Shown here: positions 1-64,000 of the stretch, one piece after another
Layout: each line of letters begins with the position of its first letter
Position numbering within the stretch: the stretch's first letter is position 1
Assembly: GCF_010994755.1 (NCBI RefSeq)
Contig: NZ_WHSB02000016.1
Coordinates: forward strand, 62,001 to 126,000
Reading direction: 5' to 3'
Length of the DNA stretch: 64,000 nt
From: Shinella lacus
GTDB lineage: Bacteria > Pseudomonadota > Alphaproteobacteria > Rhizobiales > Rhizobiaceae
Notes under the pieces: model-generated
What the model was told of the DNA's origin: nothing
Seen by the model: the letters and a program-made list of their open reading frames with translations, nothing else
Database searches by the model: none
Made by a program: the position numbers and the translations under genes

Positions 1-423
1 GCGATCAACGAGATGCTCATAGGAGGCGAAAGGCACCCGCCAGACCTTGTTGTCGCCGTCCCAACGGGCGAACGGCACCTGGCGGATTTCCTCGACCAGC
101 TTGCGCGAATATGGCGTCTTGATGCGAAACCCTTCTCTGTCAACGCCGAGATAGGGGCTGAGGATCGGCTCGAACGCGAAGGCATCCCTGCCCTTCGCAT
201 CGGCATAGGGATCGACACGGGACTCTTCCCTTGCCATCCAGCGATCGATGCGCCGCCGCGCGGTCTTTCCGGGGACGAGCCACGCCTTCCGTCGGTCGCT
301 CCAGCGGGCGCGTGGAAAGGTTTCGCGAAACCGCTGCACCGTCATCCGATCGAACGGAAACGAGACGGCGGCGCGCTCGTCGTTCTCCATGGCGTCCTGG
401 CCAATGTCGTCGCCGTCGACCAT
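1..423 (-). CDS. HARP-like two-repeat hypothetical protein (3' end cut by window edge)
   Basis: The reading frame is open on the minus strand from ATG 423 (or ATG 390, 11 codons in) to the left edge, so the C-terminus is missing. Two related segments, around FPFDRMTVQRFRETF...WSDRRKAWLVPG and TPYSRKLVEEIRQVPFARWDGDNKVWRVP, share the pattern of a hydrophobic stretch, W-[SD]-x-x-[RN]-K-x-W-x-V-P. This resembles the HARP repeat of SMARCAL1-type DNA annealing proteins. It diverges from the Ku genes next door, so a role in DNA break handling is inferred from context and the HARP-like pattern only. Confidence 0.6.
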   Translation of the reverse strand, partial: MVDGDDIGQDAMENDERAAVSFPFDRMTVQRFRETFPRARWSDRRKAWLVPGKTARRRIDRWMAREESRVDPYADAKGRDAFAFEPILSPYLGVDREGFRIKTPYSRKLVEEIRQVPFARWDGDNKVWRVPFASYEHLVDR

Positions 424-560
424 CCCATTGTCTTTCAGTTGCGGTTCTCAAGAAACGCACGCCAACTCGAAAAGATGCAGTGAATCAAAGGCATGATCGA
501 GACTCGCAAAAAGCGAGGCGACGATCGCCTAAGTTATTGATTTCCGATTCTTTTCGACTC

Positions 561-586
561 GGAACAAATTCGCAAGTGATTCGCTT
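561..586 (+). promoter_or_regulatory. candidate EcfG/RpoE2-type promoter of the ku genes
   Basis: GGAAC at 561-565 is followed after 19 bases by TT at 585-586, matching the GGAAC-N18-19-TT pattern known for the alphaproteobacterial general-stress sigma factor. It lies 37 bases before the first Ku start. The -10 tetramer here is GCTT rather than the preferred CGTT, so the match is partial. Confidence 0.4.
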
Positions 587-622
587 GACTCGCTTTGGTT
601 GCGTCGAGTCGGGAGTATCGAG

Positions 623-1528
623 ATGGCCGGTCATCGTGCCCAATGGAAGGGTTTCATCAAGTTCGGCGAGGTCAGTTGTGGGGTTGGCCTCTACACGGCC
701 GCCAGCACGTCCGAGCGCATCTCGTTCCACACGATCAACAAAAAGACCGGCAATCGCGTCAACCGCGTCTTCATCGACAGCGACACCGGCAAGGAGGTCG
801 AGCGCGAGGACCAGACCAAGGGCTTCGAGATCGAGAACGGCCAGTACATCATGATCGATCCCGAAGAGGTCGCAGCGACCATTCCGGACAGCAACAAGAC
901 GCTGACGATTGAGGCCTTCATCCCCTGCTCCGATGTCGATGACGTCTATTTCGACAAGCCCTACTATCTCGTGCCGACTGACCGTGTTTCGTCGGACGCC
1001 TTCACCGCGCTCAGGGACGCCATGGAGAAGTCGAAGGTCGCCGCGGTCGCCCGCACGGTGTTGTTCCGGCGCATGCGCACCGTCCTGATCCGCACGCATG
1101 GCAAAGGCCTGATCGCCACGACCATGCAATACGACTATGAGGTTCGCTCCTCGGAAAAGGCATTCGAGGAGATACCGAAGCTGCGCATCAAGGGCGAAAT
1201 GCTGGATCTCGCCAAGCACATCATCGCCACCAAGAAGGGCACCTTCGATCCGGCGGCGTTCGACGATCGATACGAGACTGCCGTCGCTGAACTGGTGAAG
1301 ACCAAGATCGAGGGCAAGGCTCTGCCGAAGCGCAAGGAAGTCAAGGTGTCCAAGCCCGACGATCTGCTGGCTGCCTTGCGCGAAAGTGCCAGGATGCTGA
1401 AGGCCGATGACGACACGCCGAAGCGTTCCGCCGCCAATGCCAACAAGGGCGTCGGCCGCAAGCCGGCGGCGCGCGCCACCGCGTCGAAGGCGCGCAGCCC
1501 GGCGGCCGCACAGCGCAAAGCCGGTTGA
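623..1528 (+). CDS. ku: Ku protein, first copy
   Basis: A 301-residue bacterial Ku homologue, which as a homodimeric (or heterodimeric) ring binds double-strand DNA ends and recruits LigD for non-homologous end joining. The Ku core opens with WKGFIKFGEVSCGVGLYTA and continues through FHTINKKTGNRV, KGFEIENGQYIMI and KPYYLVPTDR. The tail from about residue 255 is rich in Lys, Arg, Ala and Pro, as in Ku proteins with DNA-binding extensions. ATG 623 is chosen over an in-frame upstream start at 599 because the Ku fold begins immediately after it. The second Ku gene follows 11 bases later, so the two are probably co-transcribed. Confidence 0.95.
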   Translation: MAGHRAQWKGFIKFGEVSCGVGLYTAASTSERISFHTINKKTGNRVNRVFIDSDTGKEVEREDQTKGFEIENGQYIMIDPEEVAATIPDSNKTLTIEAFIPCSDVDDVYFDKPYYLVPTDRVSSDAFTALRDAMEKSKVAAVARTVLFRRMRTVLIRTHGKGLIATTMQYDYEVRSSEKAFEEIPKLRIKGEMLDLAKHIIATKKGTFDPAAFDDRYETAVAELVKTKIEGKALPKRKEVKVSKPDDLLAALRESARMLKADDDTPKRSAANANKGVGRKPAARATASKARSPAAAQRKAG

Positions 1529-1539
1529 GGAGATAGATC

Positions 1540-2349
1540 ATGGCACCCCGCCCCTATTGGAAAGGCTATCTAAAGCTCTCACTCGTCACATGCCCCGTCT
1601 CAATGTCGCCGGCGACGTCGGAGAGCGACAAGGTCCGGTTTCACACCTTGAACCGGGAGACCGGCAACCGCGTCGTCTCGCAATATGTCGACGCCGTCAC
1701 GCGCAAGCCGGTGAAGGATGAGGACGAGGTGAAGGGTTATGCCCGCGGCGAGAACGACTATGTCCTGCTCACCGACGACGAGCTGGATGCGGTGGCGCTC
1801 GACACGGTGAAGACGATCGACATCGACACGTTCGTGCCGCGCGACAGCATCGAATGGATCTATCTGGAAAAGCCGCATTATCTCGTGCCCGACGATCCGG
1901 TCGGACACGAAGCTTTCGCCGTCATCCGCGACGCCATGGCGTCGGACAAGGTCTTTGGCGTGTCACGTCTGGTCATCGGCCGGCGCGAGCGAGCCGTCGT
2001 GCTCGAGCCGCGCGGCGAAGGCATCGTGCTCTGGTCATTGCGCTTCGGCGACGAGGTGCGGCCGGAGGAATCCTATTTCGAGGATATCGACGGAAAGTCC
2101 GATCCCGACCTCGTTCCTCTCGTCCAGAAGTTCATCAAGCAGCACACGAAGACCTGGTCGCGGGACATGGTCTCCGATCCCGTTCAGGATGCGCTGCTCG
2201 ACATCATCGCCAAAAAGAAGAAGGCGCTGAAGCCGTCGAGGAAAGGCAAGGCCAAAGGTGAAGACCGGCCGTCGGGCGGCAACGTCATCGATATCATGGA
2301 CGCGTTGCGCAAGAGCCTCGCCGGCGAAAAAGGCAAGCGCGCCTCCTGA
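1540..2349 (+). CDS. ku: Ku protein, second copy
   Basis: A 269-residue Ku paralogue beginning APRPYWKGYLKLSLVTCPV, with the family blocks FHTLNRETGNRVVSQYV, VKGYARGENDYVLLTDDEL and EKPHYLVPDDPVGHEAFAVIRDAM. It lacks the long basic tail of its neighbour and ends in a short Lys-rich segment. Rhizobia commonly carry several Ku genes, and some pairs act as heterodimers; a tandem pair on one transcript fits that. An AGGAG-like site precedes the ATG. It is certain as a Ku protein; which partner it uses cannot be read from sequence. Confidence 0.95.
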   Translation: MAPRPYWKGYLKLSLVTCPVSMSPATSESDKVRFHTLNRETGNRVVSQYVDAVTRKPVKDEDEVKGYARGENDYVLLTDDELDAVALDTVKTIDIDTFVPRDSIEWIYLEKPHYLVPDDPVGHEAFAVIRDAMASDKVFGVSRLVIGRRERAVVLEPRGEGIVLWSLRFGDEVRPEESYFEDIDGKSDPDLVPLVQKFIKQHTKTWSRDMVSDPVQDALLDIIAKKKKALKPSRKGKAKGEDRPSGGNVIDIMDALRKSLAGEKGKRAS

Positions 2350-2404
2350 AATCGTCACATGGTTCGCCTATGTTTGTTTCCTCTCGCACGCGTGATGGAC
2401 CTCC

Positions 2405-3457
2405 ATGAAAGTGAAGCGACGATCGGCCATCCCCCTGCTCGATGACTCCGGCACGGCGCTCCAGTCGCGCCCGGTGCGCAAACGCAATCCCACGCAGCCG
2501 AGCCTGCCGTTCGATCCGATGCCCGAGCGCGTCGAGCCATGCCTCGCCCTTCTCCGGCCGGCGCCGCCGGAAGGACCGGACTGGCTGTTCGAAAACAAAT
2601 GGGATGGCTATCGCCTGGCGATCCACATCGAGCCGAAGGGGGTGCGGATCATCACGCGGGGCGGCCATGACTGGACCCACCGATTTCCGACCATCGCCGA
2701 AGCCGCGAAGAAGCTCGGCGTTGGGACCGCCATTCTCGACGGCGAGGCCGTGGTCCTCAACAAGAAAGGTCACGCGGATTTCGGGGCATTGCAGCGTTCG
2801 CTTGGCGGGCGCGGCGGCAAGCGCGCTTCGACAGAAGCCGGTTTCTTCGCCTTCGACCTTCTTTATTTCGACGGCCACGATCTTACCAAGACGGAGCTCG
2901 ACGTCCGGCGGCATCTCCTCTCGGATTTCCTCAACGGCGCCACGGGCGCTGTGCAGCTGTCGGAAGAAGCCGACGGCGCCGGGCTGCTCGCGAAGGCCTG
3001 CATGATGGGTCTCGAAGGCATCATCGCCAAGCACCGCGACCGACCCTATCGGTCCGGCCGAACCGGTGACTGGATCAAGATCAAGTGCATCCAGAGCGAA
3101 AGCTTCATGATCGTCGGCTATGAGCAATCCGCAGTGGCGCGCAGCGGTATCGGCAGCCTGCTGCTTGCCGCGCGCAGGGGCGATGCCTGGGTGTCGGTCG
3201 GCTCGGTCGGAACGGGGTTCAAGGCAAAGGACGCCGAATATCTGCGCAAGACGCTCGACAAGCTGAAGACGAAAAAGCCAGTCGTTCCGATCAAGGGCAA
3301 GAATTATGTGTTCGCCCTACCGACGCTCATCGCCGAGATCGAGTTCCGCGGCTGGACGGACGACGGCAATCTGCGCCACGCCTCCTATAAGGGCCTGCGC
3401 GAAGTCCAGGACAATGCCGCTGTCTTCGACATGGAAACAATGGCCGCCGGCAAGTGA
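2405..3457 (+). CDS. ATP-dependent DNA ligase, short LigC/LigD-type
   Basis: A 350-residue ligase containing only the nucleotidyltransferase and OB-fold domains. The adenylated lysine is K65 in motif I ENKWDGYR; later motifs include DGEAV, FFAFDLLYFDGHDL, EGIIAK and the GDWIKIKC motif V. It lacks the polymerase and phosphoesterase domains of the full LigD encoded just downstream on the opposite strand. It follows the two Ku genes with a 55-base gap and is likely a dedicated end-joining or backup ligase. Its stop codon abuts the stop of the convergent DUF4112 gene with no spacer. Confidence 0.92.
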   Translation: MKVKRRSAIPLLDDSGTALQSRPVRKRNPTQPSLPFDPMPERVEPCLALLRPAPPEGPDWLFENKWDGYRLAIHIEPKGVRIITRGGHDWTHRFPTIAEAAKKLGVGTAILDGEAVVLNKKGHADFGALQRSLGGRGGKRASTEAGFFAFDLLYFDGHDLTKTELDVRRHLLSDFLNGATGAVQLSEEADGAGLLAKACMMGLEGIIAKHRDRPYRSGRTGDWIKIKCIQSESFMIVGYEQSAVARSGIGSLLLAARRGDAWVSVGSVGTGFKAKDAEYLRKTLDKLKTKKPVVPIKGKNYVFALPTLIAEIEFRGWTDDGNLRHASYKGLREVQDNAAVFDMETMAAGK

Positions 3458-3841
3458 CTATCGTCGCCGGTCAAGGTCGGTATGGTCGAGACCGAAGTGA
3501 TCCAGCACGAGTTGCAGATTGCGGCGGTTGGACTTGAAATAGACGTCGAAGACGTCGCCCAGCACCGGCACGCTGCCCGCGACCGTATCAAAACCGACAT
3601 TGACCAGCATCTTGACGAGCCTGTCGTTCGGCACGCCAAGACGGCGAGCCTCGTTGACGATGACGAGGCTGACGGCGGCGGCCGCGAAATCGCCGATGCC
3701 CGGGATCAGGCCAAGCATAGAGTCCGCCCCTAGCGATATCCGCGTTCCGGGAACACGAAGCGCGGTATCCATCAGCCGCGCCAGTCCACGAATTCGTCGG
3801 AGGCGCGCCAGGTGCTCGATGGGGAGATCGTGTTTCTTCAT
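3458..3841 (-). CDS. DUF4112 family membrane protein
   Basis: A small protein (127 residues from ATG 3841; an in-frame ATG at 3871 adds ten) matching DUF4112: LGADSMLGLIPGIGDFAAAAVSLVIV forms a glycine-rich hydrophobic segment and VGFDTVAGSVPVLGDVFDVYFKSNRRN a second. ATG 3841 is chosen because AGGAAG lies directly before it. The gene follows ligD on the same strand and is probably its last operon member. The molecular function of the family is unknown. Confidence 0.85.
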   Translation of the reverse strand: MKKHDLPIEHLARLRRIRGLARLMDTALRVPGTRISLGADSMLGLIPGIGDFAAAAVSLVIVNEARRLGVPNDRLVKMLVNVGFDTVAGSVPVLGDVFDVYFKSNRRNLQLVLDHFGLDHTDLDRRR

Positions 3842-3878
3842 TCTTCCTATGTGGTCTCGACGCTCACCCATTCAAAGG

Positions 3879-6518
3879 TCATGCGGCCGCCTTGTGCTTG
3901 CCGAGCCGCTTGATCGCCTGTTCCAGCGGGCGCTGGCCATCGCAGTAGTCCTCCCAGGCAGTCGACTTCGCCAGCAGCGCCGGCACAGTGCGGATCGTGA
4001 ACCGCTTCGGGTCGAGGTCGGATTTGACCTGTGTCCAGGTAAGCGGCATCGAGACGGTGGCGCCCGGCCGCGCCCGCGGCGAGAGAGGCGCGACTGCGGT
4101 CGCCATGCGGTCGTTGCGCAGATAGTCGAGGAAGATGCGGCCTTCCCGCAGGCTCTTGGTCATCTTGATGAGATAGGCATCGGGATTGTCACGCGCCATC
4201 TCCTGGCAGACGTCGTGGGCAAAGCCCTTGGCCTCGGCCCAGGAGAGCGGCTTGCGGGCATTGACGGCAAGCGGCGTCACGACATGCAGGCCCTTGCCGC
4301 CGGTCGTCTTGCAGAAACTGATGAGGCCGAGGTCGTCGAGCCGATCACGCATCTCGCGCGCGGCGGCAACGACGGCCGAGAAGGGCACATCCGGACCGGG
4401 GTCGAGGTCGAACACCAGCCGTCCCGGCACTTCGGGTTTCCCCGGTTCGCAGTTCCACGGATGTAGCTCGATGCCACCAATCTGGGCGATGGCGACGAGA
4501 CCCTCGACACGATCGACCTGCAGGTAGGGCCTCTTGTCACCGAAGACCTTGACCAGTTCCAATAGGTTCGACGTACCGGGCATGGCGTGGCGCTGGAAGA
4601 ACTGTTCTCCACCGATGCCATCCGGCGCGCGGATGATCGAACACGGCCGGCCCTTTACATGCTCGATGAGCCAGGCGCCGACCGCTTCGTGATATTGGGC
4701 CAGCTCCTCTTTGGTCACGGGCTTGCCGTCGCCGGCGTCCGGCCACAACGGCTTGTCCGGATTGGAGATGAGCACGCCCATAACCTCCGCCTTTGCACCC
4801 TTCCGGCGCGCGGGCTTCACCTTTGCGGCCACGGCCGGCTCTGGTGTCTCGGTCTTTGCCGGCGAGGCGGGCTTATCGGCTTCGACCTCGGCGGCCGGCT
4901 TATCCTCCCGCAGGCCCTTGAACGCGGCCTGGCGGACCAGACCGTCCGCGGTCCAGCCGGCGAATTCGATTTCGGCGACCAGCTCGGGTTTGAGCCAGAC
5001 GACCTCCCTCTCCTTCTTGGGCGCGCCGATACCGGTGAACGGGGATTTCTCAGCCTCGACTGCTTTGAGCTTCGGCAGCAGCGTCTCGAGCTTCTTGGCC
5101 CCATAGCCCGTGCCGACACGGCCGACATAGACAAAATGCTCGCTCCTGTTAACGCCGACCAGCAGCGATCGAAACTTGCCGTTCGTCTTGGCATAGCCGC
5201 CGATCACGACCTCGTGCCCTGCCCGACATTTCGATTTCGCCCAGGTATCGGTGCGGCCGGACCGATAAGGCGCGTCTGCCTGTTTTGAGACGATGCCTTC
5301 CAGGGAAAGCTTGCAGGCGGAGCGAAGCACCGCGTCACCGCCCGTCTCGAAATGCTCGACAAAGCGCAGATGCGGATCCTCGGTGGCGTCGGCAAGCAGC
5401 TCCTGCAGCCGAGCTTTCCGGTCGACCAAAGGCTTGTCGCGAAGGTCTTCCCCACGATCGAACAGGAGGTCGAATGCGAAATAGACCAGGTTGCCGGTGT
5501 TGCGCTCCGACAGCGCCGCCTGCAACGCGGCGAAATCCGGGGCGCCGTTATCATCGAGCGCGCAGATCTCGCCGTCGATGATGCAATCTGGAAGCGACGC
5601 GGCGGCCTCGGCGATCTCCGGGTACTTGGCGGTCCAATCTAAGCCCTTGCGGGTTTTGAGCGTCACCTCGTCATTAGCGACCCGCATCTGAATTCGATAG
5701 CCGTCGAACTTGATCTCGTGCAGCCAGTTCTCGCCGGCCGGCGGGCGTTCGAGCGTTTCGCACAGCTGCGGCGGGATGAAGTCCGGCAGGTCTGCGGCCG
5801 TCGATGTCGCTACATCCTTGCGGGCATTCTTCTTGCGCTCGTCAGCTGCAAGGCCGTGCTTGCTGTCCCAGACCGCGTCCACCTCGACGTCGCCGCTGGC
5901 CGTCATGAACGGTTTCGGCTTTCGCCCCTTGCCGCCGGCGATCTGCTGCATCGTCCGGGCAGATGCGACGGAGGTCATGTTCTCGTCCAGGATGGCCGCG
6001 CCGTTCTCATCGACGGAATGCTCGTCGTGGTGCTTGATCAGCAGCCAGTTGGTCCGTTTGCCGCCGTCGCGATCATTGCGCATCCTCACCAGAACGAAGC
6101 TGCCTTGCAGGCGCTTGCCATGCAGCACGAACTTGAAGTCGCCCTTCTTCAAGGCTTCTTTTGGGGATTTGTTGCCCTCGGGTTCCCAATAGCCGCGATC
6201 CCACAGCATGACCGTACCGCCGCCATATTGGCCCTTCGGGATCGTGCCTTCGAAGTCGCCATAGTCGAGCGGGTGATCCTCGACCTCGACCGCCAGCCGC
6301 TTGTCATGCGGATCGAGCGATGGTCCCTTGGTCACCGCCCAGGATTTGAAAACCCCGTCGAGTTCGAGGCGAAGGTCGTAGTGCAGGCGTGTGGCGTCGT
6401 GCTTCTGGATGATAAAGCGCAGCCGGTTCGAGGATTTGACGGCCGCCGAGCCACTCGGCTCCTGCGTCTGCTTGAAATCCCGCTTCTTCTTGTAGGTCGA
6501 AAGCTTGTCAGCCGCCAT
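3879..6518 (-). CDS. ligD: DNA ligase D (phosphoesterase-ligase-polymerase)
   Basis: An 879-residue multifunctional end-joining enzyme. Residues about 30-190 form the 3'-phosphoesterase domain ([17 protein letters not shown] and the [20 protein letters not shown] motif). Residues about 245-540 form the ATP-dependent ligase with catalytic K270 in HEIKFDGYR. After an Ala/Pro/Lys linker, residues about 580-870 form the primase-polymerase domain with metal-binding D704/D706 in VFDLDPGPD and the motif [11 protein letters not shown]. The upstream in-frame extension to 6659 is rejected: it overlaps the preceding gene and is not LigD-like. It partners with the Ku genes across the short convergent ligase. 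Confidence 0.97.
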
Positions 6519-6526
6519 GACCGACC

Positions 6527-6895
6527 TCACCAGATTCTGCGGTCGATCTGCGAGGCGATCATCGGCACGGCGGCTGCGCCGGGCGCGCCAAGACGGAGAC
6601 GCTGCACGAGCCGGCCGAGGAGATAGGTCGTGGCGGCCGTGGCCAAAACCCTGAGCCACGGGTGTATGTCGCCTCGCGAACGCCGCGCACCCATGCCGTC
6701 GGTCTGCTTTCGGATCGAGGTCAGCCGAGCGTGCAGATCGGCGACTTCTCGCCGAAGGGCCTCGATCTGCTGCTGGGCTGATGGACGTTCGTTCCCCACG
6801 CCTGGATCCTCCGCAGGGCTCTCCTCCTCCAACTCAGTGAGATGTTCACGCAGCTGGGCCGGGCTGTCGAAGCCCTTCGCTCGTATATCGGTCAT
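6527..6895 (-). CDS. small coiled-coil / membrane hypothetical protein upstream of ligD
   Basis: 122 residues. Residues about 45-68 ([20 protein letters not shown]) look like a coiled coil, and about 80-115 contain a weakly hydrophobic segment ([18 protein letters not shown], then [12 protein letters not shown]), suggesting a membrane-anchored protein. It ends 8 bases before the ligD start, so the two form an operon. I do not recognise a named family. The candidate GGAAC promoter at 6961-6985 would drive it, ligD and DUF4112. Confidence 0.75.
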
Positions 6896-6960
6896 TGCGT
6901 TTGTCTCCCGCGACGTCGATGCCTACGGAAACCCGAAATCCCGCCGGGCGCCGACATGAA

Positions 6961-6985
6961 AACACACCTGCACGATGGTTGTTCC
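6961..6985 (-). promoter_or_regulatory. candidate EcfG/RpoE2-type promoter of the ligD operon
   Basis: On the minus strand GGAAC (6985-6981) is followed after 18 bases by TT (6962-6961), fitting GGAAC-N18-19-TT; the -10 tetramer reads TGTT against CGTT. It lies 66 bases upstream of the first gene of the ligD operon. General-stress control of Ku/LigD is known in Sinorhizobium, which supports the call. Confidence 0.45.
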
Positions 6986-7073
6986 GCGCGGTCATCGGCA
7001 GCGTGGTTGCGATCGAGATCGGCGACGAATATGGTCGGCGCGGCGCTTCCGCCGTTCAGTTTATGAGGGTTAC

Positions 7074-7277
7074 ATGGCAACCGGCACGGTCAAGTTTTTC
7101 AATCAGGACAAGGGTTTTGGCTTCATTACGCCGGACAATGGCGGGCAGGATGTCTTCGTCCACGTTTCGGCCGTGCTTTCAGGCGGACCGCTTCGCGACG
7201 GCGCGAAGGTCAGTTACGAGATCGGCCAGGACCGCAAAACCGGAAAGTCAAAAGCGGAAGACGTTCGGGCAATCTGA
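7074..7277 (+). CDS. cold-shock domain protein (CspA family)
   Basis: A 67-residue single cold-shock domain. The RNA-binding motifs are [14 protein letters not shown] (RNP1) and DVFVHVSAV (RNP2). These proteins bind single-stranded RNA and DNA and act as RNA chaperones. ATG 7074 is chosen over an in-frame start at 6975 because the domain begins at MATGTVKFF and GAGGG precedes it. The gene converges on the response-regulator gene 17 bases away. Confidence 0.95.
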
Positions 7278-7294
7278 TAAGGCTGCAGGGCCGT

Positions 7295-7678
7295 TCAGCT
7301 TAGCAAACGCTGGATTTCGCCGATCATCAGCCGCATGTTCGTTGGCTTGCCAAGATTGGTGACGCCCTGGAAGAAGCCGGTTTCGGTAAGCTCCCGTCCC
7401 TCGGCGGACGCCAGGACGAAGGGCACGCCCTGCGATCTCAGTAACACGGCCACCGGCGTCACCTTTCCATCCCTCAAGGTGACGTCGAGGACCGCGGCGT
7501 CCGGCTGATCTCGATGAAGGAGTTCCAAGGCGTCCTCGATGCTTCCGACCGGTCCCAGAACCTCGAAGCCGTCGGTCGTGAGCGCTCGCTCGATCTCCAT
7601 GGCGATGAAGATTTCATCCTCGACAACAAGGATGCGCGCTGGGGGTCGATTGCGTCCGTCGTCGGAAGACATGCGCAT
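7295..7678 (-). CDS. single-domain response regulator
   Basis: 127 residues consisting only of a receiver domain: ARILVVEDEIFIAMEIERAL provides the acidic pocket, VLDVTL the phosphoacceptor aspartate, and NLGKPTN the conserved lysine. No output domain is present, so it probably relays phosphate or controls a partner protein. It starts one base after the stop of the HWE kinase gene (an alternative ATG lies at 7672), so the two are translated together and are very probably cognate. Such pairs occur in alphaproteobacterial general-stress and light-response signalling. Confidence 0.92.
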   Translation of the reverse strand: MRMSSDDGRNRPPARILVVEDEIFIAMEIERALTTDGFEVLGPVGSIEDALELLHRDQPDAAVLDVTLRDGKVTPVAVLLRSQGVPFVLASAEGRELTETGFFQGVTNLGKPTNMRLMIGEIQRLLS

Positions 7679-7679
7679 C

Positions 7680-8660
7680 CTATATCGGCAGTTTGATGAT
7701 GGCGGTTAAACCGCGCGGATCGAACCTTTGTTCCGCCGAACCGCCGAGATGCTTCGCCGTCGCGGTGATCAGCTCCGTGCCGTATCCGCGACGGGTCGGC
7801 TGTCGCACCGTGGGCCCGTTTTCTTCGCGCCATTCGGTGACCAGCATGGTTCGATCGCCGTCACCCTCTTCGATCCGCCATGACAGCCGAACGCGCCCGT
7901 CGGGCACCGAAAGCGCGCCGTATTTGAGCGCGTTCGTCGCCAACTCGTGGAACATCATGCTGACCGGGACGACCTTCGGTGACGGAAGAGTGGCGGATGG
8001 GCCTGCTTCGATGTGGATGCGGTTGCCACCGGTGGCGGCAACCGCGGCGTCGAGAAGCGAACCAAACTCCGCACTCGTTTCTCCGGGCGCGATCTCCTGC
8101 GCCCGCAAGGCGACGTCGATGCGCCCCAGAAAGGCGTCGCGATACTCCTGCGCCGTGTAACCCTCGGTCTGCGTCTGCATGGCGAGGGCCCGGATCACCG
8201 AGAACAGGTTCTTCATGCGATGGCGGGTTTCGGCAAGAATGATATCGCTCTCCGCCCGCTCCCGGTTGCTCTCGGTGACGTCCTCGAAAAGGACAAGAAT
8301 GCTGGTGCTGTTGTTATCGGGATGGACGAGGCGCCTTGCATCGACGAGGAATGTGCGCTGTCCGATCGTAGGAAAATCATGCGTGACCTCGTAGCCGACG
8401 ACGGCCGCCGTCTTCGGAATGATTTCCGCGATCAGCTTGCGCAGGTCAGCGATGTCCCACTGGCCGTTGCCAAGCGAAAACAGGCTGTGACCGAGAATAT
8501 CGTCCCGGTCCACCTTGAACGCATCGATAAAGGCGTTGTTGGCATTGGTGACGCAAAACCCCTGGTCAAGCACGACGAGCGGCTGTGTCAGCGTATCGAC
8601 AATCCCTTGCGCCTGGACATGACCGGCGCGCAGCAGGCGGTATAAATCTTCAAGGACCAT
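7680..8660 (-). CDS. PAS-domain HWE-type histidine kinase
   Basis: 326 residues. An N-terminal PAS domain (about 15-130, QPLVVLDQGFCVTNANNAFIDAF) is followed by the phosphoacceptor segment ETRHRMKNLFSVIRAL and an HWE ATPase with HELATNALKYGALS (N box) and TEWREENGP (the W-x-E motif that names the family). There is no membrane segment, so it is a cytoplasmic sensor. The sensed signal is unknown; the PAS lacks the GXNCRFLQ motif of LOV light sensors. It is operonic with the downstream receiver protein. Confidence 0.92.
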   Translation of the reverse strand: MVLEDLYRLLRAGHVQAQGIVDTLTQPLVVLDQGFCVTNANNAFIDAFKVDRDDILGHSLFSLGNGQWDIADLRKLIAEIIPKTAAVVGYEVTHDFPTIGQRTFLVDARRLVHPDNNSTSILVLFEDVTESNRERAESDIILAETRHRMKNLFSVIRALAMQTQTEGYTAQEYRDAFLGRIDVALRAQEIAPGETSAEFGSLLDAAVAATGGNRIHIEAGPSATLPSPKVVPVSMMFHELATNALKYGALSVPDGRVRLSWRIEEGDGDRTMLVTEWREENGPTVRQPTRRGYGTELITATAKHLGGSAEQRFDPRGLTAIIKLPI

Positions 8661-8730
8661 CGTTCGCCTTCCTGCGACCGTTTAAGGGGACCGCCGAACG
8701 GACGATATGACCGGGCGGGAACATCGACTG

Positions 8731-8943
8731 CTACACTTCCATATTATCCCAGCCGAGCGCGGTCGCCAGATAGCCCAGGGAAAAGGCACTCCCTACGCCA
8801 TAGGTGAACAGCAAGGCTTCCAAGGGACCGAGCGTCGCGCCAAATGGCGGTGGTTCGACCTGAAGGATGGCTACGGCGCTGCCGACGCCAAGCACAAAGC
8901 CGATAAAAAGGCGGCTCAGCATGTAGCGGACGAGCGCTGGCAT
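8731..8943 (-). CDS. small two-helix membrane protein
   Basis: 70 residues with two predicted membrane segments: LSRLFIGFVLGVGSAVAIL and LEALLFTYGVGSAFSLGYLA. I recognise no family. A well-matched GGAAC-N17-CGTT element starts 53 bases upstream, which supports a real stress-induced gene. Confidence 0.6.
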   Translation of the reverse strand: MPALVRYMLSRLFIGFVLGVGSAVAILQVEPPPFGATLGPLEALLFTYGVGSAFSLGYLATALGWDNMEV

Positions 8944-8970
8944 TGGTCGGGCTCCGGGTTGAGAATGCTG

Positions 8971-8996
8971 AACGACTCCAACGCCGGCGAAGTTCC
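8971..8996 (-). promoter_or_regulatory. candidate EcfG/RpoE2-type promoter
   Basis: On the minus strand GGAAC (8996-8992) is followed after 17 bases by CGTT (8974-8971). This is the best match of the three general-stress-like promoters seen in the first 10 kb. It precedes the small membrane protein gene at 8943. Confidence 0.5.
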
Positions 8997-9260
8997 GCCA
9001 TAGGCTCGCTTCCCCCTCGGATTGTCCCCGATATCGGGACCTGCTTAGAGTGCAGCAAACCTCTCGCCCCCTGAAGGCAAGGCCGACCTATGACGGGGCC
9101 GACTACATCGACCGCATCGGCAACCTCCATCAAGTGCAGCCGGTGAGTTCTCTGCCATGCCGCCTGCGAGCTCAGGAACACCTACGCCGCCAGGTTTCCA
9201 TCGGAATGGCCCGCCACGACCTGGATCAAGACGTCAAGAACGGCGGCGCCGAGCGCTTTG
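8997..9260. other. intergenic stretch with no supported gene
   Basis: Open frames exist on both strands, but none has a recognisable domain, a ribosome site or a convincing composition. I see nothing supportable here. Confidence 0.5.
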
Positions 9261-9548
9261 CTATGTCCGCTCTTTGTTGAGCGCGTCCTTGAGGGATTTA
9301 GCCGGTGTGAACGTCATCTTTTTCGCCGCCGCGACATTGATCGTAGCCCCGGTTGCCGGATTGCGCGCCTCGCGCGCCGGCGTATCCTTCACCTTGAATT
9401 TGCCGAAACCCGGGAGCGAAGTTTCCACGCCGGCGACGGCCGCTGCGGTAATCTGCGCGAACACCGCCTCCACGATCACCTTGCTCTGTGCCTTGCTCAA
9501 TCCATGATCGCCAGCGATCTTGTCGGCAATTTCGTTGGTTGTTGTCAT
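9261..9548 (-). CDS. HU-family DNA-binding protein
   Basis: A 95-residue histone-like HU/IHF protein: NEIADKIAGDHGLSKAQSKVIVEAV forms the helical dimerisation part, SLPGFGKFKVKDTPAREARNPATG the beta arm that wraps DNA, and KKMTFTPAKSLKDALN the C-terminal strand and helix. ATG 9548 is preceded by GAGGAGAG, which fixes the start over an upstream extension to 9725. It probably acts in nucleoid architecture; plasmid-borne HU copies are common in rhizobia. Confidence 0.95.
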   Translation of the reverse strand: MTTTNEIADKIAGDHGLSKAQSKVIVEAVFAQITAAAVAGVETSLPGFGKFKVKDTPAREARNPATGATINVAAAKKMTFTPAKSLKDALNKERT

Positions 9549-9817
9549 CGTCACTCTCCTCGTTGAATGATCGATAGTCTCTCCGCTTCTCGCGGCTGTC
9601 ATCTGGTGGGCGCTCCGGAAATACAACGAGCGGCGCTTGTCCACAGAGTAGAGCGACCAAAAGCGCCATAGGGAGCGGCGAGGCCATCGAAATGATTGAC
9701 TTCGGCCCTTGCCGCCCCAGATCAACTGCGTTCTTCCGACTCAAACGGTTGGACAGGGGAGACCTTTGCAGCCCCCGCTGCTTTGGGTCTCCCCATAGAA
9801 TTCAGGCAGGAAACGAA

Positions 9818-10117
9818 ATGCCCCTCATCAGCAAATCAGGTGCCTCGGCGCCGAGGGAACTCGGGCTGTTCTGGCCGATGGAGACACCCGAGGGAATGAC
9901 GCTCGACGTCTATATCTATGCCAGCACGTTGCAAGCGTTCGATACCGAACCTGTCGGCCCTGTCGGATTGCTCAAGCGTCATCGTTCGCTACTTGAGGCC
10001 GTCGCGAGCGATAAATACGATAGGGAGGGCACGACCAGCGATGGCACACTCCATATCACCGCCGATGACCTGACGACCGATCACGAAAGTCTCGAAATGA
10101 CGACCGATGAGACGTAG
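9818..10117 (+). CDS. DUF1488-like small protein
   Basis: A 99-residue acidic protein. The pattern LGLFWPMETPEGMTLDVYI, TLQAF, LLKRHRSLLEAVASDKYDR and LHITADDL resembles the DUF1488 layout (an FW motif, a V-Y-I strand, a helix ending near Y-x-R, then a strand ending in D). ATG 9818 is chosen for the preceding CAGGCAGGAAA ribosome site. The function is unknown. The family assignment is from pattern only. Confidence 0.6.
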   Translation: MPLISKSGASAPRELGLFWPMETPEGMTLDVYIYASTLQAFDTEPVGPVGLLKRHRSLLEAVASDKYDREGTTSDGTLHITADDLTTDHESLEMTTDET

Positions 10118-10359
10118 GGTCGGCCCCGCGCCGTTCATTTGACGTCATCCATCAGCCCTTCACCGCTGGCGCAGTTCTCGGCTTGCCCGGTCCATGGCAG
10201 CTTCGCACTATCCAATCTGCTAGATCAGCATTTTCGCGAGGCTCCGCGCAAAGCACCGCGCGAAGAACGATACAATGCGCGGTAGAACGTCTTCTTTACC
10301 ATCAAAGGCTAATGTTTCGCAGTTGTGTCCCTCGAAAGACTGTCTGGTTCGGAGCAAGA

Positions 10360-11919
10360 ATGCTTGGTGCAGAGTTAGAAGCATCTCTTGAAGCATGTCC
10401 GACCACGGCCATTGTCGTCGATGTCACAGGAACGATTGTGTTCGCCAATGCCGCAGCCTATCGGCTGTTTCGACCTCAGCGCGATCTTTGTGGCTTGCCG
10501 ATCAAGCAATTCCTCCCTGACTGGTCCCTGCCGGCTCAAGGGACGCAATCCCGCATCGTTGATGGTCTCGGCAACGAAAAGCTGGCGCATGTGAAGATCG
10601 CAAGCTGGTCGGCAGTCTCGGGGACGATGAGCACTGTCTTCGTCGAGATAGAATCTGAACGGAATCTGCCGGACACGAGCGAGGCGGAAAATCGCCTGCG
10701 CCACATCATCGAGATATTGCCGCAAGCCGTGTGTGTCTTCGACGCCGAGGACCGGTTCGTGCTTTGGAACCGGAAGTATGCTGAGCTTTACAGCGACATT
10801 GCGGCTCATCTTCAGCCAGGTGTTCCGTTCGAAGAGATCTTGAGGATCAGCCTGGCCGGTGACGACATGCAGGAGCTCATCGAGGACAAGGAGACATGGC
10901 TTCGCGAACGAATGGAGAAGTTTCGGCGCCCGGTCTCGCAGGAGGAGCAGCAGCTTCGCGACGGGCGATGGCTTCGGCATGACGACCGCCGCACGCCGGA
11001 CGGTGGCGCCATCGGCATGCGCATCGATATCACCGGATTGAAGCAGCGCGAGGAATGGCTTCGCCAACTGTTTGACGCCAACCCGATGCCGATGATGCTG
11101 TGCGACGGCGAAAGCCTCGCCATCCTGCAGGCCAATCAAGCCGCCTGCGACTTCTATGGGTATGACAGAGGGGAGCTGCTTTCAAAAGAAGCCGGCGACA
11201 TGCATGCGCAAGAGGAGGCGCAACGGTTCAACGCGGCGGTTCATGATCTCAGCAAGGATTGCGATGCCCGCACCGTCTGGCGCCAACACGCGGCCGACGG
11301 CAGCGAGCGTCATGTTCTGATTTATGTCCGGCTTCTCCACGAAGGCGCCAGACGCCGGCTTTTGCTGACCATCGCGGATGTCAGCGATCGAGTTGCTGCG
11401 GAGGCTGAAGCCAATCGTCTTGCCCACCACGATGTTCTGACGGGCCTGCCCAACCGGATGCAGTTCTACAAGGCACTGAGCGCAGCCCTCAAATCAAACG
11501 ACGGGGAAGGTGTTTTCGTTCTTTGCCTCGATCTCGATGGCTTCAAGCCGGTCAACGACACCTTCGGCCACGCTGCAGGCGATGCAGTGCTCAAGATGAC
11601 GGCGGATCGCCTACGAGCCGTCGGGCAAGATCACATCATCGCACGACTGGGCGGCGACGAATTCGCCATTCTGATGATCGGGGACCACCAACAGGCTGTC
11701 GATCTGGCGAGACGCTGTGTTGCAGCCTTCGACGCTCCCTTCCCTGTTCGGGGCATGGCCATCAGGATTGGCGTGAGCATCGGCCTCGCCGCCTCAACCG
11801 CGGGCGGCGTTGACGCCGACAAGCTTGTTCAAAAGGCCGATCGCGCTCTCTATCGCGCCAAGGCGAAGGGCCGGAACACATGGACCATCGCTTCAACGCG
11901 ACGTCAGAAGACCGGCTGA
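10360..11919 (+). CDS. PAS-GGDEF diguanylate cyclase
   Basis: 519 residues from ATG 10360, which has GGAGCAAG just upstream. There are three PAS-like modules: about 5-90 (PTTAIVVDVTGTIVFANAAAYRLF), 110-230 (LPQAVCVFDAEDRFVLWNRKY) and 235-355 (NPMPMMLCDGESLAILQANQAACDFYGY). They are followed by a GGDEF domain with HDVLTGLPNRMQFY, DLDGFKPVNDTFGHAAGD and the intact active-site loop RLGGDEFAIL. No EAL domain follows, so the expected activity is synthesis of cyclic di-GMP from GTP in response to cytoplasmic signals. An in-frame extension to 10183 lacks similarity and is not used. Confidence 0.93.
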   Translation: MLGAELEASLEACPTTAIVVDVTGTIVFANAAAYRLFRPQRDLCGLPIKQFLPDWSLPAQGTQSRIVDGLGNEKLAHVKIASWSAVSGTMSTVFVEIESERNLPDTSEAENRLRHIIEILPQAVCVFDAEDRFVLWNRKYAELYSDIAAHLQPGVPFEEILRISLAGDDMQELIEDKETWLRERMEKFRRPVSQEEQQLRDGRWLRHDDRRTPDGGAIGMRIDITGLKQREEWLRQLFDANPMPMMLCDGESLAILQANQAACDFYGYDRGELLSKEAGDMHAQEEAQRFNAAVHDLSKDCDARTVWRQHAADGSERHVLIYVRLLHEGARRRLLLTIADVSDRVAAEAEANRLAHHDVLTGLPNRMQFYKALSAALKSNDGEGVFVLCLDLDGFKPVNDTFGHAAGDAVLKMTADRLRAVGQDHIIARLGGDEFAILMIGDHQQAVDLARRCVAAFDAPFPVRGMAIRIGVSIGLAASTAGGVDADKLVQKADRALYRAKAKGRNTWTIASTRRQKTG

Positions 11920-12016
11920 GATGCCCCGAGATATTGGTAAAGCGCAGGCCTGTGAGAAATAGTCCATGGACTCCGGGCGGTGCGAGTGCTTCATTCCTCG
12001 TCCCGGAGGATAAAGA

Positions 12017-12145
12017 ATGGCGTATGAATGGGATGCGGGCCGTGCCCGGCGGGCGCAGTTGCTCAAGATGGCATCGATGCTGGCATTGACCGCATCGGCG
12101 GTCAGCGTGCCGATCATGCTGTTGCTGACGGCATCGCCGCTCTGA
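12017..12145 (+). CDS. 42-residue single-pass membrane miniprotein
   Basis: A very short gene with a strong ribosome site: GGAGGATAAAG lies directly before ATG 12017 and TGA closes at 12145. The product has a charged N-terminus (MAYEWDAGRARRAQLLK) and one hydrophobic helix of about 23 residues (MASMLALTASAVSVPIMLLL), the usual layout of a positive-inside single-pass inner-membrane protein. The function is unknown. The ribosome site and the amphipathic design support it; similarity was not tested. Confidence 0.6.
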   Translation: MAYEWDAGRARRAQLLKMASMLALTASAVSVPIMLLLTASPL

Positions 12146-12175
12146 AAATCTGAAACCGCGGCCTAGCGCGGCTCG

Positions 12176-13054
12176 TCAACTTTGGATGTTAGCGCTGTCC
12201 CCGCCCGTGATCGAATAGGTGCCGCCGGACGCCATGCGGGCTTCGTCCGAGGCGAGGAACACCACCATCGGCGCGACGTCGCGCGGGTCGATCATCGGCG
12301 CACCAAGCGGCGATTTCTTGGCCAACCCCTCCATGGCGGTTCTCTCGTCCTTCGCCTCATCGCCGGTCGGTTCGCCGCCCGCAACCTCGATCGCCTGCGC
12401 ATAGCGATCCTCGTGGCGGGTCAACGCCGTGTCGATGAGGCCGGGAATGAGGGCGTTGACGGTGATGCCGTATTCGCCGAGTTCCATGGCAGCTGACTTC
12501 ATCAGCCCAATGATGCCCCACTTCGAGGCCGAATAGGCCGCACCGTTCTTGGTTCCGTGCTGACCCTGCGTCGAGGACGTCACGATGATCGATCCGCCGC
12601 CGCGCCGTGCCATTGCCGGCGCGAAGGCGCGGATGGCGTTGGCCGTGCCGGTCAGGTTGACGTCGATCTGATCGTGCCAGTCGGCATCTTCCATGTCGAG
12701 GATGGGCTTGAACGCCTGGATGCCTGCATTGGCGAAGAGGATGTCGATACGGCCGAATTCCTGCTCGATGTCCGCGGCGGCATCGCGAAGAGCGGCAAGT
12801 TCGCGCTGATCCAGCCGGTAGGCCGTCCATCGGCTGCCGAGCGCAATGACCTCCCGGCCGGTCTGCTCAAGGTCGGCCTCGCTTGCCGGCGCATAGTCCA
12901 GCGTCGCGCTCACCGGGCCGGCGATATCGATGCCTACGATATCTGCTCCGGCAGCAGCCAGCGCGGTGGCGGCGGCACGCCCGATGCCCCGCGCCGCGCC
13001 TGTCACGACCGCCACCTTGCCCGTCAAATCGAAGGGTCGCTTTCTGTCGGTCAT
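12176..13054 (-). CDS. short-chain dehydrogenase/reductase
   Basis: 292 residues of a classical SDR: the cofactor motif TGAARGIG near residue 20, NAG in FANAGIQAF, the catalytic Ser in IIVTSSTQG and the YSASK (YxxxK) motif. The C-terminal MVVFLASDEARMASGGTYSITGG is typical of the family. The residue after the second beta strand is acidic (GIDIAG), which favours NAD(H) over NADP(H). The substrate cannot be read. ATG 13054 is chosen for the GAGGAGAA site before it. Confidence 0.9.
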   Translation of the reverse strand: MTDRKRPFDLTGKVAVVTGAARGIGRAAATALAAAGADIVGIDIAGPVSATLDYAPASEADLEQTGREVIALGSRWTAYRLDQRELAALRDAAADIEQEFGRIDILFANAGIQAFKPILDMEDADWHDQIDVNLTGTANAIRAFAPAMARRGGGSIIVTSSTQGQHGTKNGAAYSASKWGIIGLMKSAAMELGEYGITVNALIPGLIDTALTRHEDRYAQAIEVAGGEPTGDEAKDERTAMEGLAKKSPLGAPMIDPRDVAPMVVFLASDEARMASGGTYSITGGDSANIQS

Positions 13055-13142
13055 CCGAAGTTCTCCTCTGCTGCCTGCCTTCGCCCCGCCATGCATCTTT
13101 GTGCTTCAGCGGCGTCGGCGCTGGTGAACGCGGGTGCGGACG

Positions 13143-14108
13143 TCACGCATCTGCACCGATCGTGTCGGCCATGTAGGCTCCCCTACGGCCCATTTCTTCA
13201 GGTGGTCCGGTCGTGCTGTCGCGTGCCGTCTGGTGTTCGAGTTCAGCGTTCAGTTCCGCGCCCAGGATGACGATGATGACGGAGATCCAGACCCACACCA
13301 TGAAGCCGATCGACGCGCCGAGTGCGCCATAGGTCGCGTTGTAGTCCGCGATGTGACCGAGATAGAAGGTGATCGCGAGCGCCGCGACAAGCCACGCGCC
13401 GGTTGAGAAGAGCGCACCCCAGCTGAGCCAGCGTAGCTTCGCCGGTTCCCGGCTTGGCCCTAACCGGTAGAGCGACATGATCGCCACAGCGATCAGCGCC
13501 AGCAGCAGCGGCCAACGCGCCACGCGGATGATCAGCTCCGTCCAGCGGCCGAGCCAGAGATAATCGAGGATTGCCGGAACGATCCCTGCCAGGGTGATGA
13601 TCAGCACCACCAGCACCAGACCGGCGAAGGTGAACGAGAAGGAGGTCAGGTTCAGCCGGATAAAGCCCCGTTTCTCGGTCTCGCCATAGGCGACGTTCAT
13701 CGCCTCGAACAGCGCCTTCATGCCGGCATTGGCCGACCAGAGTGCGATCGCCAGACTGCCGAGCAAAGTCAGAGAAAGGCTTGCTTGCGGCGCGGATGTG
13801 AGGCTGCGCAACTGGCCAAGGATCAGCTCGAATGCCTGTTCCGGCATCGCCGAACCGAAGAAGCTAAGACGGTCGACGACCGAGGATGGATCGGCGACGA
13901 GCCCATAGAGCGACACGAACACGCTGATCGCCGGGAAAATAGACAGGAGCAGATAGAAGGTGACTCCCGCCGCGATGAGCAGGATGCGATCGGTAGCCAG
14001 GCTGTCATAGAGACGCCACGCCACATCCCGAAGACCAAGCGCCGGAATCTCGCCTGGCGAGTCGGCGCGGCGGCCTTTCGGATCCGAAGTTGCAGCAAAT
14101 CCCTCCAT
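13143..14108 (-). CDS. YihY/virulence factor BrkB family membrane protein
   Basis: 321 residues with about six membrane helices and the family signature blocks ILLIAAGVTFYLLLSIFPAISVFVSLYGL and YGALGASIGFMVWVWISVIIVILGAELNAELEHQT. Members were once called ribonuclease BN but are integral membrane proteins of uncertain function. The start at 14108 has AGGGGAGAGG upstream; an in-frame extension to 14231 is not supported. Confidence 0.93.
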   Translation of the reverse strand: MEGFAATSDPKGRRADSPGEIPALGLRDVAWRLYDSLATDRILLIAAGVTFYLLLSIFPAISVFVSLYGLVADPSSVVDRLSFFGSAMPEQAFELILGQLRSLTSAPQASLSLTLLGSLAIALWSANAGMKALFEAMNVAYGETEKRGFIRLNLTSFSFTFAGLVLVVLIITLAGIVPAILDYLWLGRWTELIIRVARWPLLLALIAVAIMSLYRLGPSREPAKLRWLSWGALFSTGAWLVAALAITFYLGHIADYNATYGALGASIGFMVWVWISVIIVILGAELNAELEHQTARDSTTGPPEEMGRRGAYMADTIGADA

Positions 14109-14231
14109 GCCTCTCCCCTCTCCCTGTCGCCACGCAGCAACAATGCATGGACGCGAAAGGAGTTCAGTCGGTTTGTGAAAGATGGCACGCCAGCCGTTCG
14201 CGGACGACTGACAGCGACCTGAGCGCCTCAT

Positions 14232-14612
14232 TTACGGGGTTTGAACCGTGACCCAGGAATGGCGATGGACGTCATAGACGCTTCGCGTGGGTTCAAGCCC
14301 CTCCTTATCCTCGAAGCATCCGAAGGCGATTGCCGTCACGCCCGGCCGGAATGCGGGCTTCCAGAAGACGGTCGATCCGCAAGCCGGGCAGAAGTGGAAT
14401 TCAACGGGTTGCCCGCTGTCGCCTATTCGGGAGAACATGGCCGAGGGCCCGACGATCTCGGTCACCTCCGAGGCAAAGAAGACCGCGATGCCGAAAGCCG
14501 AGCCGGTGCGCCGCTGGCATTCGTGGCAGTGGCAGACGGAGATCTTTCCGGGCTTCCCTAGCGCGACGATGGTGAGCGCGCCGCAGGAACACATGGCTTT
14601 GCGTTCCATCAT
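14232..14612 (-). CDS. GFA-family zinc protein
   Basis: 126 residues of the glutathione-dependent formaldehyde-activating-like family (CENP-V/GFA). Zinc ligands are visible as C8-x-C10, C27-x-C29-x2-C32 and C75-x2-C78 (HFCPACGS). Family members have been linked to S-hydroxymethyl-glutathione formation, but most, including short ones like this, have no proven activity. It stands alone between the YihY-family gene and a divergent kinase gene. Confidence 0.88.
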   Translation of the reverse strand: MMERKAMCSCGALTIVALGKPGKISVCHCHECQRRTGSAFGIAVFFASEVTEIVGPSAMFSRIGDSGQPVEFHFCPACGSTVFWKPAFRPGVTAIAFGCFEDKEGLEPTRSVYDVHRHSWVTVQTP

Positions 14613-14716
14613 GCTCTTCTCCAGATGTTCATCGTGATTGAATCATCGCAGTTGCAAAGGCCTTGAAGAACCCCATGTTATCGAATGCTTGTTGAAGACG
14701 ATTGCCGTAGCATGGA

Positions 14717-15877
14717 ATGGCATCAATATCCGTGAAAACCATAAGGGGTGTCGAATTGCTTGAGTCCGTGCATTTCCTCGATGGCGGGGGAAGTATGGCC
14801 GACGCCATCCGGGCATACGACTGGTCTTCGACCGCTCTTGGCCCCCTCGAACACTGGCCTTCCTCACTCAAGATCGGCGTCGGCATGATGCTAAGTTCGA
14901 AGTTTCCCAAGTGCATCGTCTGGGGACCGGAGCTCATCACTATCCATAACGACGCGTTTCTTCCCATCCTTGGCGAGAAACCGCCCGCGCTCGGCAGGCC
15001 GTTCAGCGAGGTGTGGCATGAGGCTTGGGACGAAATAGGATCGATTGCCCAGCGAGCATTCGCTGGCGAGGCGACGTTCATCGAGGACTTCCCGCTCGTG
15101 ATCAATCGGCACGGCTATCCCGAGAAGGCGCATTTTACCTTTTGCTACAGCCCGATCCGCGACGAAGCCGGTGTCGTGCGCGGGATGATCGACACGGTGA
15201 TCGAGACGACCGGCACGGTCGAGGCTCGACGGCAGGCAAGCCTGCTCAACGGTGAGCTCGAACATCGTATCAAAAACACGCTTGCGGTGGTCGCAGCGAT
15301 CGTCAGCCAGACCCTGCGAGGAGACGAGACCGATCCCGCGGCGCGATCGATCCTGCTGGAACGGATTCAGGCGCTCGCCCAGGCGCAATCCTTGCTCACC
15401 CGCGCCAGCGCAACCGAAGCCAGTGTTGTCGATGTCGTGCTAGAGGCCACCGCGCCATTCCGGACGTCGGAGGGGCGGTTTCACATCGGCGGTCCTCCGA
15501 TCATGCTATCGTCCAAACAGTCGTTGAGCCTCAGCCTGGCACTGCACGAACTGGCGACGAACGCAGTGAAGTATGGGGCCCTTTCGAACGCGGCGGGAAA
15601 AGTGCGTATCGAATGGGTGGCGGGCCGGCCGGACACCGAAGATGCGTTCGTGTTTCGCTGGATCGAAGAGGATGGACCAGTGGTCCGGACCCCGGCACGT
15701 CAAGGGTTCGGTTCACGGATCATCCAAATGGTTCTGCCGCACGATTTCGGCGGCGAGGCCGTGCTTTCACACGATCCGCTGGGCATTCGGTTCGAGTTGC
15801 GTGCCAACATGTGTCAGATCGGCGGTGAGCAGCCTTCGAGCGACCATCACAGTCAGCCTGCGTCGGAAAAGTCGTAG
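14717..15877 (+). CDS. PAS-domain HWE-type histidine kinase, second copy
   Basis: 386 residues. The N-terminal PAS-like region (about 20-175: YDWSSTALGPLEHWP, FPKCIVWGPELITIHNDAFLPILG) is of the type common in rhizobial HWE kinases. The kinase core has the phosphoacceptor block ELEHRIKNTLAVVAAI, N-box HELATNAVKYGALS and FRWIEEDGP as the W-x-E motif. No membrane helix is seen. There is no adjacent response regulator, so it is an orphan kinase. A downstream ATG at residue 27 would remove part of the conserved region, so the first ATG is used. Confidence 0.9.
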   Translation: MASISVKTIRGVELLESVHFLDGGGSMADAIRAYDWSSTALGPLEHWPSSLKIGVGMMLSSKFPKCIVWGPELITIHNDAFLPILGEKPPALGRPFSEVWHEAWDEIGSIAQRAFAGEATFIEDFPLVINRHGYPEKAHFTFCYSPIRDEAGVVRGMIDTVIETTGTVEARRQASLLNGELEHRIKNTLAVVAAIVSQTLRGDETDPAARSILLERIQALAQAQSLLTRASATEASVVDVVLEATAPFRTSEGRFHIGGPPIMLSSKQSLSLSLALHELATNAVKYGALSNAAGKVRIEWVAGRPDTEDAFVFRWIEEDGPVVRTPARQGFGSRIIQMVLPHDFGGEAVLSHDPLGIRFELRANMCQIGGEQPSSDHHSQPASEKS

Positions 15878-15944
15878 TTTCCAGTGCTTGCCATCAGCGG
15901 CGGGCGCACGGTTTGTCTCCACGGAATCAAACTTCACGTAAAGG

Positions 15945-16199
15945 CAAAATCGCTACGCTCATTCCGAACACCACGGTAGCGTAGTGCCTCGATGAACACC
16001 TGAAGGCCGTCGAGGCATGGCGGCGGCTGGGATAATAGAGGTGACAGGTGGACAGCGGCGGCGTCCATTCCCCCGCACCCGCGCCAGTCGCCTGCTCTAC
16101 AGAAGGGGCTCCAACTGGTCCAGCGGCAGATAGGCAAGACCTAGCCCGGCAACAGCCGTATCCAGTAGGAGATCGATGGTGTGAAGATCAGCGGCCCCT
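15945..16199 (-). pseudogene. decayed C-terminal fragment of a LysR-type regulator
   Basis: The minus strand around 16190-16095 translates to IDLLLDTAVAGLGLAYLPLDQLEPLL, the end of a LysR effector domain, and then hits TAG. Farther on, in other frames, HLYYPSRRHASTAF and FIEALRYR reproduce the usual last 30 residues of the family (compare HLYYPSRRQSSPAFVALVEALRHR in the intact LysR gene at 20945-21841). Only the C-terminus survives, with a stop and at least one frameshift. Confidence 0.75.
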
Positions 16200-16203
16200 C
16201 GCA

Positions 16204-16770
16204 TCACTTCGGCTCAAAGCGCCTGAGCATCTGCCTCAATTGATCATTCTGAAGCCGGAGCTTTCCAGCCAATTGAAACCGTAGTTCACGGATCTCGCTG
16301 TCCAGCGCACGCACAGGATCTGGTTCATTTGCCACTGAACGCTCCGTCAAAGCGTTTGCCCGCCCAACCTCCTCGGTATGGATCGATATTTCCGCCGTGG
16401 TCTTCCTTCGGGTCGTCGTTGGAGCCTTACCCTGCTGATTTCGACGTTCGGCACCGGCGATGACCACATCGCGATCGGGAGCCAAGACGGTGTTTTCCTC
16501 GGTCAGCGTCGCGCCTGGCACTTCTGCCATCGTTGACGGTGTTGGTTCCTGACGATCACCAGCGTCGTCGTCGCTAGGCTGCAACGGAGCTGAGGACCTC
16601 GTCTCAGGCGTGAGTTCGCTTCCTCTCGCTGGTTCAGTGAAGGAATTGGCTCCAGGAACCTCAGTCTCCTCGAGGCTCTCGATGAGACCGGTTTGTCCTA
16701 CCTCATGCTGATCCGCGGACTTTCCCCAAGATAGCAATCCGGTGAGAAGTCTCCAGGGCGACTTTACCAT
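16204..16770 (-). CDS. low-complexity protein with SyrB-like C-terminal helix
   Basis: 188 residues. The first 150 are acidic/Ser/Thr/Pro-rich and look disordered; the last 35 (SEIRELRFQLAGKLRLQNDQLRQMLRRF) form a probable coiled coil. The tail resembles that of the SyrB-like protein encoded upstream on the same strand (16911-17327), so the two may be related regulators. I cannot assign a function; expression is uncertain. Confidence 0.5.
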   Translation of the reverse strand: MVKSPWRLLTGLLSWGKSADQHEVGQTGLIESLEETEVPGANSFTEPARGSELTPETRSSAPLQPSDDDAGDRQEPTPSTMAEVPGATLTEENTVLAPDRDVVIAGAERRNQQGKAPTTTRRKTTAEISIHTEEVGRANALTERSVANEPDPVRALDSEIRELRFQLAGKLRLQNDQLRQMLRRFEPK

Positions 16771-16910
16771 CGCTTTTCAACTCCCATCTTGTCGAATGCT
16801 GTGGCAACCAACCGGGCGACGGAGACGGTGATGCTCGTCGTCAGCGGTCGAACAACGTCGCGCGGAACAGGAGGATCGACTTGGCAGCCGGCCAATCCCC
16901 CGTTTTCAGA

Positions 16911-17327
16911 TCAGTCAAGACCGAGCCGTTTGCGAAGATCTGCATTCTCGGTACGGAGTTTTTCCGCAAGCAGCTTCCGCAGGCGCTGGTTTTCCTGCTC
17001 GAGCTGAAGCAGGTCCTCCATCTCGTCACCAGCGGCTGTGATCGGCGCGACGGCCTGCGGAGCGGGTTCGACTGTCGACTCGATAGCAGCCTTGGCTTTG
17101 CGTCCGCCTCGACGGGTCGATGGCTTCACCTCTGCTACGGCGCTCTTGCTGCCCCTCTTCGCGCGTGCTTTTTTTACTGCAGGCGCTTCCACCAAAGCGT
17201 CAGAAGTTACCGCTTCCGGCGCGGTCTTTTTGGCTCGCGGGCCGCGCTTCTTGGGCTCGAGCGCATTCGGCAAAGCAGTTTCGGATTCCGTGGACGCCTG
17301 TTCGGTCACGCTCGTTTCGTCGGCCAT
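16911..17327 (-). CDS. SyrB-like regulator
   Basis: 138 residues: an Ala/Lys/Arg/Pro-rich basic region with KKRGPRAKKTAPEA and RRGGRKAKAA repeats (AT-hook-like), then a C-terminal coiled coil LLQLEQENQRLRKLLAEKLR ending ENADLRKRLGLD. This matches the rhizobial SyrB family, named from a Sinorhizobium repressor of the syrM regulator. The start at 17327 has TGGAGGAA directly before it; the open frame continues upstream to 17579 but without family similarity. It probably acts as a DNA-binding accessory protein. Confidence 0.72.
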   Translation of the reverse strand: MADETSVTEQASTESETALPNALEPKKRGPRAKKTAPEAVTSDALVEAPAVKKARAKRGSKSAVAEVKPSTRRGGRKAKAAIESTVEPAPQAVAPITAAGDEMEDLLQLEQENQRLRKLLAEKLRTENADLRKRLGLD

Positions 17328-17671
17328 CTGTTCCTCCAGTACCAAGGTTGGTGTTGTCTTTTGCCGTAGATCGCTTGCTGACGCGGGCGCGGGCGGCACC
17401 TCGTGTATCGCCGCATCTGAGACGACGCTCAGCCCCTCAGCCCGAGGTGTTTCCGCCTGGCCATCGTATTCGGCGAACTGGCGCAAATCGACATTGCCCC
17501 AGATCGAGTTGGATTGCGTCGGAGGCTTTCGACGCGCGCCCTTGTACTCAACGACAAAGTTCTTTTGTAATTTTTTCAAATGTTCGAGGCTCCGAGTGCA
17601 CTCATTTGGTTACGCGCAAAGAGACATGTCTCGAACAAAAATGCAATTGCAGCCCTACCGGGCATTCCGAT
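17328..17671. other. intergenic region upstream of the SyrB-like gene
   Basis: The frame of the SyrB-like gene stays open to 17579, but there is no ribosome site or family match there. The stretch 17560-17650 is relatively AT-rich and may carry its promoter. Nothing else is supportable. Confidence 0.4.
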
Positions 17672-17910
17672 ATGTCCGCCGATGAACCTCCCACCTTTGT
17701 CGTCGTCGACGAGCGCGACGGCATAGCGTCGCCGTCGGCCATGGAACGGCGTGTGGCGGCCCTTCGAAAGGCCGGTACGGAGGTCGAGTACCGGAGATAC
17801 GAGAATCTAAGCCATGGTTTCGGGACGGGGCCGGCACGATCGCCGAAGGATGGATCGCTGATGCCATTCGGTTCTGGGAGAAGTTCATCAAGAATGGCAG
17901 CGCACGGTAG
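17672..17910 (+). pseudogene. frameshifted C-terminal remnant of an alpha/beta hydrolase
   Basis: The reading MSADEPPTFVVVDERDG, then MERRVAALRKAGTEVEYRRY and NLSHGFGTG matches the Asp and His ends of a dienelactone-hydrolase/esterase catalytic core. After about 17830 the family sequence continues only in another frame (GTIAEGWIADAIRFWEKFIK, stop at 17910). The N-terminal half with the nucleophile is absent. It is a truncated and frameshifted relic. Confidence 0.7.
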
Positions 17911-17920
17911 ACGAAGATAG

Positions 17921-19108
17921 TCAGAAGCGAGCACGCGACGTCAGAGCTGCAAGTGCCGCTGCTAGCACCAGCAGCATTGCGCTGGCGGCGAAGGTCATTC
18001 GATAGCCGCTGAAATCGAACAGGACGCCGCCGAAGACCGCGCCGAGGGTGATCGCAAGCTGGATGACGGCCACCATCAGCCCGCCGCCTGCTTCGGCGTC
18101 GTGTGGAAGCGACCGTGCTAGCCAGGTCCACCAGCTGACGGGCGCGGCCGTGCCGATCAGCCCCCACACGCCCAGCGCGCCGGCCGTAACAGGGAGGCTG
18201 TGGCCGAAGACGATCAGTATGACGGCGATAACGGCCATGAGGATCGGGATGACGATCAGCGTCCGGTTTGGTCCGTCCTTGAGAAACCCGCCGATCAGGC
18301 TGGTGCCGACAACGCCGGCCACACCGATGCCGAGCAGGACCAGAGACAATGTCGATACATCGACCTGGGTGCCGGTCTCCAGGAATGGCCGCACATAGGT
18401 GAACAGTGCGAACTGCCCCATGAAGAACAGGCCGACCGCCGCCATGCCGAGGGCAATGAGCGGGCGCTTCAGCAGCGCGAAGACAGTGTTAGATCGCGCC
18501 CCCGGCTGCGCCTTCATCGTTGGCAGGCTGACCATCTGCCAGAGGAAGACGATGATGGCGACCGGGACGACCGCGAAGAAAGCACCGCGCCAACCCACGA
18601 CCGAGCCGAGGAACGCGCCGAGCGGCGGGGCGATGACCGTCGCCAGCGCGTTGCCGCCATTGAAGATCGCAAGCGCCCTTGGAATATGGTTCTCCGGCAC
18701 CAGCCGCATCGCGGTGGCAGCCGACATCGACCAAAAGCCTCCAATGACGACGCCGATCAGCGCCCGGCCAACCATGAACAGCCAGTAGTTCGGGGCAAGA
18801 GCCACAATCGTCCCCGATACGGCCATGACGCCGGTCAGCACCAGCAGCAAAATCTTGCGATCGAGCCGGCCGGCGAGTGCGGAGGTGACCAGGCTGGTCA
18901 TGACGGCAAACGCACCGGAAATGGCGATTGCCTGCCCTGCCTGTCCCTCGCTGACATCCAGCTCGGCGGCGATCGGCGTCAGCAGGCTGACGGGCATGAA
19001 TTCCGAAGCGATGAGCGCGAAGACGCAAAGCGACATCGCAAACACGCCGCCCCAATGAGCCGGACGTTCGTCGGTTTCAAGCGTCACGGTCGAAACATGA
19101 GAGGACAT
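17921..19108 (-). CDS. MFS efflux transporter, NepI-like
   Basis: 395 residues with about 12 membrane helices. The N-terminal block ASEFMPVSLLTPIAAELDVSEGQAGQA, the loop AGRLDRK and the helix 11 region AEAGGGLMVAVIQLAITLGA resemble the NepI purine-ribonucleoside/arabinose-type drug:H+ antiporter group. Direction is probably export; the substrate is not readable. It is divergent from the Tat-exported hydrolase gene, and the 284-base spacer contains an element shared with 21878-21895. Confidence 0.88.
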   Translation of the reverse strand: MSSHVSTVTLETDERPAHWGGVFAMSLCVFALIASEFMPVSLLTPIAAELDVSEGQAGQAIAISGAFAVMTSLVTSALAGRLDRKILLLVLTGVMAVSGTIVALAPNYWLFMVGRALIGVVIGGFWSMSAATAMRLVPENHIPRALAIFNGGNALATVIAPPLGAFLGSVVGWRGAFFAVVPVAIIVFLWQMVSLPTMKAQPGARSNTVFALLKRPLIALGMAAVGLFFMGQFALFTYVRPFLETGTQVDVSTLSLVLLGIGVAGVVGTSLIGGFLKDGPNRTLIVIPILMAVIAVILIVFGHSLPVTAGALGVWGLIGTAAPVSWWTWLARSLPHDAEAGGGLMVAVIQLAITLGAVFGGVLFDFSGYRMTFAASAMLLVLAAALAALTSRARF

Positions 19109-19296
19109 TCTTCATTTTCCTAAAACGTGCAGGCCACCAGCACCCGCCTCATTGGCGCAGCTCGGTTCACGCAGCTTCGATGCGCTCCAGATAAGAGAGA
19201 CGCCGGTCATCGATTAGCCGGTGCAAATCGCATGCGCTTATGAGCATGATTCATCAATGAGCGAGTGGCGCTACCCCATCGTATTCATGAGCTGCG

Positions 19297-19314
19297 TTCA
19301 TAGCCGCATGCGAA
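19297..19314. promoter_or_regulatory. candidate LysR operator, copy 1
   Basis: TTCATAGCCGCATGCGAA has TTC and GAA ends 12 bases apart and sits 96 bases before the hydrolase start. An almost identical element, with a shared downstream TAATC at the same distance, precedes the cyclophilin-like gene at 21994. The LysR gene at 20945 is the obvious candidate to bind both. Confidence 0.45.
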
Positions 19315-19392
19315 ACAGGCCGTCTAATCGCTGAACGAACGGGCCTCTACATTTTGCGGCGTGACCAGAACGATCAGAACGGAGATGCCGTC

Positions 19393-20493
19393 ATGCACGA
19401 GAACGACATGGAGACCGCTATCCAACACCAGGCGGAGCCGACCATCGGCCGCCGTAACCTGCTCAAGCTGACCGGCGCAAGCGTTGCCGCCATCGGTGCA
19501 GCTTCGATGTTCACGACCGCCAGCGCGAGGGCTCAGAATATGACGACGGAATGGGACAAGGTTTTCCCGAAAAGCGACAAGGTCGACCATGAGAAGGTCA
19601 CGTTCAGGAACCGCTACGGCATCACCCTGGCCGGTGATCTCTATCTGCCGAAGGACCGGACTGACCGGCGTCTGCCGGCGCTCGCCGTCGGCGGGCCGTT
19701 CGGTGCAGTGAAGGAGCAATCGTCCGGGCTCTATGCCCAGACCATGGCCGAGCGTGGCTTCGTCACCCTCGCCTTCGATGGATCTTTCACCGGCGAAAGC
19801 GGCGGCGAGCCGCGCAATGTAGCCTCCCCCGACATTAACACCGAGGATTTCAGCGCGGCCGTCGACTATCTCGGCCTGCACGCCTCCGTCGACCGCGAGC
19901 GCATCGGTGTGATTGGCATCTGCGGCTGGGGCGGCATGGCGCTAAATGCCGTCGCCTCGGACAAGCGCGTCAAGGCCGTCGCCGCCAGCACCATGTACGA
20001 CATGACCCGCGTCATGTCGAAGGGCTACAACGACAGCGTGACGCCCGAGCAGCGGGCGCAGACGCTGGAACAGCTGAGCCGCCAGCGCTGGGCGGATGCG
20101 GAAGCCGGCACCCCGGCCTACCAGCCGCCCTACAACGAACTGAAGGGCGGCGAGGCGCAGTTCCTCATCGACTACCACAACTACTACATGACGCCGCGCG
20201 GCTACCATAAGCGTGCGGTCAACTCCGGCAATTCCTGGACGCAGACAACGCCGTTGTCCTTCATGAACATGCCGATCCTGACCTATATCGCGGAGATATC
20301 GCCGCGCCCGGTCCTGTTCGTCCATGGCGAAAAGGCACATTCGCGCTACTTCAGCGAAACCGCCTTCGCCGCAGCGGCCGAACCGAAGGAGCTCGTGATC
20401 ATTCCGGGCGCCAGCCATGCCGATCTCTATGACAAGATCGACCTCATCCCGTTCGACAAGCTGCAGTCCTTCTTCGAGCAGCATCTCGCGTAA
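19393..20493 (+). CDS. Tat-exported alpha/beta hydrolase with Cys nucleophile
   Basis: About 366 residues. A twin-arginine signal (IGRRNLLKLTGASVAAIGAA) is followed by a processing site near SARA-QN, so the enzyme is probably periplasmic. The hydrolase core has GVIGICGWGGMA at the nucleophile elbow, with Cys in place of the usual Ser, as in the dienelactone-hydrolase-like branch. SPRPVLFVHGEKAHSRYFSE and GASHADLYD supply the acid/His region. ATG 19393 is used; ATG 19354 is possible. A cyclophilin-like gene and a LysR gene follow on the same strand. Confidence 0.88.
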   Translation: MHENDMETAIQHQAEPTIGRRNLLKLTGASVAAIGAASMFTTASARAQNMTTEWDKVFPKSDKVDHEKVTFRNRYGITLAGDLYLPKDRTDRRLPALAVGGPFGAVKEQSSGLYAQTMAERGFVTLAFDGSFTGESGGEPRNVASPDINTEDFSAAVDYLGLHASVDRERIGVIGICGWGGMALNAVASDKRVKAVAASTMYDMTRVMSKGYNDSVTPEQRAQTLEQLSRQRWADAEAGTPAYQPPYNELKGGEAQFLIDYHNYYMTPRGYHKRAVNSGNSWTQTTPLSFMNMPILTYIAEISPRPVLFVHGEKAHSRYFSETAFAAAAEPKELVIIPGASHADLYDKIDLIPFDKLQSFFEQHLA

Positions 20494-20548
20494 ATGCAGG
20501 TGGCGTCCGCCCCCCTGCGGACGCCGCTTCCAATCCAAAGGACCCGCC

Positions 20549-20902
20549 ATGGCTCAAGAGCGCATTCGCATTTCTTCCGACTGGGGCGAGGTCACGGCCG
20601 AGCTTGCCGACAATGAAGCTGCACGGGCGCTGGCCCGTCTGCTGCCGCTCACCATCGACATGAGCGATCATCTTCGGCAGGAGAAGACCGGCCATCTGCC
20701 CTCCCCTCTTCCTGACCAGGAACGGCAGCGTGAATTGTCGTCCGGGATGCTCGGACTCTGGGATTCCGATCATTTCGTGATTTATTATCGCGGCGGCCGC
20801 GTTCCGCTTCCGGGCCTCGCAGTGCTCGGGCGGCTCACAGGTGACGTTTCGATTTTCGATCGGCCCGGCCGTGTCTCGCTGCGGATCGAACGCATAGAAT
20901 AA
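20549..20902 (+). CDS. cyclophilin-like fold protein
   Basis: 117 residues with the compact pattern of the cyclophilin-like family (PF18050): IRISSDWGEVTAELADNEAARALARLLP, then LGLWDSDHFVIYYRGGRVPLPGLAVLG and DVSIF. The function is not established. It lacks a signal peptide, in contrast to the related protein at 21994. It starts 56 bases after the hydrolase and is likely in its operon. Confidence 0.82.
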   Translation: MAQERIRISSDWGEVTAELADNEAARALARLLPLTIDMSDHLRQEKTGHLPSPLPDQERQRELSSGMLGLWDSDHFVIYYRGGRVPLPGLAVLGRLTGDVSIFDRPGRVSLRIERIE

Positions 20903-20944
20903 GCAAAGCCGCCATCGTCGGCCCTTGCAGGATGGGGAATATCG

Positions 20945-21841
20945 GTGACACGCCAGAACATCAACGACCTGCTCGCCTTCATCGCGGTTGCACGGGAAGG
21001 CAGCTTCACCAAGGCGGCGGCGCGGTTCGGCATCTCGCAATCGGCGCTCAGCCATACCATCCGCCAGCTTGAAGCGCGGCTCGGCATCCGTCTGCTGACC
21101 CGCACCACGCGCGCCGTCGCGCCGACGGAAGCCGGCGAGCGGCTGCTGGAGCGGATCGGCCCGCATTTCGACCGGATCGAAATTGAGGTCGATGCGCTGA
21201 ACGAGCTGAAGGACAAGCCCGCAGGCACGGTCAGGATCGTGGCGCCGGATTTCGCGATCAGCCATGTGCTCTGGCCGAAGGTGCAGAAGTTCCTTCCGAA
21301 GTTCCCGGATATCAAAGTGGAACTGCTGCTCGACAATGGGCTGTCCGATATCGTCACGGAACGCTATGACGCAGGCGTGCGCATGGGCGACCGGCTCGCC
21401 AAGGACATGATCTCGGCGCGCATCGGACCGGATTTCCGCTTCGCCGTCGTCGGCGCGAAATCCTATTTTACCGGTCGCCCGATCCCGGAAAACCCGCAGG
21501 ACCTGATGCTGCACGACTGCATCAACTACCGGTTCCCCTCCTCTGGGACCCTTTACGCGTGGGAGTTTGAAGACCAGGAGGGCCACGAGATCAAGGTCCA
21601 GGTCGACGGCCCGCTCGCCTTCAACAACATCTTCCATGTTCTCGACGCCGCGCTTGCCGGCCATGGTCTCGGCTATGTACCGGAAGAGATCGCCCTGCCG
21701 CATATCGCCAAGGGTCGTCTCCACCGTGTGCTCGAGGGCTGGTCGCCTTTTTGGGAAGGATATCACCTCTATTATCCCAGCCGGCGGCAATCGTCGCCGG
21801 CCTTCGTCGCTCTGGTCGAAGCCCTGCGCCATCGTGAGTAA
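20945..21841 (+). CDS. LysR-type transcriptional regulator
   Basis: 298 residues. The N-terminal winged helix-turn-helix is LLAFIAVAREGSFTKAAARFGISQSALSHTIRQLE; the effector-binding domain (about 90-295) ends in the typical GLGYVPEEIALPHIAKGRLHRVLEGW. It begins at GTG 20945 after a GGATGGGGAA site. It is flanked by the hydrolase/cyclophilin-like genes and the second cyclophilin-like gene, both preceded by the same TTC-N12-GAA element, so local control is likely. Confidence 0.93.
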   Translation: MTRQNINDLLAFIAVAREGSFTKAAARFGISQSALSHTIRQLEARLGIRLLTRTTRAVAPTEAGERLLERIGPHFDRIEIEVDALNELKDKPAGTVRIVAPDFAISHVLWPKVQKFLPKFPDIKVELLLDNGLSDIVTERYDAGVRMGDRLAKDMISARIGPDFRFAVVGAKSYFTGRPIPENPQDLMLHDCINYRFPSSGTLYAWEFEDQEGHEIKVQVDGPLAFNNIFHVLDAALAGHGLGYVPEEIALPHIAKGRLHRVLEGWSPFWEGYHLYYPSRRQSSPAFVALVEALRHRE

Positions 21842-21877
21842 TGGCAAGGAGGAAAGCCAGGGTATTGATGAATCCAG

Positions 21878-21895
21878 TTCATAGCCTCATCCGAA
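21878..21895. promoter_or_regulatory. candidate LysR operator, copy 2
   Basis: TTCATAGCCTCATCCGAA matches the copy at 19297-19314 in 16 of 18 positions, and TAATC follows in the same phase (21906-21910). It lies about 100 bases upstream of the exported cyclophilin-like gene. Confidence 0.45.
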
Positions 21896-21993
21896 GGCCG
21901 GTCGGTAATCAACGACCTTTTCGACTGTTATGTTGCCCTCAGCGCCGGTGAATGGCCGCCAGCATCGTCGATGCGTTTCGGGAGACGTGAAAC

Positions 21994-22443
21994 ATGGGAA
22001 AGCGCCAACAAAGCCTGATCGCGATGGTCACCGCGGCGATCGTCGCTATCGGCCACGATGCGCGGGCGGCAGATCAGGTCGTTGGAACCATCGTCCGGTT
22101 CACTGCCGGCGAGACCTCGGTCGATGTGACGATCGGCGAGGACAATCCGACGGTGCGCGACCTTCTCACCCGTCTTCCCCTGGCGATGAAGCTGGAGGAA
22201 TATGCCGGCCGGGAAAGGATCGGCTATCTCTCGCCGAAGCTTGCGACCGAAGGATCACCCGGTTCTGATCCGAAAGATGGCGATCTCATTTATTTCGTGC
22301 CGTGGGGCAACATCGGCTTCTACTACGACACGTCCGGCGTCGGTTTTTCGGACCAGACGATCCATATCGGCAAATACATGGCATCGCCGACAGAGCTCGA
22401 CAAGCTTGTAGGAGGTCCGGTTCGCATCGAGATCGTAAACTAA
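21994..22443 (+). CDS. exported cyclophilin-like protein
   Basis: 149 residues. An N-terminal signal (MGKRQQSLIAMVTAAIVAIG, cleavage near ARA-AD) indicates export. The mature part matches the cyclophilin-like family: VVGTIVRFTAGETSVDVTIGEDNPTVRDLLTRLP, LIYFVPWGNIGFYYD and IHIGKYMASPTELDKL. It is a paralogue of the protein at 20549 and probably belongs to the same regulon as the exported hydrolase. The biochemical role is unknown. Confidence 0.85.
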   Translation: MGKRQQSLIAMVTAAIVAIGHDARAADQVVGTIVRFTAGETSVDVTIGEDNPTVRDLLTRLPLAMKLEEYAGRERIGYLSPKLATEGSPGSDPKDGDLIYFVPWGNIGFYYDTSGVGFSDQTIHIGKYMASPTELDKLVGGPVRIEIVN

Positions 22444-22612
22444 GCCGATGCTGAAACTGTACCTTTTCCAAGGCGTTGGAGGAGTACGAACCTTCGGTTC
22501 CGGCCTCGCCCCGTCACCGACTGTATGAAGACAAAGCAGTTGGGATGACGCGGGATTTGGCATCGATCAGCGTCCGATAGGAATGAAACCGGTATCCACG
22601 ATCAGACCGTTG

Positions 22613-22640
22613 TTGACACCTCCGTTCTCGTTTATATAGC
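22613..22640 (+). promoter_or_regulatory. sigma-70-type promoter of the SulP gene
   Basis: TTGACA at 22613-22618 and TATAGC at 22635-22640, 16 bases apart, give a strong match. Transcription would start near 22647 and leave a leader of about 105 bases before the SulP ATG. Confidence 0.6.
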
Positions 22641-22656
22641 GGGCTATTCGCCCCGG

Positions 22657-22747
22657 ACCCGGTGAAACTCCGGGTGGCTCTTCTGGCCGCCGATCCGCCA
22701 GACAACGCAAAGCATCGAACCTGTTCACGAGGCCGGACGCCGTCCGG
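22657..22747 (+). promoter_or_regulatory. structured mRNA leader of the SulP transporter
   Basis: Two perfect stems are visible: ACCCGG (22657-22662) with CCGGGT (22670-22675) around a 7-base loop, and CCGGAC (22733-22738) with GTCCGG (22742-22747) around a 3-base loop. The second hairpin ends 5 bases before the ATG and no ribosome site lies outside it, so it could mask initiation. Alphaproteobacterial sulfate-transporter genes are known to carry a conserved leader (the sul1 RNA motif); whether this is an example was not tested. Confidence 0.4.
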
Positions 22748-22752
22748 TCTGG

Positions 22753-24264
22753 ATGCGTTTCTTTGCGGATTTCTCCATGTTCAATCTGACGACCTACAAG
22801 CGCGAATGGTTCTCGAACATTCGCGCCGATATTCTCTCCGGCATCGTTGTGGCGCTGGCCCTCATTCCGGAAGCCATCGGCTTTTCCATCATTGCCGGGG
22901 TCGACCCGAAGATCGGGCTCTTTGCCTCCTTCGCCATCGCCTGCGTCTCCGCCTTCGTCGGCGGCCGGCCCGGCATGATCTCCGCCGCCACGGCAGCGAC
23001 CGCCGTGCTGATGGTCACGCTCGTGAAGGAGCATGGCCTCGAATATCTCTTCGCCGCCACGCTGTTGATGGGCGTCATCCAGATATGTGCGGGCTTCCTG
23101 AAGCTCGGCCGCGTCATGCGCTTCGTCTCGCGTTCCGTCATCACCGGCTTCGTCAACGCGCTGGCGATTCTCATCTTCATGGCGCAGCTGCCGGAACTCA
23201 TCGGTGTGCCGGGGCTGACCTATGTGATGATCGCCGCGGGCCTCGCGATCATCTATCTCTTCCCCTATGTCACCAAAGCCATCCCGTCGCCGCTGGTCGC
23301 CATCCTCGTGCTGACCGGCGTCGCCTATTGGGGCGGTCTGGACTTGCGCACCGTCGGCGATCTCGGCGAACTGCCCTCCGCGCTGCCGATATTCGCCCTG
23401 CCGCAGGTGCCGCTCACCTTCGAGACGCTGCAGATCATTTTCCCGTACTCCATCGCGCTTGCCGCAGTCGGCCTGCTGGAATCGCTGCTGACGGCACAGA
23501 TCGTCGACGACATGACGGATACGCCGAGCTCCAAGAGCCAGGAATGCATCGGGCAGGGGGCGAGCAACATCGCCTCCAGCCTCATCGGCGGCATGGGGGG
23601 ATGCGCCATGATCGGCCAGTCGGTGATCAATGTCACCTCCGGTGGCCGTGGACGCCTCTCGACCTTCGTTGCCGGCGCCTTCCTGCTGTTTCTCATTCTC
23701 GTGCTGGACGATCTCGTGCGCATCGTCCCGATGGCCGTCCTGGTCGCCGTCATGATCATGGTCTCGATCGGCACCTTCTCCTGGCGCTCGATCCTCGACC
23801 TGCGCCGCAATCCGCTCTCCTCTTCCGTCGTCATGCTGGCAACGGTCGCGACTGTCGTCGGCACGCATGATCTCGCCAAAGGCGTGCTCGTCGGCGTGCT
23901 GCTGTCGGGCGTGTTCTTCGCCGGCAAGGTCGCCAAGCTCTTCCACGTCCGCTCGGTGCTGAGTGCGGATGGTTCGGAGCGCACCTACCATGTCGATGGC
24001 CAGATCTTCTTCGCCTCGGCGGAGAGTTTTACCACGGCCTTCGACTTCGCCGAGACGGTCCGCAAGGTGACGATCGACGTCACGGAGGCGCATCTATGGG
24101 ATATCACGGCCGTCGGTTCGCTCGACAAGATCGTTCTCAAATACCGCCGCCGGGGCGTTGAGGTCGCCGTCAAAGGCGTCAATGAGGCAAGCGCTCATAT
24201 GCTTGACCGCTTCGCGCTGCACCACAAGGAGCACGCCGCATTCTCCGCTCATGGCGGTCATTGA
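22753..24264 (+). CDS. SulP-family anion transporter
   Basis: 503 residues. The membrane domain (about 20-390) begins [38 protein letters not shown], the SulP signature, and includes [15 protein letters not shown]. The C-terminal STAS domain (about 400-490) has [20 protein letters not shown] and [20 protein letters not shown]. It likely transports sulfate or bicarbonate, which the sequence alone cannot separate. ATG 22777 is an alternative start. The gene is monocistronic, with a structured leader. Confidence 0.93.
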
Positions 24265-24274
24265 CGGCGGCAAC

Positions 24275-24301
24275 AAAAAAGCCCGGAGCATCGTTCCGGA
24301 C
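24275..24301 (-). terminator. Rho-independent terminator
   Basis: Read leftwards, GTCCGGA (24301-24295) pairs with TCCGGGC (24287-24281) with one wobble, a 7-base loop and a following run of six T (24280-24275). It terminates leftward transcription from the arginase-family locus and also separates it from the convergent SulP gene. Confidence 0.75.
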
Positions 24302-24392
24302 CTAATTGTTCCGCTCTTCAGGCAGCGATGAAACGCCAGGGTTTCAACAGAACAGCCAATGCGCCGGCTAGATAGGCGGCTTTGTGGGTAGC

Positions 24393-25208
24393 CTATTCTG
24401 CGTCGAGTATGAGCCGGCCAAACAGCTCCTTGACGAGCTTTGCGGCAACGGTCGCCGTGAGCGATCCTACATCGCGCATGGGATTGAGTTCGACGACGTC
24501 GGCGCCGACCAGCCTCCCCTTGAAGCCGTTGACGATGTTGATGACCTGGCGCGTCGAAAATCCCCCGGGTTCATGATGCGACACGCCCGGTGCGAATGCC
24601 GGGTCCAAACCGTCGAGATCCACGGAGATATAGACCGGCCCTTCGAACGCGAGCGTGATATCATCTCACCAGTCCCCCATCTGGATGATCTCCACCCCGA
24701 ACTTGCGCGCCTGCTCTTTCTGATGCGCGTTGAGCGTTCTGATGCCGACCTGGACCAACCGATGGACGACGCCATCCTCCATCAATCGGGCAAACGGCGA
24801 GGCGTGGGAATAGGGATTGTCCTGGAAGTCTGAATAGAGGTCGGCGTGGGCGTCGATATGGAGGACGTTCAATCCGGGATGTTTTTCGGCATGGGCCTTT
24901 ATGGCCGGGTAGGAGACCGAGTGGTCACCTCCGAGGGAGATTAGAGACGATGTTTCGCGCAGAATTCTCGCGATACCGGCTTCGATTGTTTGAAAGGCCT
25001 GCGCGCTGTTTAGCCCACCGAGCGCGAGATCACCAAAGTCTTTCCATGCATGCACGTCTAGATCGACGCCTTGTTCGGTCGTGAGGTTCCAATGTTCGGA
25101 CCGAAGCATCTCACGGATCTTGTCCGGTGCCAGGCGTGGTCCCTGAAGAAAGCTGGAATTTGCGTCATAAGGCAGGCCAACGAGGCCAAGCGGCAGCTGC
25201 GTACCCAT
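24393..25208 (-). pseudogene. arginase/agmatinase-family gene interrupted by an in-frame TGA
   Basis: The minus-strand frame runs MGTQLPLGLVGLPYDANSSF to IQMGDW, then TGA at 24668-24666, and resumes in the same frame DDITLAFEG and SVDLDGLDPAFAPGVSHH to TAG. Metal-binding blocks lie on both sides: LGGDHSVSYP and HIDAHADLY before, the arginase signature SVDLDGLDPAF after. A single codon is changed and nothing else is lost, so it looks recent. Truncation removes two metal ligands, so a 180-residue product should be inactive. The start at 25208 has GAGGG upstream. It is probably cotranscribed with the nitrilase-family gene. Confidence 0.85.
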
Positions 25209-25250
25209 TTGCGGTCCCTCGATTTTTGCGTGGGCGTAAAACAACGATAG

Positions 25251-25285
25251 GACCGCCCGGGACGAAACCTACCTCCCGGGCGGTC
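25251..25285. terminator. strong hairpin between nitrilase-family and arginase-family genes
   Basis: GACCGCCCGGGA (25251-25262) and TCCCGGGCGGTC (25274-25285) are perfectly complementary over 12 bp with an 11-base loop. In the leftward direction it is followed by CTATCGTTGTTTT, so it may terminate or attenuate the nitrilase transcript, or protect its 3' end. Confidence 0.6.
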
Positions 25286-25305
25286 TTGGCTAATGTGATC
25301 TTGCG

Positions 25306-26082
25306 CTATTCGGGAACGTAGCGCGGATAGGTCTTCTTGCTCGCGCGTGCGAATTCAAGATCGATTTCCACCGTCGCGAACGGACTTTGCTGCGAGGTCT
25401 CGGCAAGGACATTGCCCTCGGGATCGATGATCCAGCCCAGGCCGCCGCAATCGGCTTTGTCGCCCGGTGGGCACCAGAGATTGGAAGAGAGGCTATAAGC
25501 GCCCGAGCAGACGGCCGATGCCTGCCCGCCGGCAAGCCATTTCCTGACCGAACTGTGCGGCGTCGCACGCGGCACACAAATGAGATCGGCGCGCGACGCA
25601 CCATAAAAGCGTGCCCATTCGAAGAACCACATCTCGGTGCAGATCTGAACCCCGATCCTCATGCCCAGCGCCCGCGCCAGATCGAAGCTCTTTGCCCCGC
25701 GATCGTACCAGTGGTGCTCCCAGTAGCCCTCCTCATCAGGAAGATAATATTTGTCGCGAATACCAGCTGCGGCGCCGGAATCTTTGTTCCAGACATAGGC
25801 CTGATTTCGCCGGCTTCCCTGCGCGTTGACGATCGCGCGTGTCCCCAACGCCGCCTTGGCGTTCAGGCGCGAGAGGTCGGCGATGTGGGCATCATGTGCG
25901 GCGACGGAATCCGCCCATGCCGCGTCGTTCGCATCCTTGTCCGCGGCAAGCCAGGGGGCGAAGCACATTTCAGGGAGCAGCAGGAAATCGGATTGCGCCT
26001 CGGCGACGTGTGCAGCCAGGCGCACCAATCCATCCTCGAGAAAACCTTCGCGCGGATCAAGCTCACAGACAGTTACTTTCAT
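25306..26082 (-). CDS. nitrilase-superfamily amidohydrolase
   Basis: 258 residues. The Glu-Lys-Cys triad is visible as LLLPEMCF (Glu), RDKYYLP (Lys) and GVQICTEMWFFEWAR (Cys). These cytoplasmic enzymes hydrolyse C-N bonds in amides, carbamoyl amines or nitriles. Adjacency to an arginase/agmatinase-family gene suggests guanidino or carbamoyl-amine catabolism, as for N-carbamoylputrescine amidase, but the specificity is inferred. ATG 26082 is chosen for the GGAGG seven bases upstream. It is divergent from an Lrp-type regulator. Confidence 0.9.
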   Translation of the reverse strand: MKVTVCELDPREGFLEDGLVRLAAHVAEAQSDFLLLPEMCFAPWLAADKDANDAAWADSVAAHDAHIADLSRLNAKAALGTRAIVNAQGSRRNQAYVWNKDSGAAAGIRDKYYLPDEEGYWEHHWYDRGAKSFDLARALGMRIGVQICTEMWFFEWARFYGASRADLICVPRATPHSSVRKWLAGGQASAVCSGAYSLSSNLWCPPGDKADCGGLGWIIDPEGNVLAETSQQSPFATVEIDLEFARASKKTYPRYVPE

Positions 26083-26164
26083 TCTCAAACCTCCATCGAA
26101 TGTACTGAGACGTTCGGATGGAGCTCGATCAATTTAAAGCCATCCTCCTCTGGCGTTTCGCAAC

Positions 26165-26191
26165 AATTCTGGCGATAAGGGAATTAGAATT
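26165..26191. promoter_or_regulatory. inverted repeat in the nitrilase / Lrp divergent spacer
   Basis: AATTCT (26165-26170) and AGAATT (26186-26191) are separated by 15 bases and lie between the two divergent starts. AT-rich inverted repeats of this size are usual Lrp/AsnC sites, so it is a candidate operator for the adjacent regulator. Confidence 0.4.
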
Positions 26192-26224
26192 GGCAAATCG
26201 CCACATCGGCACTGGTGGGATGTC

Positions 26225-26644
26225 GTGGACGACAAGGACAGGTTCATTCTCGAAAGCCTTCGGGAAAACGCGCGAATTTCGACCGCGACCCTTGGTCGGG
26301 AGTTGAGGGTGTCGAGGGCGACGATCCAAAACCGGATCGACAAGCTCGTGGCCCAAGGCGTCATCTCACGTTTCACGATCGAGCTCGGTGACACATCAGA
26401 CGAAACAGCGATCGAGGCCCTCGTTCTGCTGAAGACGAGTTCCGTCGACACACGCCCGCTCATCATCAAGCTGCGCAAGATCAAGAACCTAGTAAGCTTC
26501 ACGTCTTTGAATGGAGACTATGATTTCGCACTCGAACTTCGGTCAAAATCAACGGTCGAACTCGATGAAATCCTGGCGGAAATTCGCAGCCTGCAACACG
26601 TTCTCGAGACGAATTGCAGTATTCGCCTGAAAACGTTCTTGTAA
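26225..26644 (+). CDS. Lrp/AsnC-family regulator
   Basis: 139 residues: an N-terminal helix-turn-helix DKDRFILESLRENARISTATLGRELRVSRATIQNRIDKLVAQGVI, then the RAM ligand-binding domain (about 60-139). It starts at GTG 26225 after a GGGA site. Divergence from the nitrilase-family and arginase-family genes suggests that it senses their substrate, perhaps an amino acid or polyamine-related amine. Confidence 0.9.
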   Translation: MDDKDRFILESLRENARISTATLGRELRVSRATIQNRIDKLVAQGVISRFTIELGDTSDETAIEALVLLKTSSVDTRPLIIKLRKIKNLVSFTSLNGDYDFALELRSKSTVELDEILAEIRSLQHVLETNCSIRLKTFL

Positions 26645-26986
26645 CGACCAACCTTGGCGGGGATCGACATCTTAGTTGGATAAACTCGCTGACGTCGTCC
26701 AATGGGAGCGGCGAAACCTTGAAAAGGCGCGAGCTGTATCGGAGAGGTTCGCCCCTTTCACGTCCCCTTCTCTGCTCGCAGCTCATAGGCGGTCTTGGGT
26801 CCTCGGCAAGAGAACGGTTGCCGGAGTTTTGCCGATAGCTTCGATGGCAAAGCGCCGGCGCGACATCGGGGAAGATCGCATTGCAATCGCGTGTCCGGGA
26901 TTATATGTCAGAAGCACGAAGTGAGGACGACCTCCCCCTCATCGGGTTCTTTCGCACGGGACGACCCGCGCATGTTGGAGGTTCAA
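26645..26986. other. intergenic stretch with no supported gene
   Basis: Open frames here lack ribosome sites and recognisable domains. It may contain the promoter of the PACE-MFS operon; no clear -35/-10 pair stands out. Confidence 0.4.
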
Positions 26987-27427
26987 GTGCGTTCCGTCGG
27001 TGACCGTATCCGCCACGCCATCAGCTTCGAAATCGCCGGCCTTCTTCTCGTGACGCCGCTAGGTGCTTTCGCATTCGGGATGCCGATGCACGATATTGGC
27101 GTGGTCGGGATCGTAAGCGCCACCATCGCCACGGCGTGGAATTTTGTCTACAATTACCTATTCGACTGGGTCCTGCAGCAAAGGACTGGCACAACGCAAA
27201 AAAGCCCCCGGACGCGGGTTTTTCACGCGATCTCCTTCGAGGTGGGGCTTCTCGCCGTCCTGATGCCGTTTATCGCGTGGTATCTCGGCGTCTCGATTTG
27301 GCAGGCGCTCGTCATGGATATCTCGTTCGCCATTTTCTACATGTTATACGCTTTGGCCTTCAACTGGGCTTACGATCGCGTGTTTCCACTTCCTGAGTGG
27401 ACGATGCAGGCGACGGACGTGCAATGA
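26987..27427 (+). CDS. PACE-family efflux protein (chlorhexidine type)
   Basis: About 146 residues with four membrane helices in two tandem repeats, each opening with a related motif: RIRHAISFEIAGLLLVTPLGA and RVFHAISFEVGLLAVLMP. Each repeat also has a WN-x-x-Y/F-x-x-x-F/YD block (AWNFVYNYLFD; FNWAYDRVF). This is the AceI/PACE proton-coupled transporter layout. GTG 26987 is preferred over ATG 26972 because GGAGG lies 5 bases upstream. It overlaps the next gene by 4 bases (ATGA), which implies translational coupling. Confidence 0.88.
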   Translation: MRSVGDRIRHAISFEIAGLLLVTPLGAFAFGMPMHDIGVVGIVSATIATAWNFVYNYLFDWVLQQRTGTTQKSPRTRVFHAISFEVGLLAVLMPFIAWYLGVSIWQALVMDISFAIFYMLYALAFNWAYDRVFPLPEWTMQATDVQ

Positions 27428-28602
27428 TCACGCAACACCACCCCTCTGCCAATCGCCCAGTGGATCCGTTGGCCGAGCAGACGTCGCGCCGATGGCCGCT
27501 CGTCCGCTGGTTCATCTCCTCAACCACACTAAACGTGCCGCAGGCTGCTGGACCGGTCGCGTTCTCGTTGCTGGCCTTGAGCATAACCGGCGACACCAGC
27601 GGTGGCGCCGCGATGATCCTAGCTATGACGCTTGCCCAGGTCATCGGCGCCATCCCGCTAACACGCATCGGGCGCAAACTCACGTCAGCAACAGGGCTTA
27701 GGCTTCTGGTCACGTGGCGCACCCTGGCCCTCAGCGCGATCGTGCTGGCTGCGGCATACGGCGCACCGTTTCCATGGATGATATTCTTCGCGGCCCTGGC
27801 CGGATTGGTCAACGGTGCAGCTTATGGTCATCTACGATCTATTCTCAATCATTTCGCGCCCGCGTCGAAGCTTCCGCGGGCCCTCGGGATCGCGGCAACG
27901 CTGAACGAAATGACATTCGTTCTCGCGCCTGTGGCTGCATCGGGGCTGGGAACAATCTCACCTGTGCTCGCGCTGTTTGCCCTCACGATCGTGGGTGCTA
28001 TCCCGGCTCTATTGGTTCCAAACGCCGCCGCCGCTCATATCACCGACGCACCTCAGATCCCAGGCTCGGTAGTGACGGGCCCTATCGCACTGTGGCTCGC
28101 CTGTGCGATCGCGGGTGGAGCAGCTGTCGCTGCGGTCGAAATTGGCGCCGTGGCCCTGGCGATCAACTTTGGATACGAACCTGCTCTAGCGATTATGTTC
28201 ACCGTACCGCTATGTCTCTCCTCCGTGGCGGGTGGGATCTGGATTAGCGTGCGGAACCGCAGGACGACGCACAGGACGGTGGTTTGTTACCTTGCCATCA
28301 TGACTCTAGGCGCGGCGCTAGCCGCGCTTGACCATTCTGTCTCCGTGACGATTATCGGAACTCTGCTCATAGGCGCTGTCCTCGCGCCATTGGCCACCCA
28401 CTACTCCTTGACACTCGACGAACTCGCCCCTCCCCACAGGCGCCCGGAAGTATTCGCTTTGCTAAGGACCGCCAACGCCGTCGGAGTCATCCTTGCGAGC
28501 GCATTGCTGACCGTGGCGTCACTTTCCGTCACACTTATTCTCGTGACAGCGCTGATGCTGGTAGTCACCGTTACCATCGCCGCCGCGGCGGCAAGGAATT
28601 GA
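27424..28602 (+). CDS. MFS-type transporter
   Basis: 392 residues with about 10-12 hydrophobic helices, arranged like a major-facilitator transporter (AALAGLVNGAAYGHLRSILNHFAPASKLPRALG resembles the loop 4-5 region). I cannot name a subfamily or a substrate. It is coupled to the PACE efflux gene by an ATGA overlap, so the two probably form an export unit. Confidence 0.8.
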   Translation: MITQHHPSANRPVDPLAEQTSRRWPLVRWFISSTTLNVPQAAGPVAFSLLALSITGDTSGGAAMILAMTLAQVIGAIPLTRIGRKLTSATGLRLLVTWRTLALSAIVLAAAYGAPFPWMIFFAALAGLVNGAAYGHLRSILNHFAPASKLPRALGIAATLNEMTFVLAPVAASGLGTISPVLALFALTIVGAIPALLVPNAAAAHITDAPQIPGSVVTGPIALWLACAIAGGAAVAAVEIGAVALAINFGYEPALAIMFTVPLCLSSVAGGIWISVRNRRTTHRTVVCYLAIMTLGAALAALDHSVSVTIIGTLLIGAVLAPLATHYSLTLDELAPPHRRPEVFALLRTANAVGVILASALLTVASLSVTLILVTALMLVVTVTIAAAAARN

Positions 28603-28712
28603 GCTTAGGATCCGAGCGCAGTCATTGAGTACGTGGATGGGCTTTCAAGTCGATTTCAGTCGGGCACTCGAGTGGATTTGAACCTGCCTTCCTGAGCAAG
28701 ACGACGGCAGGG

Positions 28713-30197
28713 TTATACGTCTAATCCGAGGCACAGGTACTTCACTTCCAGATAGTCATCCAGGCCGTATCTCGAGCCCTCCCGCCCCTGACCGGACTGC
28801 TTGATGCCGCCGAAGGGCGCGACCTCGGTCGAAATCTGACCGGTGTTGATCCCGACCATGCCATATTCCAGCGCCTCGCCGACCCGGAAGGCTCGGGAGA
28901 GATCTCTGGAATAAAAGTAGGCGGCGAGGCCGAACTCAGTGTCGTTGGCGAGATCGACTACCTGCTCCTCGGTCACGAACCGGAAGAGCGGAGCCACCGG
29001 ACCGAACGTCTCCTCACGAGCGACGAGCATATCGGGTGTGACATCCGTCAGGACCGTCGGTTGGAAAAACAGGCCACCTTTCGCATCCGCCTTACCGCCA
29101 ACCGCGACGCAAGCGCCCTTCGATACCGCGTCGCTTATATGCGCCTCGACCTTTGCCAGAGCCTTCCCGTCGATGAGCGGGCCAGCATCGACAGCATCGT
29201 CGAACCCGTCGCCCACCTTCAATTGCGCAACACGCGCCGCCAGCTTTTCGGCGAAAGCATCGTAGACGCCGGCCTGGACGTAGAAGCGGTTGGCACACAC
29301 GCAGGTCTGGCCGTTGTTGCGGTATTTCGCGACCATGGCGCCATCCACCGCCGCGTCGAGGTCGGCATCATCGAACACGATGAAGGGCGCATTGCCGCCG
29401 AGTTCGAGGCCGAGCTTCATGATCTGGTCGGCACCCTGCCGCATAAGCGTGCGGCCGACATTGGTGGAGCCGGTGAAGGTCAGCTTGCGAACCTTGTCGT
29501 TCGACGTGAATTCATGGCCGACCTCAATGGCATCCGTTGTGAGGATAATGTTGAAGAGACCGGCGGGAAGCCCGGCCCGTTCGGCAAGGCGGGCCAGGGC
29601 AAGCGCAGAAAGCGGCGTTTCGGCGGCAGGCTTGGCGACCATGGCGCAGCCTGCGGCAAGTGCCGGCGAAAGCTTGCGCGCAAGCATGGCATTCGGAAAA
29701 TTCCACGGAGTGATGGCCGCAACGACGCCCACCGGCTGCTTGACGACCATGATACGCTTGTCGCGCTGATGGCCGGGGATCAGGTCGCCATAGGCACGCT
29801 TGGCCTCCTCGCCGAACCATTCGACATAGGAGGCGCCATAGAGGATTTCTCCACGCGCCTCGGCCAACGGCTTGCCCATTTCCATCGTCAGGATGACGGC
29901 AAGGTCATCGGCATTGGCAACAAGGAGGTCATGGAGTTTGCGCAGAATCGCCGCCCGCTCCTTGCCCGTTCGTTTCGCCCAGTCCTTCTTGGCGATATAG
30001 GCAGAATCTATTGCGCGGGCGGCCTCAACCCGTCCCATGTCCGGAAGCGTAGCGATCCTCTCACCCGTGGACGGATTGAAGACGTCGAACGTCCTTTCGG
30101 CATCGTCGCAGCCAAGCCATGTCCCGGCAACAGGCGCCTTGTCCATCGCCAGCGCCGGGTCCTTTAGTCTCGCCAGGAGGCGTTCGGAAATTGCCAC
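28713..30197 (-). CDS. gabD: succinate-semialdehyde dehydrogenase
   Basis: 494 residues of the aldehyde dehydrogenase superfamily, closest in pattern to GabD: PWNFPNAMLARKLSPALAAGC, catalytic E265 in LELGGNAPF and nucleophile C299 in GQTCVCANRFYV. The reaction is oxidation of succinate semialdehyde to succinate with NAD(P)+. It is the last gene of the 11-gene leftward operon, 27 bases after the ABC ATPase, so the pathway encoded upstream probably releases succinate semialdehyde. Confidence 0.93.
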   Translation of the reverse strand: MAISERLLARLKDPALAMDKAPVAGTWLGCDDAERTFDVFNPSTGERIATLPDMGRVEAARAIDSAYIAKKDWAKRTGKERAAILRKLHDLLVANADDLAVILTMEMGKPLAEARGEILYGASYVEWFGEEAKRAYGDLIPGHQRDKRIMVVKQPVGVVAAITPWNFPNAMLARKLSPALAAGCAMVAKPAAETPLSALALARLAERAGLPAGLFNIILTTDAIEVGHEFTSNDKVRKLTFTGSTNVGRTLMRQGADQIMKLGLELGGNAPFIVFDDADLDAAVDGAMVAKYRNNGQTCVCANRFYVQAGVYDAFAEKLAARVAQLKVGDGFDDAVDAGPLIDGKALAKVEAHISDAVSKGACVAVGGKADAKGGLFFQPTVLTDVTPDMLVAREETFGPVAPLFRFVTEEQVVDLANDTEFGLAAYFYSRDLSRAFRVGEALEYGMVGINTGQISTEVAPFGGIKQSGQGREGSRYGLDDYLEVKYLCLGLDV

Positions 30198-30224
30198 GAT
30201 AAGGCTCCCAGCGCAGGTTGGAGG

Positions 30225-31301
30225 TCAGGCAAAAGCGTGCGCGGAGGCTGTATCGAAGGTCAGCCAGGCCTGCTCGCCGCGCGCAAGGCTGGAAATCGCC
30301 TCGTGCCCGAACGGCAAGCGCACGGCGAGATCGACACCCGCCGGTGTCGCGGTGCTGACCTCGACATTGTTGCCCAGGAACGTAATATCCCGCACCGTCA
30401 CGGCGATGCCCGAGGGAACGGAGACCCGCGAGAGCGAAAGGCGTTCCGGGCGCAACATCAAAGATGCCCTGCTGCTTGCCGCAGACGGACCGTGCAACGG
30501 CACGCCTTCGACGACCGCGCCATCGCCCAGCGCGAGTTTGGCTTTCCCGGCATTGCTTGTGACGACGGTCGCATCGAGGAAATTGCTGTCGCCGATAAAC
30601 CCCGCAACGAAGCGGGTTGCCGGATTGGAATAGAGTTCCGGGCCGGTCCCGATCTGGTCGATCTCGCCCTGGCTGAACACTGCGATGCGATCCGACAGCC
30701 GCAAAGCCTCCTCCTGGTCATGCGTGACATAGAGGATCGTCACACCCGTTTCTTGGTGGATACGGCGGATTTCGAACTGGATTTCCTCGCGCAGCTTCTT
30801 GTCGAGCGCCGAGAGCGGTTCGTCCATCAGAAGGACCGGCGGGTTGTAGACGAGCGCGCGGGCAAGCGCGACGCGCTGCTGCTGGCCACCGGACATCAGC
30901 GCCGGCATGCGATCCTCGAAGCCTTCCAGACGCACGAGTTTCAGGGCGGCTTTGACGCGTTCGGCAATCTCGGCCTGCGGGCGGCGGCGGATGCGCAGCG
31001 GGAAGGCGACGTTCTCGCCGACGGTCAGATGCGGGAAGAGCGTGTAGCGCTGGAACACCATGCCGATATTGCGCTTGTGCGACGGCGTCGATAGCAGGCT
31101 CTGGCCGTTCAGCAGAATATCGCCGCCGCTCGGATCCTGAAACCCCGCGAGGATGTAGAGGGTCGTCGACTTGCCGGAACCCGATGGCCCGAGGAAGGTC
31201 ATGAACTCGCCTTGGGCAATATCCATGCTGACATTCTTCACGGCAGTGACATTGCCATAGTTTTTGCGGATGCCGTTGATGCTGAGAAAAGGCTGGGTCA
31301 T
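30225..31301 (-). CDS. ABC transporter ATPase, PotA/spermidine-putrescine type
   Basis: 358 residues. The ATPase has Walker [11 protein letters not shown]-loop [14 protein letters not shown], signature [15 protein letters not shown], Walker [13 protein letters not shown] and H-loop [10 protein letters not shown]. Residues 240-358 form a TOBE domain. ATG 31301 overlaps the permease stop (ATGA). It powers import of the substrate of this operon. The longer frame running upstream is not coding. Confidence 0.95.
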
Positions 31302-32098
31302 GCTTTTCGTCCCTTGCGGAAGAGTGCTGCGACGATCATCAGAAGGATCGTGAAGGCAATGAGCAGTGTGGAAGCGGCGGCGATGACCGGCGTCAGGTCC
31401 TGGCGCAACGTCGTCCAGATCTTGACCGGCAGGGTCTGCAATGTCGGGCTTGCCATGAAAATCGCCAGCACCACCTCGTCCCAGGAGGCGAGGAAGGAGA
31501 AGACGGCCGCGCCGAAGATGCCGTGGCTGATCGCCGGAACCGTCACACGCAGCCGTGCCTCCCAGGGATTTGCCCCGCACAGGATGGCCGCATCCTCGAT
31601 CGAGCGGTCGAAACCTTCGAGCGCGTTGCCGATCGAGATGATCGAGAAGGGCAGCGCGATCAGGAGATGCGCGATGACGAAGGCGATGGTCGTGCCGGCA
31701 AGGCCGAGTTTCAGAAACAGGGCGTAGAGCGCGACGGCGAGAACGACGACGGGCAGGATCATCGGCGTCAGAAACAGCGCCCGCAGCAGATCCCGGCCGG
31801 CGAAGCGACCGCGGTCGAGACCCAGGGCGGCAAGAAAGCCGATGACGACGGAGAGCACGGTCACGATTGCCGCGATCTTCAGGCTGGTCAGCGCCGAATA
31901 GAGCCAGCGCGGATCGGCGAAGAGGTCCTGATACCATTTGAAGGTCCAGGATGGCGGCGGGAAGATCAGCCATTGCGACGACCCGAAGGACAGCGCGGCG
32001 ATGAAGACGATGGGCAGGATCAGAAAGAGGCAGACCAGCGCCACGAGCGCGATAAGAAGGGTCCTGACACCGCCGAGTTTGTCGAAGTCGAGCAGCAT
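31298..32098 (-). CDS. ABC transporter permease, PotC type
   Basis: 266 residues with about six helices and the EAA loop ALEGFDRSIEDAAILCGANPWEARLRVTVP, which contacts the ATPase. LIALPFSIISI and AVFSFLASWDEVVLAIF are typical of PotC-like permeases. It starts 2 bases after the previous permease stop. Confidence 0.93.
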   Translation of the reverse strand: MLLDFDKLGGVRTLLIALVALVCLFLILPIVFIAALSFGSSQWLIFPPPSWTFKWYQDLFADPRWLYSALTSLKIAAIVTVLSVVIGFLAALGLDRGRFAGRDLLRALFLTPMILPVVVLAVALYALFLKLGLAGTTIAFVIAHLLIALPFSIISIGNALEGFDRSIEDAAILCGANPWEARLRVTVPAISHGIFGAAVFSFLASWDEVVLAIFMASPTLQTLPVKIWTTLRQDLTPVIAAASTLLIAFTILLMIVAALFRKGRKA

Positions 32099-32100
32099 GG

Positions 32101-32952
32101 CTACGTCCCCCGTGCCGGATTGAAATAGCGAAGCTGGACGGCGTAGAGCGCAAGCGTGACGACGAGAAGCACCAGAGCCGCGGCGCCGCCCATGCCCCAG
32201 TTGACCAGCGACTGGACGAACTGCGCGACGAGTTCGGCGAGCATCATGTTGGATGTGCCGCCGAGCAATGCCGGCGTCACGAAATAGCCGAGCGACATGA
32301 CGAAGACCATCAAGGCGCCGGCGGCGATGCCGGGCAGCGACAGCGGCAGCAGCACGCGCAGGAAACATTGCATCTTGCCGGCGCCGCAGAGGGCGGCGGC
32401 GCGCAGAATGGCGGGATCGATGGTACGGATGACGCCCATCAGCGGCAGGATGACGAAGGGCAGCATGATGTAGGTCATGCCGATGGTCACACCGACGAGA
32501 TTGTTGACGAGCGCCAGCGGCGTGTCGATCAGGCCCAGTCCCATCAGGGTCTTGTTGATGACGCCGGTGCGCTGCAGCAGCACCATCCAGGCATAGGTCC
32601 GCGCCAGCAGGTTCGTCCACATCGAGAGAATGATGATCGCCAGCACGATGCGCGACCACTTCTGCGGCATGATGGCGAGCAGCCAGGCGACCGGATAGCC
32701 GACGACAATGGAGACGAGCGTCACGACGCCGGCCACCAGGAAGGTGTTCAGGAAGACGCGCAGATACGTCGTCGAGCCCAGCAGGGCCTTATAGTTCTGC
32801 AGGCCCACCTCCGGTTCCAGCACGCTGCGCATCAACAGCATCAGCACCGGCACGATGAAGAAGAGGGCGATGAGCAGCAGTGCCGGCAGAAGATAGCCGA
32901 GCGTGGCCCCACGCTTTGTTTTGACGGCGCCCGTCACTACCGTAACAGCCAT
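32101..32952 (-). CDS. ABC transporter permease, PotB type
   Basis: 283 residues with about six helices; the EAA loop is IRTIDPAILRAAALCGAGKMQCFLRVLLP. The N-terminal LPALLLIALFFIVPVLMLLMRS and FVMSLGYFVTPALLGG match PotB-like permeases. It pairs with the downstream permease as the heterodimeric channel. Confidence 0.93.
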   Translation of the reverse strand: MAVTVVTGAVKTKRGATLGYLLPALLLIALFFIVPVLMLLMRSVLEPEVGLQNYKALLGSTTYLRVFLNTFLVAGVVTLVSIVVGYPVAWLLAIMPQKWSRIVLAIIILSMWTNLLARTYAWMVLLQRTGVINKTLMGLGLIDTPLALVNNLVGVTIGMTYIMLPFVILPLMGVIRTIDPAILRAAALCGAGKMQCFLRVLLPLSLPGIAAGALMVFVMSLGYFVTPALLGGTSNMMLAELVAQFVQSLVNWGMGGAAALVLLVVTLALYAVQLRYFNPARGT

Positions 32953-33020
32953 GGTCGATCATCCAGTGGGTGAGGAGCGGACCGGCCGAAGCCGGCCCGC
33001 CATCGTCTTGGGAGACAGCG

Positions 33021-34031
33021 TTATTTTGCCTGCCAGGCGTACCAGCGCGTACCGATCTCGTCGCGATGCTCGGCCCAGTAGCTCATGTCGGCATTGATCT
33101 GGGTGTCGGCCTGCATGTCCGGCAGCGACTTGCGGAGTTCCGCATCCATCAGCGTGTTGGAGTCAAGGTTCACCGGCGCATACCCTGTCGCCGCGGCGAA
33201 CTGCGCCTGGGCGGCATCGCTGGTAGCCTGCGCGATGAACTTCATGGCCGCGTCCCTGTTCTTGGCGCCCTTCGGCACAACGAGGGAATCGGCGGCGGTG
33301 ATGTTGTTCGTCCACGACGTCTCGACGGTGACGCCGGTTTCGGCGAGCGCCGTCAGTCGGCCGTTCCAGAACGAGCCGAACGGCGCTTCGGCGGATGCGA
33401 GAAGCTGCTGCGACTGCGCACCGCTGTCCCACCAGACGATATCGCCCTTGATCGTGTCGAGCTTCTTGAAGGCGCGGTCGAGATCGAGCGGATAGAGCTT
33501 GTCGGCCGGCACGCCATCGGCAAGCAGCGCGGCCTCCACCACGCCCGGCGCCGACCATTTGTAGAAGGTGCGCTTGCCGGGGAATTTCTGGGTGTCGAAC
33601 AGGTCGGCCCAGGTCTTCGGGCAGGCCTCGACGGCATCCTTGTTGCAGCCGATCACGAAGGAATAGTAGAAGCTGCCGACCGAGTAGTCGGTGACGAAGC
33701 GCGGGTCGAGTTTGCTCTTGTCGATGACGGAGAAATCGAGCTTTTCGAGGAGGCCGGCATTGCCGGCCTGCACGGCATAATCGCCCTCGACGTCCACGAC
33801 GTCCCAGGTCACGTTGCCGGCTTCGACCATGGCCTTGATCTTGCCGTAGTCTGTCGGGCCGTCCTGTGTGACGGCGACGTTTTTCTCCGCCGTGAACGGA
33901 TCGGCCCAATAGGTCTTCTGGGCATCCTGCGTGGTGCCGCCCCAGCTGGTGAAGACCATGTCTTCGGCTGCGGCATGCCCCGCGAACAAGAGCGTCGTCG
34001 AAAGAAGCGCAAGCGCCAATCTGCTTTTCAT
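33021..34031 (-). CDS. periplasmic substrate-binding protein, PotD/PotF type
   Basis: 336 residues. The signal peptide MKSRLALALLSTTLLFAGHAAA precedes EDMVFTSWGGTTQDAQKTYW, the usual start of polyamine-type binding proteins, and KTWADLFDTQKFPGKR is a family landmark. It captures the substrate and delivers it to the two permeases. In this operon the ligand is probably the compound degraded by the oxygenase and hydrolase, which need not be a polyamine. Confidence 0.93.
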   Translation of the reverse strand: MKSRLALALLSTTLLFAGHAAAEDMVFTSWGGTTQDAQKTYWADPFTAEKNVAVTQDGPTDYGKIKAMVEAGNVTWDVVDVEGDYAVQAGNAGLLEKLDFSVIDKSKLDPRFVTDYSVGSFYYSFVIGCNKDAVEACPKTWADLFDTQKFPGKRTFYKWSAPGVVEAALLADGVPADKLYPLDLDRAFKKLDTIKGDIVWWDSGAQSQQLLASAEAPFGSFWNGRLTALAETGVTVETSWTNNITAADSLVVPKGAKNRDAAMKFIAQATSDAAQAQFAAATGYAPVNLDSNTLMDAELRKSLPDMQADTQINADMSYWAEHRDEIGTRWYAWQAK

Positions 34032-34063
34032 GTGTCCGTTCCTCCCGGTTGAATGATGCTTCG

Positions 34064-34393
34064 TCAGACCGGCGCGCTGCCGCCAAGCGGCGAGAAAGCG
34101 GCCGGAGTCATGATCTTGTTGTCCGCGGTGACGATCAGGTCGCGAATCTTTGGCAGGAAGGCCTGCCAGTCAGGATCGGCGGCAAGGCGCGCGCGGCGGG
34201 CTTGCCGGTCGTCGAGGCTCGTGAAGCTCCAGATGTGGACGATCTCGTTGATCGGGCCGATCTCCGAGGAGAAATAGCCGACGAGATTGCCGAGATGTTT
34301 CTTCTGGATCGCGATGCCGGTGTCGCCGACCACCTTGAGGTATTCGGGAACGCCGCCGTTCTTCAGCCTGTAGGTGCGGATCTCGACGAACAT
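34064..34393 (-). CDS. NIPSNAP-family protein
   Basis: 109 residues with the ferredoxin-like alpha/beta pattern of NIPSNAP: VEIRTYRLKNGGVPEYLKVV, LVGYFSSEIGPINEIVHIWSF and RRARLAADPDWQAFLP. The biochemical role is unknown, though such genes are common in catabolic operons. The ATG lies 5 bases after the dehydrogenase stop; a longer start at 34450 would overlap that gene. Confidence 0.88.
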   Translation of the reverse strand: MFVEIRTYRLKNGGVPEYLKVVGDTGIAIQKKHLGNLVGYFSSEIGPINEIVHIWSFTSLDDRQARRARLAADPDWQAFLPKIRDLIVTADNKIMTPAAFSPLGGSAPV

Positions 34394-34398
34394 GTCGG

Positions 34399-35862
34399 TC
34401 ACCGCATCACGAAGGGATCGGGGATCGGATCGTCCGATGTCCTGAGCCACACGGTCTTCGTCTTGGTATAGTCGAGCGCGGCGGCAAGGCCGCCTTCCCG
34501 CCCCTGCCCCGACTGGCCGTATCCGCCGAACGGCGCGATCGGCGAGACGGCGCGGTAGGTGTTGACCCAGACGATGCCGGCGCGGATGCGCTTGATCATG
34601 CGATGGGCGCGCGCGAGGTTGCGCGTGAAGACGCCCGAGGCGAGACCGTACGGCGTCGCATTCGCAAGCTGCACGGCCTCCTCTTCCGTCGTGAAGGAGA
34701 GAACGGAGAGCACCGGTCCGAACAGCTCGGTTTCCACCGAAGCGGCGGAAACGCCGTCACAGTCGAGAATGGTGGGCGCGTAGTAGAAGCCATCCCCCTC
34801 GCCTGCCCGGCCGCCGGTGACGAGCTTCGCACCGGCAGCAATCGAGGATGCGACGACCGTCTCGATATGATCCCGCTGCCGTCTCGTGCAGAGCGGACCG
34901 ACCTCTGTCGCCATGTCGAGCGGCGAACCGATGTGGATGGCCTCTGCCTTGGCTTTCAGGATGGCGAGGAACCGGTCCTTCACGGATGCTTCGACGATGA
35001 GGCGGGAGCCCGCCACACAGCTCTGTCCGGTCGCCGCAAAAATCCCGGCGACCTGCGCATTGGCCGCGCTTTCCAGGTCGCAATCGGCAAAGACGATGAA
35101 GGGCGACTTGCCACCGAGTTCCAGCGAGGTCGTCGCCAGGTTTTCCGCGGAGTTGCGCACCACGGCGGCGGCCGTGCCCGGACCACCGGTGAAGGCGATA
35201 TGGTCGACGCCGGGATGGCGGGTCAGCGCGCTGCCGCAGGTCGGGCCGAAGCCGGTCAGGATGTTGACGACGCCGGCCGGGAAACCCGCCTCATGCACCA
35301 GCCGTGCGAATTCGAGAAGCGGCGCCGGACCGTCTTCCGATGCCTTGACGACCAGCGTGCAGCCGGCGGCCAGCGCCGGGCCGATCTTCACGGCCGACAG
35401 GAAGAGCTGGCTGTTCCACGGCACGACGGCGGCCACGACGCCGATCGGCTCGCGGCGCGTCCAGACATCCATGTCCGCCTTGTCGATGGCGAGCGTCGCG
35501 CCTTCGATCTTGTCGGCGAGACCCGCATAGTAGCGATAGTAATCCGCGACATAGGCGATCTGCGCGGAGGTCTCGCGGATGATCTTGCCGGTGTCGCGGG
35601 TCTCGAGCTCCGCGAGCTTCCGCGCATTGGCCTGCACGAGATCGGCAAGTTTGTAGAGCAACTTGCCGCGAGCCGTCGCGGTCATGGCCGGCCATTCGCC
35701 GGTCCAGAGCGCACGCTGGGCCGCCTTCACCGCGCGATCGACATCATCCTCGCGCGCCTCGGCCATCGCCGCCCAGACGATACCGGTTGCGGGATCGATC
35801 GAGTCGAACCGCGCCGCGCCGTCTTCGAAGGTTCCGTCTATATATTGCTGGAAGCTCTGCAT
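34399..35862 (-). CDS. aldehyde dehydrogenase
   Basis: 487 residues with the catalytic Glu in LELGGKSPFIVF, the nucleophile Cys in TGQSCVAGSR and the NAD site VVPWNSQLFLSAVKIGPALAAGC. It differs clearly from the GabD at the end of the operon, so the pathway has two aldehyde oxidation steps or two substrates. ATG 35862 follows the monooxygenase stop by 8 bases. Confidence 0.93.
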   Translation of the reverse strand: MQSFQQYIDGTFEDGAARFDSIDPATGIVWAAMAEAREDDVDRAVKAAQRALWTGEWPAMTATARGKLLYKLADLVQANARKLAELETRDTGKIIRETSAQIAYVADYYRYYAGLADKIEGATLAIDKADMDVWTRREPIGVVAAVVPWNSQLFLSAVKIGPALAAGCTLVVKASEDGPAPLLEFARLVHEAGFPAGVVNILTGFGPTCGSALTRHPGVDHIAFTGGPGTAAAVVRNSAENLATTSLELGGKSPFIVFADCDLESAANAQVAGIFAATGQSCVAGSRLIVEASVKDRFLAILKAKAEAIHIGSPLDMATEVGPLCTRRQRDHIETVVASSIAAGAKLVTGGRAGEGDGFYYAPTILDCDGVSAASVETELFGPVLSVLSFTTEEEAVQLANATPYGLASGVFTRNLARAHRMIKRIRAGIVWVNTYRAVSPIAPFGGYGQSGQGREGGLAAALDYTKTKTVWLRTSDDPIPDPFVMR

Positions 35863-35869
35863 GGCCGCC

Positions 35870-36907
35870 TCACCGGAATGCCGGCATGACATCGGCGATG
35901 AAGCGTTCGAGCGACGCTTTCTTGCGCTCGAAGCTCATGCCCGTGTCGATCCAGAACGAATATTCGTCATAGCCGAGGCCCTCGTAGACCTTCAGCCGCT
36001 TGATCACATCGTCCGCCGTGCCGATCGGCATGTTTTCGCGCATCTTCTGCGGAGAAAGGTTGGGATTGGCGGCGAGTTCCTCCTCGCTCAGGCGCGCGAT
36101 GAGGCCCTGCTCGATCGGCCGCTCGTTCTTGAACCAGGCAAAGAAGTAATTGTAGTAGGTGCTCACTTCCTTCGCCGCCTGGGCGATATCGGCCTCATCG
36201 GAGCCGACATAGGTGTGCAGCAGCAGCATGATCTTCGGCCGGGAAACGCCGGTCGCCTTTTCACAGGCCGCATCGAAGCGCTCCATCAGGCTCGAAATCT
36301 CTGCCTCGCCATTGGCAAGCGGCGTGCACTGAACGTTGCAGCCATTGGCGACAGCGAATTCGTGGCTGTTCGGATCGCGTGCCGCGACCCAGATCGGCGG
36401 ATGCGGCTGTTGTGCCGGCTTCGGTGCGGAGGTCGTCTTCGGGAATTTCCAGAATTCGCCGTCATGCGCATAGTCACCGGCCCAGAGCCCCTTCACGGCC
36501 GGGATCAGTTCCCGCATACGCTGGCCGGCGCCCCAAGCGTCGAGGCCGGGCAGCAGCCGTTCGTATTCGAAGCCGTAGGCGCCGCGCGCAATGCCGAGAT
36601 CGAGCCGGCCGCCGCTGATGATGTCGGTCATCGCAGCTTCGCCAGCCAATTTTATCGGATGCCAGAACGGCGCGATCACCGTACCCGTGCCGAGGCGCAC
36701 ATTCGTCGTGCGCCGGGCGAGATCGGCGATGTTGACGAAGGGGTTCGGCGCGATGGTGAAATCCATGCCGTGGTGCTCGCCGGTCCAGATGGCATGCATG
36801 CCGCCCTTATCCGCGATCTCGCACAGCGCGATGAATTCTTCATAGAGTTCCTGATGGTTTTGGCTGGCATCCAGCCGCTCCATGTGAACGAACAGGGAGA
36901 ATTTCAT
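35870..36907 (-). CDS. luciferase-like (LLM) flavin-dependent monooxygenase
   Basis: 345 residues with the bacterial luciferase TIM-barrel fold: KFSLFVHMERLDASQ, GEHHGMDFTIAPNPFVNIADLARRT, RLGTGTVIAPFWHPIKLAGE and GRLDLGIARGAYGFEYERL. These enzymes use reduced FMN supplied by a separate reductase and O2 to hydroxylate or cleave substrates. The flavin reductase is encoded immediately upstream (3-base gap). An equivalent pair performs ring opening in the known pyridine pathway of Arthrobacter, which guides the pathway inference here. Confidence 0.93.
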   Translation of the reverse strand: MKFSLFVHMERLDASQNHQELYEEFIALCEIADKGGMHAIWTGEHHGMDFTIAPNPFVNIADLARRTTNVRLGTGTVIAPFWHPIKLAGEAAMTDIISGGRLDLGIARGAYGFEYERLLPGLDAWGAGQRMRELIPAVKGLWAGDYAHDGEFWKFPKTTSAPKPAQQPHPPIWVAARDPNSHEFAVANGCNVQCTPLANGEAEISSLMERFDAACEKATGVSRPKIMLLLHTYVGSDEADIAQAAKEVSTYYNYFFAWFKNERPIEQGLIARLSEEELAANPNLSPQKMRENMPIGTADDVIKRLKVYEGLGYDEYSFWIDTGMSFERKKASLERFIADVMPAFR

Positions 36908-36910
36908 GGC

Positions 36911-37831
36911 TTACCCCTTTGCGGCCACGGCATGCACGCGGCCCTTTTCCTGATTTCCGAAATAGACGCCGAAATTGCCGAGCATGCTTTCAGCGCCGTA
37001 GCGCTTGACGATATCGCGCACCGCGCTGTCGGCGATCTCGTCCACCGGCGGAGACTGGACGGGAAAGAACCGGCCGCTCTGCGGCGTGCCCGCCGCCAGT
37101 TCGCCGCGATAGACGACATGCTGCCCGCCTGCCTTGGTGTCTTCATAGACGGAGTAGAGAAGCCCCGTCGTGAGCGTCAGCCCCACCGTCTGCGCGATAT
37201 GGCCTTCCAGGATTTCCAATCCGTCGCCCTCGGCCTTGTCGACGAAGGGCAGCGTCCAGCCACCCTTGCCGTCTTCGACCAGGAGGATTTCACCATCCCT
37301 AACGGCGACCGCGCCGAGACGCAGGCTTTCAGCCGAGGCAAGCAGGCTCTTTTCGGCCAGTGCCGGTGTGAAATAGCCGCCGCGGGCATAGCCGAGCCCG
37401 GTCTTTCCGCTGTTGTCGAACCCTTCGACCCGCCCGATCAGGATCACATGGTCACCCGCATCGACGACGTCGTGGGTGGCGCAGTCGAACCAGGCGGCAA
37501 CATCGGCGAAGACGGGCGAACCATGCGGTCCAGGCTGCCAGTCGACGGCGGCAAAGCGGTCCTCGACCGGCCGGGCAAACGTGTTGGAAACGTCCTTCTG
37601 GTCTTCCGCCAGGATGTTGACGCCAAAACCCTTGGCAGTGGTGAGCGTCGCATAGTTGCGCGAGGTCTTGGCCAGGCAGACGAGGAGCAGCGGCGGATCG
37701 AGCGAAACGCTCGTGAAACTGTTGGCGGTGAAGCCGATCGGCGCGCCCGCATCGTCAACCGTCGTGACGACGGTGACACCCGTCAGGAATGCGCCGAAGG
37801 CATCGCGCAGGGCTCTGGCATCTGGCATCAT
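36911..37831 (-). CDS. flavin reductase with C-terminal Nudix-like domain
   Basis: 306 residues. Residues 1-165 are an HpaC-type flavin reductase (FGAFLTGVTVVTT, GFTANSFTSVSLDPPLLLVCL, NILAEDQKDVSNTFA). The remainder has the start of a Nudix fold (LGAVAVRDGEILLVEDGKGGWTLP) with a degenerate helix region lacking the REx2EE catalytic box, so it is probably non-hydrolytic. It supplies FMNH2 to the monooxygenase. The reductase-Nudix fusion is uncommon; the tail might sense a nucleotide or flavin. Confidence 0.88.
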   Translation of the reverse strand: MMPDARALRDAFGAFLTGVTVVTTVDDAGAPIGFTANSFTSVSLDPPLLLVCLAKTSRNYATLTTAKGFGVNILAEDQKDVSNTFARPVEDRFAAVDWQPGPHGSPVFADVAAWFDCATHDVVDAGDHVILIGRVEGFDNSGKTGLGYARGGYFTPALAEKSLLASAESLRLGAVAVRDGEILLVEDGKGGWTLPFVDKAEGDGLEILEGHIAQTVGLTLTTGLLYSVYEDTKAGGQHVVYRGELAAGTPQSGRFFPVQSPPVDEIADSAVRDIVKRYGAESMLGNFGVYFGNQEKGRVHAVAAKG

Positions 37832-37864
37832 AATCTCCTCCCATGGTCCCGAGGACCGAATGTT

Positions 37865-38656
37865 TCAGCGCGTGGCCAACCACGCGGCGAGCGCTCGATT
37901 GACCTCTTCAGGCGCGGTCAGGTTCACCATGTGACGGTGCCCCTCGATCACCACGGCCCGTCCTCGGCGAGCGGCGGCGGCCATGTCCCGCGCCATGGCG
38001 GCGGTCGAATTCAGGTCGCCATCCCCCGTCAGGAACAGCGCCGGGCATTCAACCCGGGGCCAGCAATCCGCGTAGATCGCGTCACCACCGGCAAAGGCGG
38101 CGTAGGCCGCGGCATAACCAGCCGGATCGACCGCCTGCAGCAGATCCCGCACCAGCGCATAGGCTTCGGTTTGCGCTTCATCCTGCGAGAACCAGCGCGC
38201 AAGCGGCGCCACTCGGTCAAATGCACCCGAGCCGATTTCCTTCGCCCGCGCTTCCACGGCCCTGCGCGCGTCCGCGCCACGACGATGCACACCATTCAGC
38301 AGTGCTACGCGCCGCACTTTCTCAGGTGCCGTCGCAACGATGCCGCCGGCTATCAGCGCGCCCATCGAATGCCCTGCGACATTTACCGGCCCCGTCTCCG
38401 CTTCCTCCAGGAAACGCCGGAACCACTCAACGTAGCGCGACAGCTCAGGGGCGCCCGACAGCGCATCCGAAAAACCGTGGCCGGGAAGATCGACTGCGAC
38501 CACACGAAAATCATTCGCCAGCCGGTCGATCTGCGGCTGCCAGGCCTCGATGCGCATGCCGACGCCGTGGATGAGAACGAGGGTTTCGTCCCCCTCGCCC
38601 CGCTCGAGATAGGCAGCGCCCGAAGGCGTCTTAGACCGCGGCAGGGTTTTCGACAT
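37865..38656 (-). CDS. alpha/beta-fold hydrolase
   Basis: 263 residues with the full catalytic layout: oxyanion region LVLIHGVGMRIEAWQ, nucleophile Ser in NVAGHSMGALIAGG, Asp in LTGDGDLNSTA and His in EGHRHMVN. It could hydrolyse the amide or ester produced by ring opening. It starts inside the end of the DUF1185 gene (26-base overlap), showing tight coupling. Confidence 0.9.
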   Translation of the reverse strand: MSKTLPRSKTPSGAAYLERGEGDETLVLIHGVGMRIEAWQPQIDRLANDFRVVAVDLPGHGFSDALSGAPELSRYVEWFRRFLEEAETGPVNVAGHSMGALIAGGIVATAPEKVRRVALLNGVHRRGADARRAVEARAKEIGSGAFDRVAPLARWFSQDEAQTEAYALVRDLLQAVDPAGYAAAYAAFAGGDAIYADCWPRVECPALFLTGDGDLNSTAAMARDMAAAARRGRAVVIEGHRHMVNLTAPEEVNRALAAWLATR

Positions 38657-39230
38657 CGTGGCCCAGCTCCTTGAGGTCCTGGTACCGGTCGCCGATGCGA
38701 TGATGCGGGCGGCCGCCGATGGAAGCGCCAAGCGCGATGACGATCTCGTCTGCGGCAGGCGCATCCGGGATCGCGCACTGAATGGTAAGGTAATGCGAGC
38801 GGCGGCCTTCGTCATTCTTGTCCATCAGCGGGATCATGATCGGCGCATTTGCCGGACCGCGTGTATTGCAGAAGGCAAGATAGGACTTGGCACCGACAGC
38901 GCCGCGGTAGTGATTGCCGAAACGCAGCGTATGAATGAGCGCCGAAGCATGCTCCACCTCGCCATCGAGCCCAACCACGGCAGATTTTCCATAGGCCTCG
39001 ACAGCCTCACCCGAGCCGGCCTCATCAATGATCATCTTGGTGAGGAGTTCGCCGAGGATCGGTGCGACCGCATGAATTTCCGGCTTCAGGTCCTCGACGA
39101 AACCGCGACCCGCCCAGGGATTTTTCACGACAGCCATCGCGGCGATCAGCTTCAGCGGCTTGGCCGCTTCCTTGCCACCTTCCACGAAGGTCGTTTCCAC
39201 ATGCAGCAGCGTTTTCCGGACCAGCGTCAC
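38631..39230 (-). CDS. DUF1185 (amino acid synthesis family) protein
   Basis: 199 residues of DUF1185: VRKTLLHVETTFVEGGKEAAKPLKLIAAMAVVKNPWAGRGFVEDL is diagnostic, with RGPANAPIMIPLMDKND and DEIVIALGASIGGRPHHRIGDR. The activity is unproven despite the family name. It is the first gene of the operon, next to the GntR regulator and its palindrome. Confidence 0.88.
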   Translation of the reverse strand: MTLVRKTLLHVETTFVEGGKEAAKPLKLIAAMAVVKNPWAGRGFVEDLKPEIHAVAPILGELLTKMIIDEAGSGEAVEAYGKSAVVGLDGEVEHASALIHTLRFGNHYRGAVGAKSYLAFCNTRGPANAPIMIPLMDKNDEGRRSHYLTIQCAIPDAPAADEIVIALGASIGGRPHHRIGDRYQDLKELGHDVENPAAV

Positions 39231-39265
39231 CGAGATATCCTCCTGTCTTTCATCTGCTCATATCT

Positions 39266-39275
39266 TGGTATACCA
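39266..39275. promoter_or_regulatory. GntR/FCD operator palindrome
   Basis: TGGTATACCA is a perfect 10-bp palindrome in the 89-base spacer between the divergent DUF1185 and GntR starts. It fits the FadR/VanR-type consensus (T-G/N-GTATAC-C/N-A), so it is the likely site where the adjacent regulator controls both directions. Confidence 0.65.
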
Positions 39276-39319
39276 TCGGACAAAGTGTCAAGCCATTGTC
39301 TGAAAGTTTTTTTGGAGCT

Positions 39320-40012
39320 ATGACTGTGGTCATGAAAAAGAACGCCGAAAACCTTGCCGCCCTACGCATCGAAACCCCGCCAGCAACACTTCGGGAAATC
39401 GCGCTCGATCGCATGCGCCGCGCCATCATCGGCGGCCTGTTCGAGCCGGGGGAACGATTGGTGGAGCGAACGCTGTGCGAACAGCTCGGCGTCTCGCGAT
39501 CCGTCATCCGCGAGGTTATCCGCCATCTCGAGGCAGAAGGCCTCGTCGAGATGCTGGCCAAACAGGGACCGATCGTCGCGACCCTCAACTGGGACGACGC
39601 GCGCCAGATCTACGAGATTCGCGCCGCGCTGGAATCGACCGCCGTTGCCGATTGCGCGAAAGTCGCCGGGCCTGAGATCAAGACTGCGCTTCGCAAGGCG
39701 ATGGGCGAATTGGAACGCACATCGAAACAGAATTCCCCGGTCGGCGTACTCGACGCGACGACGGAATTCTACAAGATCGTCTTCGAAGCCGGCGGCAACA
39801 ATATCGCCTGGGAAATCGTCAGCCGTCTGAACAGCCGCATCTCACGCCTGCGTGTGATGACCCTCTCGACGTCGAACCGCATGACATCGGGACCATTGCA
39901 GATCAGGGAGATTTTCGCAGCGATCGACGGCAATGACGGGGAGGCAGCGGCCTCAGCTTGCCGCGCCCATGTCGGGGCGGCCGCGGCAATTGCGAAAATA
40001 ATCTTGAGCTAG
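39320..40012 (+). CDS. GntR-family regulator, FCD type
   Basis: 230 residues. The winged helix is LREIALDRMRRAIIGGLFEPGERLVERTLCEQLGVSRSVIREVIRHLEAEGLV; the C-terminal helical FCD ligand domain has DARQIYEIRAALES and the metal-binding region near CRAHVGAAA. It probably represses the divergent operon until its substrate or an intermediate binds. GGAG lies close to ATG 39320; ATG 39332 is an alternative. Confidence 0.92.
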   Translation: MTVVMKKNAENLAALRIETPPATLREIALDRMRRAIIGGLFEPGERLVERTLCEQLGVSRSVIREVIRHLEAEGLVEMLAKQGPIVATLNWDDARQIYEIRAALESTAVADCAKVAGPEIKTALRKAMGELERTSKQNSPVGVLDATTEFYKIVFEAGGNNIAWEIVSRLNSRISRLRVMTLSTSNRMTSGPLQIREIFAAIDGNDGEAAASACRAHVGAAAAIAKIILS

Positions 40013-40233
40013 CGCGCATCATGCTTTGCTCTTGAACGGAATCGAACCCTCGGTAAGGACATTCTAGGAGAGGTAAGCGACTGGCATTACAGTAATTTTT
40101 CTAACCCTCGTTTGTTCAAATACACCTCTCCATCCGGCCAAGCTTCCAGCAAATCACACTCGCACGCTCTTCAGACTTTACTTTTATAGGCATTTTGTAC
40201 ATTTTACTTTATCGATCAAGCGCACGGTGATTC

Positions 40234-40929
40234 ATGAGCCTAAGTGATGACGTGAAAAGTATCGTCTGCAGCGACTGTGATTCACCGTTCGTTGAAAGTG
40301 TCTCGAATTTCGCGGCTTGGGAATATCGCGTTCTCTTTGACCGTCTCTTGGAAGATCCAACATTCTCGCCAGAACAGCGACTTCAGGAGTTCTCTCGCGG
40401 TCGCGCGTTAGCGGTGTCGAAGGCTATGGTTCGTGCCGCTCAAAAACACGGCGTGCCTTACGACATTAAACGCTTGAAATGTAACGGCCAAAATAAAGTT
40501 TTGGTAAAGATAGGCCGCATCGTTATTCTGCAGGAACCAATGGCATTTCTCTTTGGCGACAGACCCAAAGCTGCAGCTTATAAAACAGAAATCAGTCGCT
40601 ATTCTGGTGTTGTAACGCAGCTTGAGCTTGACTTGGGCGACAGGCCTTCAAGCCTGCTTGACTGGTCAGATGGGATTCTCGCCGTACTGCTTCATGGTGC
40701 ATCCGGCGCTCGGTTCGGTGAGCGGGACTGTGAGTTAGGGGCATTAATGCTCGCCATTCCGGATGCCGCGTATGAAAACTGGATATTGCGCATTGACCTC
40801 CACGACATTGCGATGTTTGGAAACCAGCCGATCGACGATTCCAAGGCTTTCCGACAGGAGAATGTTCAAGAAGACCGCGTCGTCGTCAAAAGGAAGCTCA
40901 AGAAGCATAAAACGAGATCACATGGCTAA
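40234..40929 (+). CDS. unknown protein paired with an XRE-ImmA/IrrE protein
   Basis: 231 residues with no family I recognise. It has a Cys pair near the start (VCSDCDSPFVES), an acidic middle and a very basic end (VVVKRKLKKHKTRSHG). Its last 8 bases overlap the start of the XRE-ImmA/IrrE gene, so they are translationally coupled. That arrangement resembles a toxin-antitoxin or prophage-type regulatory pair. Lower GC than the left half of the window suggests acquisition. Confidence 0.7.
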   Translation: MSLSDDVKSIVCSDCDSPFVESVSNFAAWEYRVLFDRLLEDPTFSPEQRLQEFSRGRALAVSKAMVRAAQKHGVPYDIKRLKCNGQNKVLVKIGRIVILQEPMAFLFGDRPKAAAYKTEISRYSGVVTQLELDLGDRPSSLLDWSDGILAVLLHGASGARFGERDCELGALMLAIPDAAYENWILRIDLHDIAMFGNQPIDDSKAFRQENVQEDRVVVKRKLKKHKTRSHG

Positions 40930-42142
40930 GGGTGTTGCGACATTTTCCGGACAGAGGTTGACGGAAGCTAGGCTAGCGAAAGGTTTGTACAAAAATGCTC
41001 TCGCCGACCGGATTGGTGTCACCGCGATGCAAATCACGCGGTATGAAGCCAACCAGGATCGCCCGACGCCAGAGAAACTCGGCTCAATCGCAGAAGCGCT
41101 TGGGTTCCCGTATGAATTTTTTACTAGAAAGAGTTGGCCTGAGCCGTTGGGTCCAATTTTCTGGCGCAGTCAGGTTGCCGAGACAAAGACGGCCCGGGAC
41201 ATGACCGAGCAGCGAATGAGATGGCTGTGCGAATTGTTCTGGACACTGGAGGAGGAGCTGGATTTTCCCGGTACGGATATTCCTGAGCTCGATGTGCCAG
41301 ACGACTTCCGCCAGATTACACCGACTATGATCGAGGGATTTGCAGAACGCGTTCGGCGAGATTGGCGATTGAAAGATCTGCCGATCCGCGACGTTGTCTT
41401 GAGTGTGGAAAATGCCGGAATCCCCGTCGTGATGTTAGACATCCCGTCCGAGAAGCAGGATGGCTTCTTTTTCAGGTCCTCTCTTTTAAATCGGGCGTTC
41501 ATCGGCGTGAACGTCCATAGTGTAACCGCCGCACGGGCAAGGTTCGACGTGGCGCATGAACTGGGGCATCTAATTCTCCATAAGTACGTCACGTCGGAAC
41601 AGGAGCGCGACGCAGAACTCCATAAACTTCTGGAGCAACAAGCACACCGCTTTGCCGGGGCTTTTCTTTTCCCGAAAGACCGTTTTTTCGAAGAGGTCGC
41701 CGTTCCGACGTTGGATTATTTCCACGCGCTAAAAAAGCGGTGGGGCATGTCAATCGCTGCGATGATCTCGAGATCGTCTGACCTCGGCATGATCGACAAA
41801 GACGCAAAAAGTCAGCTTTTTATCTCGATGAGGCGTCGAAAATGGCGAGGGCCAAACCGAGAACCGTTCGACAGCACAATGGAGTTGGAGCGACCAAGAA
41901 TGTTGCTGCGAGGTGTGAACGCTCTTTTGGATTCTGGCGAATATTCTATCGATTTCCTTGAACATCTGCTGTCCCTGCCCACAAATGAGATCAACCAACT
42001 CGTAGGCATTTTCGGCGTTGGGGAGAAAATCGGACATCCGATAATGCCAGAGACTTTCCATAAGCCCGCGGTGCGCGCGATGGACCTCGAGACCGGAAAG
42101 CTCATTAGTTTTCCGACGCGAAATCGAGCCAAGATGCGTTGA
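40922..42142 (+). CDS. XRE regulator fused to ImmA/IrrE metallopeptidase
   Basis: 406 residues. Residues 8-62 form an XRE helix-turn-helix (LTEARLAKGLYKNALADRIGVTAMQITRYEANQ). Residues about 150-280 form the ImmA/IrrE zinc peptidase with HELGH at 212-216 and QAHRFAGAFLFP. Known relatives cleave repressors to derepress mobile elements or act as antitoxins that proteolyse partners. The coupled upstream protein (40234-40929) is the probable target. Confidence 0.88.
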   Translation: MAKGVATFSGQRLTEARLAKGLYKNALADRIGVTAMQITRYEANQDRPTPEKLGSIAEALGFPYEFFTRKSWPEPLGPIFWRSQVAETKTARDMTEQRMRWLCELFWTLEEELDFPGTDIPELDVPDDFRQITPTMIEGFAERVRRDWRLKDLPIRDVVLSVENAGIPVVMLDIPSEKQDGFFFRSSLLNRAFIGVNVHSVTAARARFDVAHELGHLILHKYVTSEQERDAELHKLLEQQAHRFAGAFLFPKDRFFEEVAVPTLDYFHALKKRWGMSIAAMISRSSDLGMIDKDAKSQLFISMRRRKWRGPNREPFDSTMELERPRMLLRGVNALLDSGEYSIDFLEHLLSLPTNEINQLVGIFGVGEKIGHPIMPETFHKPAVRAMDLETGKLISFPTRNRAKMR

Positions 42143-42316
42143 TCTCGTCGCAAGTTCTCCTGCAGACGACCTTTACCGTCCAAGCTCGTGTTTTCATGCT
42201 TTTTAAAGTCGCTCGAAAAGCTGGGAGAGCATATCTCGACCCCTAACGGAATCATCACATGCCCTCGCTCTTGGCAAAACCTATGATAGAAGGCCAGAAG
42301 GCTGGGGGACAAACGC

Positions 42317-43162
42317 ATGGAAGACGATGATGACAGGGTAACTCTGCCCACTGGATCGAAGCGCATCATGATTGGTGCGGCGGTATTCAGTCTGGTCTGG
42401 CTCATTGCAGCGAGCATCATTGCTTGGGCCTTCCATTGCGGAGTCCACGCCCCGCTTAAAATCAACGAATGGGGTGATTACGCGGCAGGAGCGTCGGCGC
42501 CCCTCGCGTTCCTCTGGCTTGTGGTTGCTGTGTTTCTACAGTCGAGAGAACTGCGGGAACAGCGACAAGAGCTGTCGTGGACGCGGAAAGAATTTAAAGA
42601 AAACCGGACAGTGATGAGGGAACAGGCGACCGAGGCTAAAAACCAGGCCAGTTTCATAAAAACGCAGACGGATATCCTAAAGAAATCGTCAGACAACGCA
42701 GACGCTGAGGATATCTTCGCTGCCAACGTTGACCTCATCGCTACTAGATTGCGCCAATACACGAACGCATGGAGCATGGTGCTGGAGGAAGGCCAAGGGC
42801 CTGATGGTATCGCACATGGCGTGGTTTTGGGCATCCGAACGAAATTTTATGGTGACGCCTCCGACAAGCGTGTCATCGCAAAGACGGTTCAACTACTTCG
42901 CACAAAAATTCGGGAGATGAAGACCGAGAATCCGAAAGCGAGGCTACATGCGCAATATCCATATGACTTCCAAAGGATCTACCGCGCCGTGATGGAAGCA
43001 ACTGGCAGCATCGCAGCACTTCCGGCCAGCTACCAGATCAAGGCAAGAACACTCGAGCTAGATGAGTTGAAAGAACAGCTCCATTTTCTAGGAGATCACG
43101 CAGGAGTAACACCGTTCGACCCCATAAGCAGGCCCGCCACTTTCCTACCGACTGGCCCTTAG
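42317..43162 (+). CDS. membrane protein resembling putative phage abortive-infection proteins
   Basis: 281 residues. Two N-terminal membrane helices (about 17-38 and 50-72) enclose a short periplasmic loop. NEWGDYAAGASAPLAFLWLV and LQSRELREQRQEL match the pattern of the putAbiC-type family (a W-G-D segment, a helix, then L-Q-x-E-L-x-x-x-x-x-E-L). A coiled coil spans about 75-125, and the rest is a soluble domain of unknown fold. The position in a cluster of defence genes supports an antiphage role. Confidence 0.65.
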   Translation: MEDDDDRVTLPTGSKRIMIGAAVFSLVWLIAASIIAWAFHCGVHAPLKINEWGDYAAGASAPLAFLWLVVAVFLQSRELREQRQELSWTRKEFKENRTVMREQATEAKNQASFIKTQTDILKKSSDNADAEDIFAANVDLIATRLRQYTNAWSMVLEEGQGPDGIAHGVVLGIRTKFYGDASDKRVIAKTVQLLRTKIREMKTENPKARLHAQYPYDFQRIYRAVMEATGSIAALPASYQIKARTLELDELKEQLHFLGDHAGVTPFDPISRPATFLPTGP

Positions 43163-43306
43163 CCAGTATTTCCCGCTTCCGCTCGTAGTGAGACCGGGCA
43201 CGCTGCGTTGCGGCACTTACGGCAGCCGATAACACGAGATTGAGCCGCTGCTAGTATTTGGCGCTCATAGACTTGGTGCGATATACGGATACGGAATGAT
43301 AGCCTC

Positions 43307-45481
43307 ATGAAAGACGCGGAACCGCACGTAAACTGGCCATCGATGATACGGTACGTCGTCGTCCTGGACGAAGACAGCCTCGAAGAGGCAAGCATATTCC
43401 AAGGAATTTCGCCTAGTATGCTCAATATGGAATGGGCCTTGCGGTCGATTTCCGAAATGCCGGCAGACATCTTTGATTTTGGCTTGCCTCTCGAGGCCAG
43501 AAAGGCAAGGCGGATCACAGGTAAGGGCTGGAGTTGGACACCCCTCACAATCAGCAACTTTCTACGGCTCCGCATCACCCATGACGATCCATACTGGGTT
43601 GTATATTCTGCGTCGGAGGCCATCTTCAGCGCACTTTCAGATTGGGAAGGTCGTCAGACACTACCCGTTCTTCATATCTCCGCCGATGACGCTGGCGGCC
43701 TCGCTCCAGATAGAGCGCGATGGACCCATGTGCGCGACCATATTCGGCGCGTTGCAGTGAAGCTCCATGAACGGACGCAAGGGTTCCCGATCGCCGAACT
43801 TCGGAAAACCTTGAAAGCATGGCGTAAGCCCACCGCTCCACGTTTGGATCTCGTTGCCAAACCTCACAACTGCACGATCGCCAACCTCGTCACGCTGCGC
43901 TCGCTCGGTTTCAGCTTCGCGGGCGAGGAACCGCTTATGTCGCCCCCCGGCGATGAGAGCCCGCACATCAATGCGATCGCGGAGTCTGCGAATGCTGTGA
44001 TTTCACAACAAGACAGCGTTGGGGTTTTTCCAGCCCTATTTTCCCATTTTCCAAAACCTGATCGGATCGTTATCGCTCCATCACTATACGCACACACACG
44101 CCAGCGCCTTAGGCCAAACACAGATGCGCCGGCAGGCCTTTTCGAAACTATACGGATCATACAGCAGCAGAAAGGCTACACGTTCTCTGGTCCTGGTGCC
44201 GCCATGTTGCGAACTATGTCCCCTGCTGGCCAGTACATCATGGGGTTGCGCGCTCAGGAATTGAACGTGCAAACCCTCGCAGTCACCCTACGCGCGGCGT
44301 CAACGCTGGCTGCCACATTGCGGCTTCCGAACGGGGTGAACCTTTCATCAGAACTGTCAGATTTCACAGGCCATGTGAGAGGCGGGCGAAGCACCGGTGG
44401 GAACGGCAAGGCCGAGCGTGTGTTTCGCAATGTTCAGAGATCCCTTCGGTCTTATACCCCTCCGGCGTTGCTGGATATTGTTGCCAGTAGCCAGACAGGG
44501 GTGAAGCTTATCGCCGACGCACCGCTTGAGTGGCTACCTGTGGGGGATCTGCCTCTGGCAATAGCTTTGGACGTCTCACGCATTCCAACGACGCCCGGCA
44601 ATCTGATGATGACTCAGCTCATGAGAAGCGAGACGCTTTATCTCAAGCCCAAGGCGTTCGGCGAAGTACTGGTGGTATCCTCCTTTTCCCCGAGTGACCC
44701 GATCCGCCACGACGTCCGAATAGCGATGGAGACCTTCACCAAGACTGCCAAGGAACATCTAAATTTCCGGCAGGTCATAGTGAGTTGCCGCGATCAGTTC
44801 GTCGAAGCCGTCAACAGCTTTCATGGCGCCATGATGATCTTCGACGGTCATGGGTCGCATGATCGCAACAGCGGCGCCGGCTTCCTGCACATCGGCGCGG
44901 AGAAGGTTGACGTCTGGGAACTGCGCGGGAGGCTGCGGCCTCCTCCCGTTGTTGTTCTCAGTGCATGCGATACTCACTCGCCGGATCGCACACACGCCAC
45001 CGCCGGCGCTGGGTTTCTGACTTGTGGCGCAACCTCCGTCGTCGCAACCCTTCTTCCGGTGCGCTCAAAGAATGCGGCCCTCTTTGCCGCTCGCCTTTCG
45101 ATGCGCGCCGCGTGGTATACGCATGCGGTTGTCCATGGCTCGAAGCGGCCCATACTCTGGAGTGAAGTTGTAGGTAGTATGCTTCGCCTCGACTTTCTTT
45201 CCGATTTGATCGGCCGATTGGAAAAAAAGAAAAAGCTCTCCCCACGGCCAGCAGCCGATCTGCGCACAGAAGTGAACATGTTCGTCCACACTCGAGACAC
45301 CGATTGGTGGGCGAATGCCAAGGCTAGGCTAATGGAGGTGACAGGGCTTGAAGCTGACGATATGGCGCGCTTGGTTTCGAAGACGATCGCCGAGGGCGAC
45401 AGCGTGCGGTACACACATCTAGGAAATCCAGATTTGCTTTGCATCACCGACAATGATGTGCTGAGCGCTGTCCACCCCTGA
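43307..45481 (+). CDS. CHAT-domain caspase-like protease
   Basis: 724 residues. The C-terminal CHAT domain has the catalytic His in IFDGHGSH (H515) and the catalytic Cys in VVVLSACDTH (C554), with AGAGFLTCGATSVVATLLPV after it. The first 440 residues have no recognised domain; APLEWLPVGDLPLAIALDVSRIPTTPGN may be the hinge. CHAT proteases act as executioners in several antiphage systems, usually with a sensor partner. No TPR repeats or partner protease substrate are obvious. It could act with the Abi-like membrane protein 144 bases upstream. Confidence 0.85.
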   Translation: MKDAEPHVNWPSMIRYVVVLDEDSLEEASIFQGISPSMLNMEWALRSISEMPADIFDFGLPLEARKARRITGKGWSWTPLTISNFLRLRITHDDPYWVVYSASEAIFSALSDWEGRQTLPVLHISADDAGGLAPDRARWTHVRDHIRRVAVKLHERTQGFPIAELRKTLKAWRKPTAPRLDLVAKPHNCTIANLVTLRSLGFSFAGEEPLMSPPGDESPHINAIAESANAVISQQDSVGVFPALFSHFPKPDRIVIAPSLYAHTRQRLRPNTDAPAGLFETIRIIQQQKGYTFSGPGAAMLRTMSPAGQYIMGLRAQELNVQTLAVTLRAASTLAATLRLPNGVNLSSELSDFTGHVRGGRSTGGNGKAERVFRNVQRSLRSYTPPALLDIVASSQTGVKLIADAPLEWLPVGDLPLAIALDVSRIPTTPGNLMMTQLMRSETLYLKPKAFGEVLVVSSFSPSDPIRHDVRIAMETFTKTAKEHLNFRQVIVSCRDQFVEAVNSFHGAMMIFDGHGSHDRNSGAGFLHIGAEKVDVWELRGRLRPPPVVVLSACDTHSPDRTHATAGAGFLTCGATSVVATLLPVRSKNAALFAARLSMRAAWYTHAVVHGSKRPILWSEVVGSMLRLDFLSDLIGRLEKKKKLSPRPAADLRTEVNMFVHTRDTDWWANAKARLMEVTGLEADDMARLVSKTIAEGDSVRYTHLGNPDLLCITDNDVLSAVHP

Positions 45482-45539
45482 ACCCCCTGTTCTTTACACT
45501 AGGATCAGCCGCGGGCCGGGCGTGTTGAAAATACCCAAG

Positions 45540-46544
45540 CTACGGCGACGCAAAGAAAGTTCTTTCGTACATTCTCCACCCCAAAGTAGAGATACGAGTA
45601 TCTTTTGGCATCTGACCCAACTCCAGAATTGTTGTGTGGCGGCGAATATTGACTTCGGTCGCAGCCATCCAAGACGCAATAAGATTTGTCTTCCAGGTGA
45701 GCTGTTTAGGCAACGGCGTAATCAGACCCTTGCGAGGGAACACCTTCTCATTGACAAATCCTGTGCATAGCTCGCCGAAGGCCCCAGTGGTCAGGTCCGC
45801 GATGGCCGCTAGGTCTTCGAGAACGAGACTTCCATCATCTGCAATGCCCGTTGTGCTGCAGCGAATGTGGCCTAGGGAATGAGAGAAATAAGAAGCCATA
45901 ACACGCTGGAAAAGTTGCGTTAGGTCCGTAAGCAAGCTCACGTTCGCGGCAATATCGTCCTCATCGATAATCCAAAGAAGGTCTTGTCCCGGTGAGGACA
46001 GCCCTGACAAAAGAAATGCGCTTAGGTGCAAAACTCGGAGCAAGCGCTCTTGCACATTCGGCTTCCATCGCTTCAATAATTCGGCGCCCACCTCATCCTC
46101 GGCAGGCTTGGTGAAAAATGATCCACCCGCTTTGGAGATGGCAAACTGTGCCAAGTAGCCTTCGATACCAGCTGCCGCTTGCATGAATGGCACCAGTGCC
46201 TGACGCCGCATTCCATCGTTGAGTGCCTTAAATGACATTCGGCGGCGGTTCGGCAGAATAGCATCACGGAATTGGCGTTGCAGCGCCAACCATTCTTGGT
46301 TTTTAGCCAAGTCCAGTATCAAAAACGTGTAGGTATCAAAATGCTGCTTTTGATGATGGCCGCCGAAATCTGCGACAAGTAGAAGCGTGCGACCCCGCTT
46401 GAGGAATGGGAATTCCGAACGGTTAGCACTGACATCAGCGTTAAAGCTGTCCGCCAAAAGAGCCCCCACACCCGCAGGCGAAAAGGCTGGTTTGTGGATA
46501 GACGAAGGTAACAGATCGGATGAAACCCGAAAGGAAGTTGCCAT
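45540..46544 (-). CDS. unknown protein divergent from the DUF5131/TcmP genes
   Basis: 334 residues, with no family recognised. TLLLVADFGGHHQKQHFDTYTFLILD near residue 55 and DLLWIIDEDDIAANV near 190 place acidic residues on hydrophobic strands in a way reminiscent of RNase H-like folds (such as DUF3800); this is speculative. It shares a 145-base divergent spacer with the three-Cys DUF5131 gene, including an inverted repeat, so the three genes may form one module. It converges on the CHAT gene. Confidence 0.65.
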   Translation of the reverse strand: MATSFRVSSDLLPSSIHKPAFSPAGVGALLADSFNADVSANRSEFPFLKRGRTLLLVADFGGHHQKQHFDTYTFLILDLAKNQEWLALQRQFRDAILPNRRRMSFKALNDGMRRQALVPFMQAAAGIEGYLAQFAISKAGGSFFTKPAEDEVGAELLKRWKPNVQERLLRVLHLSAFLLSGLSSPGQDLLWIIDEDDIAANVSLLTDLTQLFQRVMASYFSHSLGHIRCSTTGIADDGSLVLEDLAAIADLTTGAFGELCTGFVNEKVFPRKGLITPLPKQLTWKTNLIASWMAATEVNIRRHTTILELGQMPKDTRISTLGWRMYERTFFASP

Positions 46545-46651
46545 ATGCGTTCAGCTTGGTCGTCGAGATAAAGTTTTCACTGTGGAGAAAAGTCGGCAGC
46601 ATTTCTACAATCTAAAGACGAGCACTGCAAATTAACGGGAATTAAGGGTAT

Positions 46652-46668
46652 GTTGATGTCATATCAAC
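46652..46668. promoter_or_regulatory. inverted repeat in the divergent DUF5131 spacer
   Basis: GTTGAT (46652-46657) and ATCAAC (46663-46668) flank 5 bases, forming a 17-base operator-like element 22 bases before the DUF5131 start. Confidence 0.45.
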
Positions 46669-46689
46669 CGGACTATCGGAGGGTTGCAA

Positions 46690-47466
46690 ATGGCTGAGAC
46701 ACAGATCGAATGGACCGACGCGACATGGAATCCCGTCGCGGGTTGCACCATCATGTCCGCTGGATGCACCAACTGCTACGCAATGGCCATGGCAAAGCGA
46801 CTGGAAGCTATGCATGTTGACAAATATGTGGGCTTAACCCGTAAGAGCGGTACAAGGACAATCTGGACCGGGGTTGTGCGGGAAGACGAATCCGCTCTCC
46901 TCATTCCGCATGCCTGGAAAAAGCCCCGCAAGATTTTCGTCAATTCGATGAGCGACCTTTTCCATGATTCGGTCTCCGATGAATTCATTCTAAAAGTCTG
47001 GCAGGTGATGCGCGAGACGCCACACCACAACTACCAGATTCTCACCAAACGGCCAGAACGTATGGCGACTGTTATCCACCAGGTGATTGGCGACGTTTTG
47101 CCGAACGTGTGGCTTGGAACCAGTGTCGAGGACAAAGCTGTGACGGACCGCATTGACCATCTTCGTCAAGTGCCGGCAGCCATTCGCTTCATCTCCTTTG
47201 AACCGCTGATCGGTTCTGTCGGAGCCATAGATCTTACGAATATCCACTGGGCTATCGTTGGCGGAGAAAGCGGCAAATCTGCTCGACCACTGCAGGAGGA
47301 GTGGATCGATGAGATATACAACACTTGCCTAGAACACGATACGGCGTTCTTTTTCAAGCAATGGGGAACGTGGGGCAAAGATAACAAACGGCGTTCGAAG
47401 AAAGCAAATGGCCGAGAATATAAGGGTCGCACATGGGATCAGATGCCAATCCATGCAGTATCGTGA
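46690..47466 (+). CDS. DUF5131 (phage Gp37/Gp68 type) three-Cys-motif protein
   Basis: 258 residues. The N-terminus IEWTDATWNPVAGCTIMSAGCTNCYA carries C19, C26 and C29, the three-Cys motif that resembles a radical-SAM cluster site. NSMSDLFHDSVSD, YQILTKRPERM, NVWLGTSVED and WAIVGGESG are family landmarks. ATG 46690 has GGAGGG upstream. The family is common in phages and defence-rich regions and is paired by definition with TcmP proteins, one of which follows 34 bases later. The reaction is unknown. Confidence 0.92.
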   Translation: MAETQIEWTDATWNPVAGCTIMSAGCTNCYAMAMAKRLEAMHVDKYVGLTRKSGTRTIWTGVVREDESALLIPHAWKKPRKIFVNSMSDLFHDSVSDEFILKVWQVMRETPHHNYQILTKRPERMATVIHQVIGDVLPNVWLGTSVEDKAVTDRIDHLRQVPAAIRFISFEPLIGSVGAIDLTNIHWAIVGGESGKSARPLQEEWIDEIYNTCLEHDTAFFFKQWGTWGKDNKRRSKKANGREYKGRTWDQMPIHAVS

Positions 47467-47500
47467 GCTGACCACAGAACGTTTTCACAGTGGGGGATGA

Positions 47501-48748
47501 GTGGTCAGGAAACGGTATGATTGGGAAGGTGGCGCGCAACTTGACGAGCACTCGAAGCGCAAACACAAGATTCTGCACGAGTACGTTCTGCAATATATAG
47601 TCGTCAGATGTAAGCACCCGCAGCAGCCACGTTTTCGCTTCGCCATTATCGACGGTTTCGCTGGTGCCGGACGATATGCTGGAGGCGCCGTGGGCTCGCC
47701 GCTTATATTCGTTGACCGAATGCGGGTGGCTGCCGAGCAGATAAATCTGGCACGGGCGATCGAAGGGCTCTCCAACATTGACCTCGAATGCCACTTGATT
47801 CTGAACGACGCCGACCCAGCCGCAGTTTCTCTACTTAGGCAGAATATTGCTCCATTGCTTGCCGAAGTGCGGGAAACCAGCAAAAATCTTCGGATTGAGA
47901 CCAGCATCCTCAACGAGCCATTCGAAGACGCTTACCCAAAGATCAAAACGATACTAACATCGGCGAAAATTACGAATGTGCTGTTCAACCTGGATCAATG
48001 CGGACATAGCTATGTGGACCGCGCCACCTTGGTAGATATAATCCGGACCTACCAATCCGAAATTTTCTACACCTTCAGTATCCAGTCGTTCTTGGCCTTT
48101 TTGAGCCGAACAAACCCCGATCTCCTGCTGTCACAACTGGCTTTCCTTGGCTTGCCAATTCGAGATATCGAACAGTTAAATTTTCCTATGAGCAACGAAC
48201 GATGGCTGGGCACGGCTGAGCGCCTCGTATTCGATGCGTTTCAGGTCTGCGCGCCATTTGTGAGCCCTTTCTCCATCCACAATCCAGATGGATGGCGTTA
48301 CTGGTTTATCCACTTCGCCAAGTCGTACCGCGCCCGCCAAGTCTATAACAACGTCTTGCATGACAACAGCAGCTCGCAAGCCCATTTCGGCAGGGCCGGC
48401 CTAAATATGCTGAGTTACAACGCTCGCCATACAGACGGCCATCTTTACCTATTCGATCAAGCAGGGCGCACAACAGCAGTTGATCAACTACGGGATGATG
48501 TCCCTCGACTTCTAGGCGAGCGGGGCCATGCGATTAATGTCCTTGCTTTCTATGAAAGCATCTACAATTTGACGCCTGCGCATTCGGCCGACATACTTTC
48601 ATCGCTAATTGGTAACCCCGAGCTCAAGGTCACGACCAAATCCGGAGGCGAACGCCGCAAGGCCAGTACCATTAAGGTAGATGATACTATCAGGCTCAAC
48701 CCGCAACGGACATTCCATCAACTTCTACGGCCGATTGAAAACCGCTGA
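47501..48748 (+). CDS. tcmP: three-Cys-motif partner protein TcmP (1)
   Basis: 415 residues. The N-terminal region resembles a class I methyltransferase: AIIDGFAGAGRY (motif I), GSPLIF, LILNDADP and LFNLDQCGHSYVD in the position where relatives have D-P-F/Y-G. The C-terminal part (about 260-415) is unknown. It starts at GTG 47501 behind GGGGG and is almost certainly cotranscribed with the DUF5131 gene. The family name comes only from this genomic association. Confidence 0.88.
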   Translation: MVRKRYDWEGGAQLDEHSKRKHKILHEYVLQYIVVRCKHPQQPRFRFAIIDGFAGAGRYAGGAVGSPLIFVDRMRVAAEQINLARAIEGLSNIDLECHLILNDADPAAVSLLRQNIAPLLAEVRETSKNLRIETSILNEPFEDAYPKIKTILTSAKITNVLFNLDQCGHSYVDRATLVDIIRTYQSEIFYTFSIQSFLAFLSRTNPDLLLSQLAFLGLPIRDIEQLNFPMSNERWLGTAERLVFDAFQVCAPFVSPFSIHNPDGWRYWFIHFAKSYRARQVYNNVLHDNSSSQAHFGRAGLNMLSYNARHTDGHLYLFDQAGRTTAVDQLRDDVPRLLGERGHAINVLAFYESIYNLTPAHSADILSSLIGNPELKVTTKSGGERRKASTIKVDDTIRLNPQRTFHQLLRPIENR

Positions 48749-48766
48749 GCAGAATTCTGATTGTAT

Positions 48767-49678
48767 CTAGGTGGATCCTTTCCGGACCTTAGGTAGCTTA
48801 TCCCCCATTCTCAGGATGTAATCTGCACCCTCAAGGCCCTTGCGATGCGGGCCGGCCCACAACAAATAGTAAAGCGGTGCGCCACGCGTGTTGCAGATCA
48901 GCCTTGGCGTCGACACGAAGCCGAATGCGTCCTTCAGGTTCCGCCGATACAATTCTAGCAAGCGGTCAGAATAATCGTCTCGCTTGCGGAGTTCTGTGGA
49001 TGCGAACAGGCCATGGGCATCAGAAGAGTAAACCTCATCGAACCATTCGCGGCTACCGAAGTAGCGATCCAACGTGTCTGCCCAAGCGACGGGAACTTTG
49101 CCATCATTGGGGAGCATTCGATTGAGCGCCATGTTGAGCGCGAAATTCACAACAACCTCGAACAGTCCGGTATTCGCCAAGGCCTGTACGCTCGACCACT
49201 CGAGCCTCGCACCAAAAGGGTCGAGAAACGCGACGCCACGATGACTACTCTTCGAAATTGCTTGGCCTGCGACCCATGCAATTCCTTCTGTTGCTGGCGC
49301 TTTTAGTTTCGTTATGTGCCGGCGCTCGCCGAATTCGGCTTCGACATCGCTCAGTTCCTCGGCGCGGTTAGCATCGGGTTCTATAAAAACGTAGCGTGAA
49401 AAGGGGTTGGCTATGCTAAGCGCAACCCTGGGCGATCCATCAAGGAATTCAGCCTGCCCAGAATCTTGTTCGGCGGGCGCTTCCAATAAATCGAGCATTG
49501 CGAGCGGCTCATTCTTGCTACGAATCTTTGCGCGCCCGCCACCCGCAAATGCGTCAACATAGATGGTGCGCCACGGCTGGTTCTTCAGGACCTTCGTATA
49601 GAAATCGAGATAGCGGGCCAGGATATCTAGCTTTTCTTTTGCCCATGGGCCAACCTCAGCGACCATCAGAACACTCAC
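48767..49678 (-). CDS. tcmP: three-Cys-motif partner protein TcmP (2)
   Basis: 303 residues from GTG 49678 (ATG 49666 is an alternative). The methyltransferase-like motifs are complete: TIYVDAFAGGGRA, DGSPRVAL, YVFIEPD and VAFLDPFGARLEW. It converges on the other TcmP gene 18 bases away and is transcribed away from Hachiman. The two share the family but little sequence, so they are not a recent duplication. Confidence 0.85.
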   Translation of the reverse strand: MSVLMVAEVGPWAKEKLDILARYLDFYTKVLKNQPWRTIYVDAFAGGGRAKIRSKNEPLAMLDLLEAPAEQDSGQAEFLDGSPRVALSIANPFSRYVFIEPDANRAEELSDVEAEFGERRHITKLKAPATEGIAWVAGQAISKSSHRGVAFLDPFGARLEWSSVQALANTGLFEVVVNFALNMALNRMLPNDGKVPVAWADTLDRYFGSREWFDEVYSSDAHGLFASTELRKRDDYSDRLLELYRRNLKDAFGFVSTPRLICNTRGAPLYYLLWAGPHRKGLEGADYILRMGDKLPKVRKGST

Positions 49679-49807
49679 AGCGATTCATCCAAGCCCACAA
49701 CGTAGGGGTGTTTTGAACGCCATTCAATTGGCGTGAACACCTCAAAGAGAATTACGCAGTGCTTCGAAGCGGTTTGTGATGTCGTGTGCAATACCCAGCG
49801 TTGGTGC

Positions 49808-52800
49808 CTACGGTAGTTCCCAGCGGGCTTCGCCACGGCCAATCCTTATTATTCGGGCGCTCTGGCCGTCGGCCGCATATTCAACATGCAACAGGCGGGG
49901 AGAGAATTGCCTTAGGCGATGTTTAATGCCAACTACGTGCTTGAAATCTGGCGTCGTTACCGAGACCACTCCGTCAGCCGGGTTGATGCTGATCCGACCG
50001 GGGATCGCGCAGTTGAGGAATGCTGGAAGGGCACTTTGCATATTCCATTCCTGCGCTGCCCATTTAACTACTGGCCCCGATAAGGCCTCGTTTCGGAACT
50101 GTTTCCAGATGGAGCCAGTGTTGGCTGTCGGCCAGTCTGGCTGGTCGCTAAGTGCTGCAATCTCATTTGAACCTAACCACTGGTTCATTTCCCCACGCGT
50201 CACGAAAGCGGGTTTGGTCTCACGGATGGCGGCCATAGCCGCGATCCGCGAGGGCAGGCCTGCTCGAACTAGCATCGCCATCATTGTCTGCGGAACGCCC
50301 GCCTCAATAGTTGCAGCGGCGCTGCCCTCAATGGTATCGCTTTCACCACCCTCGGCGCGTCGACGCATGCGGACGGCTTCGATCGCCCAGACGAGCCGGT
50401 AAACAAAAGCGTCCTCGACAACTCGCATGTTTTCGAGCCCAAGAGCGACGACGTCTGTACCAGCGAGCCAAGCACCAAGCAGGTCGCGCCAGTTGCCAGG
50501 CAGCTCGACATCCGGAACGAATGGCCGGATCGCGAACAGGCGTTCGGCCATGCCAATGAGCGACGCGCTGAGAACAGGGAGGTTTCCTGCCAAGGCGGCG
50601 GCATCGGCTTGATCCAGCAAAGCGGTGAGATCCGCCGCTATCGCGTCGATAGCCAAGCCAGCTTCAAGCCCGACACCCATGGCAAACGTCGCGCGACGCT
50701 GGTTTACGGTAGACTTGTTCCAAATCAGGCTTGCGCGTGCCCAAAGAACCCAGAGCTGGTTCGATCGAGTTTGGGGGCCGAGGCGACCGATCTGGCGTGC
50801 CCAAAGCGAGCCAGTCAATGCCTCGTCAAGAAGACGCGGGAGTTCCGCACTGTCGGTGTCGAGAGCCTCGATCAAACCAAATACGGTTGCGTCCAACCGC
50901 TCGATCAAGCTTTCGATTGAGTCCGTATCCTCCGCCTGGTCTTGCGGATACCATGCTTCCTGCGCGTTGGCGAGATACTCGATAGCGTCGGCCCGAAGGA
51001 AGACGTTTGTCCGTGCGAGACGCGTTATGACTTCGGAGATGACTGAAATGATACCGCTCGTCAATGAGCGGGCCTTTGACGATCCGACAAGCTCCCGCCA
51101 GGCTCGGGCCCGCCAGTTTTCGGGCTGGTACATGACGTGAAGCACAAGGCCCTCCAGGTCGACAAAGGCGCGGCCAGCCCTACCCGCCACGTTGGCGAAC
51201 TCTTCGCCGGACAGCGGCACGCCCGCCCGATAGAGTGTGGGAATGAGAAGCACGGCGGCATTCAGATTGAGCCCCTGCGCAAGAGTAGGCGAGGCGACGG
51301 TTACGCGGAGAATCCCGGCGGCAAGCAATGCCTCGACCTCTCGGAGAAAAGGGCCCGGCAAACGCCCGTGGTGTATGGCGACGCCAATGGGCAAGCATTG
51401 CACCGCGGGATGGTTTGGACCCAACCATTCGCGACCGACGGCCAGCGCGCGTTCCACCTGCGCGGGGTCATCGAGCAACGACGCCAGATATCCGCGCCTG
51501 TGAAGATCGACAACAGTTTCCGCGTAACCTTCAACATGGTCGCGTTGCGTGCAGAAAATCAGCGCTCGCTTCCCCTGAGCCGAAAACCTCCACGCGGCCG
51601 CAAGCGTCAGCTCCTTGTTGTCTCTGGGAAACGGAGTTCGCCGTGGGCGAATAGCCGGCTCCTCGGGAATGAAGTGCCTTATGTAGGGGCCACCCGCTTC
51701 GAGGTCGAAGCCTAGCCGGCCGGATTTTCCCTGCCACGTGAGTGTTCCAAAACGCTGTCGGGTGGGGCGCCAACCCGACTGTATTGGAGAACCGGGTGCA
51801 TCACTGCGTATCCAAGCGGTGAGATCATTGAGCTGGTCTCCATCAGGGAGTATCGCTGAGAGGCACACGATACGGCGGGCTGCATTGTCCGGACGGCGGA
51901 GTAGTCGTTGCACCAAGCTTTCGTAACGTATCTCGCGTTCACTCGGTCCAATGAGATGGCCCTCATCGAGGACGACCAGCCCAACGTCGGCGATGATGGT
52001 GGGATCGTTACGAAGCGCGAAGTCCAGTTTCTCCGGCGTGGCTATTACGATATCCTGCGACCGAAGGGCGTCCTCATCGCCGATCGCCACACCACTGGCG
52101 CCATAGAGCGAGGAAACCGTGAACCCGAGGCTTGCAAATGTCTTCCGAAAGGAGCGCTCCGTCTGCGCAGAAAGAGCTCGCAGTGGTGTTACAATCAGAA
52201 CGCGATGACCAGATGCGAGCGCCATTAACGCGGCGATCTCGGCAATTCGCGTCTTTCCGGCGCTCGTCGGAAGAGCAACGACAAGATCATCAGCGAGATC
52301 TATCGCGCGCCGCGCCGCCTCCAGTTGCGACGGCCAAAGTTCGACCTCTGCAACACGTCTGGAATAGAGTTCTCCGACAAAGAGTCTCCGCAGCGCCCTA
52401 TATCCTTCGGCACCAGCCGGCCCCTCGACGGGAAGGATTTGATGCAGGCTGCTAGCCCACAGGTCATCGATCAGGTTCAGGGCGATCCGTGCAGTCCACC
52501 ACAGGCTCACCGCACTTGCGTGCTTGGCCAAGGAGATTGCTCTGCGCAACAACGACCTCGCCTCATCGACGAGGGCTGCGACTCCCGTCTGAAGTGCGAA
52601 TTCGAAAAAGGCGAGCGAACGGAAGATCGTCGTCGTGACAACGAGCCTTACCACATCGTCCGGGTCAAGCTCACCTTCCGCTGCAGACCGCGTAACGCTC
52701 TCGTCGCCATGGGCCGGATCGAGAAGCCAATTTCTTGCTTGCGTGCCCAGCCTGTCGAGGTCTCGCAGGATGAGAAACGCTAGTGCTTCCTCAGGTGGTG

Positions 52801-53209
52801 CGAAATTCGGCCGGTCAGTTCGCTGTGAAATTAGCGAAAAGGCCAATGCGGAATAACTTGCAAGATGATATGATGCGGCGCCTGCTATGCGATAAAAACC
52901 TCGGTTGACGTCATCCGGCGCGCCATTTTGAACCAGCGCCTCAAACGCATTGCCGGCCCGTGCAAAGCCTCTCCGCCAAACCTCTGGCTCGCCCTGCGCC
53001 TCGCGAAGAGCCATGGATGCCCGCAACAGCGATAAGGCGTATTCTGCAAGATCCGTGTCGATCGTGTTGCCGAATGCAGGCGCGTCGTCTGGAAGAACGC
53101 CGTCTTGACGAACGATAGAACGCGCCTCACCGCGAGCCTGCAGCCGGCCTCTGGCGCCGTCTGCAGCGACCAGGTTTAGGAAGGTTGTTAGCTCCTCAAT
53201 CGTTTCCAA
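49808..53209 (-). CDS. hamB: Hachiman helicase HamB
   Basis: 1133 residues of a Ski2-like superfamily 2 helicase. A helical N-terminal region (1-285) precedes RecA-like domain 1 with Walker A PTSAGKT (314-320) and DEGH (415-418), then domain 2 with TLAQGLNL and NVAGRAGRA, and a large C-terminal helical part. It overlaps hamA by 14 bases. In characterised Hachiman, the helicase holds HamA inactive and releases its nuclease on sensing damaged or phage DNA. Confidence 0.9.
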   Translation of the reverse strand: METIEELTTFLNLVAADGARGRLQARGEARSIVRQDGVLPDDAPAFGNTIDTDLAEYALSLLRASMALREAQGEPEVWRRGFARAGNAFEALVQNGAPDDVNRGFYRIAGAASYHLASYSALAFSLISQRTDRPNFAPPEEALAFLILRDLDRLGTQARNWLLDPAHGDESVTRSAAEGELDPDDVVRLVVTTTIFRSLAFFEFALQTGVAALVDEARSLLRRAISLAKHASAVSLWWTARIALNLIDDLWASSLHQILPVEGPAGAEGYRALRRLFVGELYSRRVAEVELWPSQLEAARRAIDLADDLVVALPTSAGKTRIAEIAALMALASGHRVLIVTPLRALSAQTERSFRKTFASLGFTVSSLYGASGVAIGDEDALRSQDIVIATPEKLDFALRNDPTIIADVGLVVLDEGHLIGPSEREIRYESLVQRLLRRPDNAARRIVCLSAILPDGDQLNDLTAWIRSDAPGSPIQSGWRPTRQRFGTLTWQGKSGRLGFDLEAGGPYIRHFIPEEPAIRPRRTPFPRDNKELTLAAAWRFSAQGKRALIFCTQRDHVEGYAETVVDLHRRGYLASLLDDPAQVERALAVGREWLGPNHPAVQCLPIGVAIHHGRLPGPFLREVEALLAAGILRVTVASPTLAQGLNLNAAVLLIPTLYRAGVPLSGEEFANVAGRAGRAFVDLEGLVLHVMYQPENWRARAWRELVGSSKARSLTSGIISVISEVITRLARTNVFLRADAIEYLANAQEAWYPQDQAEDTDSIESLIERLDATVFGLIEALDTDSAELPRLLDEALTGSLWARQIGRLGPQTRSNQLWVLWARASLIWNKSTVNQRRATFAMGVGLEAGLAIDAIAADLTALLDQADAAALAGNLPVLSASLIGMAERLFAIRPFVPDVELPGNWRDLLGAWLAGTDVVALGLENMRVVEDAFVYRLVWAIEAVRMRRRAEGGESDTIEGSAAATIEAGVPQTMMAMLVRAGLPSRIAAMAAIRETKPAFVTRGEMNQWLGSNEIAALSDQPDWPTANTGSIWKQFRNEALSGPVVKWAAQEWNMQSALPAFLNCAIPGRISINPADGVVSVTTPDFKHVVGIKHRLRQFSPRLLHVEYAADGQSARIIRIGRGEARWELP

Positions 53210-53972
53210 GGGCGAGAGCTCCTTCGTACGAAAGCCTTATGAACTCCTGGTGATCAACGATGCGAAGATGAATAACCGTGTGCGTCCGCTCGGGACCGGC
53301 GGCCTGAAGATCATCAATGAGCGCCTGAGGTGTTGCATTTCCTGACATCGTAAAAAGAGCGTGGTCTATGCGTGTCGCAGGTACTGCTCGATTGGCCACT
53401 TCATTGCGTATCGCACGTCCGACCGTCGCGCTTTCATCTTCGCGCTCCATTAATCGGTCGGCGATGAAAAGCAGGGAAGTCGCAGTCGGACGGCCGTTGT
53501 CGCGGGAGAGGGCCATTCGGGCTTCGGATATTGTCGCGCCCGCCAGTTGCGCACGGCTCTTGGCCTCCCCCTTTAGCAGGAAGAGATCGCCGGCGGCGTC
53601 CATACGCACTCCGATAAAGTCGTCGCCTCGCAAGGCCATCTCGCGTCCATCTTTGTAGCGAAGTCGCCGAACTGGAACGGAAAAGCCAAGTTGCTCCTCA
53701 ACAAGTTCCGTTGCTAAGATTTCGCCGAGTTCGCCTGATCGTGCACGTGATGTTCGGGGAAGGCGCTCAGCCAATAGGGCGGCAGCGCCAGGAAAGCCCA
53801 GATCACGGATGTCATCGGCAATGCGCTCCATGTCGTCGTAGTGCGAGCGAAGGATATCTGGAAGCCGATCGGCGATTGCCGCCCGCCCACCGTCGAGTTC
53901 TGTCAGGCGCCGAAGATGCTTGCGGCCATCCTGCTGATGATCACTGTCGCACCAATCATTGAATAGTGGCAC
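53196..53972 (-). CDS. hamA: Hachiman nuclease HamA (DUF1837)
   Basis: 258 residues. The C-terminal half is a DUF1837 PD-(D/E)xK-type nuclease: SGELGEILATELVEEQLGF (E81/E84), LRGDDFIGV (D117/D118) and LFLLKGEAKSRAQ (E136, K138). GTG 53972 is chosen for the GGGGGG three bases upstream; a TTG at 53993 is possible. The 14-base overlap with hamB and the gene order match known Hachiman loci. It is the effector of the system. Confidence 0.88.
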   Translation of the reverse strand: MPLFNDWCDSDHQQDGRKHLRRLTELDGGRAAIADRLPDILRSHYDDMERIADDIRDLGFPGAAALLAERLPRTSRARSGELGEILATELVEEQLGFSVPVRRLRYKDGREMALRGDDFIGVRMDAAGDLFLLKGEAKSRAQLAGATISEARMALSRDNGRPTATSLLFIADRLMEREDESATVGRAIRNEVANRAVPATRIDHALFTMSGNATPQALIDDLQAAGPERTHTVIHLRIVDHQEFIRLSYEGALALGND

Positions 53973-54034
53973 GTTCCCCCCTTGCCGTCGCAACTCGTCT
54001 GGTCACGTTCGGTCATCCATGCCATTGCCTCGAC

Positions 54035-54067
54035 CTACTCAACTAGTCCGAGTAGGCAGGCTTACTC
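54035..54067. promoter_or_regulatory. repeated operator half-sites upstream of hamA
   Basis: CTACTC (54035-54040), GAGTAG (54050-54055) and TACTC (54063-54067) form two overlapping inverted repeats with spacers of about 8-9 bases, 63-95 bases before the hamA start. Such arrays commonly bind repressors of defence genes; no obvious regulator gene is adjacent. Confidence 0.45.
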
Positions 54068-54082
54068 GCCTTTTGTGTTAAA

Positions 54083-54343
54083 TTACAACAGCCAATTCAC
54101 TTTACTGAGAGTATCCGCGATTTTTGACGCGAAATGGGGCTCGATCCGCCCAGCGTGTTCAATTTTGCCGTAGATGTGCTTGCGCATGCTCAGCACGGAG
54201 CGGAACCCTATCGCTTTCGCGTAATCGGACGGTAAGACGCCGCATGGGACAGCTCGGCGCGGAGGAAGCGCCGATCGCCCTGCCATAAGGCGCTCGTGAA
54301 TTCGAACCCTTTTTGGAATGGATTTCTCTAGATTACACCCCAC
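54083..54343 (-). CDS. doubtful small protein upstream of Hachiman
   Basis: An 86-residue open frame with a basic N-terminus and VLPSDYAKAIGFRSVLSMRKHIYGKIEHAG, which could form helices. It overlaps the end of the RHE_PE00001 remnant by 16 bases, has no clear ribosome site, and I recognise no family. It may be the tail of a broken gene or not coding. Confidence 0.25.
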   Translation of the reverse strand: MGCNLEKSIPKRVRIHERLMAGRSALPPRRAVPCGVLPSDYAKAIGFRSVLSMRKHIYGKIEHAGRIEPHFASKIADTLSKVNWLL

Positions 54344-54591
54344 GCTAGAAACCTCCCCCTCCCCGTCATTTCGCGAAGCCCAAGCTCCGTCACGATCCGC
54401 CTCGCCGCCTGCGGCGTGACCCCGAGCGTTTTGGTGACCGTCCCGGCATGAACGAGCGGTGTCGCCATGACGAGATCGACAAGCTCCGGCAGTTTCGAGG
54501 AGATCCGCCTCCCCGACAGTTTCCGCTCCATCATTTTTCGCGGGAGCGCCAAGCGGTCATGCTCTTTCATGCCGATCTCGGCGGCCGCGGT
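54328..54591 (-). pseudogene. C-terminal remnant of an RHE_PE00001-family (DUF1612) protein
   Basis: The frame TAAAEIGMKEHDRLALPRK to ELVDLVMATPLVHAGTV and LGVTPQAARRIVTELGLREM is the conserved C-terminal helix-turn-helix of this rhizobial family, whose intact members are about 350-400 residues. The 5' part is absent; the remnant begins about 20 bases after the ScpB-like stop. In other plasmids the intact gene follows the ScpB-like gene, so an internal deletion has occurred. Confidence 0.72.
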
Positions 54592-54610
54592 TTGCGCCTT
54601 ATCAACTCTT

Positions 54611-55264
54611 TCATCCCCCCTCCTTCCGGCTGAGCAGCCCCGCGTCCTCGAGCGCCTCGACGTCGGGCAGGTCGCGCAACGTCTGCAGACCGAAGGCCGA
54701 GAGAAACTGTCTTGTCGTCACATAGGTGTAGGGTGCACCCGGCGTCGGGCTGCGCGGACCGGAAGCGAGGAAGCCGGCATTGCGCAGGCTGGCGATCGTG
54801 TCGCGACCGACCTCCTTGCCGAAGATTTTCGACAGGTCGCCGCGGGTGATCGGCTGGAAATAGGCGATCGCCATCAGCACCATGGCGTCGAAATCGGACA
54901 GCGACGGCGCCGCACTCCGCGTCGAGGCCTGCGACGCCCTAATCGGAACGGCGAAACGCGAACGCGTTCGGTGCTGCCAGCCGCCGGCGACGAAGACGAT
55001 CTCATAGGGCCGGTCACGGAGTTCTTCCTGCAGGTCATCGATCAGCAGGTCGATACTGCAGTCCTTGCCGAGGACACGGGCTAGCGTCTCCCGGCCAACC
55101 GGCTCGGCAGCGGCAAAGTTTACCGCCTCGACCCGCAGCATCCATTCGCGCCAGCGCAGCTCCAGTGGCAGATCCGACAGCTCCCGATCCAACAAGCGTT
55201 CGCGTGCGTCCTTCGTCCGAGACGTTCGTGTTTTGCCCGCAGCCTCCGTTTCAGCCATCGTCAC
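54611..55264 (-). CDS. scpB: ScpB-like winged-helix protein
   Basis: 217 residues related to ScpB, the winged-helix subunit of SMC-kleisin complexes: [65 protein letters not shown] and [23 protein letters not shown]. The second winged helix is well preserved. Plasmid-borne ScpB-like genes with DUF1403 and an integrase form a recurrent rhizobial block; whether it joins the chromosomal condensin is unknown. It starts 4 bases inside the DUF1403 end. Confidence 0.85.
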
Positions 55265-56223
55265 AATCCATAGATTCGGAACGCGCTGCGGCCGGACAAT
55301 TCGCGCACGGCGCCAAAGCCTTCCAGCCGGTCGAACAGCCGGGTCGCCGCCCAGCGCGAGAGATTGTTGCCGGGCGCCGAGGCAGCCACGGCGTCCTCTT
55401 CGAGCAATTTAGCGATGACGGCGCCGGCGCCCTTGGTGCGAACCTTTGGCATCGCGGCGCGCAGCGTCTCCGCGCGGCGCGCAATCTCGCCGGCGGTGCG
55501 CAGGGCACCGCCTGTTGCCTCGGTGAGGGCGAGGCAGACGGCCCGGGCAAAGGCCGGTTCCCGCGGGTGCACGCGGCCCCTGCCCCCAAGCGTCTTGAAG
55601 GCCGGCCCATAGCGCTCGGCCATCAGCAGCGGCACGGCAAAATCCCATGTCAGCAGCGTGGCGATCAGCATGTCAGCAAGCGCCCAGGCCAGCGATTCGG
55701 CATCCGGGCGCGCAGCATAGATGGCGCTCACCAGGTCCGCCGCGGCAAGCGGCGCGGGACGGCCGGATTGCAGCGCGTCGTCGGCGTGGTCGACGACCGC
55801 GGCCAGCCGGTCGTCCCAGGCCAATTCCAACAGATCGGCAAGCTCGGCCACCGCTTTCGAGGAGAAAGCGGGTTTTCGGGTGGAAAGCCTTTTGGTGGCC
55901 AAAAACACCTTTCCGGCCGGGCCGGGATCGTCGCCAGCAGCCGTCCGCAAGAGCGCATCCCGCAACGCGGGCTCGTCCTCGCTGCGGCCCATCAGCCGGA
56001 CTGCGACGGCAGCACATTTCAGAGCCTGGCGCGCGCGCCAGCAGCCGGCCCAGACGGGTGCAGAGCGGACAAGATCGTCCAGTGATTTCAGAGCGATGCC
56101 GGCGGCGAAGGCGGCAGTGAGTTCGTCCGGCTCGCGGCCACGCGGCAGGGTCCAGCCAGGCAAGGCAGTGGAGAGCACCGGCGCCGCGGCGAGAGGGGTG
56201 ATGGGCGAATCCATGGCCGCCAT
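55261..56223 (-). CDS. DUF1403 family protein
   Basis: 320 residues of DUF1403, a mostly helical family found on rhizobial plasmids: [26 protein letters not shown]-like helices and [18 protein letters not shown] are landmarks. The function is unknown. It is the first gene of the leftward DUF1403-ScpB-like transcript and divergent from the integrase, with a GCGGTTTA inverted repeat between them. Confidence 0.85.
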
Positions 56224-56237
56224 CCTATAATGGGTGC

Positions 56238-56270
56238 GCGGTTTATGCTATATATTGCGACGTAAACCGC
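56238..56270. promoter_or_regulatory. inverted repeat between DUF1403 and integrase genes
   Basis: GCGGTTTA (56238-56245) and TAAACCGC (56263-56270) form a perfect 8-bp inverted repeat around 17 AT-rich bases, midway in the 100-base divergent spacer. It could be the operator that coordinates both directions or a recombinase-binding site. Confidence 0.5.
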
Positions 56271-56323
56271 ACAGCTTGTCTTTGCTCTATAATGATTGAT
56301 AAACTTGGCTTATCGGACGTAAA

Positions 56324-57433
56324 ATGATAGCCTCCCGAACCATGGAAAATCCTCCGGCAAAACCGCCCGAAATCGACGAAATCCCCTCCCCCGGCCCGCG
56401 CGACCTCGTCATATCGACGGCCGCGTCCCCGCCGGCGGCGCGGCTGGAAGCCCTCGTTGCGACCGCGACGGCCTATGCCAACGCCGCCAGCTCGGAAAAC
56501 ACGTGCGACGCCTACGCCAAGGACTGGCGGCATTTTACCGCCTGGTGCCGCCGCGAAGGTTTCGACCCGGCTCCGCCATCGAGCCAGGTCATCGGCCTCT
56601 ATATCAGCGCCTGTGCCTCGGGCACCGCCGCCGGCGACGCGAAGCGCGGTTCCCCTGCTCTTTCCGTCGCGACGATCGAGCGCCGTCTCTCCGGTCTCGT
56701 CTGGAACTTTACCCAGCGCGGCATGCCGATGGATCGCGCCGACCGGCATATCGCGACGGTGCTCGCCGGCATTCGCCGAAAGCACGGAAAGCCGCCGCGG
56801 CAGAAGGAGGCCGTGCTGGGCGACGACATCAAGGCGATGATCGACACGCTCGGCCATGATCTGCGCGGGCTGCGCGACCGCGCCATCCTTCTTCTCGGCT
56901 TCGCCGGCGGCCTGCGGCGCTCCGAGATCGTCGGTCTCGATATTGTCCGAGACGATCAGAGCGACGGCCATGGCTGGATCGAGATTTTCCCGAACCAGGG
57001 TGTCCTCGTCACATTGCGCGGCAAGACCGGCTGGCGTGAGGTCGAAGTCGGCCGCGGCGCCGCCGACAACACCTGCCCCGTGGCAGCGCTCGAGCGCTGG
57101 ATCCGCTTCGGCAAGATTGCGCGCGGCCCGCTCTTCCGGCGCATCTTCAAGGACAACAAGACCGTCGACGTCGAGCGCCTTTCCGGCAAGCATGTCGCCC
57201 GCCTGGTTAAGCAGACGGCCTTAGCCGCCGGCATCCGCGCCGATCTTCCCGATGGCGAGCGCGTGCTCCTGTTCGCCGGCCACTCGCTGCGCGCCGGTCT
57301 TGCCTCGTCGGCCGAGATCGAGGAGCGTTACGTGCAGAAGCAGCTGGGCCATACCTCGGCGGAGATGACGCGCAAATACCAGCGCCGGCGCGACAGGTTC
57401 CGCAATAACCTCACCAAGGCGTCGGGGCTCTGA
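56324..57433 (+). CDS. tyrosine recombinase/integrase
   Basis: 369 residues. The SAM-like N-terminal domain (about 45-150) has SSENTCDAYAKDWRHFTAWC. The catalytic domain shows the first Arg in GFAGGLRRSEIVGLD, H-x-x-R in FAGHSLRAGLAS, His in QKQLGHTSAEM and the nucleophile Tyr in TRKYQRRRDRF, so all key residues are present. It probably resolves or integrates the plasmid. ATG 56342 is an alternative start. Confidence 0.93.
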   Translation: MIASRTMENPPAKPPEIDEIPSPGPRDLVISTAASPPAARLEALVATATAYANAASSENTCDAYAKDWRHFTAWCRREGFDPAPPSSQVIGLYISACASGTAAGDAKRGSPALSVATIERRLSGLVWNFTQRGMPMDRADRHIATVLAGIRRKHGKPPRQKEAVLGDDIKAMIDTLGHDLRGLRDRAILLLGFAGGLRRSEIVGLDIVRDDQSDGHGWIEIFPNQGVLVTLRGKTGWREVEVGRGAADNTCPVAALERWIRFGKIARGPLFRRIFKDNKTVDVERLSGKHVARLVKQTALAAGIRADLPDGERVLLFAGHSLRAGLASSAEIEERYVQKQLGHTSAEMTRKYQRRRDRFRNNLTKASGL

Positions 57434-57469
57434 TCGGCCGCAGCCGGCTGAAAGAGCCCTCCCCTGCTG

Positions 57470-57817
57470 TCAGGCGGTCTCGTTCGGCCGCGTGTCTTGA
57501 AACCGCTCGTGCTGCGGACCGTCGAGAACAACGGCGTCGAAGTTCTCGCAGGATCTGACCTGAAGACGCAGCGGGATGTTGTTGCCGGCCCCGATCTGGT
57601 TCATCAGCCAGCCGACACAATGGGCTTCTTCTCCCGGAGGATGCTTATGGCAGGCCATGGCCCGACCCGTACCCACCAGCGATCCGGGCGCCGCGATGGT
57701 GCTGGCCAGAGAGCGATGCAGCGTCTCGCTGTAGCCGTGCGGGATATCGTGGGGGTTCGTGGAGACCTTCCAAGGACATTTCGCACATTGCCTGACGCGC
57801 TTCAGTTTCCAGCTCAT
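57470..57817 (-). CDS. DUF6283 family protein
   Basis: 115 residues. The Cys-rich signature QCAKCPWKVSTNPHDIPHGY, then MACHKH and AHCVGWLMNQIGAGNNIPLRL identifies DUF6283. Conserved Cys and His suggest a metal site. The function is unknown; members are frequent on plasmids and phages. It converges on the integrase. Confidence 0.82.
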   Translation of the reverse strand: MSWKLKRVRQCAKCPWKVSTNPHDIPHGYSETLHRSLASTIAAPGSLVGTGRAMACHKHPPGEEAHCVGWLMNQIGAGNNIPLRLQVRSCENFDAVVLDGPQHERFQDTRPNETA

Positions 57818-58183
57818 CCCGATTCCGATCCTTCGTGATGGCTCGATTTACAGCCCTGCGCTCGATCATCCAACCCAATTCGACCGCAGAAGGGTATCCG
57901 GCGTCCCCCTCCCCTACTCCAACATGGGGCGGGAAAGGTACAATTCGGGGACCAGATTTTTCGCTTAGCGCTTCAATTGAAATCGGGAAGTAAAAGCGAC
58001 AATAGGTATCAATGTCGTGCTCGATTGAACAGAGTTCCGTCGGTGCTCCCTTTGGCGACCATAACCATTGGATTTCCGGGGTTTCCGCCTCGCTTGCATG
58101 CGAAAGCAGCAGCCTAGAGACGTTTACAAACGTTCGGTTATCCTCGTGCGGTGGACTTGAACAGAGGTCTTGCCGGCGGCCTC
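57818..58183. other. intergenic stretch with no supported gene
   Basis: Only short overlapping frames without ribosome sites or domains. The right end holds the repeated sites before the Fic gene. Confidence 0.4.
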
Positions 58184-58246
58184 ATATGTCGATAGATTCC
58201 GATTCCATCGACATATTCTGGCGACATGTCGTCGCCATCGACATAT
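58184..58246. repeat. three ATCGACATAT sites upstream of fic
   Basis: The 10-mer ATCGACATAT occurs at 58207-58216 and 58237-58246 and in inverted orientation at 58184-58193. Between the two direct copies lies GGCGAC-N5-GTCGCC (58219-58235). The last copy ends 36 bases before the Fic start, so these look like operator sites for autoregulation. Confidence 0.6.
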
Positions 58247-58282
58247 CCGGCGCCAAGATGAGCCGGAAAAGGCTGTTTCCGC

Positions 58283-59374
58283 ATGGCGTTTCAACCTGAT
58301 CGCGCTTTCAACGATCTTCCGGCTCTCCCGCCGACGCAGGATATCGAAACCAAGGCTGTGCTGAAAGCCTGTATCGAGGCACGAGCGGCGCTGGCCGAAT
58401 TGAAGGCCTCCGGGCGGCTTATTCCAAATCAATCGGTGTTGATCAACTCGATCCCGCTCCTCGAGGCGCAGGCGAGCTCGGAGATCGAGAACATTGTCAC
58501 GACGACCGATCGTCTGTTCCGGTTCGCCAACGAGGCCGGGAATTCTCCGGATTCAGCGACGAAGGAAGCGCTGCGCTATCGAACCGCCCTCCACCAGGGT
58601 TTCGCCATGCTGAACGAGCGCCCGGTGTCGATCGCGATGGCTGTGGCGGTCTGCCGGACCATCAAGGGTGTCGATCTCGACATCAGGGCAACGCCTGGGA
58701 CCGCCTTGCTCAACGACGCGACCGGAGAGATTATCTACACGCCGCCGGAAGGCCGCGCCGTGCTCCTGGATAAGCTTTCAAACTGGGAGCGGTATATTCA
58801 CGAGGCAGAGGACATCGATCCGCTCGTCCGGCTCGCCGTCATGCATTACCAGTTCGAGGCGATCCATCCGTTCACCGATGGCAACGGCCGCACCGGCAGG
58901 GTGCTCAACCTGCTCTATCTCGTCGACAAGGGGCTTCTTGACATTCCGGTACTCTACCTGAGCCGCTACATCATCGGCAACAAACGCGCCTACTATGACC
59001 GGCTGCTGCGGGTTACGACCGACGCCGCGTGGGAGGACTGGATCCTCTACATGCTGGAGGGCATCCGAGAAACCGCCTTGTGGTCGAGCGCGAAGATCCA
59101 CGCTATCCGTGACCTTCTCGATGAAACCGGCGCCCGTATCCGCCGAGATCTGCCCAAGATCTATTCGCGCGAACTCGCCGAGGTGATTTTCGTCAACCCC
59201 TATTGCCGGATCGGCGACCTCGTCTCGGCCGGAATCGCAAAGCGCCAGGCCGCGTCGGTCTATCTCAAGGCTCTCGTCGATGACGGTCTCCTGAGAGAGG
59301 CAAAGGCCGGGCGGGAAAATCTCTACATCAATCCCGCGTTGATCGACCTGCTGACGGCGGATCGTAGGCAATGA
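58283..59374 (+). CDS. fic: Fic-family AMP-transferase
   Basis: 363 residues. The active-site motif HPFTDGNGRTGR (195-206) is intact. An N-terminal inhibitory motif SSEIEN (65-70; S/T-x3-E-G/N) places it in class II, where the inhibitory helix is in the same chain. Residues about 295-355 form a winged helix (CRIGDLVSAGIAKRQAASVYLKALVDDGLL). It probably AMPylates a host protein and may bind its own operator. It overlaps the serine recombinase start by 4 bases (ATGA). Confidence 0.93.
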   Translation: MAFQPDRAFNDLPALPPTQDIETKAVLKACIEARAALAELKASGRLIPNQSVLINSIPLLEAQASSEIENIVTTTDRLFRFANEAGNSPDSATKEALRYRTALHQGFAMLNERPVSIAMAVAVCRTIKGVDLDIRATPGTALLNDATGEIIYTPPEGRAVLLDKLSNWERYIHEAEDIDPLVRLAVMHYQFEAIHPFTDGNGRTGRVLNLLYLVDKGLLDIPVLYLSRYIIGNKRAYYDRLLRVTTDAAWEDWILYMLEGIRETALWSSAKIHAIRDLLDETGARIRRDLPKIYSRELAEVIFVNPYCRIGDLVSAGIAKRQAASVYLKALVDDGLLREAKAGRENLYINPALIDLLTADRRQ

Positions 59375-60276
59375 CCCGCTCTCCCTCCGGTCGCCTGATT
59401 GGTTATATCCGCGTTTCGACGGACGAGCAGGCGACAGAAGCGCAGGAAATCGAATTGCGTTCGGCCGGCTGCAGCATCATCGTTCAGGAGCATGGATCCG
59501 GCGCATCGCGCGCTCGGCCGGCGCTGGCGAAGCTCCTCCGCGAGATCTCCGCCGACGACACGCTGGTCGTCGTCCGCCTCGACCGTCTGGCTCGCTCCGT
59601 CAGCCATCTTCTCGCGGTGATAGAGGAGCTGGGCGAGCGGAATGCGCATTTCCGTTCTTTACGGGACCCTATCGACACGACCACGCCGCAAGGCATGTTT
59701 TCTCTCCAGGTCCTCGGCGCTGTCGCCCAGCTCGAACGCGCTTTGATTTCCGAGCGAACCAAGGCGGGCATCCGTGCGGCGAAATCGAAGGGCAAGCGGC
59801 CGGGCAACCCCGGCATTCGTGAACGCGAGCCCGAGATGCTCGCCAAGGTGACCGCGGCCCAGAAGGAGGCCTACGGAAAACGTATCCAAGTGTCGCTCAA
59901 CCAGTGGCTTCCGACGGTAAAGCGTATGCGGCCGGATCATACCTGGGACGAGATCGCCCGCATGCTGAAGCAGCGAGGGAGCGACTGGACAGCTGAGCGC
60001 CTCCGTCGCGCGGTGAAATGGTTGGTCACGGAGCACCTTGCTGATCCAGGGCTGCTCAAGAAGTCCCCTGCCCGGCCGCCAGAAGATCGCTTGATGAGCC
60101 TCGTCGCCGGAATCCATTCGTCAGATCCAGACCTGACGATTAGAGAGATCGCCACCCAGCTTGAACGGCTCCATGAGCGGACGCCCCGCGGCGGGACGAG
60201 ATGGGCGCCATCCTCCGTAAAAAATCTTCTCGACCGCGCAAAGCGGATTGGCCTCGTTGACACTGGCATTGAGTAG
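59371..60276 (+). CDS. serine recombinase (resolvase/invertase family)
   Basis: 301 residues. The catalytic domain begins LIGYIRVSTDEQATEAQEIEL with the nucleophile Ser in RVST, and has VVVRLDRLARSVSHLL and GAVAQLERALISERTKAGI. The C-terminal 130 residues are longer than in simple resolvases and contain helix-turn-helix-like repeats (TWDEIARMLKQRG; TIREIATQLERL). It is coupled to fic. Such enzymes resolve cointegrates or invert DNA; no res site was identified. Confidence 0.92.
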   Translation: MTRSPSGRLIGYIRVSTDEQATEAQEIELRSAGCSIIVQEHGSGASRARPALAKLLREISADDTLVVVRLDRLARSVSHLLAVIEELGERNAHFRSLRDPIDTTTPQGMFSLQVLGAVAQLERALISERTKAGIRAAKSKGKRPGNPGIREREPEMLAKVTAAQKEAYGKRIQVSLNQWLPTVKRMRPDHTWDEIARMLKQRGSDWTAERLRRAVKWLVTEHLADPGLLKKSPARPPEDRLMSLVAGIHSSDPDLTIREIATQLERLHERTPRGGTRWAPSSVKNLLDRAKRIGLVDTGIE

Positions 60277-60336
60277 CGGGCAAAGCTCGGCCTCACACTG
60301 GTCAACCGCAAGCGCCGTCCAAGGGAAGATGAAACC

Positions 60337-60546
60337 GTGGAAACCGTCACGATCGAAAGCCGCTCCGATTTCGCGCAATGGGCGATCGAACGCGCCACCG
60401 CCATCATAGCTGAACAAGGCGGCAATCTTGCTATGGCTGCTCGCGGGGGCGATGATAGCAGGGTCGCGGAAAGCGCCAACGCGCTCGGCCAGGCAATCGT
60501 CGATGCTCTGCTTGAAGTCTTCGACGGCCTCGTTCCGCAGGAGTAA
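60337..60546 (+). CDS. small hypothetical protein
   Basis: 69 residues from GTG 60337: SDFAQWAIERATAIIAEQGG and VAESANALGQAIVDALLEVFDGL, helical and acidic. AAGGGAAGA lies upstream. I recognise no family. It follows the recombinase by 60 bases. Confidence 0.45.
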   Translation: METVTIESRSDFAQWAIERATAIIAEQGGNLAMAARGGDDSRVAESANALGQAIVDALLEVFDGLVPQE

Positions 60547-60598
60547 ATCAGCAACGGGGTCTTCGGCATTCGGCGTGGTTCTCACTCCGAACTTCACG

Positions 60599-60775
60599 CT
60601 ACGCCGTTTTCATGTCCGGGCCAGCATTCGCACGCGTCGACGCCATGATCATCGGCCCGAGGTTGAATTCGCCGGACGTCGCCTTGCGCGTAAAATCACG
60701 GAGGTCGCCGCCGGAGGGTGTGATGTGCCCTACGCTTTTTAAGGATGCACGAGACAGCAGTGGCGATGTTCTCAA
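60599..60775 (-). pseudogene. decayed 3' end of a second repC gene
   Basis: The minus strand gives VENIATAVSCILKK and, after a frameshift, GGDLRDFTRKATSGEFNLGP followed by MIMA. This matches the RepC C-terminus (intact gene: NAAVAVACILERN, GGYLRNLTHRCEIGEFSIGP). It lies downstream of, and in the same orientation as, the intact repC. Only the last 60 codons remain. Confidence 0.75.
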
Positions 60776-61019
60776 CTTCAACAGAACGCAGACGTCCTGA
60801 AATCCTGAGGGATTAGCGCAAAGCGTCGCCCGCACCACGACCGTCGCGTCTATGACATTCCCTCAGCTCCATTTGGCCGCCAATTCCACCAAATAGGCCG
60901 AGCTATCGCGCCAACACCAAGCAAGCCGAGATATCGTTCCCCGTCGTCAAGTCCGAGCACTTTGACGGTTCCCCAAAGGTCGCGAGAGAATAATTCTTTA
61001 CGATCAATAGTTTAGTGCA
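60776..61019. other. spacer between the repC remnant and parS
   Basis: No gene is supported. It may hold further degraded repC sequence, but nothing recognisable. Confidence 0.4.
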
Positions 61020-61035
61020 GTTTGCAGCTGCAAAC
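61020..61035. promoter_or_regulatory. parS: parS centromere-like site
   Basis: GTTTGCAGCTGCAAAC is a perfect 16-bp palindrome fitting the repABC parS consensus GTT-N4-GC-N4-AAC. It lies 4 bases beyond the repC stop codon, one of the usual positions. It should bind RepB for plasmid partition. Confidence 0.82.
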
Positions 61036-61039
61036 ACCG

Positions 61040-62260
61040 TTAACCGGCTCTACGCTGGCCGTCGCTCCTCGCATTCAGCAATGCCATAAGCATCGGACCG
61101 ATAGAGAATTCGCCAATCTCACACCGATGTGTCAGATTTCGCAAATATCCACCCGCGGAATTAATCATGTTGTTTCGCTCCAAGATGCACGCGACAGCTA
61201 CTGCCGCGTTCTCTGCCCCCATTATCTCGCACGCATCTTGGTACGCCGACGGACTCACCCCCATCATCGAGCGAACTACCACAGCAGCCGACATAAGATC
61301 ACGCCAGCTGGCAATAGCGCCATTTGGACCATAGTCGCAAATTTCTGGGCAAGCCCTTAACACCAAGCCAAGTGGAAACGACTTCAATTGCGAGCGCTGC
61401 GGCTCAATATTATCGCTGAGATTGCCGCCCCGCTCTTTTCCTGAGCGAGGTTCAAATTCAAAAAAGGATTCGGTTTTTGAATTCTGTATGTGCTGCTCAA
61501 TAGGAGCATGATTGATGCTAGGATTCGCGTCATTCTCATTATCTTCCAAGAGATTGAGAGCTTCCTCCTTCAGCATTCGCATCTCCTCCAAGAGTTCCCT
61601 GACTTCGGTCACCGTCGGGGATCTCGGAATTCGCTGGACCAGCGCTAAGTACGTACCCTCAATCAACGACCAATTTCCTGGTGCCTCCTCCTCCAATGCT
61701 GCTGTGATAAGCTTCCTCACGTCGCGTCGGCAAATCGTCAGGCTTTCCTTGGCTCTCCTCAATGCAGCCCGCTCAGCCATGACTTCTTGCGCCATTGTGG
61801 CCAGTTCGCCGGCGCGGACGAGCAAAGGAGAAAGGTCGAAGCCAAACGCCGATTCAACGGACCCAGATTTGTCCTTCCTAGCGTAGCGCTTTCCATTGGC
61901 GCTATCTTTCCGAATGATCAAACCTGCGTCCACAAGCAAAGCCAGATGTCGGCGCATTGTTGAGTTCGGCATACCGTGAGCACGCAGGGATAGCTGCATG
62001 TTTGAGGGAAATACGATCAATTGCGCATCCGGGCGGAATTCACTCTCCGGATAGAAGCTTATCAGTGCATCAAGGACTGCTACACTGTTTGAGTGAATGC
62101 CAAGGAGCGTCATTGCTGCCGACGCGTCTCGAAGCACCTTCCACTTGTCGACCGACCTCTCTGCTGCCTTACTCTCGGACACAGCTCGCTGTCGTCGAAT
62201 TTCGGCAAGCGATACCGATCGCCGTCCAAACGGCGTTGAAATATTCCCGGTTTCCATCAT
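61040..62260 (-). CDS. repC: replication initiator RepC
   Basis: 406 residues of the repABC-type initiator. The N-terminal winged-helix part begins STPFGRRSVSLAEI and includes LLGIHSNSVAVLDALISFYP, FPSNMQLSLRAHGMPNSTMRRHL and GKRYARKDKSG; the C-terminus is YLRNLTHRCEIGEFSIGPML. RepC is essential and limiting for replication, and the origin lies inside the gene, probably the AT-rich stretch near 61435-61560. Translation is controlled by the antisense RNA upstream. Confidence 0.96.
   Translation of the reverse strand: MMETGNISTPFGRRSVSLAEIRRQRAVSESKAAERSVDKWKVLRDASAAMTLLGIHSNSVAVLDALISFYPESEFRPDAQLIVFPSNMQLSLRAHGMPNSTMRRHLALLVDAGLIIRKDSANGKRYARKDKSGSVESAFGFDLSPLLVRAGELATMAQEVMAERAALRRAKESLTICRRDVRKLITAALEEEAPGNWSLIEGTYLALVQRIPRSPTVTEVRELLEEMRMLKEEALNLLEDNENDANPSINHAPIEQHIQNSKTESFFEFEPRSGKERGGNLSDNIEPQRSQLKSFPLGLVLRACPEICDYGPNGAIASWRDLMSAAVVVRSMMGVSPSAYQDACEIMGAENAAVAVACILERNNMINSAGGYLRNLTHRCEIGEFSIGPMLMALLNARSDGQRRAG
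61435..61560. other. oriV: probable replication origin inside repC
   Basis: This part of repC is clearly richer in A/T than its flanks (TTCAAATTCAAAAAAGGATT and nearby runs). In studied repABC plasmids the origin is an AT-rich island in the central part of repC. Assigned by position and composition only. Confidence 0.45.
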
Positions 62261-62317
62261 TCTTCACCTGTCAGCAGGCAAAAGAAATTTGTTCGCCAAA
62301 AAAGGCGCCTAAGACTC

Positions 62318-62346
62318 TTGACGGAGATTCCCGGAAATGCGATTCT
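62318..62346 (+). promoter_or_regulatory. promoter of the antisense RNA
   Basis: TTGACG (62318-62323) and GATTCT (62341-62346) are separated by 17 bases and point rightward, opposite to repABC. Transcription would begin near 62352. Confidence 0.6.
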
Positions 62347-62351
62347 GAGCT

Positions 62352-62409
62352 TGCTTAGAGAACAGAACAGGGCTTCCGAGACGGCGACGTTTTGGGGCTC
62401 TTTTCTTTT
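62352..62409 (+). ncRNA. antisense RNA (ctRNA, incompatibility determinant) in the repB-repC spacer
   Basis: A region of about 58 bases complementary to the repC leader ends in a stem GGGCTTCC...GGGGCTC (with wobbles) followed by TTTTCTTTT, a Rho-independent terminator. Position, size and orientation match the ctRNA that limits RepC synthesis and sets incompatibility in repABC plasmids. Confidence 0.75.
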
Positions 62410-62414
62410 GCGGT

Positions 62415-63410
62415 TTAAGCTTCCTTCTTCCTCTGATTTGCAGCTTCATGCGCCTCAAAGAGCGCCGGCAACTGGTTGAGCACGAAGGCCGCGAATGCTG
62501 GCGTCGCCTTCTTGTCGATCGTGATCTCGAGTTTTGACTTACTATTCTTCACCTGAGCCAGTCGGCCACCATCGGAGGTCGACATGACATCGGGAAGGCC
62601 CCGTTCAACGCGACGGGGCCTCAGGTGGGCCAAAGTCTGCTTGAAGCGTTCTTCTGAGGACAAGCCTGCGAGCGAGCGGGCATGATTGACCAAATCGACC
62701 CCACCATCTTGCGTCTTAGCAACCAAGTCACTTAGCTGTTGCCAACTGGGCCGCCCGACGCCTGGCGCCGGGCCAATCGCTTCGATGAGTTCAAGCGGAA
62801 GAGCGTCGACGAGTTGTAGCATGATTGAGAGGGTACTCTTGTCGATCGACAGGGACGACATGATAATCTCACGTGAAAACCTCTCCCTCAGGCGTCCCGC
62901 AAAGCGGGCTTTCTCGATAAATGAGAGATCTTCGCGCTCATTGTTTTCCTGTCCTTGCGCAATTACCAACTCCTCGTCGGAAAGAGCGCGCACCACAGCC
63001 TTCACTGGCAGTTCAAGTTCACGGAGTGCGCGATGGCGTCGATGACCGAACGCGACCTGATATCGTCCGGCCTGATCGGGATGCGGTCGGACGAGAATCG
63101 GGACTTGCTGTCCTTGCTCTCTGATGGAAGCCTTTAACCCGTCGATATCACCTTCCATGCGGTCTTGAACAAATGAGGGCTCGATCAGGTCGGCCTCCAG
63201 CTCAACGACAGACTGGCCCTCTGCCAGCTTCCGTTCAATTTCATTTGCGCGGCGACTCCTATCGTTGAGATCGCCAAGCGTCTTCGTGACCGCAGCCATT
63301 GGTTTCGATTTCCCGGCATCCAAAAATGGTCTCGGGTGAGGGGGCGGCGCGGCGCTTGCTTCTTGCTTGCTCTCGGTATGCAGAGATGAGAGGAGGTTTT
63401 TCCGGCTCAT
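62415..63410 (-). CDS. repB: partition protein RepB (ParB family)
   Basis: 331 residues. The ParB N-terminal domain has LIEPSFVQDRMEGDIDGLKASIREQGQQVPILVRPHPDQAGRYQVAFGHRRHRAL, including the GHRR motif of the CTP-binding pocket. A helix-turn-helix follows (REIIMSSLSIDKSTLSIMLQLV). It binds parS and works with RepA. It starts 4 bases inside the repA end (ATGA), so the two are translationally coupled. Confidence 0.95.
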   Translation of the reverse strand: MSRKNLLSSLHTESKQEASAAPPPHPRPFLDAGKSKPMAAVTKTLGDLNDRSRRANEIERKLAEGQSVVELEADLIEPSFVQDRMEGDIDGLKASIREQGQQVPILVRPHPDQAGRYQVAFGHRRHRALRELELPVKAVVRALSDEELVIAQGQENNEREDLSFIEKARFAGRLRERFSREIIMSSLSIDKSTLSIMLQLVDALPLELIEAIGPAPGVGRPSWQQLSDLVAKTQDGGVDLVNHARSLAGLSSEERFKQTLAHLRPRRVERGLPDVMSTSDGGRLAQVKNSKSKLEITIDKKATPAFAAFVLNQLPALFEAHEAANQRKKEA

Positions 63411-64000
63411 GATCTACCCCATGTCGACTTAATCAGTGATTCGATTTCGGCATTGACGTTATTCATCGATTCCAGCGCGCGGTCATAGGTCGCCCTGTGG
63501 AATTGGCTACGGTCGATCTCGAACAGAGTCTGGTTTGTAATGCCTGCATCTGAAACGGCCGTACTTTTCAGCATTGGATTGACAAGCACGTCTTCACCAA
63601 ACATCGAGCGAAGAAATGCGACCATTTGATTCTGAGGGCCGTCAGTAGGTTCGAATCGCGTGATGAGATAGCGCATCCAATTGCTTCGATCTTCCGCGCC
63701 GGCCTCAGCGATCTCGTCAAGTAGGGCACTCATCATAGAGAGGAATTGGTTCATCGACATCACATCAAGCATTTGAGGGTGGATCGTTATGAGTGCCGAC
63801 GTCGCAGCCGTAAGGGCGGAGAGCGTTAAAAAGCCTAGTTGAGGTGGGCAGTCTATTACGACAACATCATACGCGTCTTCCACCTCTTGAATGACGGCCT
63901 GCAGCCGGGCAAAGAAAAGGACGTCGTCTGGCTTACGTTGCAGGAGAGCCTTCGGCGTATCGTGCTCAAACTCCATGAGTTCGAGATTGCCGGGGATGAG
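63407..64000 (-). CDS. repA: partition ATPase RepA (ParA family), N-terminus beyond the window
   Basis: About 197 C-terminal residues are present; the frame is open to the right edge (LIPGNLELMEFEHDTPKALL). The Walker B-like DVVVIDCPPQLGFLTLSALTA and TRFEPTDGPQNQMVAFLRSMFG are RepA landmarks. The Walker A part lies outside. RepA with RepB also represses the operon promoter. Confidence 0.95.
   Translation of the reverse strand, partial: LIPGNLELMEFEHDTPKALLQRKPDDVLFFARLQAVIQEVEDAYDVVVIDCPPQLGFLTLSALTAATSALITIHPQMLDVMSMNQFLSMMSALLDEIAEAGAEDRSNWMRYLITRFEPTDGPQNQMVAFLRSMFGEDVLVNPMLKSTAVSDAGITNQTLFEIDRSQFHRATYDRALESMNNVNAEIESLIKSTWGRS

Follow-up and report, generated by a model that had tools for sequence, protein, structure and literature searches.

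Four genes of Shinella lacus form a mobile cassette and are inherited together. They encode a DUF5131 protein, two TcmP proteins and a 334-aa protein from a conserved, unnamed family, which is predicted to be nuclease-like and whose conservation is newly observed here. In the window, that is, the whole stretch of 64,000 nucleotides analysed, all four open reading frames were verified at positions 45540-49678; their layout and the assignment of DUF5131 (PF07505) and both TcmPs (TIGR04474) agree with the preliminary description. The features are as follows.

43307..45481, plus strand: BovA (Borvo, CHAT protease), context outside the cassette; E 3e-193
45540..46544, minus strand: 334-aa protein of an unnamed family, predicted nuclease with an RNase H-like fold
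46652..46668, no strand: inverted repeat GTTGAT-N5-ATCAAC in the divergent spacer
46690..47466, plus strand: DUF5131 protein, phage Gp37/Gp68 family, 258 aa; PF07505, predicted radical-SAM fold
47501..48748, plus strand: long TcmP, 415 aa, DQCG type, PDC-M30A-like; TIGR04474, PF22560, PDC-M30A
48767..49678, minus strand: short TcmP, 303 aa, DPFG type, PDC-M41A; TIGR04474, PDC-M41A
49808..53209, minus strand: HamB (Hachiman helicase), context outside the cassette; E 0
53196..53993, minus strand: HamA (Hachiman), context; PF08878, E 1.5e-16

The cassette indeed lies between a CHAT protease and Hachiman, with BovA on one side and HamB followed by HamA on the other. The most likely start of the DUF5131 gene is the ATG at 46690, which is preceded by GGAGG, and a gap of 34 bp separates this gene from that of the long TcmP. 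For the short TcmP, the ATG at 49666 seems a more likely start than the GTG at 49678, because DNA similarity to Sinorhizobium meliloti stops at 49666. Compared with S. meliloti, three genes have dN/dS values of 0.07-0.10, dS of the short TcmP being saturated; compared with locus L005, all four lie at 0.04-0.13. Thus the cassette genes are under purifying selection. An Rfam search over 43000-54500 and a tRNA scan gave no matches.

The inverted repeat of the divergent spacer is exact at 46652-46668, as claimed previously, and is the sole match when up to one mismatch is allowed; when the window was shuffled 100 times, 16 of the shuffled sequences contained at least one match with no more than one mismatch. 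However, it is intact in only two of four close relatives (L004 and L020) and broken in L005 and L019. Therefore it is not a conserved element, and a conserved operator at this site was rejected.

The DNA match to the S. meliloti plasmid pSymA ends at 45540 and 49666, that is, at the cassette borders. The four proteins of S. meliloti 1021 are 84-91% identical to those of the window. The position of HamB is occupied there by an 845-aa PDC-S28 (Hna-type) helicase, which directly adjoins the four genes and which, judged from its place and size, is taken to be Hna. No match to BovA was found in the S. meliloti (L019) or L005 loci. The same four-gene set is present in the window, L004, L005, L019/L024 and L020, and so the expected co-occurrence in other genomes was confirmed. 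Two TcmPs, one DUF5131 and the 334-aa gene are also combined in L007, where the relative of the latter was located by tblastn at 8001-8828, and in L012. Among the 24 loci read, relatives of the 334-aa gene adjoin TcmP-DUF5131 pairs of differing lineages in 13 (other lineages occur in L006, L007, L009, L010, L012 and L013), have no TcmP nearby in nine, and are accompanied by TcmP without DUF5131 in two.

The TcmP-DUF5131 pair without the 334-aa gene is the commoner arrangement. With at most five candidates per genome scored and the genome of origin counted each time, the 334-aa family was found in 2 of 385 genomes of the class and 4 of 397 of the order. In the same class sample DUF5131 occurs in 54 genomes and TcmP over the cut-off in 29, compared to the two with the 334-aa family, and therefore the pair fulfils a function by itself. 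Its neighbours vary: housekeeping genes (L085, L089, L094, L097), a Mrr-type endonuclease with a 4-bp overlap with TcmP (L084), an HNH protein approximately 300 bp upstream (L088), Uma2 (L092), a dGTPase (L133) and a phage capsid gene within a prophage (L090). This rules out a fixed third gene for every pair. The varied neighbours are too few to support a rule of swapped effectors. A PADLOC scan of ten neighbour proteins left six without a match.

No credible family in Pfam, NCBIfam, PADLOC or PHROG matched the 334-aa protein (best E 0.015). DUF3800 and other known Pfam families were rejected across 42 members, the best match (E 0.003, squalene synthase family) being taken as chance. The predicted structure has an RNase H-like fold with RNase HII as the top match; absence of a family from such fold lists was not counted as evidence. 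Acidic residues are conserved throughout the family, D59, D196 and D244 in 21 of 21 sequences, and E166, D194 and D250 in 20 of 21, and a conserved D-E-D-D set was mapped onto the fold via secondary structure only. PDB searches yielded no meaningful match, whether P0001 to P0004 were used one at a time or the profiles A1 and A2 were used. No viral members of the family were found by patterns in viral contigs or by tblastn in phages. The preliminary description proposed a nucleic-acid or nucleotide modification system; this fits the methyltransferase-like TcmPs and the predicted fold of DUF5131, but is incomplete, as it missed the RNase H-like protein. With the latter, the reading shifts from modification to modification plus nuclease.

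DUF5131 was assigned by PF07505 with E 3.8e-103. Its predicted structure is a radical-SAM fold (partial TIM barrel) nearest to spore photoproduct lyase, the E-value by Foldseek alone being only 0.0037, and RlmN is among the top matches. The motif CX6CX2C (here C19, C26, C29) is present in 39 of 41 sequences, and its cysteines are invariant in an alignment of 33 that left out both sequences without the motif. The canonical radical-SAM spacing is CX3CX2C, and further variant cluster spacings exist in the superfamily. A profile search found no sequence match among PDB chains. Thus DUF5131 is predicted to be a radical-SAM-type protein, as was suspected from its three cysteines. In phages, annotated DNA methylases are close to DUF5131 genes at 6 of 15 loci, a rate without a matched control; several such genes are close to recombination genes, and the temperate phage BaxterFox carries DUF5131 between integrase and repressor.

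Both TcmPs match TIGR04474 (long, E 1.8e-62; short, E 2.5e-52). The long TcmP has a C-terminal GMT-like wHTH domain (PF22560, E 9.7e-7). No wHTH was found in the short one, and Pfam revealed no target-recognition domain except this wHTH of about 80 aa. D51, G55 and D165 are invariant in 37 of 37 sequences and F53 is conserved in at least 90%. TcmP carries the motif I D-x-F-x-G and the motif IV aspartate, as class I SAM methyltransferases do, and these motifs support a methyltransferase-like assignment. DPPY/DPPF is absent from motif IV of both proteins, replaced clade-wide by DQCG (starting at residue 165 of the long TcmP) or DPFG. The difference at the expected catalytic position noted previously is thus real, but it does not reflect a catalytic site lost in one of the two: the DQ state is shared by a single clade of TcmPs, and the long TcmP is no decayed copy. 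That DQ-type TcmPs are inactive subunits needing a DP-type partner does not hold as a general rule: of the 11 sampled genomes in which a DQ-type TcmP occurs, 9 show just one TcmP match (genome G281 has two and the genome of origin three). In the other 8 of 8 members of their clade, as on contig 40 of this genome, short M41-like TcmPs come with their own DUF5131, whereas the short TcmP of the cassette shares that of the long one.

The favoured explanation, which we put forward tentatively and at somewhat less than even chances, is that the cassette is a mobile anti-phage system resembling restriction-modification but using radical chemistry. DUF5131 and the wHTH-bearing, methyltransferase-like TcmP would act jointly on nucleic acid, altering a base or a nucleotide. 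The short TcmP would rely on the same DUF5131, the only one present, and might broaden or change the modification. The RNase H-fold protein would be a dedicated Mg2+-dependent nuclease cutting nucleic acid with the wrong mark. This reading is based on co-inheritance, the cassette borders, the predicted folds of two proteins, the conserved acids, purifying selection and the defence island; a putative modification enzyme and a putative nuclease, each predicted from fold or motif, are inherited together. We infer that the pair acts on nucleic acid rather than on protein or free nucleotide; the nuclease would be active and discriminate by mark, with defence as the outcome. However, several observations count against it: the pair mostly stands without the nuclease, sometimes beside housekeeping genes; of the 24 loci with 334-aa relatives, nine lack a nearby TcmP and two more have TcmP but no DUF5131; six of ten neighbours have no PADLOC match; a target-recognition domain beyond the wHTH was not found by Pfam; both TcmP motifs depart from the canonical DPPY; Foldseek alone gives the match to spore photoproduct lyase an E-value of only 0.0037; and the rate of DNA methylases near phage DUF5131 genes has no matched control. 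A stronger version, a new restriction-modification class in which a radical-SAM protein and a non-canonical methyltransferase write a hypermodified base and the RNase H-fold nuclease cuts unmarked or phage-marked nucleic acid, is rather unlikely.

An abortive or toxin-like RNA system also seems unlikely. In such a system the pair would modify rRNA or tRNA, or detect infection by means of the wHTH; RNA cleavage by the RNase H-fold protein would then stop the cell or the phage. The only detectable TcmP relative of known function is the rRNA methyltransferase RlmJ, albeit with a weak profile match, and the top DUF5131 folds include RlmN, which likewise acts on rRNA. However, the best of these folds acts on DNA, the phage DUF5131 genes near DNA methylases point the same way, although that rate has no matched control, and the gene layout is not that of a toxin-antitoxin pair. 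Alternatively, DUF5131 and TcmP might, in the manner of viperin, produce a modified free nucleotide toxic to phage polymerases, which the RNase H-fold protein would excise from host nucleic acid, just as RNase HII removes ribonucleotides. This is improbable, as no RNase H-fold third gene was seen in 20 sampled pairs with partly annotated flanks and the TcmP motifs resemble a methyltransferase acting on polymer bases.

The remaining explanations are very doubtful. Coincidence could have placed an orphan PDC-M41 TcmP and an unrelated gene next to a PDC-M30 pair with no joint function, since defence genes cluster by nature and M41-like TcmPs otherwise own a DUF5131. Cassette borders between differing flanks, recurrence of the whole set, and the association of the 334-aa gene with pairs from further lineages, twice with two TcmPs and one DUF5131, argue against this. 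It is similarly doubtful that the pair is a repair or housekeeping modification unit on mobile DNA. Spore photoproduct lyase, the nearest fold to DUF5131, functions in repair, some pairs adjoin housekeeping genes, and several phage DUF5131 genes lie close to recombination genes, but the patchy distribution (29 of 385 genomes), PADLOC candidate status, defence neighbours and the position of DUF5131 in BaxterFox argue against this reading.

New findings include the nuclease-like partner of the widespread DUF5131-TcmP pair and the predicted folds. If the pair writes a new mark, it would add to the few radical-SAM chemistries that act on nucleic acid; if an RNase H-fold restriction enzyme reads that mark, then mark, writer and cutter together would be new. 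S. meliloti 1021 carries the four genes, apparently adjoining the studied hna, and in this tractable strain the question is testable.

The cassette can be compared with known systems. The DUF5131-TcmP pair is already catalogued in PADLOC as candidates PDC-M30 and PDC-M41, and PDC-M30 is named in two papers; thus the preliminary term "undescribed" was too strong. On the other hand, no demonstrated function of DUF5131 or TcmP was found in the literature searched, in line with the earlier statement, nor was a functional test of PDC-M30 or PDC-M41. One study links them to phage protection only by correlation in P. aeruginosa strains (PMC10855318). PDC-M30 consists of a long TcmP and DUF5131, both matched here (PDC-M30A, E 4.6e-19; M30B, E 1.5e-96), but the PDC-M30 models found were A and B only, whereas the cassette has two TcmPs and the RNase H-fold gene. 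PDC-M41 consists of a short TcmP and DUF5131 (PDC-M41A, E 3.8e-60; M41B, E 1e-101); here its DUF5131 is shared with the long TcmP. In S. meliloti, hna and the TcmP gene SMa2243 are listed as a single putative transcription unit (PMC12445080). Hna alone is reported to suffice for resistance.

At the protein level, spore photoproduct lyase and viperin have CX3CX2C, unlike the CX6CX2C of DUF5131. RlmJ, the 23S rRNA m6A2030 methyltransferase, and TcmP share the order of D-x-x-A-G-x-G, GSP and motif IV aspartate; however, RlmJ has DPPF/DPPY instead of DPFG or DQCG, and the long TcmP adds the C-terminal wHTH. Neither TcmP is listed in PF04378. No sequence similarity was found between the 334-aa protein and RNase HII or the RNase H superfamily. 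It is longer than these proteins (200-300 aa), and the RNase HII motif DEAGRG is absent, strand 1 reading VADFGG, but the predicted fold and the conserved D-E-D-D are alike.

The preliminary description had placed four genes here, among them two for three-Cys-motif partner proteins (TcmP, methyltransferase-like); all four exist and lie at the following positions in the window.

45540-46544, minus strand: 334-aa protein, unnamed family with a predicted RNase H-like fold
46690-47466, plus strand: DUF5131, predicted radical-SAM fold (PF07505, E 3.8e-103)
47501-48748, plus strand: long TcmP, motif DQCG (TIGR04474; PF22560, GMT-like wHTH domain, E 9.7e-7)
48767-49678, minus strand: short TcmP, motif DPFG (TIGR04474)

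The flanks had been named as a CHAT protease and Hachiman, and PADLOC agrees: it identifies the CHAT protein as BovA (Borvo) and the helicase on the other side as HamB (Hachiman). HamA lies behind the helicase gene. A RosmerTA-like pair lies left of Borvo at 40234-42142 (RmrA, E 1.8e-104; RmrT weak, E 9e-7), so that the defence island covers no less than 40234-53993. A replication protein C encoded at 61040-62260, with a SoFic-like Fic protein and a serine resolvase nearby (all within 58283-62260), suggests that the window is part of a plasmid. A second complete pair of DUF5131 and TcmP, in convergent orientation, was observed on contig 40 of the same genome (L001, 433013-434598; loci of other genomes or contigs are denoted by L and a number). 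Its TcmP has the motif DPYG and falls in the short-TcmP clade.

In the class sample of 385 genomes, own genome included, TcmP exceeded the cut-off in 29 genomes and DUF5131 was found in 54. DUF5131 lies within 3 kb of 31 of the 32 over-cutoff TcmP matches, 26 on the same strand, five convergent and none divergent; the own genome supplies three of the 31, and the count is 28 of 29 when it is left out. The single remaining match begins 138 bases from a contig end. TcmP is found within 3 kb of 30 of the 59 DUF5131 matches. The 334-aa gene was not found in any other TcmP-bearing genome of this sample; the pair is thus more often seen without this gene than with it.

Wider flanks were read for 20 of the 32 TcmP loci, and 19 neighbour proteins were scanned against Pfam, where several had no family. 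Housekeeping-type or transporter genes adjoin the pair in five loci (L085, L086, L089, L094, L097). Mrr, HNH or Uma2 proteins occur near the pair in a few loci, too few to count. In L084 (4601-5560) the last 4 bp of a DQ-type TcmP gene are shared with a gene for an Mrr-type restriction endonuclease, as though a different nuclease stood in the third place. On a Phaeobacter plasmid (L133, 7043-8485) a dGTP triphosphohydrolase gene follows DUF5131-TcmP by 38 bp, with a caspase-family protein upstream; on an Agrobacterium plasmid (L132, 1-4833) the pair adjoins CBASS-like genes (DncV-like cyclase, patatin, ThiF) and an HTH/ImmA pair.

Positions D51, G55 and D165 are invariant in all 37 aligned TcmPs (37 of 48 found, those omitted being near-copies together with a number of incomplete sequences or second copies). 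RlmJ accounts for five of the six PDB matches listed for the TcmP profile (E 0.005-0.048), and comparison of the two profiles, with RlmJ represented by nine aligned sequences of low diversity, gave a probability of 65 (E 6.1e-5). In the tree of 37, the 16 DQ-motif TcmPs group in a single clade (SH-aLRT 99); a second clade holds the short, PDC-M41-like TcmPs (nine rows, SH-aLRT 96). DQ-type proteins occur in 11 sampled genomes, and in nine of these there is just a single TcmP match; a DQ-type TcmP thus does not depend on a DP-type one.

Relatives of the 334-aa protein were read in 24 loci (window, L004-L016, L018, L019-L024, L124-L126); a further match, in S. meliloti 2011, lies outside this set. 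Both DUF5131 and TcmP are adjacent in 13 loci (window, L004-L007, L009, L010, L012, L013, L019, L020, L024, L124), of which L019 and L024 are near-copies. In L008, at a contig end, TcmP is present without DUF5131, and L011 has no more than a TcmP fragment. Neither gene was seen in the other nine, all with distant relatives of the 334-aa protein; among these, L018, L125 and L126 were covered for about 1.5 kb per side, and a contig end is close to the gene in L015 and L016. In L021 (5732-7876) a distant relative (~27%) is divergent from a DUF4238 protein, possibly a different partnership. Two TcmPs with one DUF5131 also occur in L007 and L012. On the TcmP tree, proximity to the 334-aa gene requires 6 changes versus a shuffled mean of 8.2, and 10 of 500 shuffles were as low. 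Two labelled rows, those of the window and L007, are second TcmPs of their loci, and so no more than three separate positions on the tree are relied on: the group of DQ types surrounding the window, L012/L013 (also inside DQ) and L006 on a DP branch.

At the DNA level S. meliloti pSymA is 82% similar to the window between 45540 and 49666, and the similarity stops at those borders. BovA is absent on the left, and on the right an 845-aa helicase (PDC-S28, E 0) replaces Hachiman; we take it to be Hna from its place and size, the record carrying no annotation. In the text available of PMC12445080, hna and the TcmP gene SMa2243 are assigned to a single putative transcription unit, and hna by itself restored resistance. 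In L005, too, the match has its left border here, at 45542; in L004 BovA is retained on the left, and the match breaks off at 49790 on the right. These differing flanks indicate that the four genes move together as a block into differing genetic surroundings. Of ten neighbour proteins scanned in other loci, PADLOC matched four (the pSymA helicase, DrmD-like proteins in L006 and L013, a Mads-like protein in L009) and did not match six.

DUF5131 was found in 159 of 50,697 phage records. Among 15 phage loci read, hand-picked from 40 listed, TcmP stands beside it in two, Synechococcus phage Ssp-JY39 and the temperate Gordonia phage BaxterFox; in the latter the two genes (L128, 3728-5724) lie between integrase and repressor, with DUF5131 on a strand for which nothing is annotated at that place. 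A DNA methylase is annotated within 4 kb of DUF5131 in six (Panchino, in a note; RcapNL; Atu_ph08; Estave1; vB_LagS-V1; ZS04), a rate without a matched control, and none within 4 kb in the remaining nine.

On predicted functions, the simplest account of all the parts is a restriction-like system in which a nuclease is added to a modification pair; the main rival is an RNA-targeting abortive system. As the pair often occurs without the putative 334-aa nuclease, under the restriction-like account either the modification itself must act or other nucleases serve the pair.

The literature search found no paper naming DUF5131, PF07505, TIGR04474, GMT-wHTH or PDC-M41. Three papers name a three-Cys-motif partner; in the text available of two of them TcmP is mentioned only in tables. 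No description of the pair emerged from searches on radical SAM in connection with base modification or defence; phosphorothioation is the subject of PMC10853773. The pair itself is already in PADLOC-DB as PDC-M30 and PDC-M41 (in each, model A is TcmP and B is DUF5131), PDC standing for 'phage defence candidate' (PMC11514479). PDC-M30 is named in two papers on P. aeruginosa, one of which predicts it in 32 strains and gives 68.8% of these as resistant to phage, no more than a correlation (PMC10855318).
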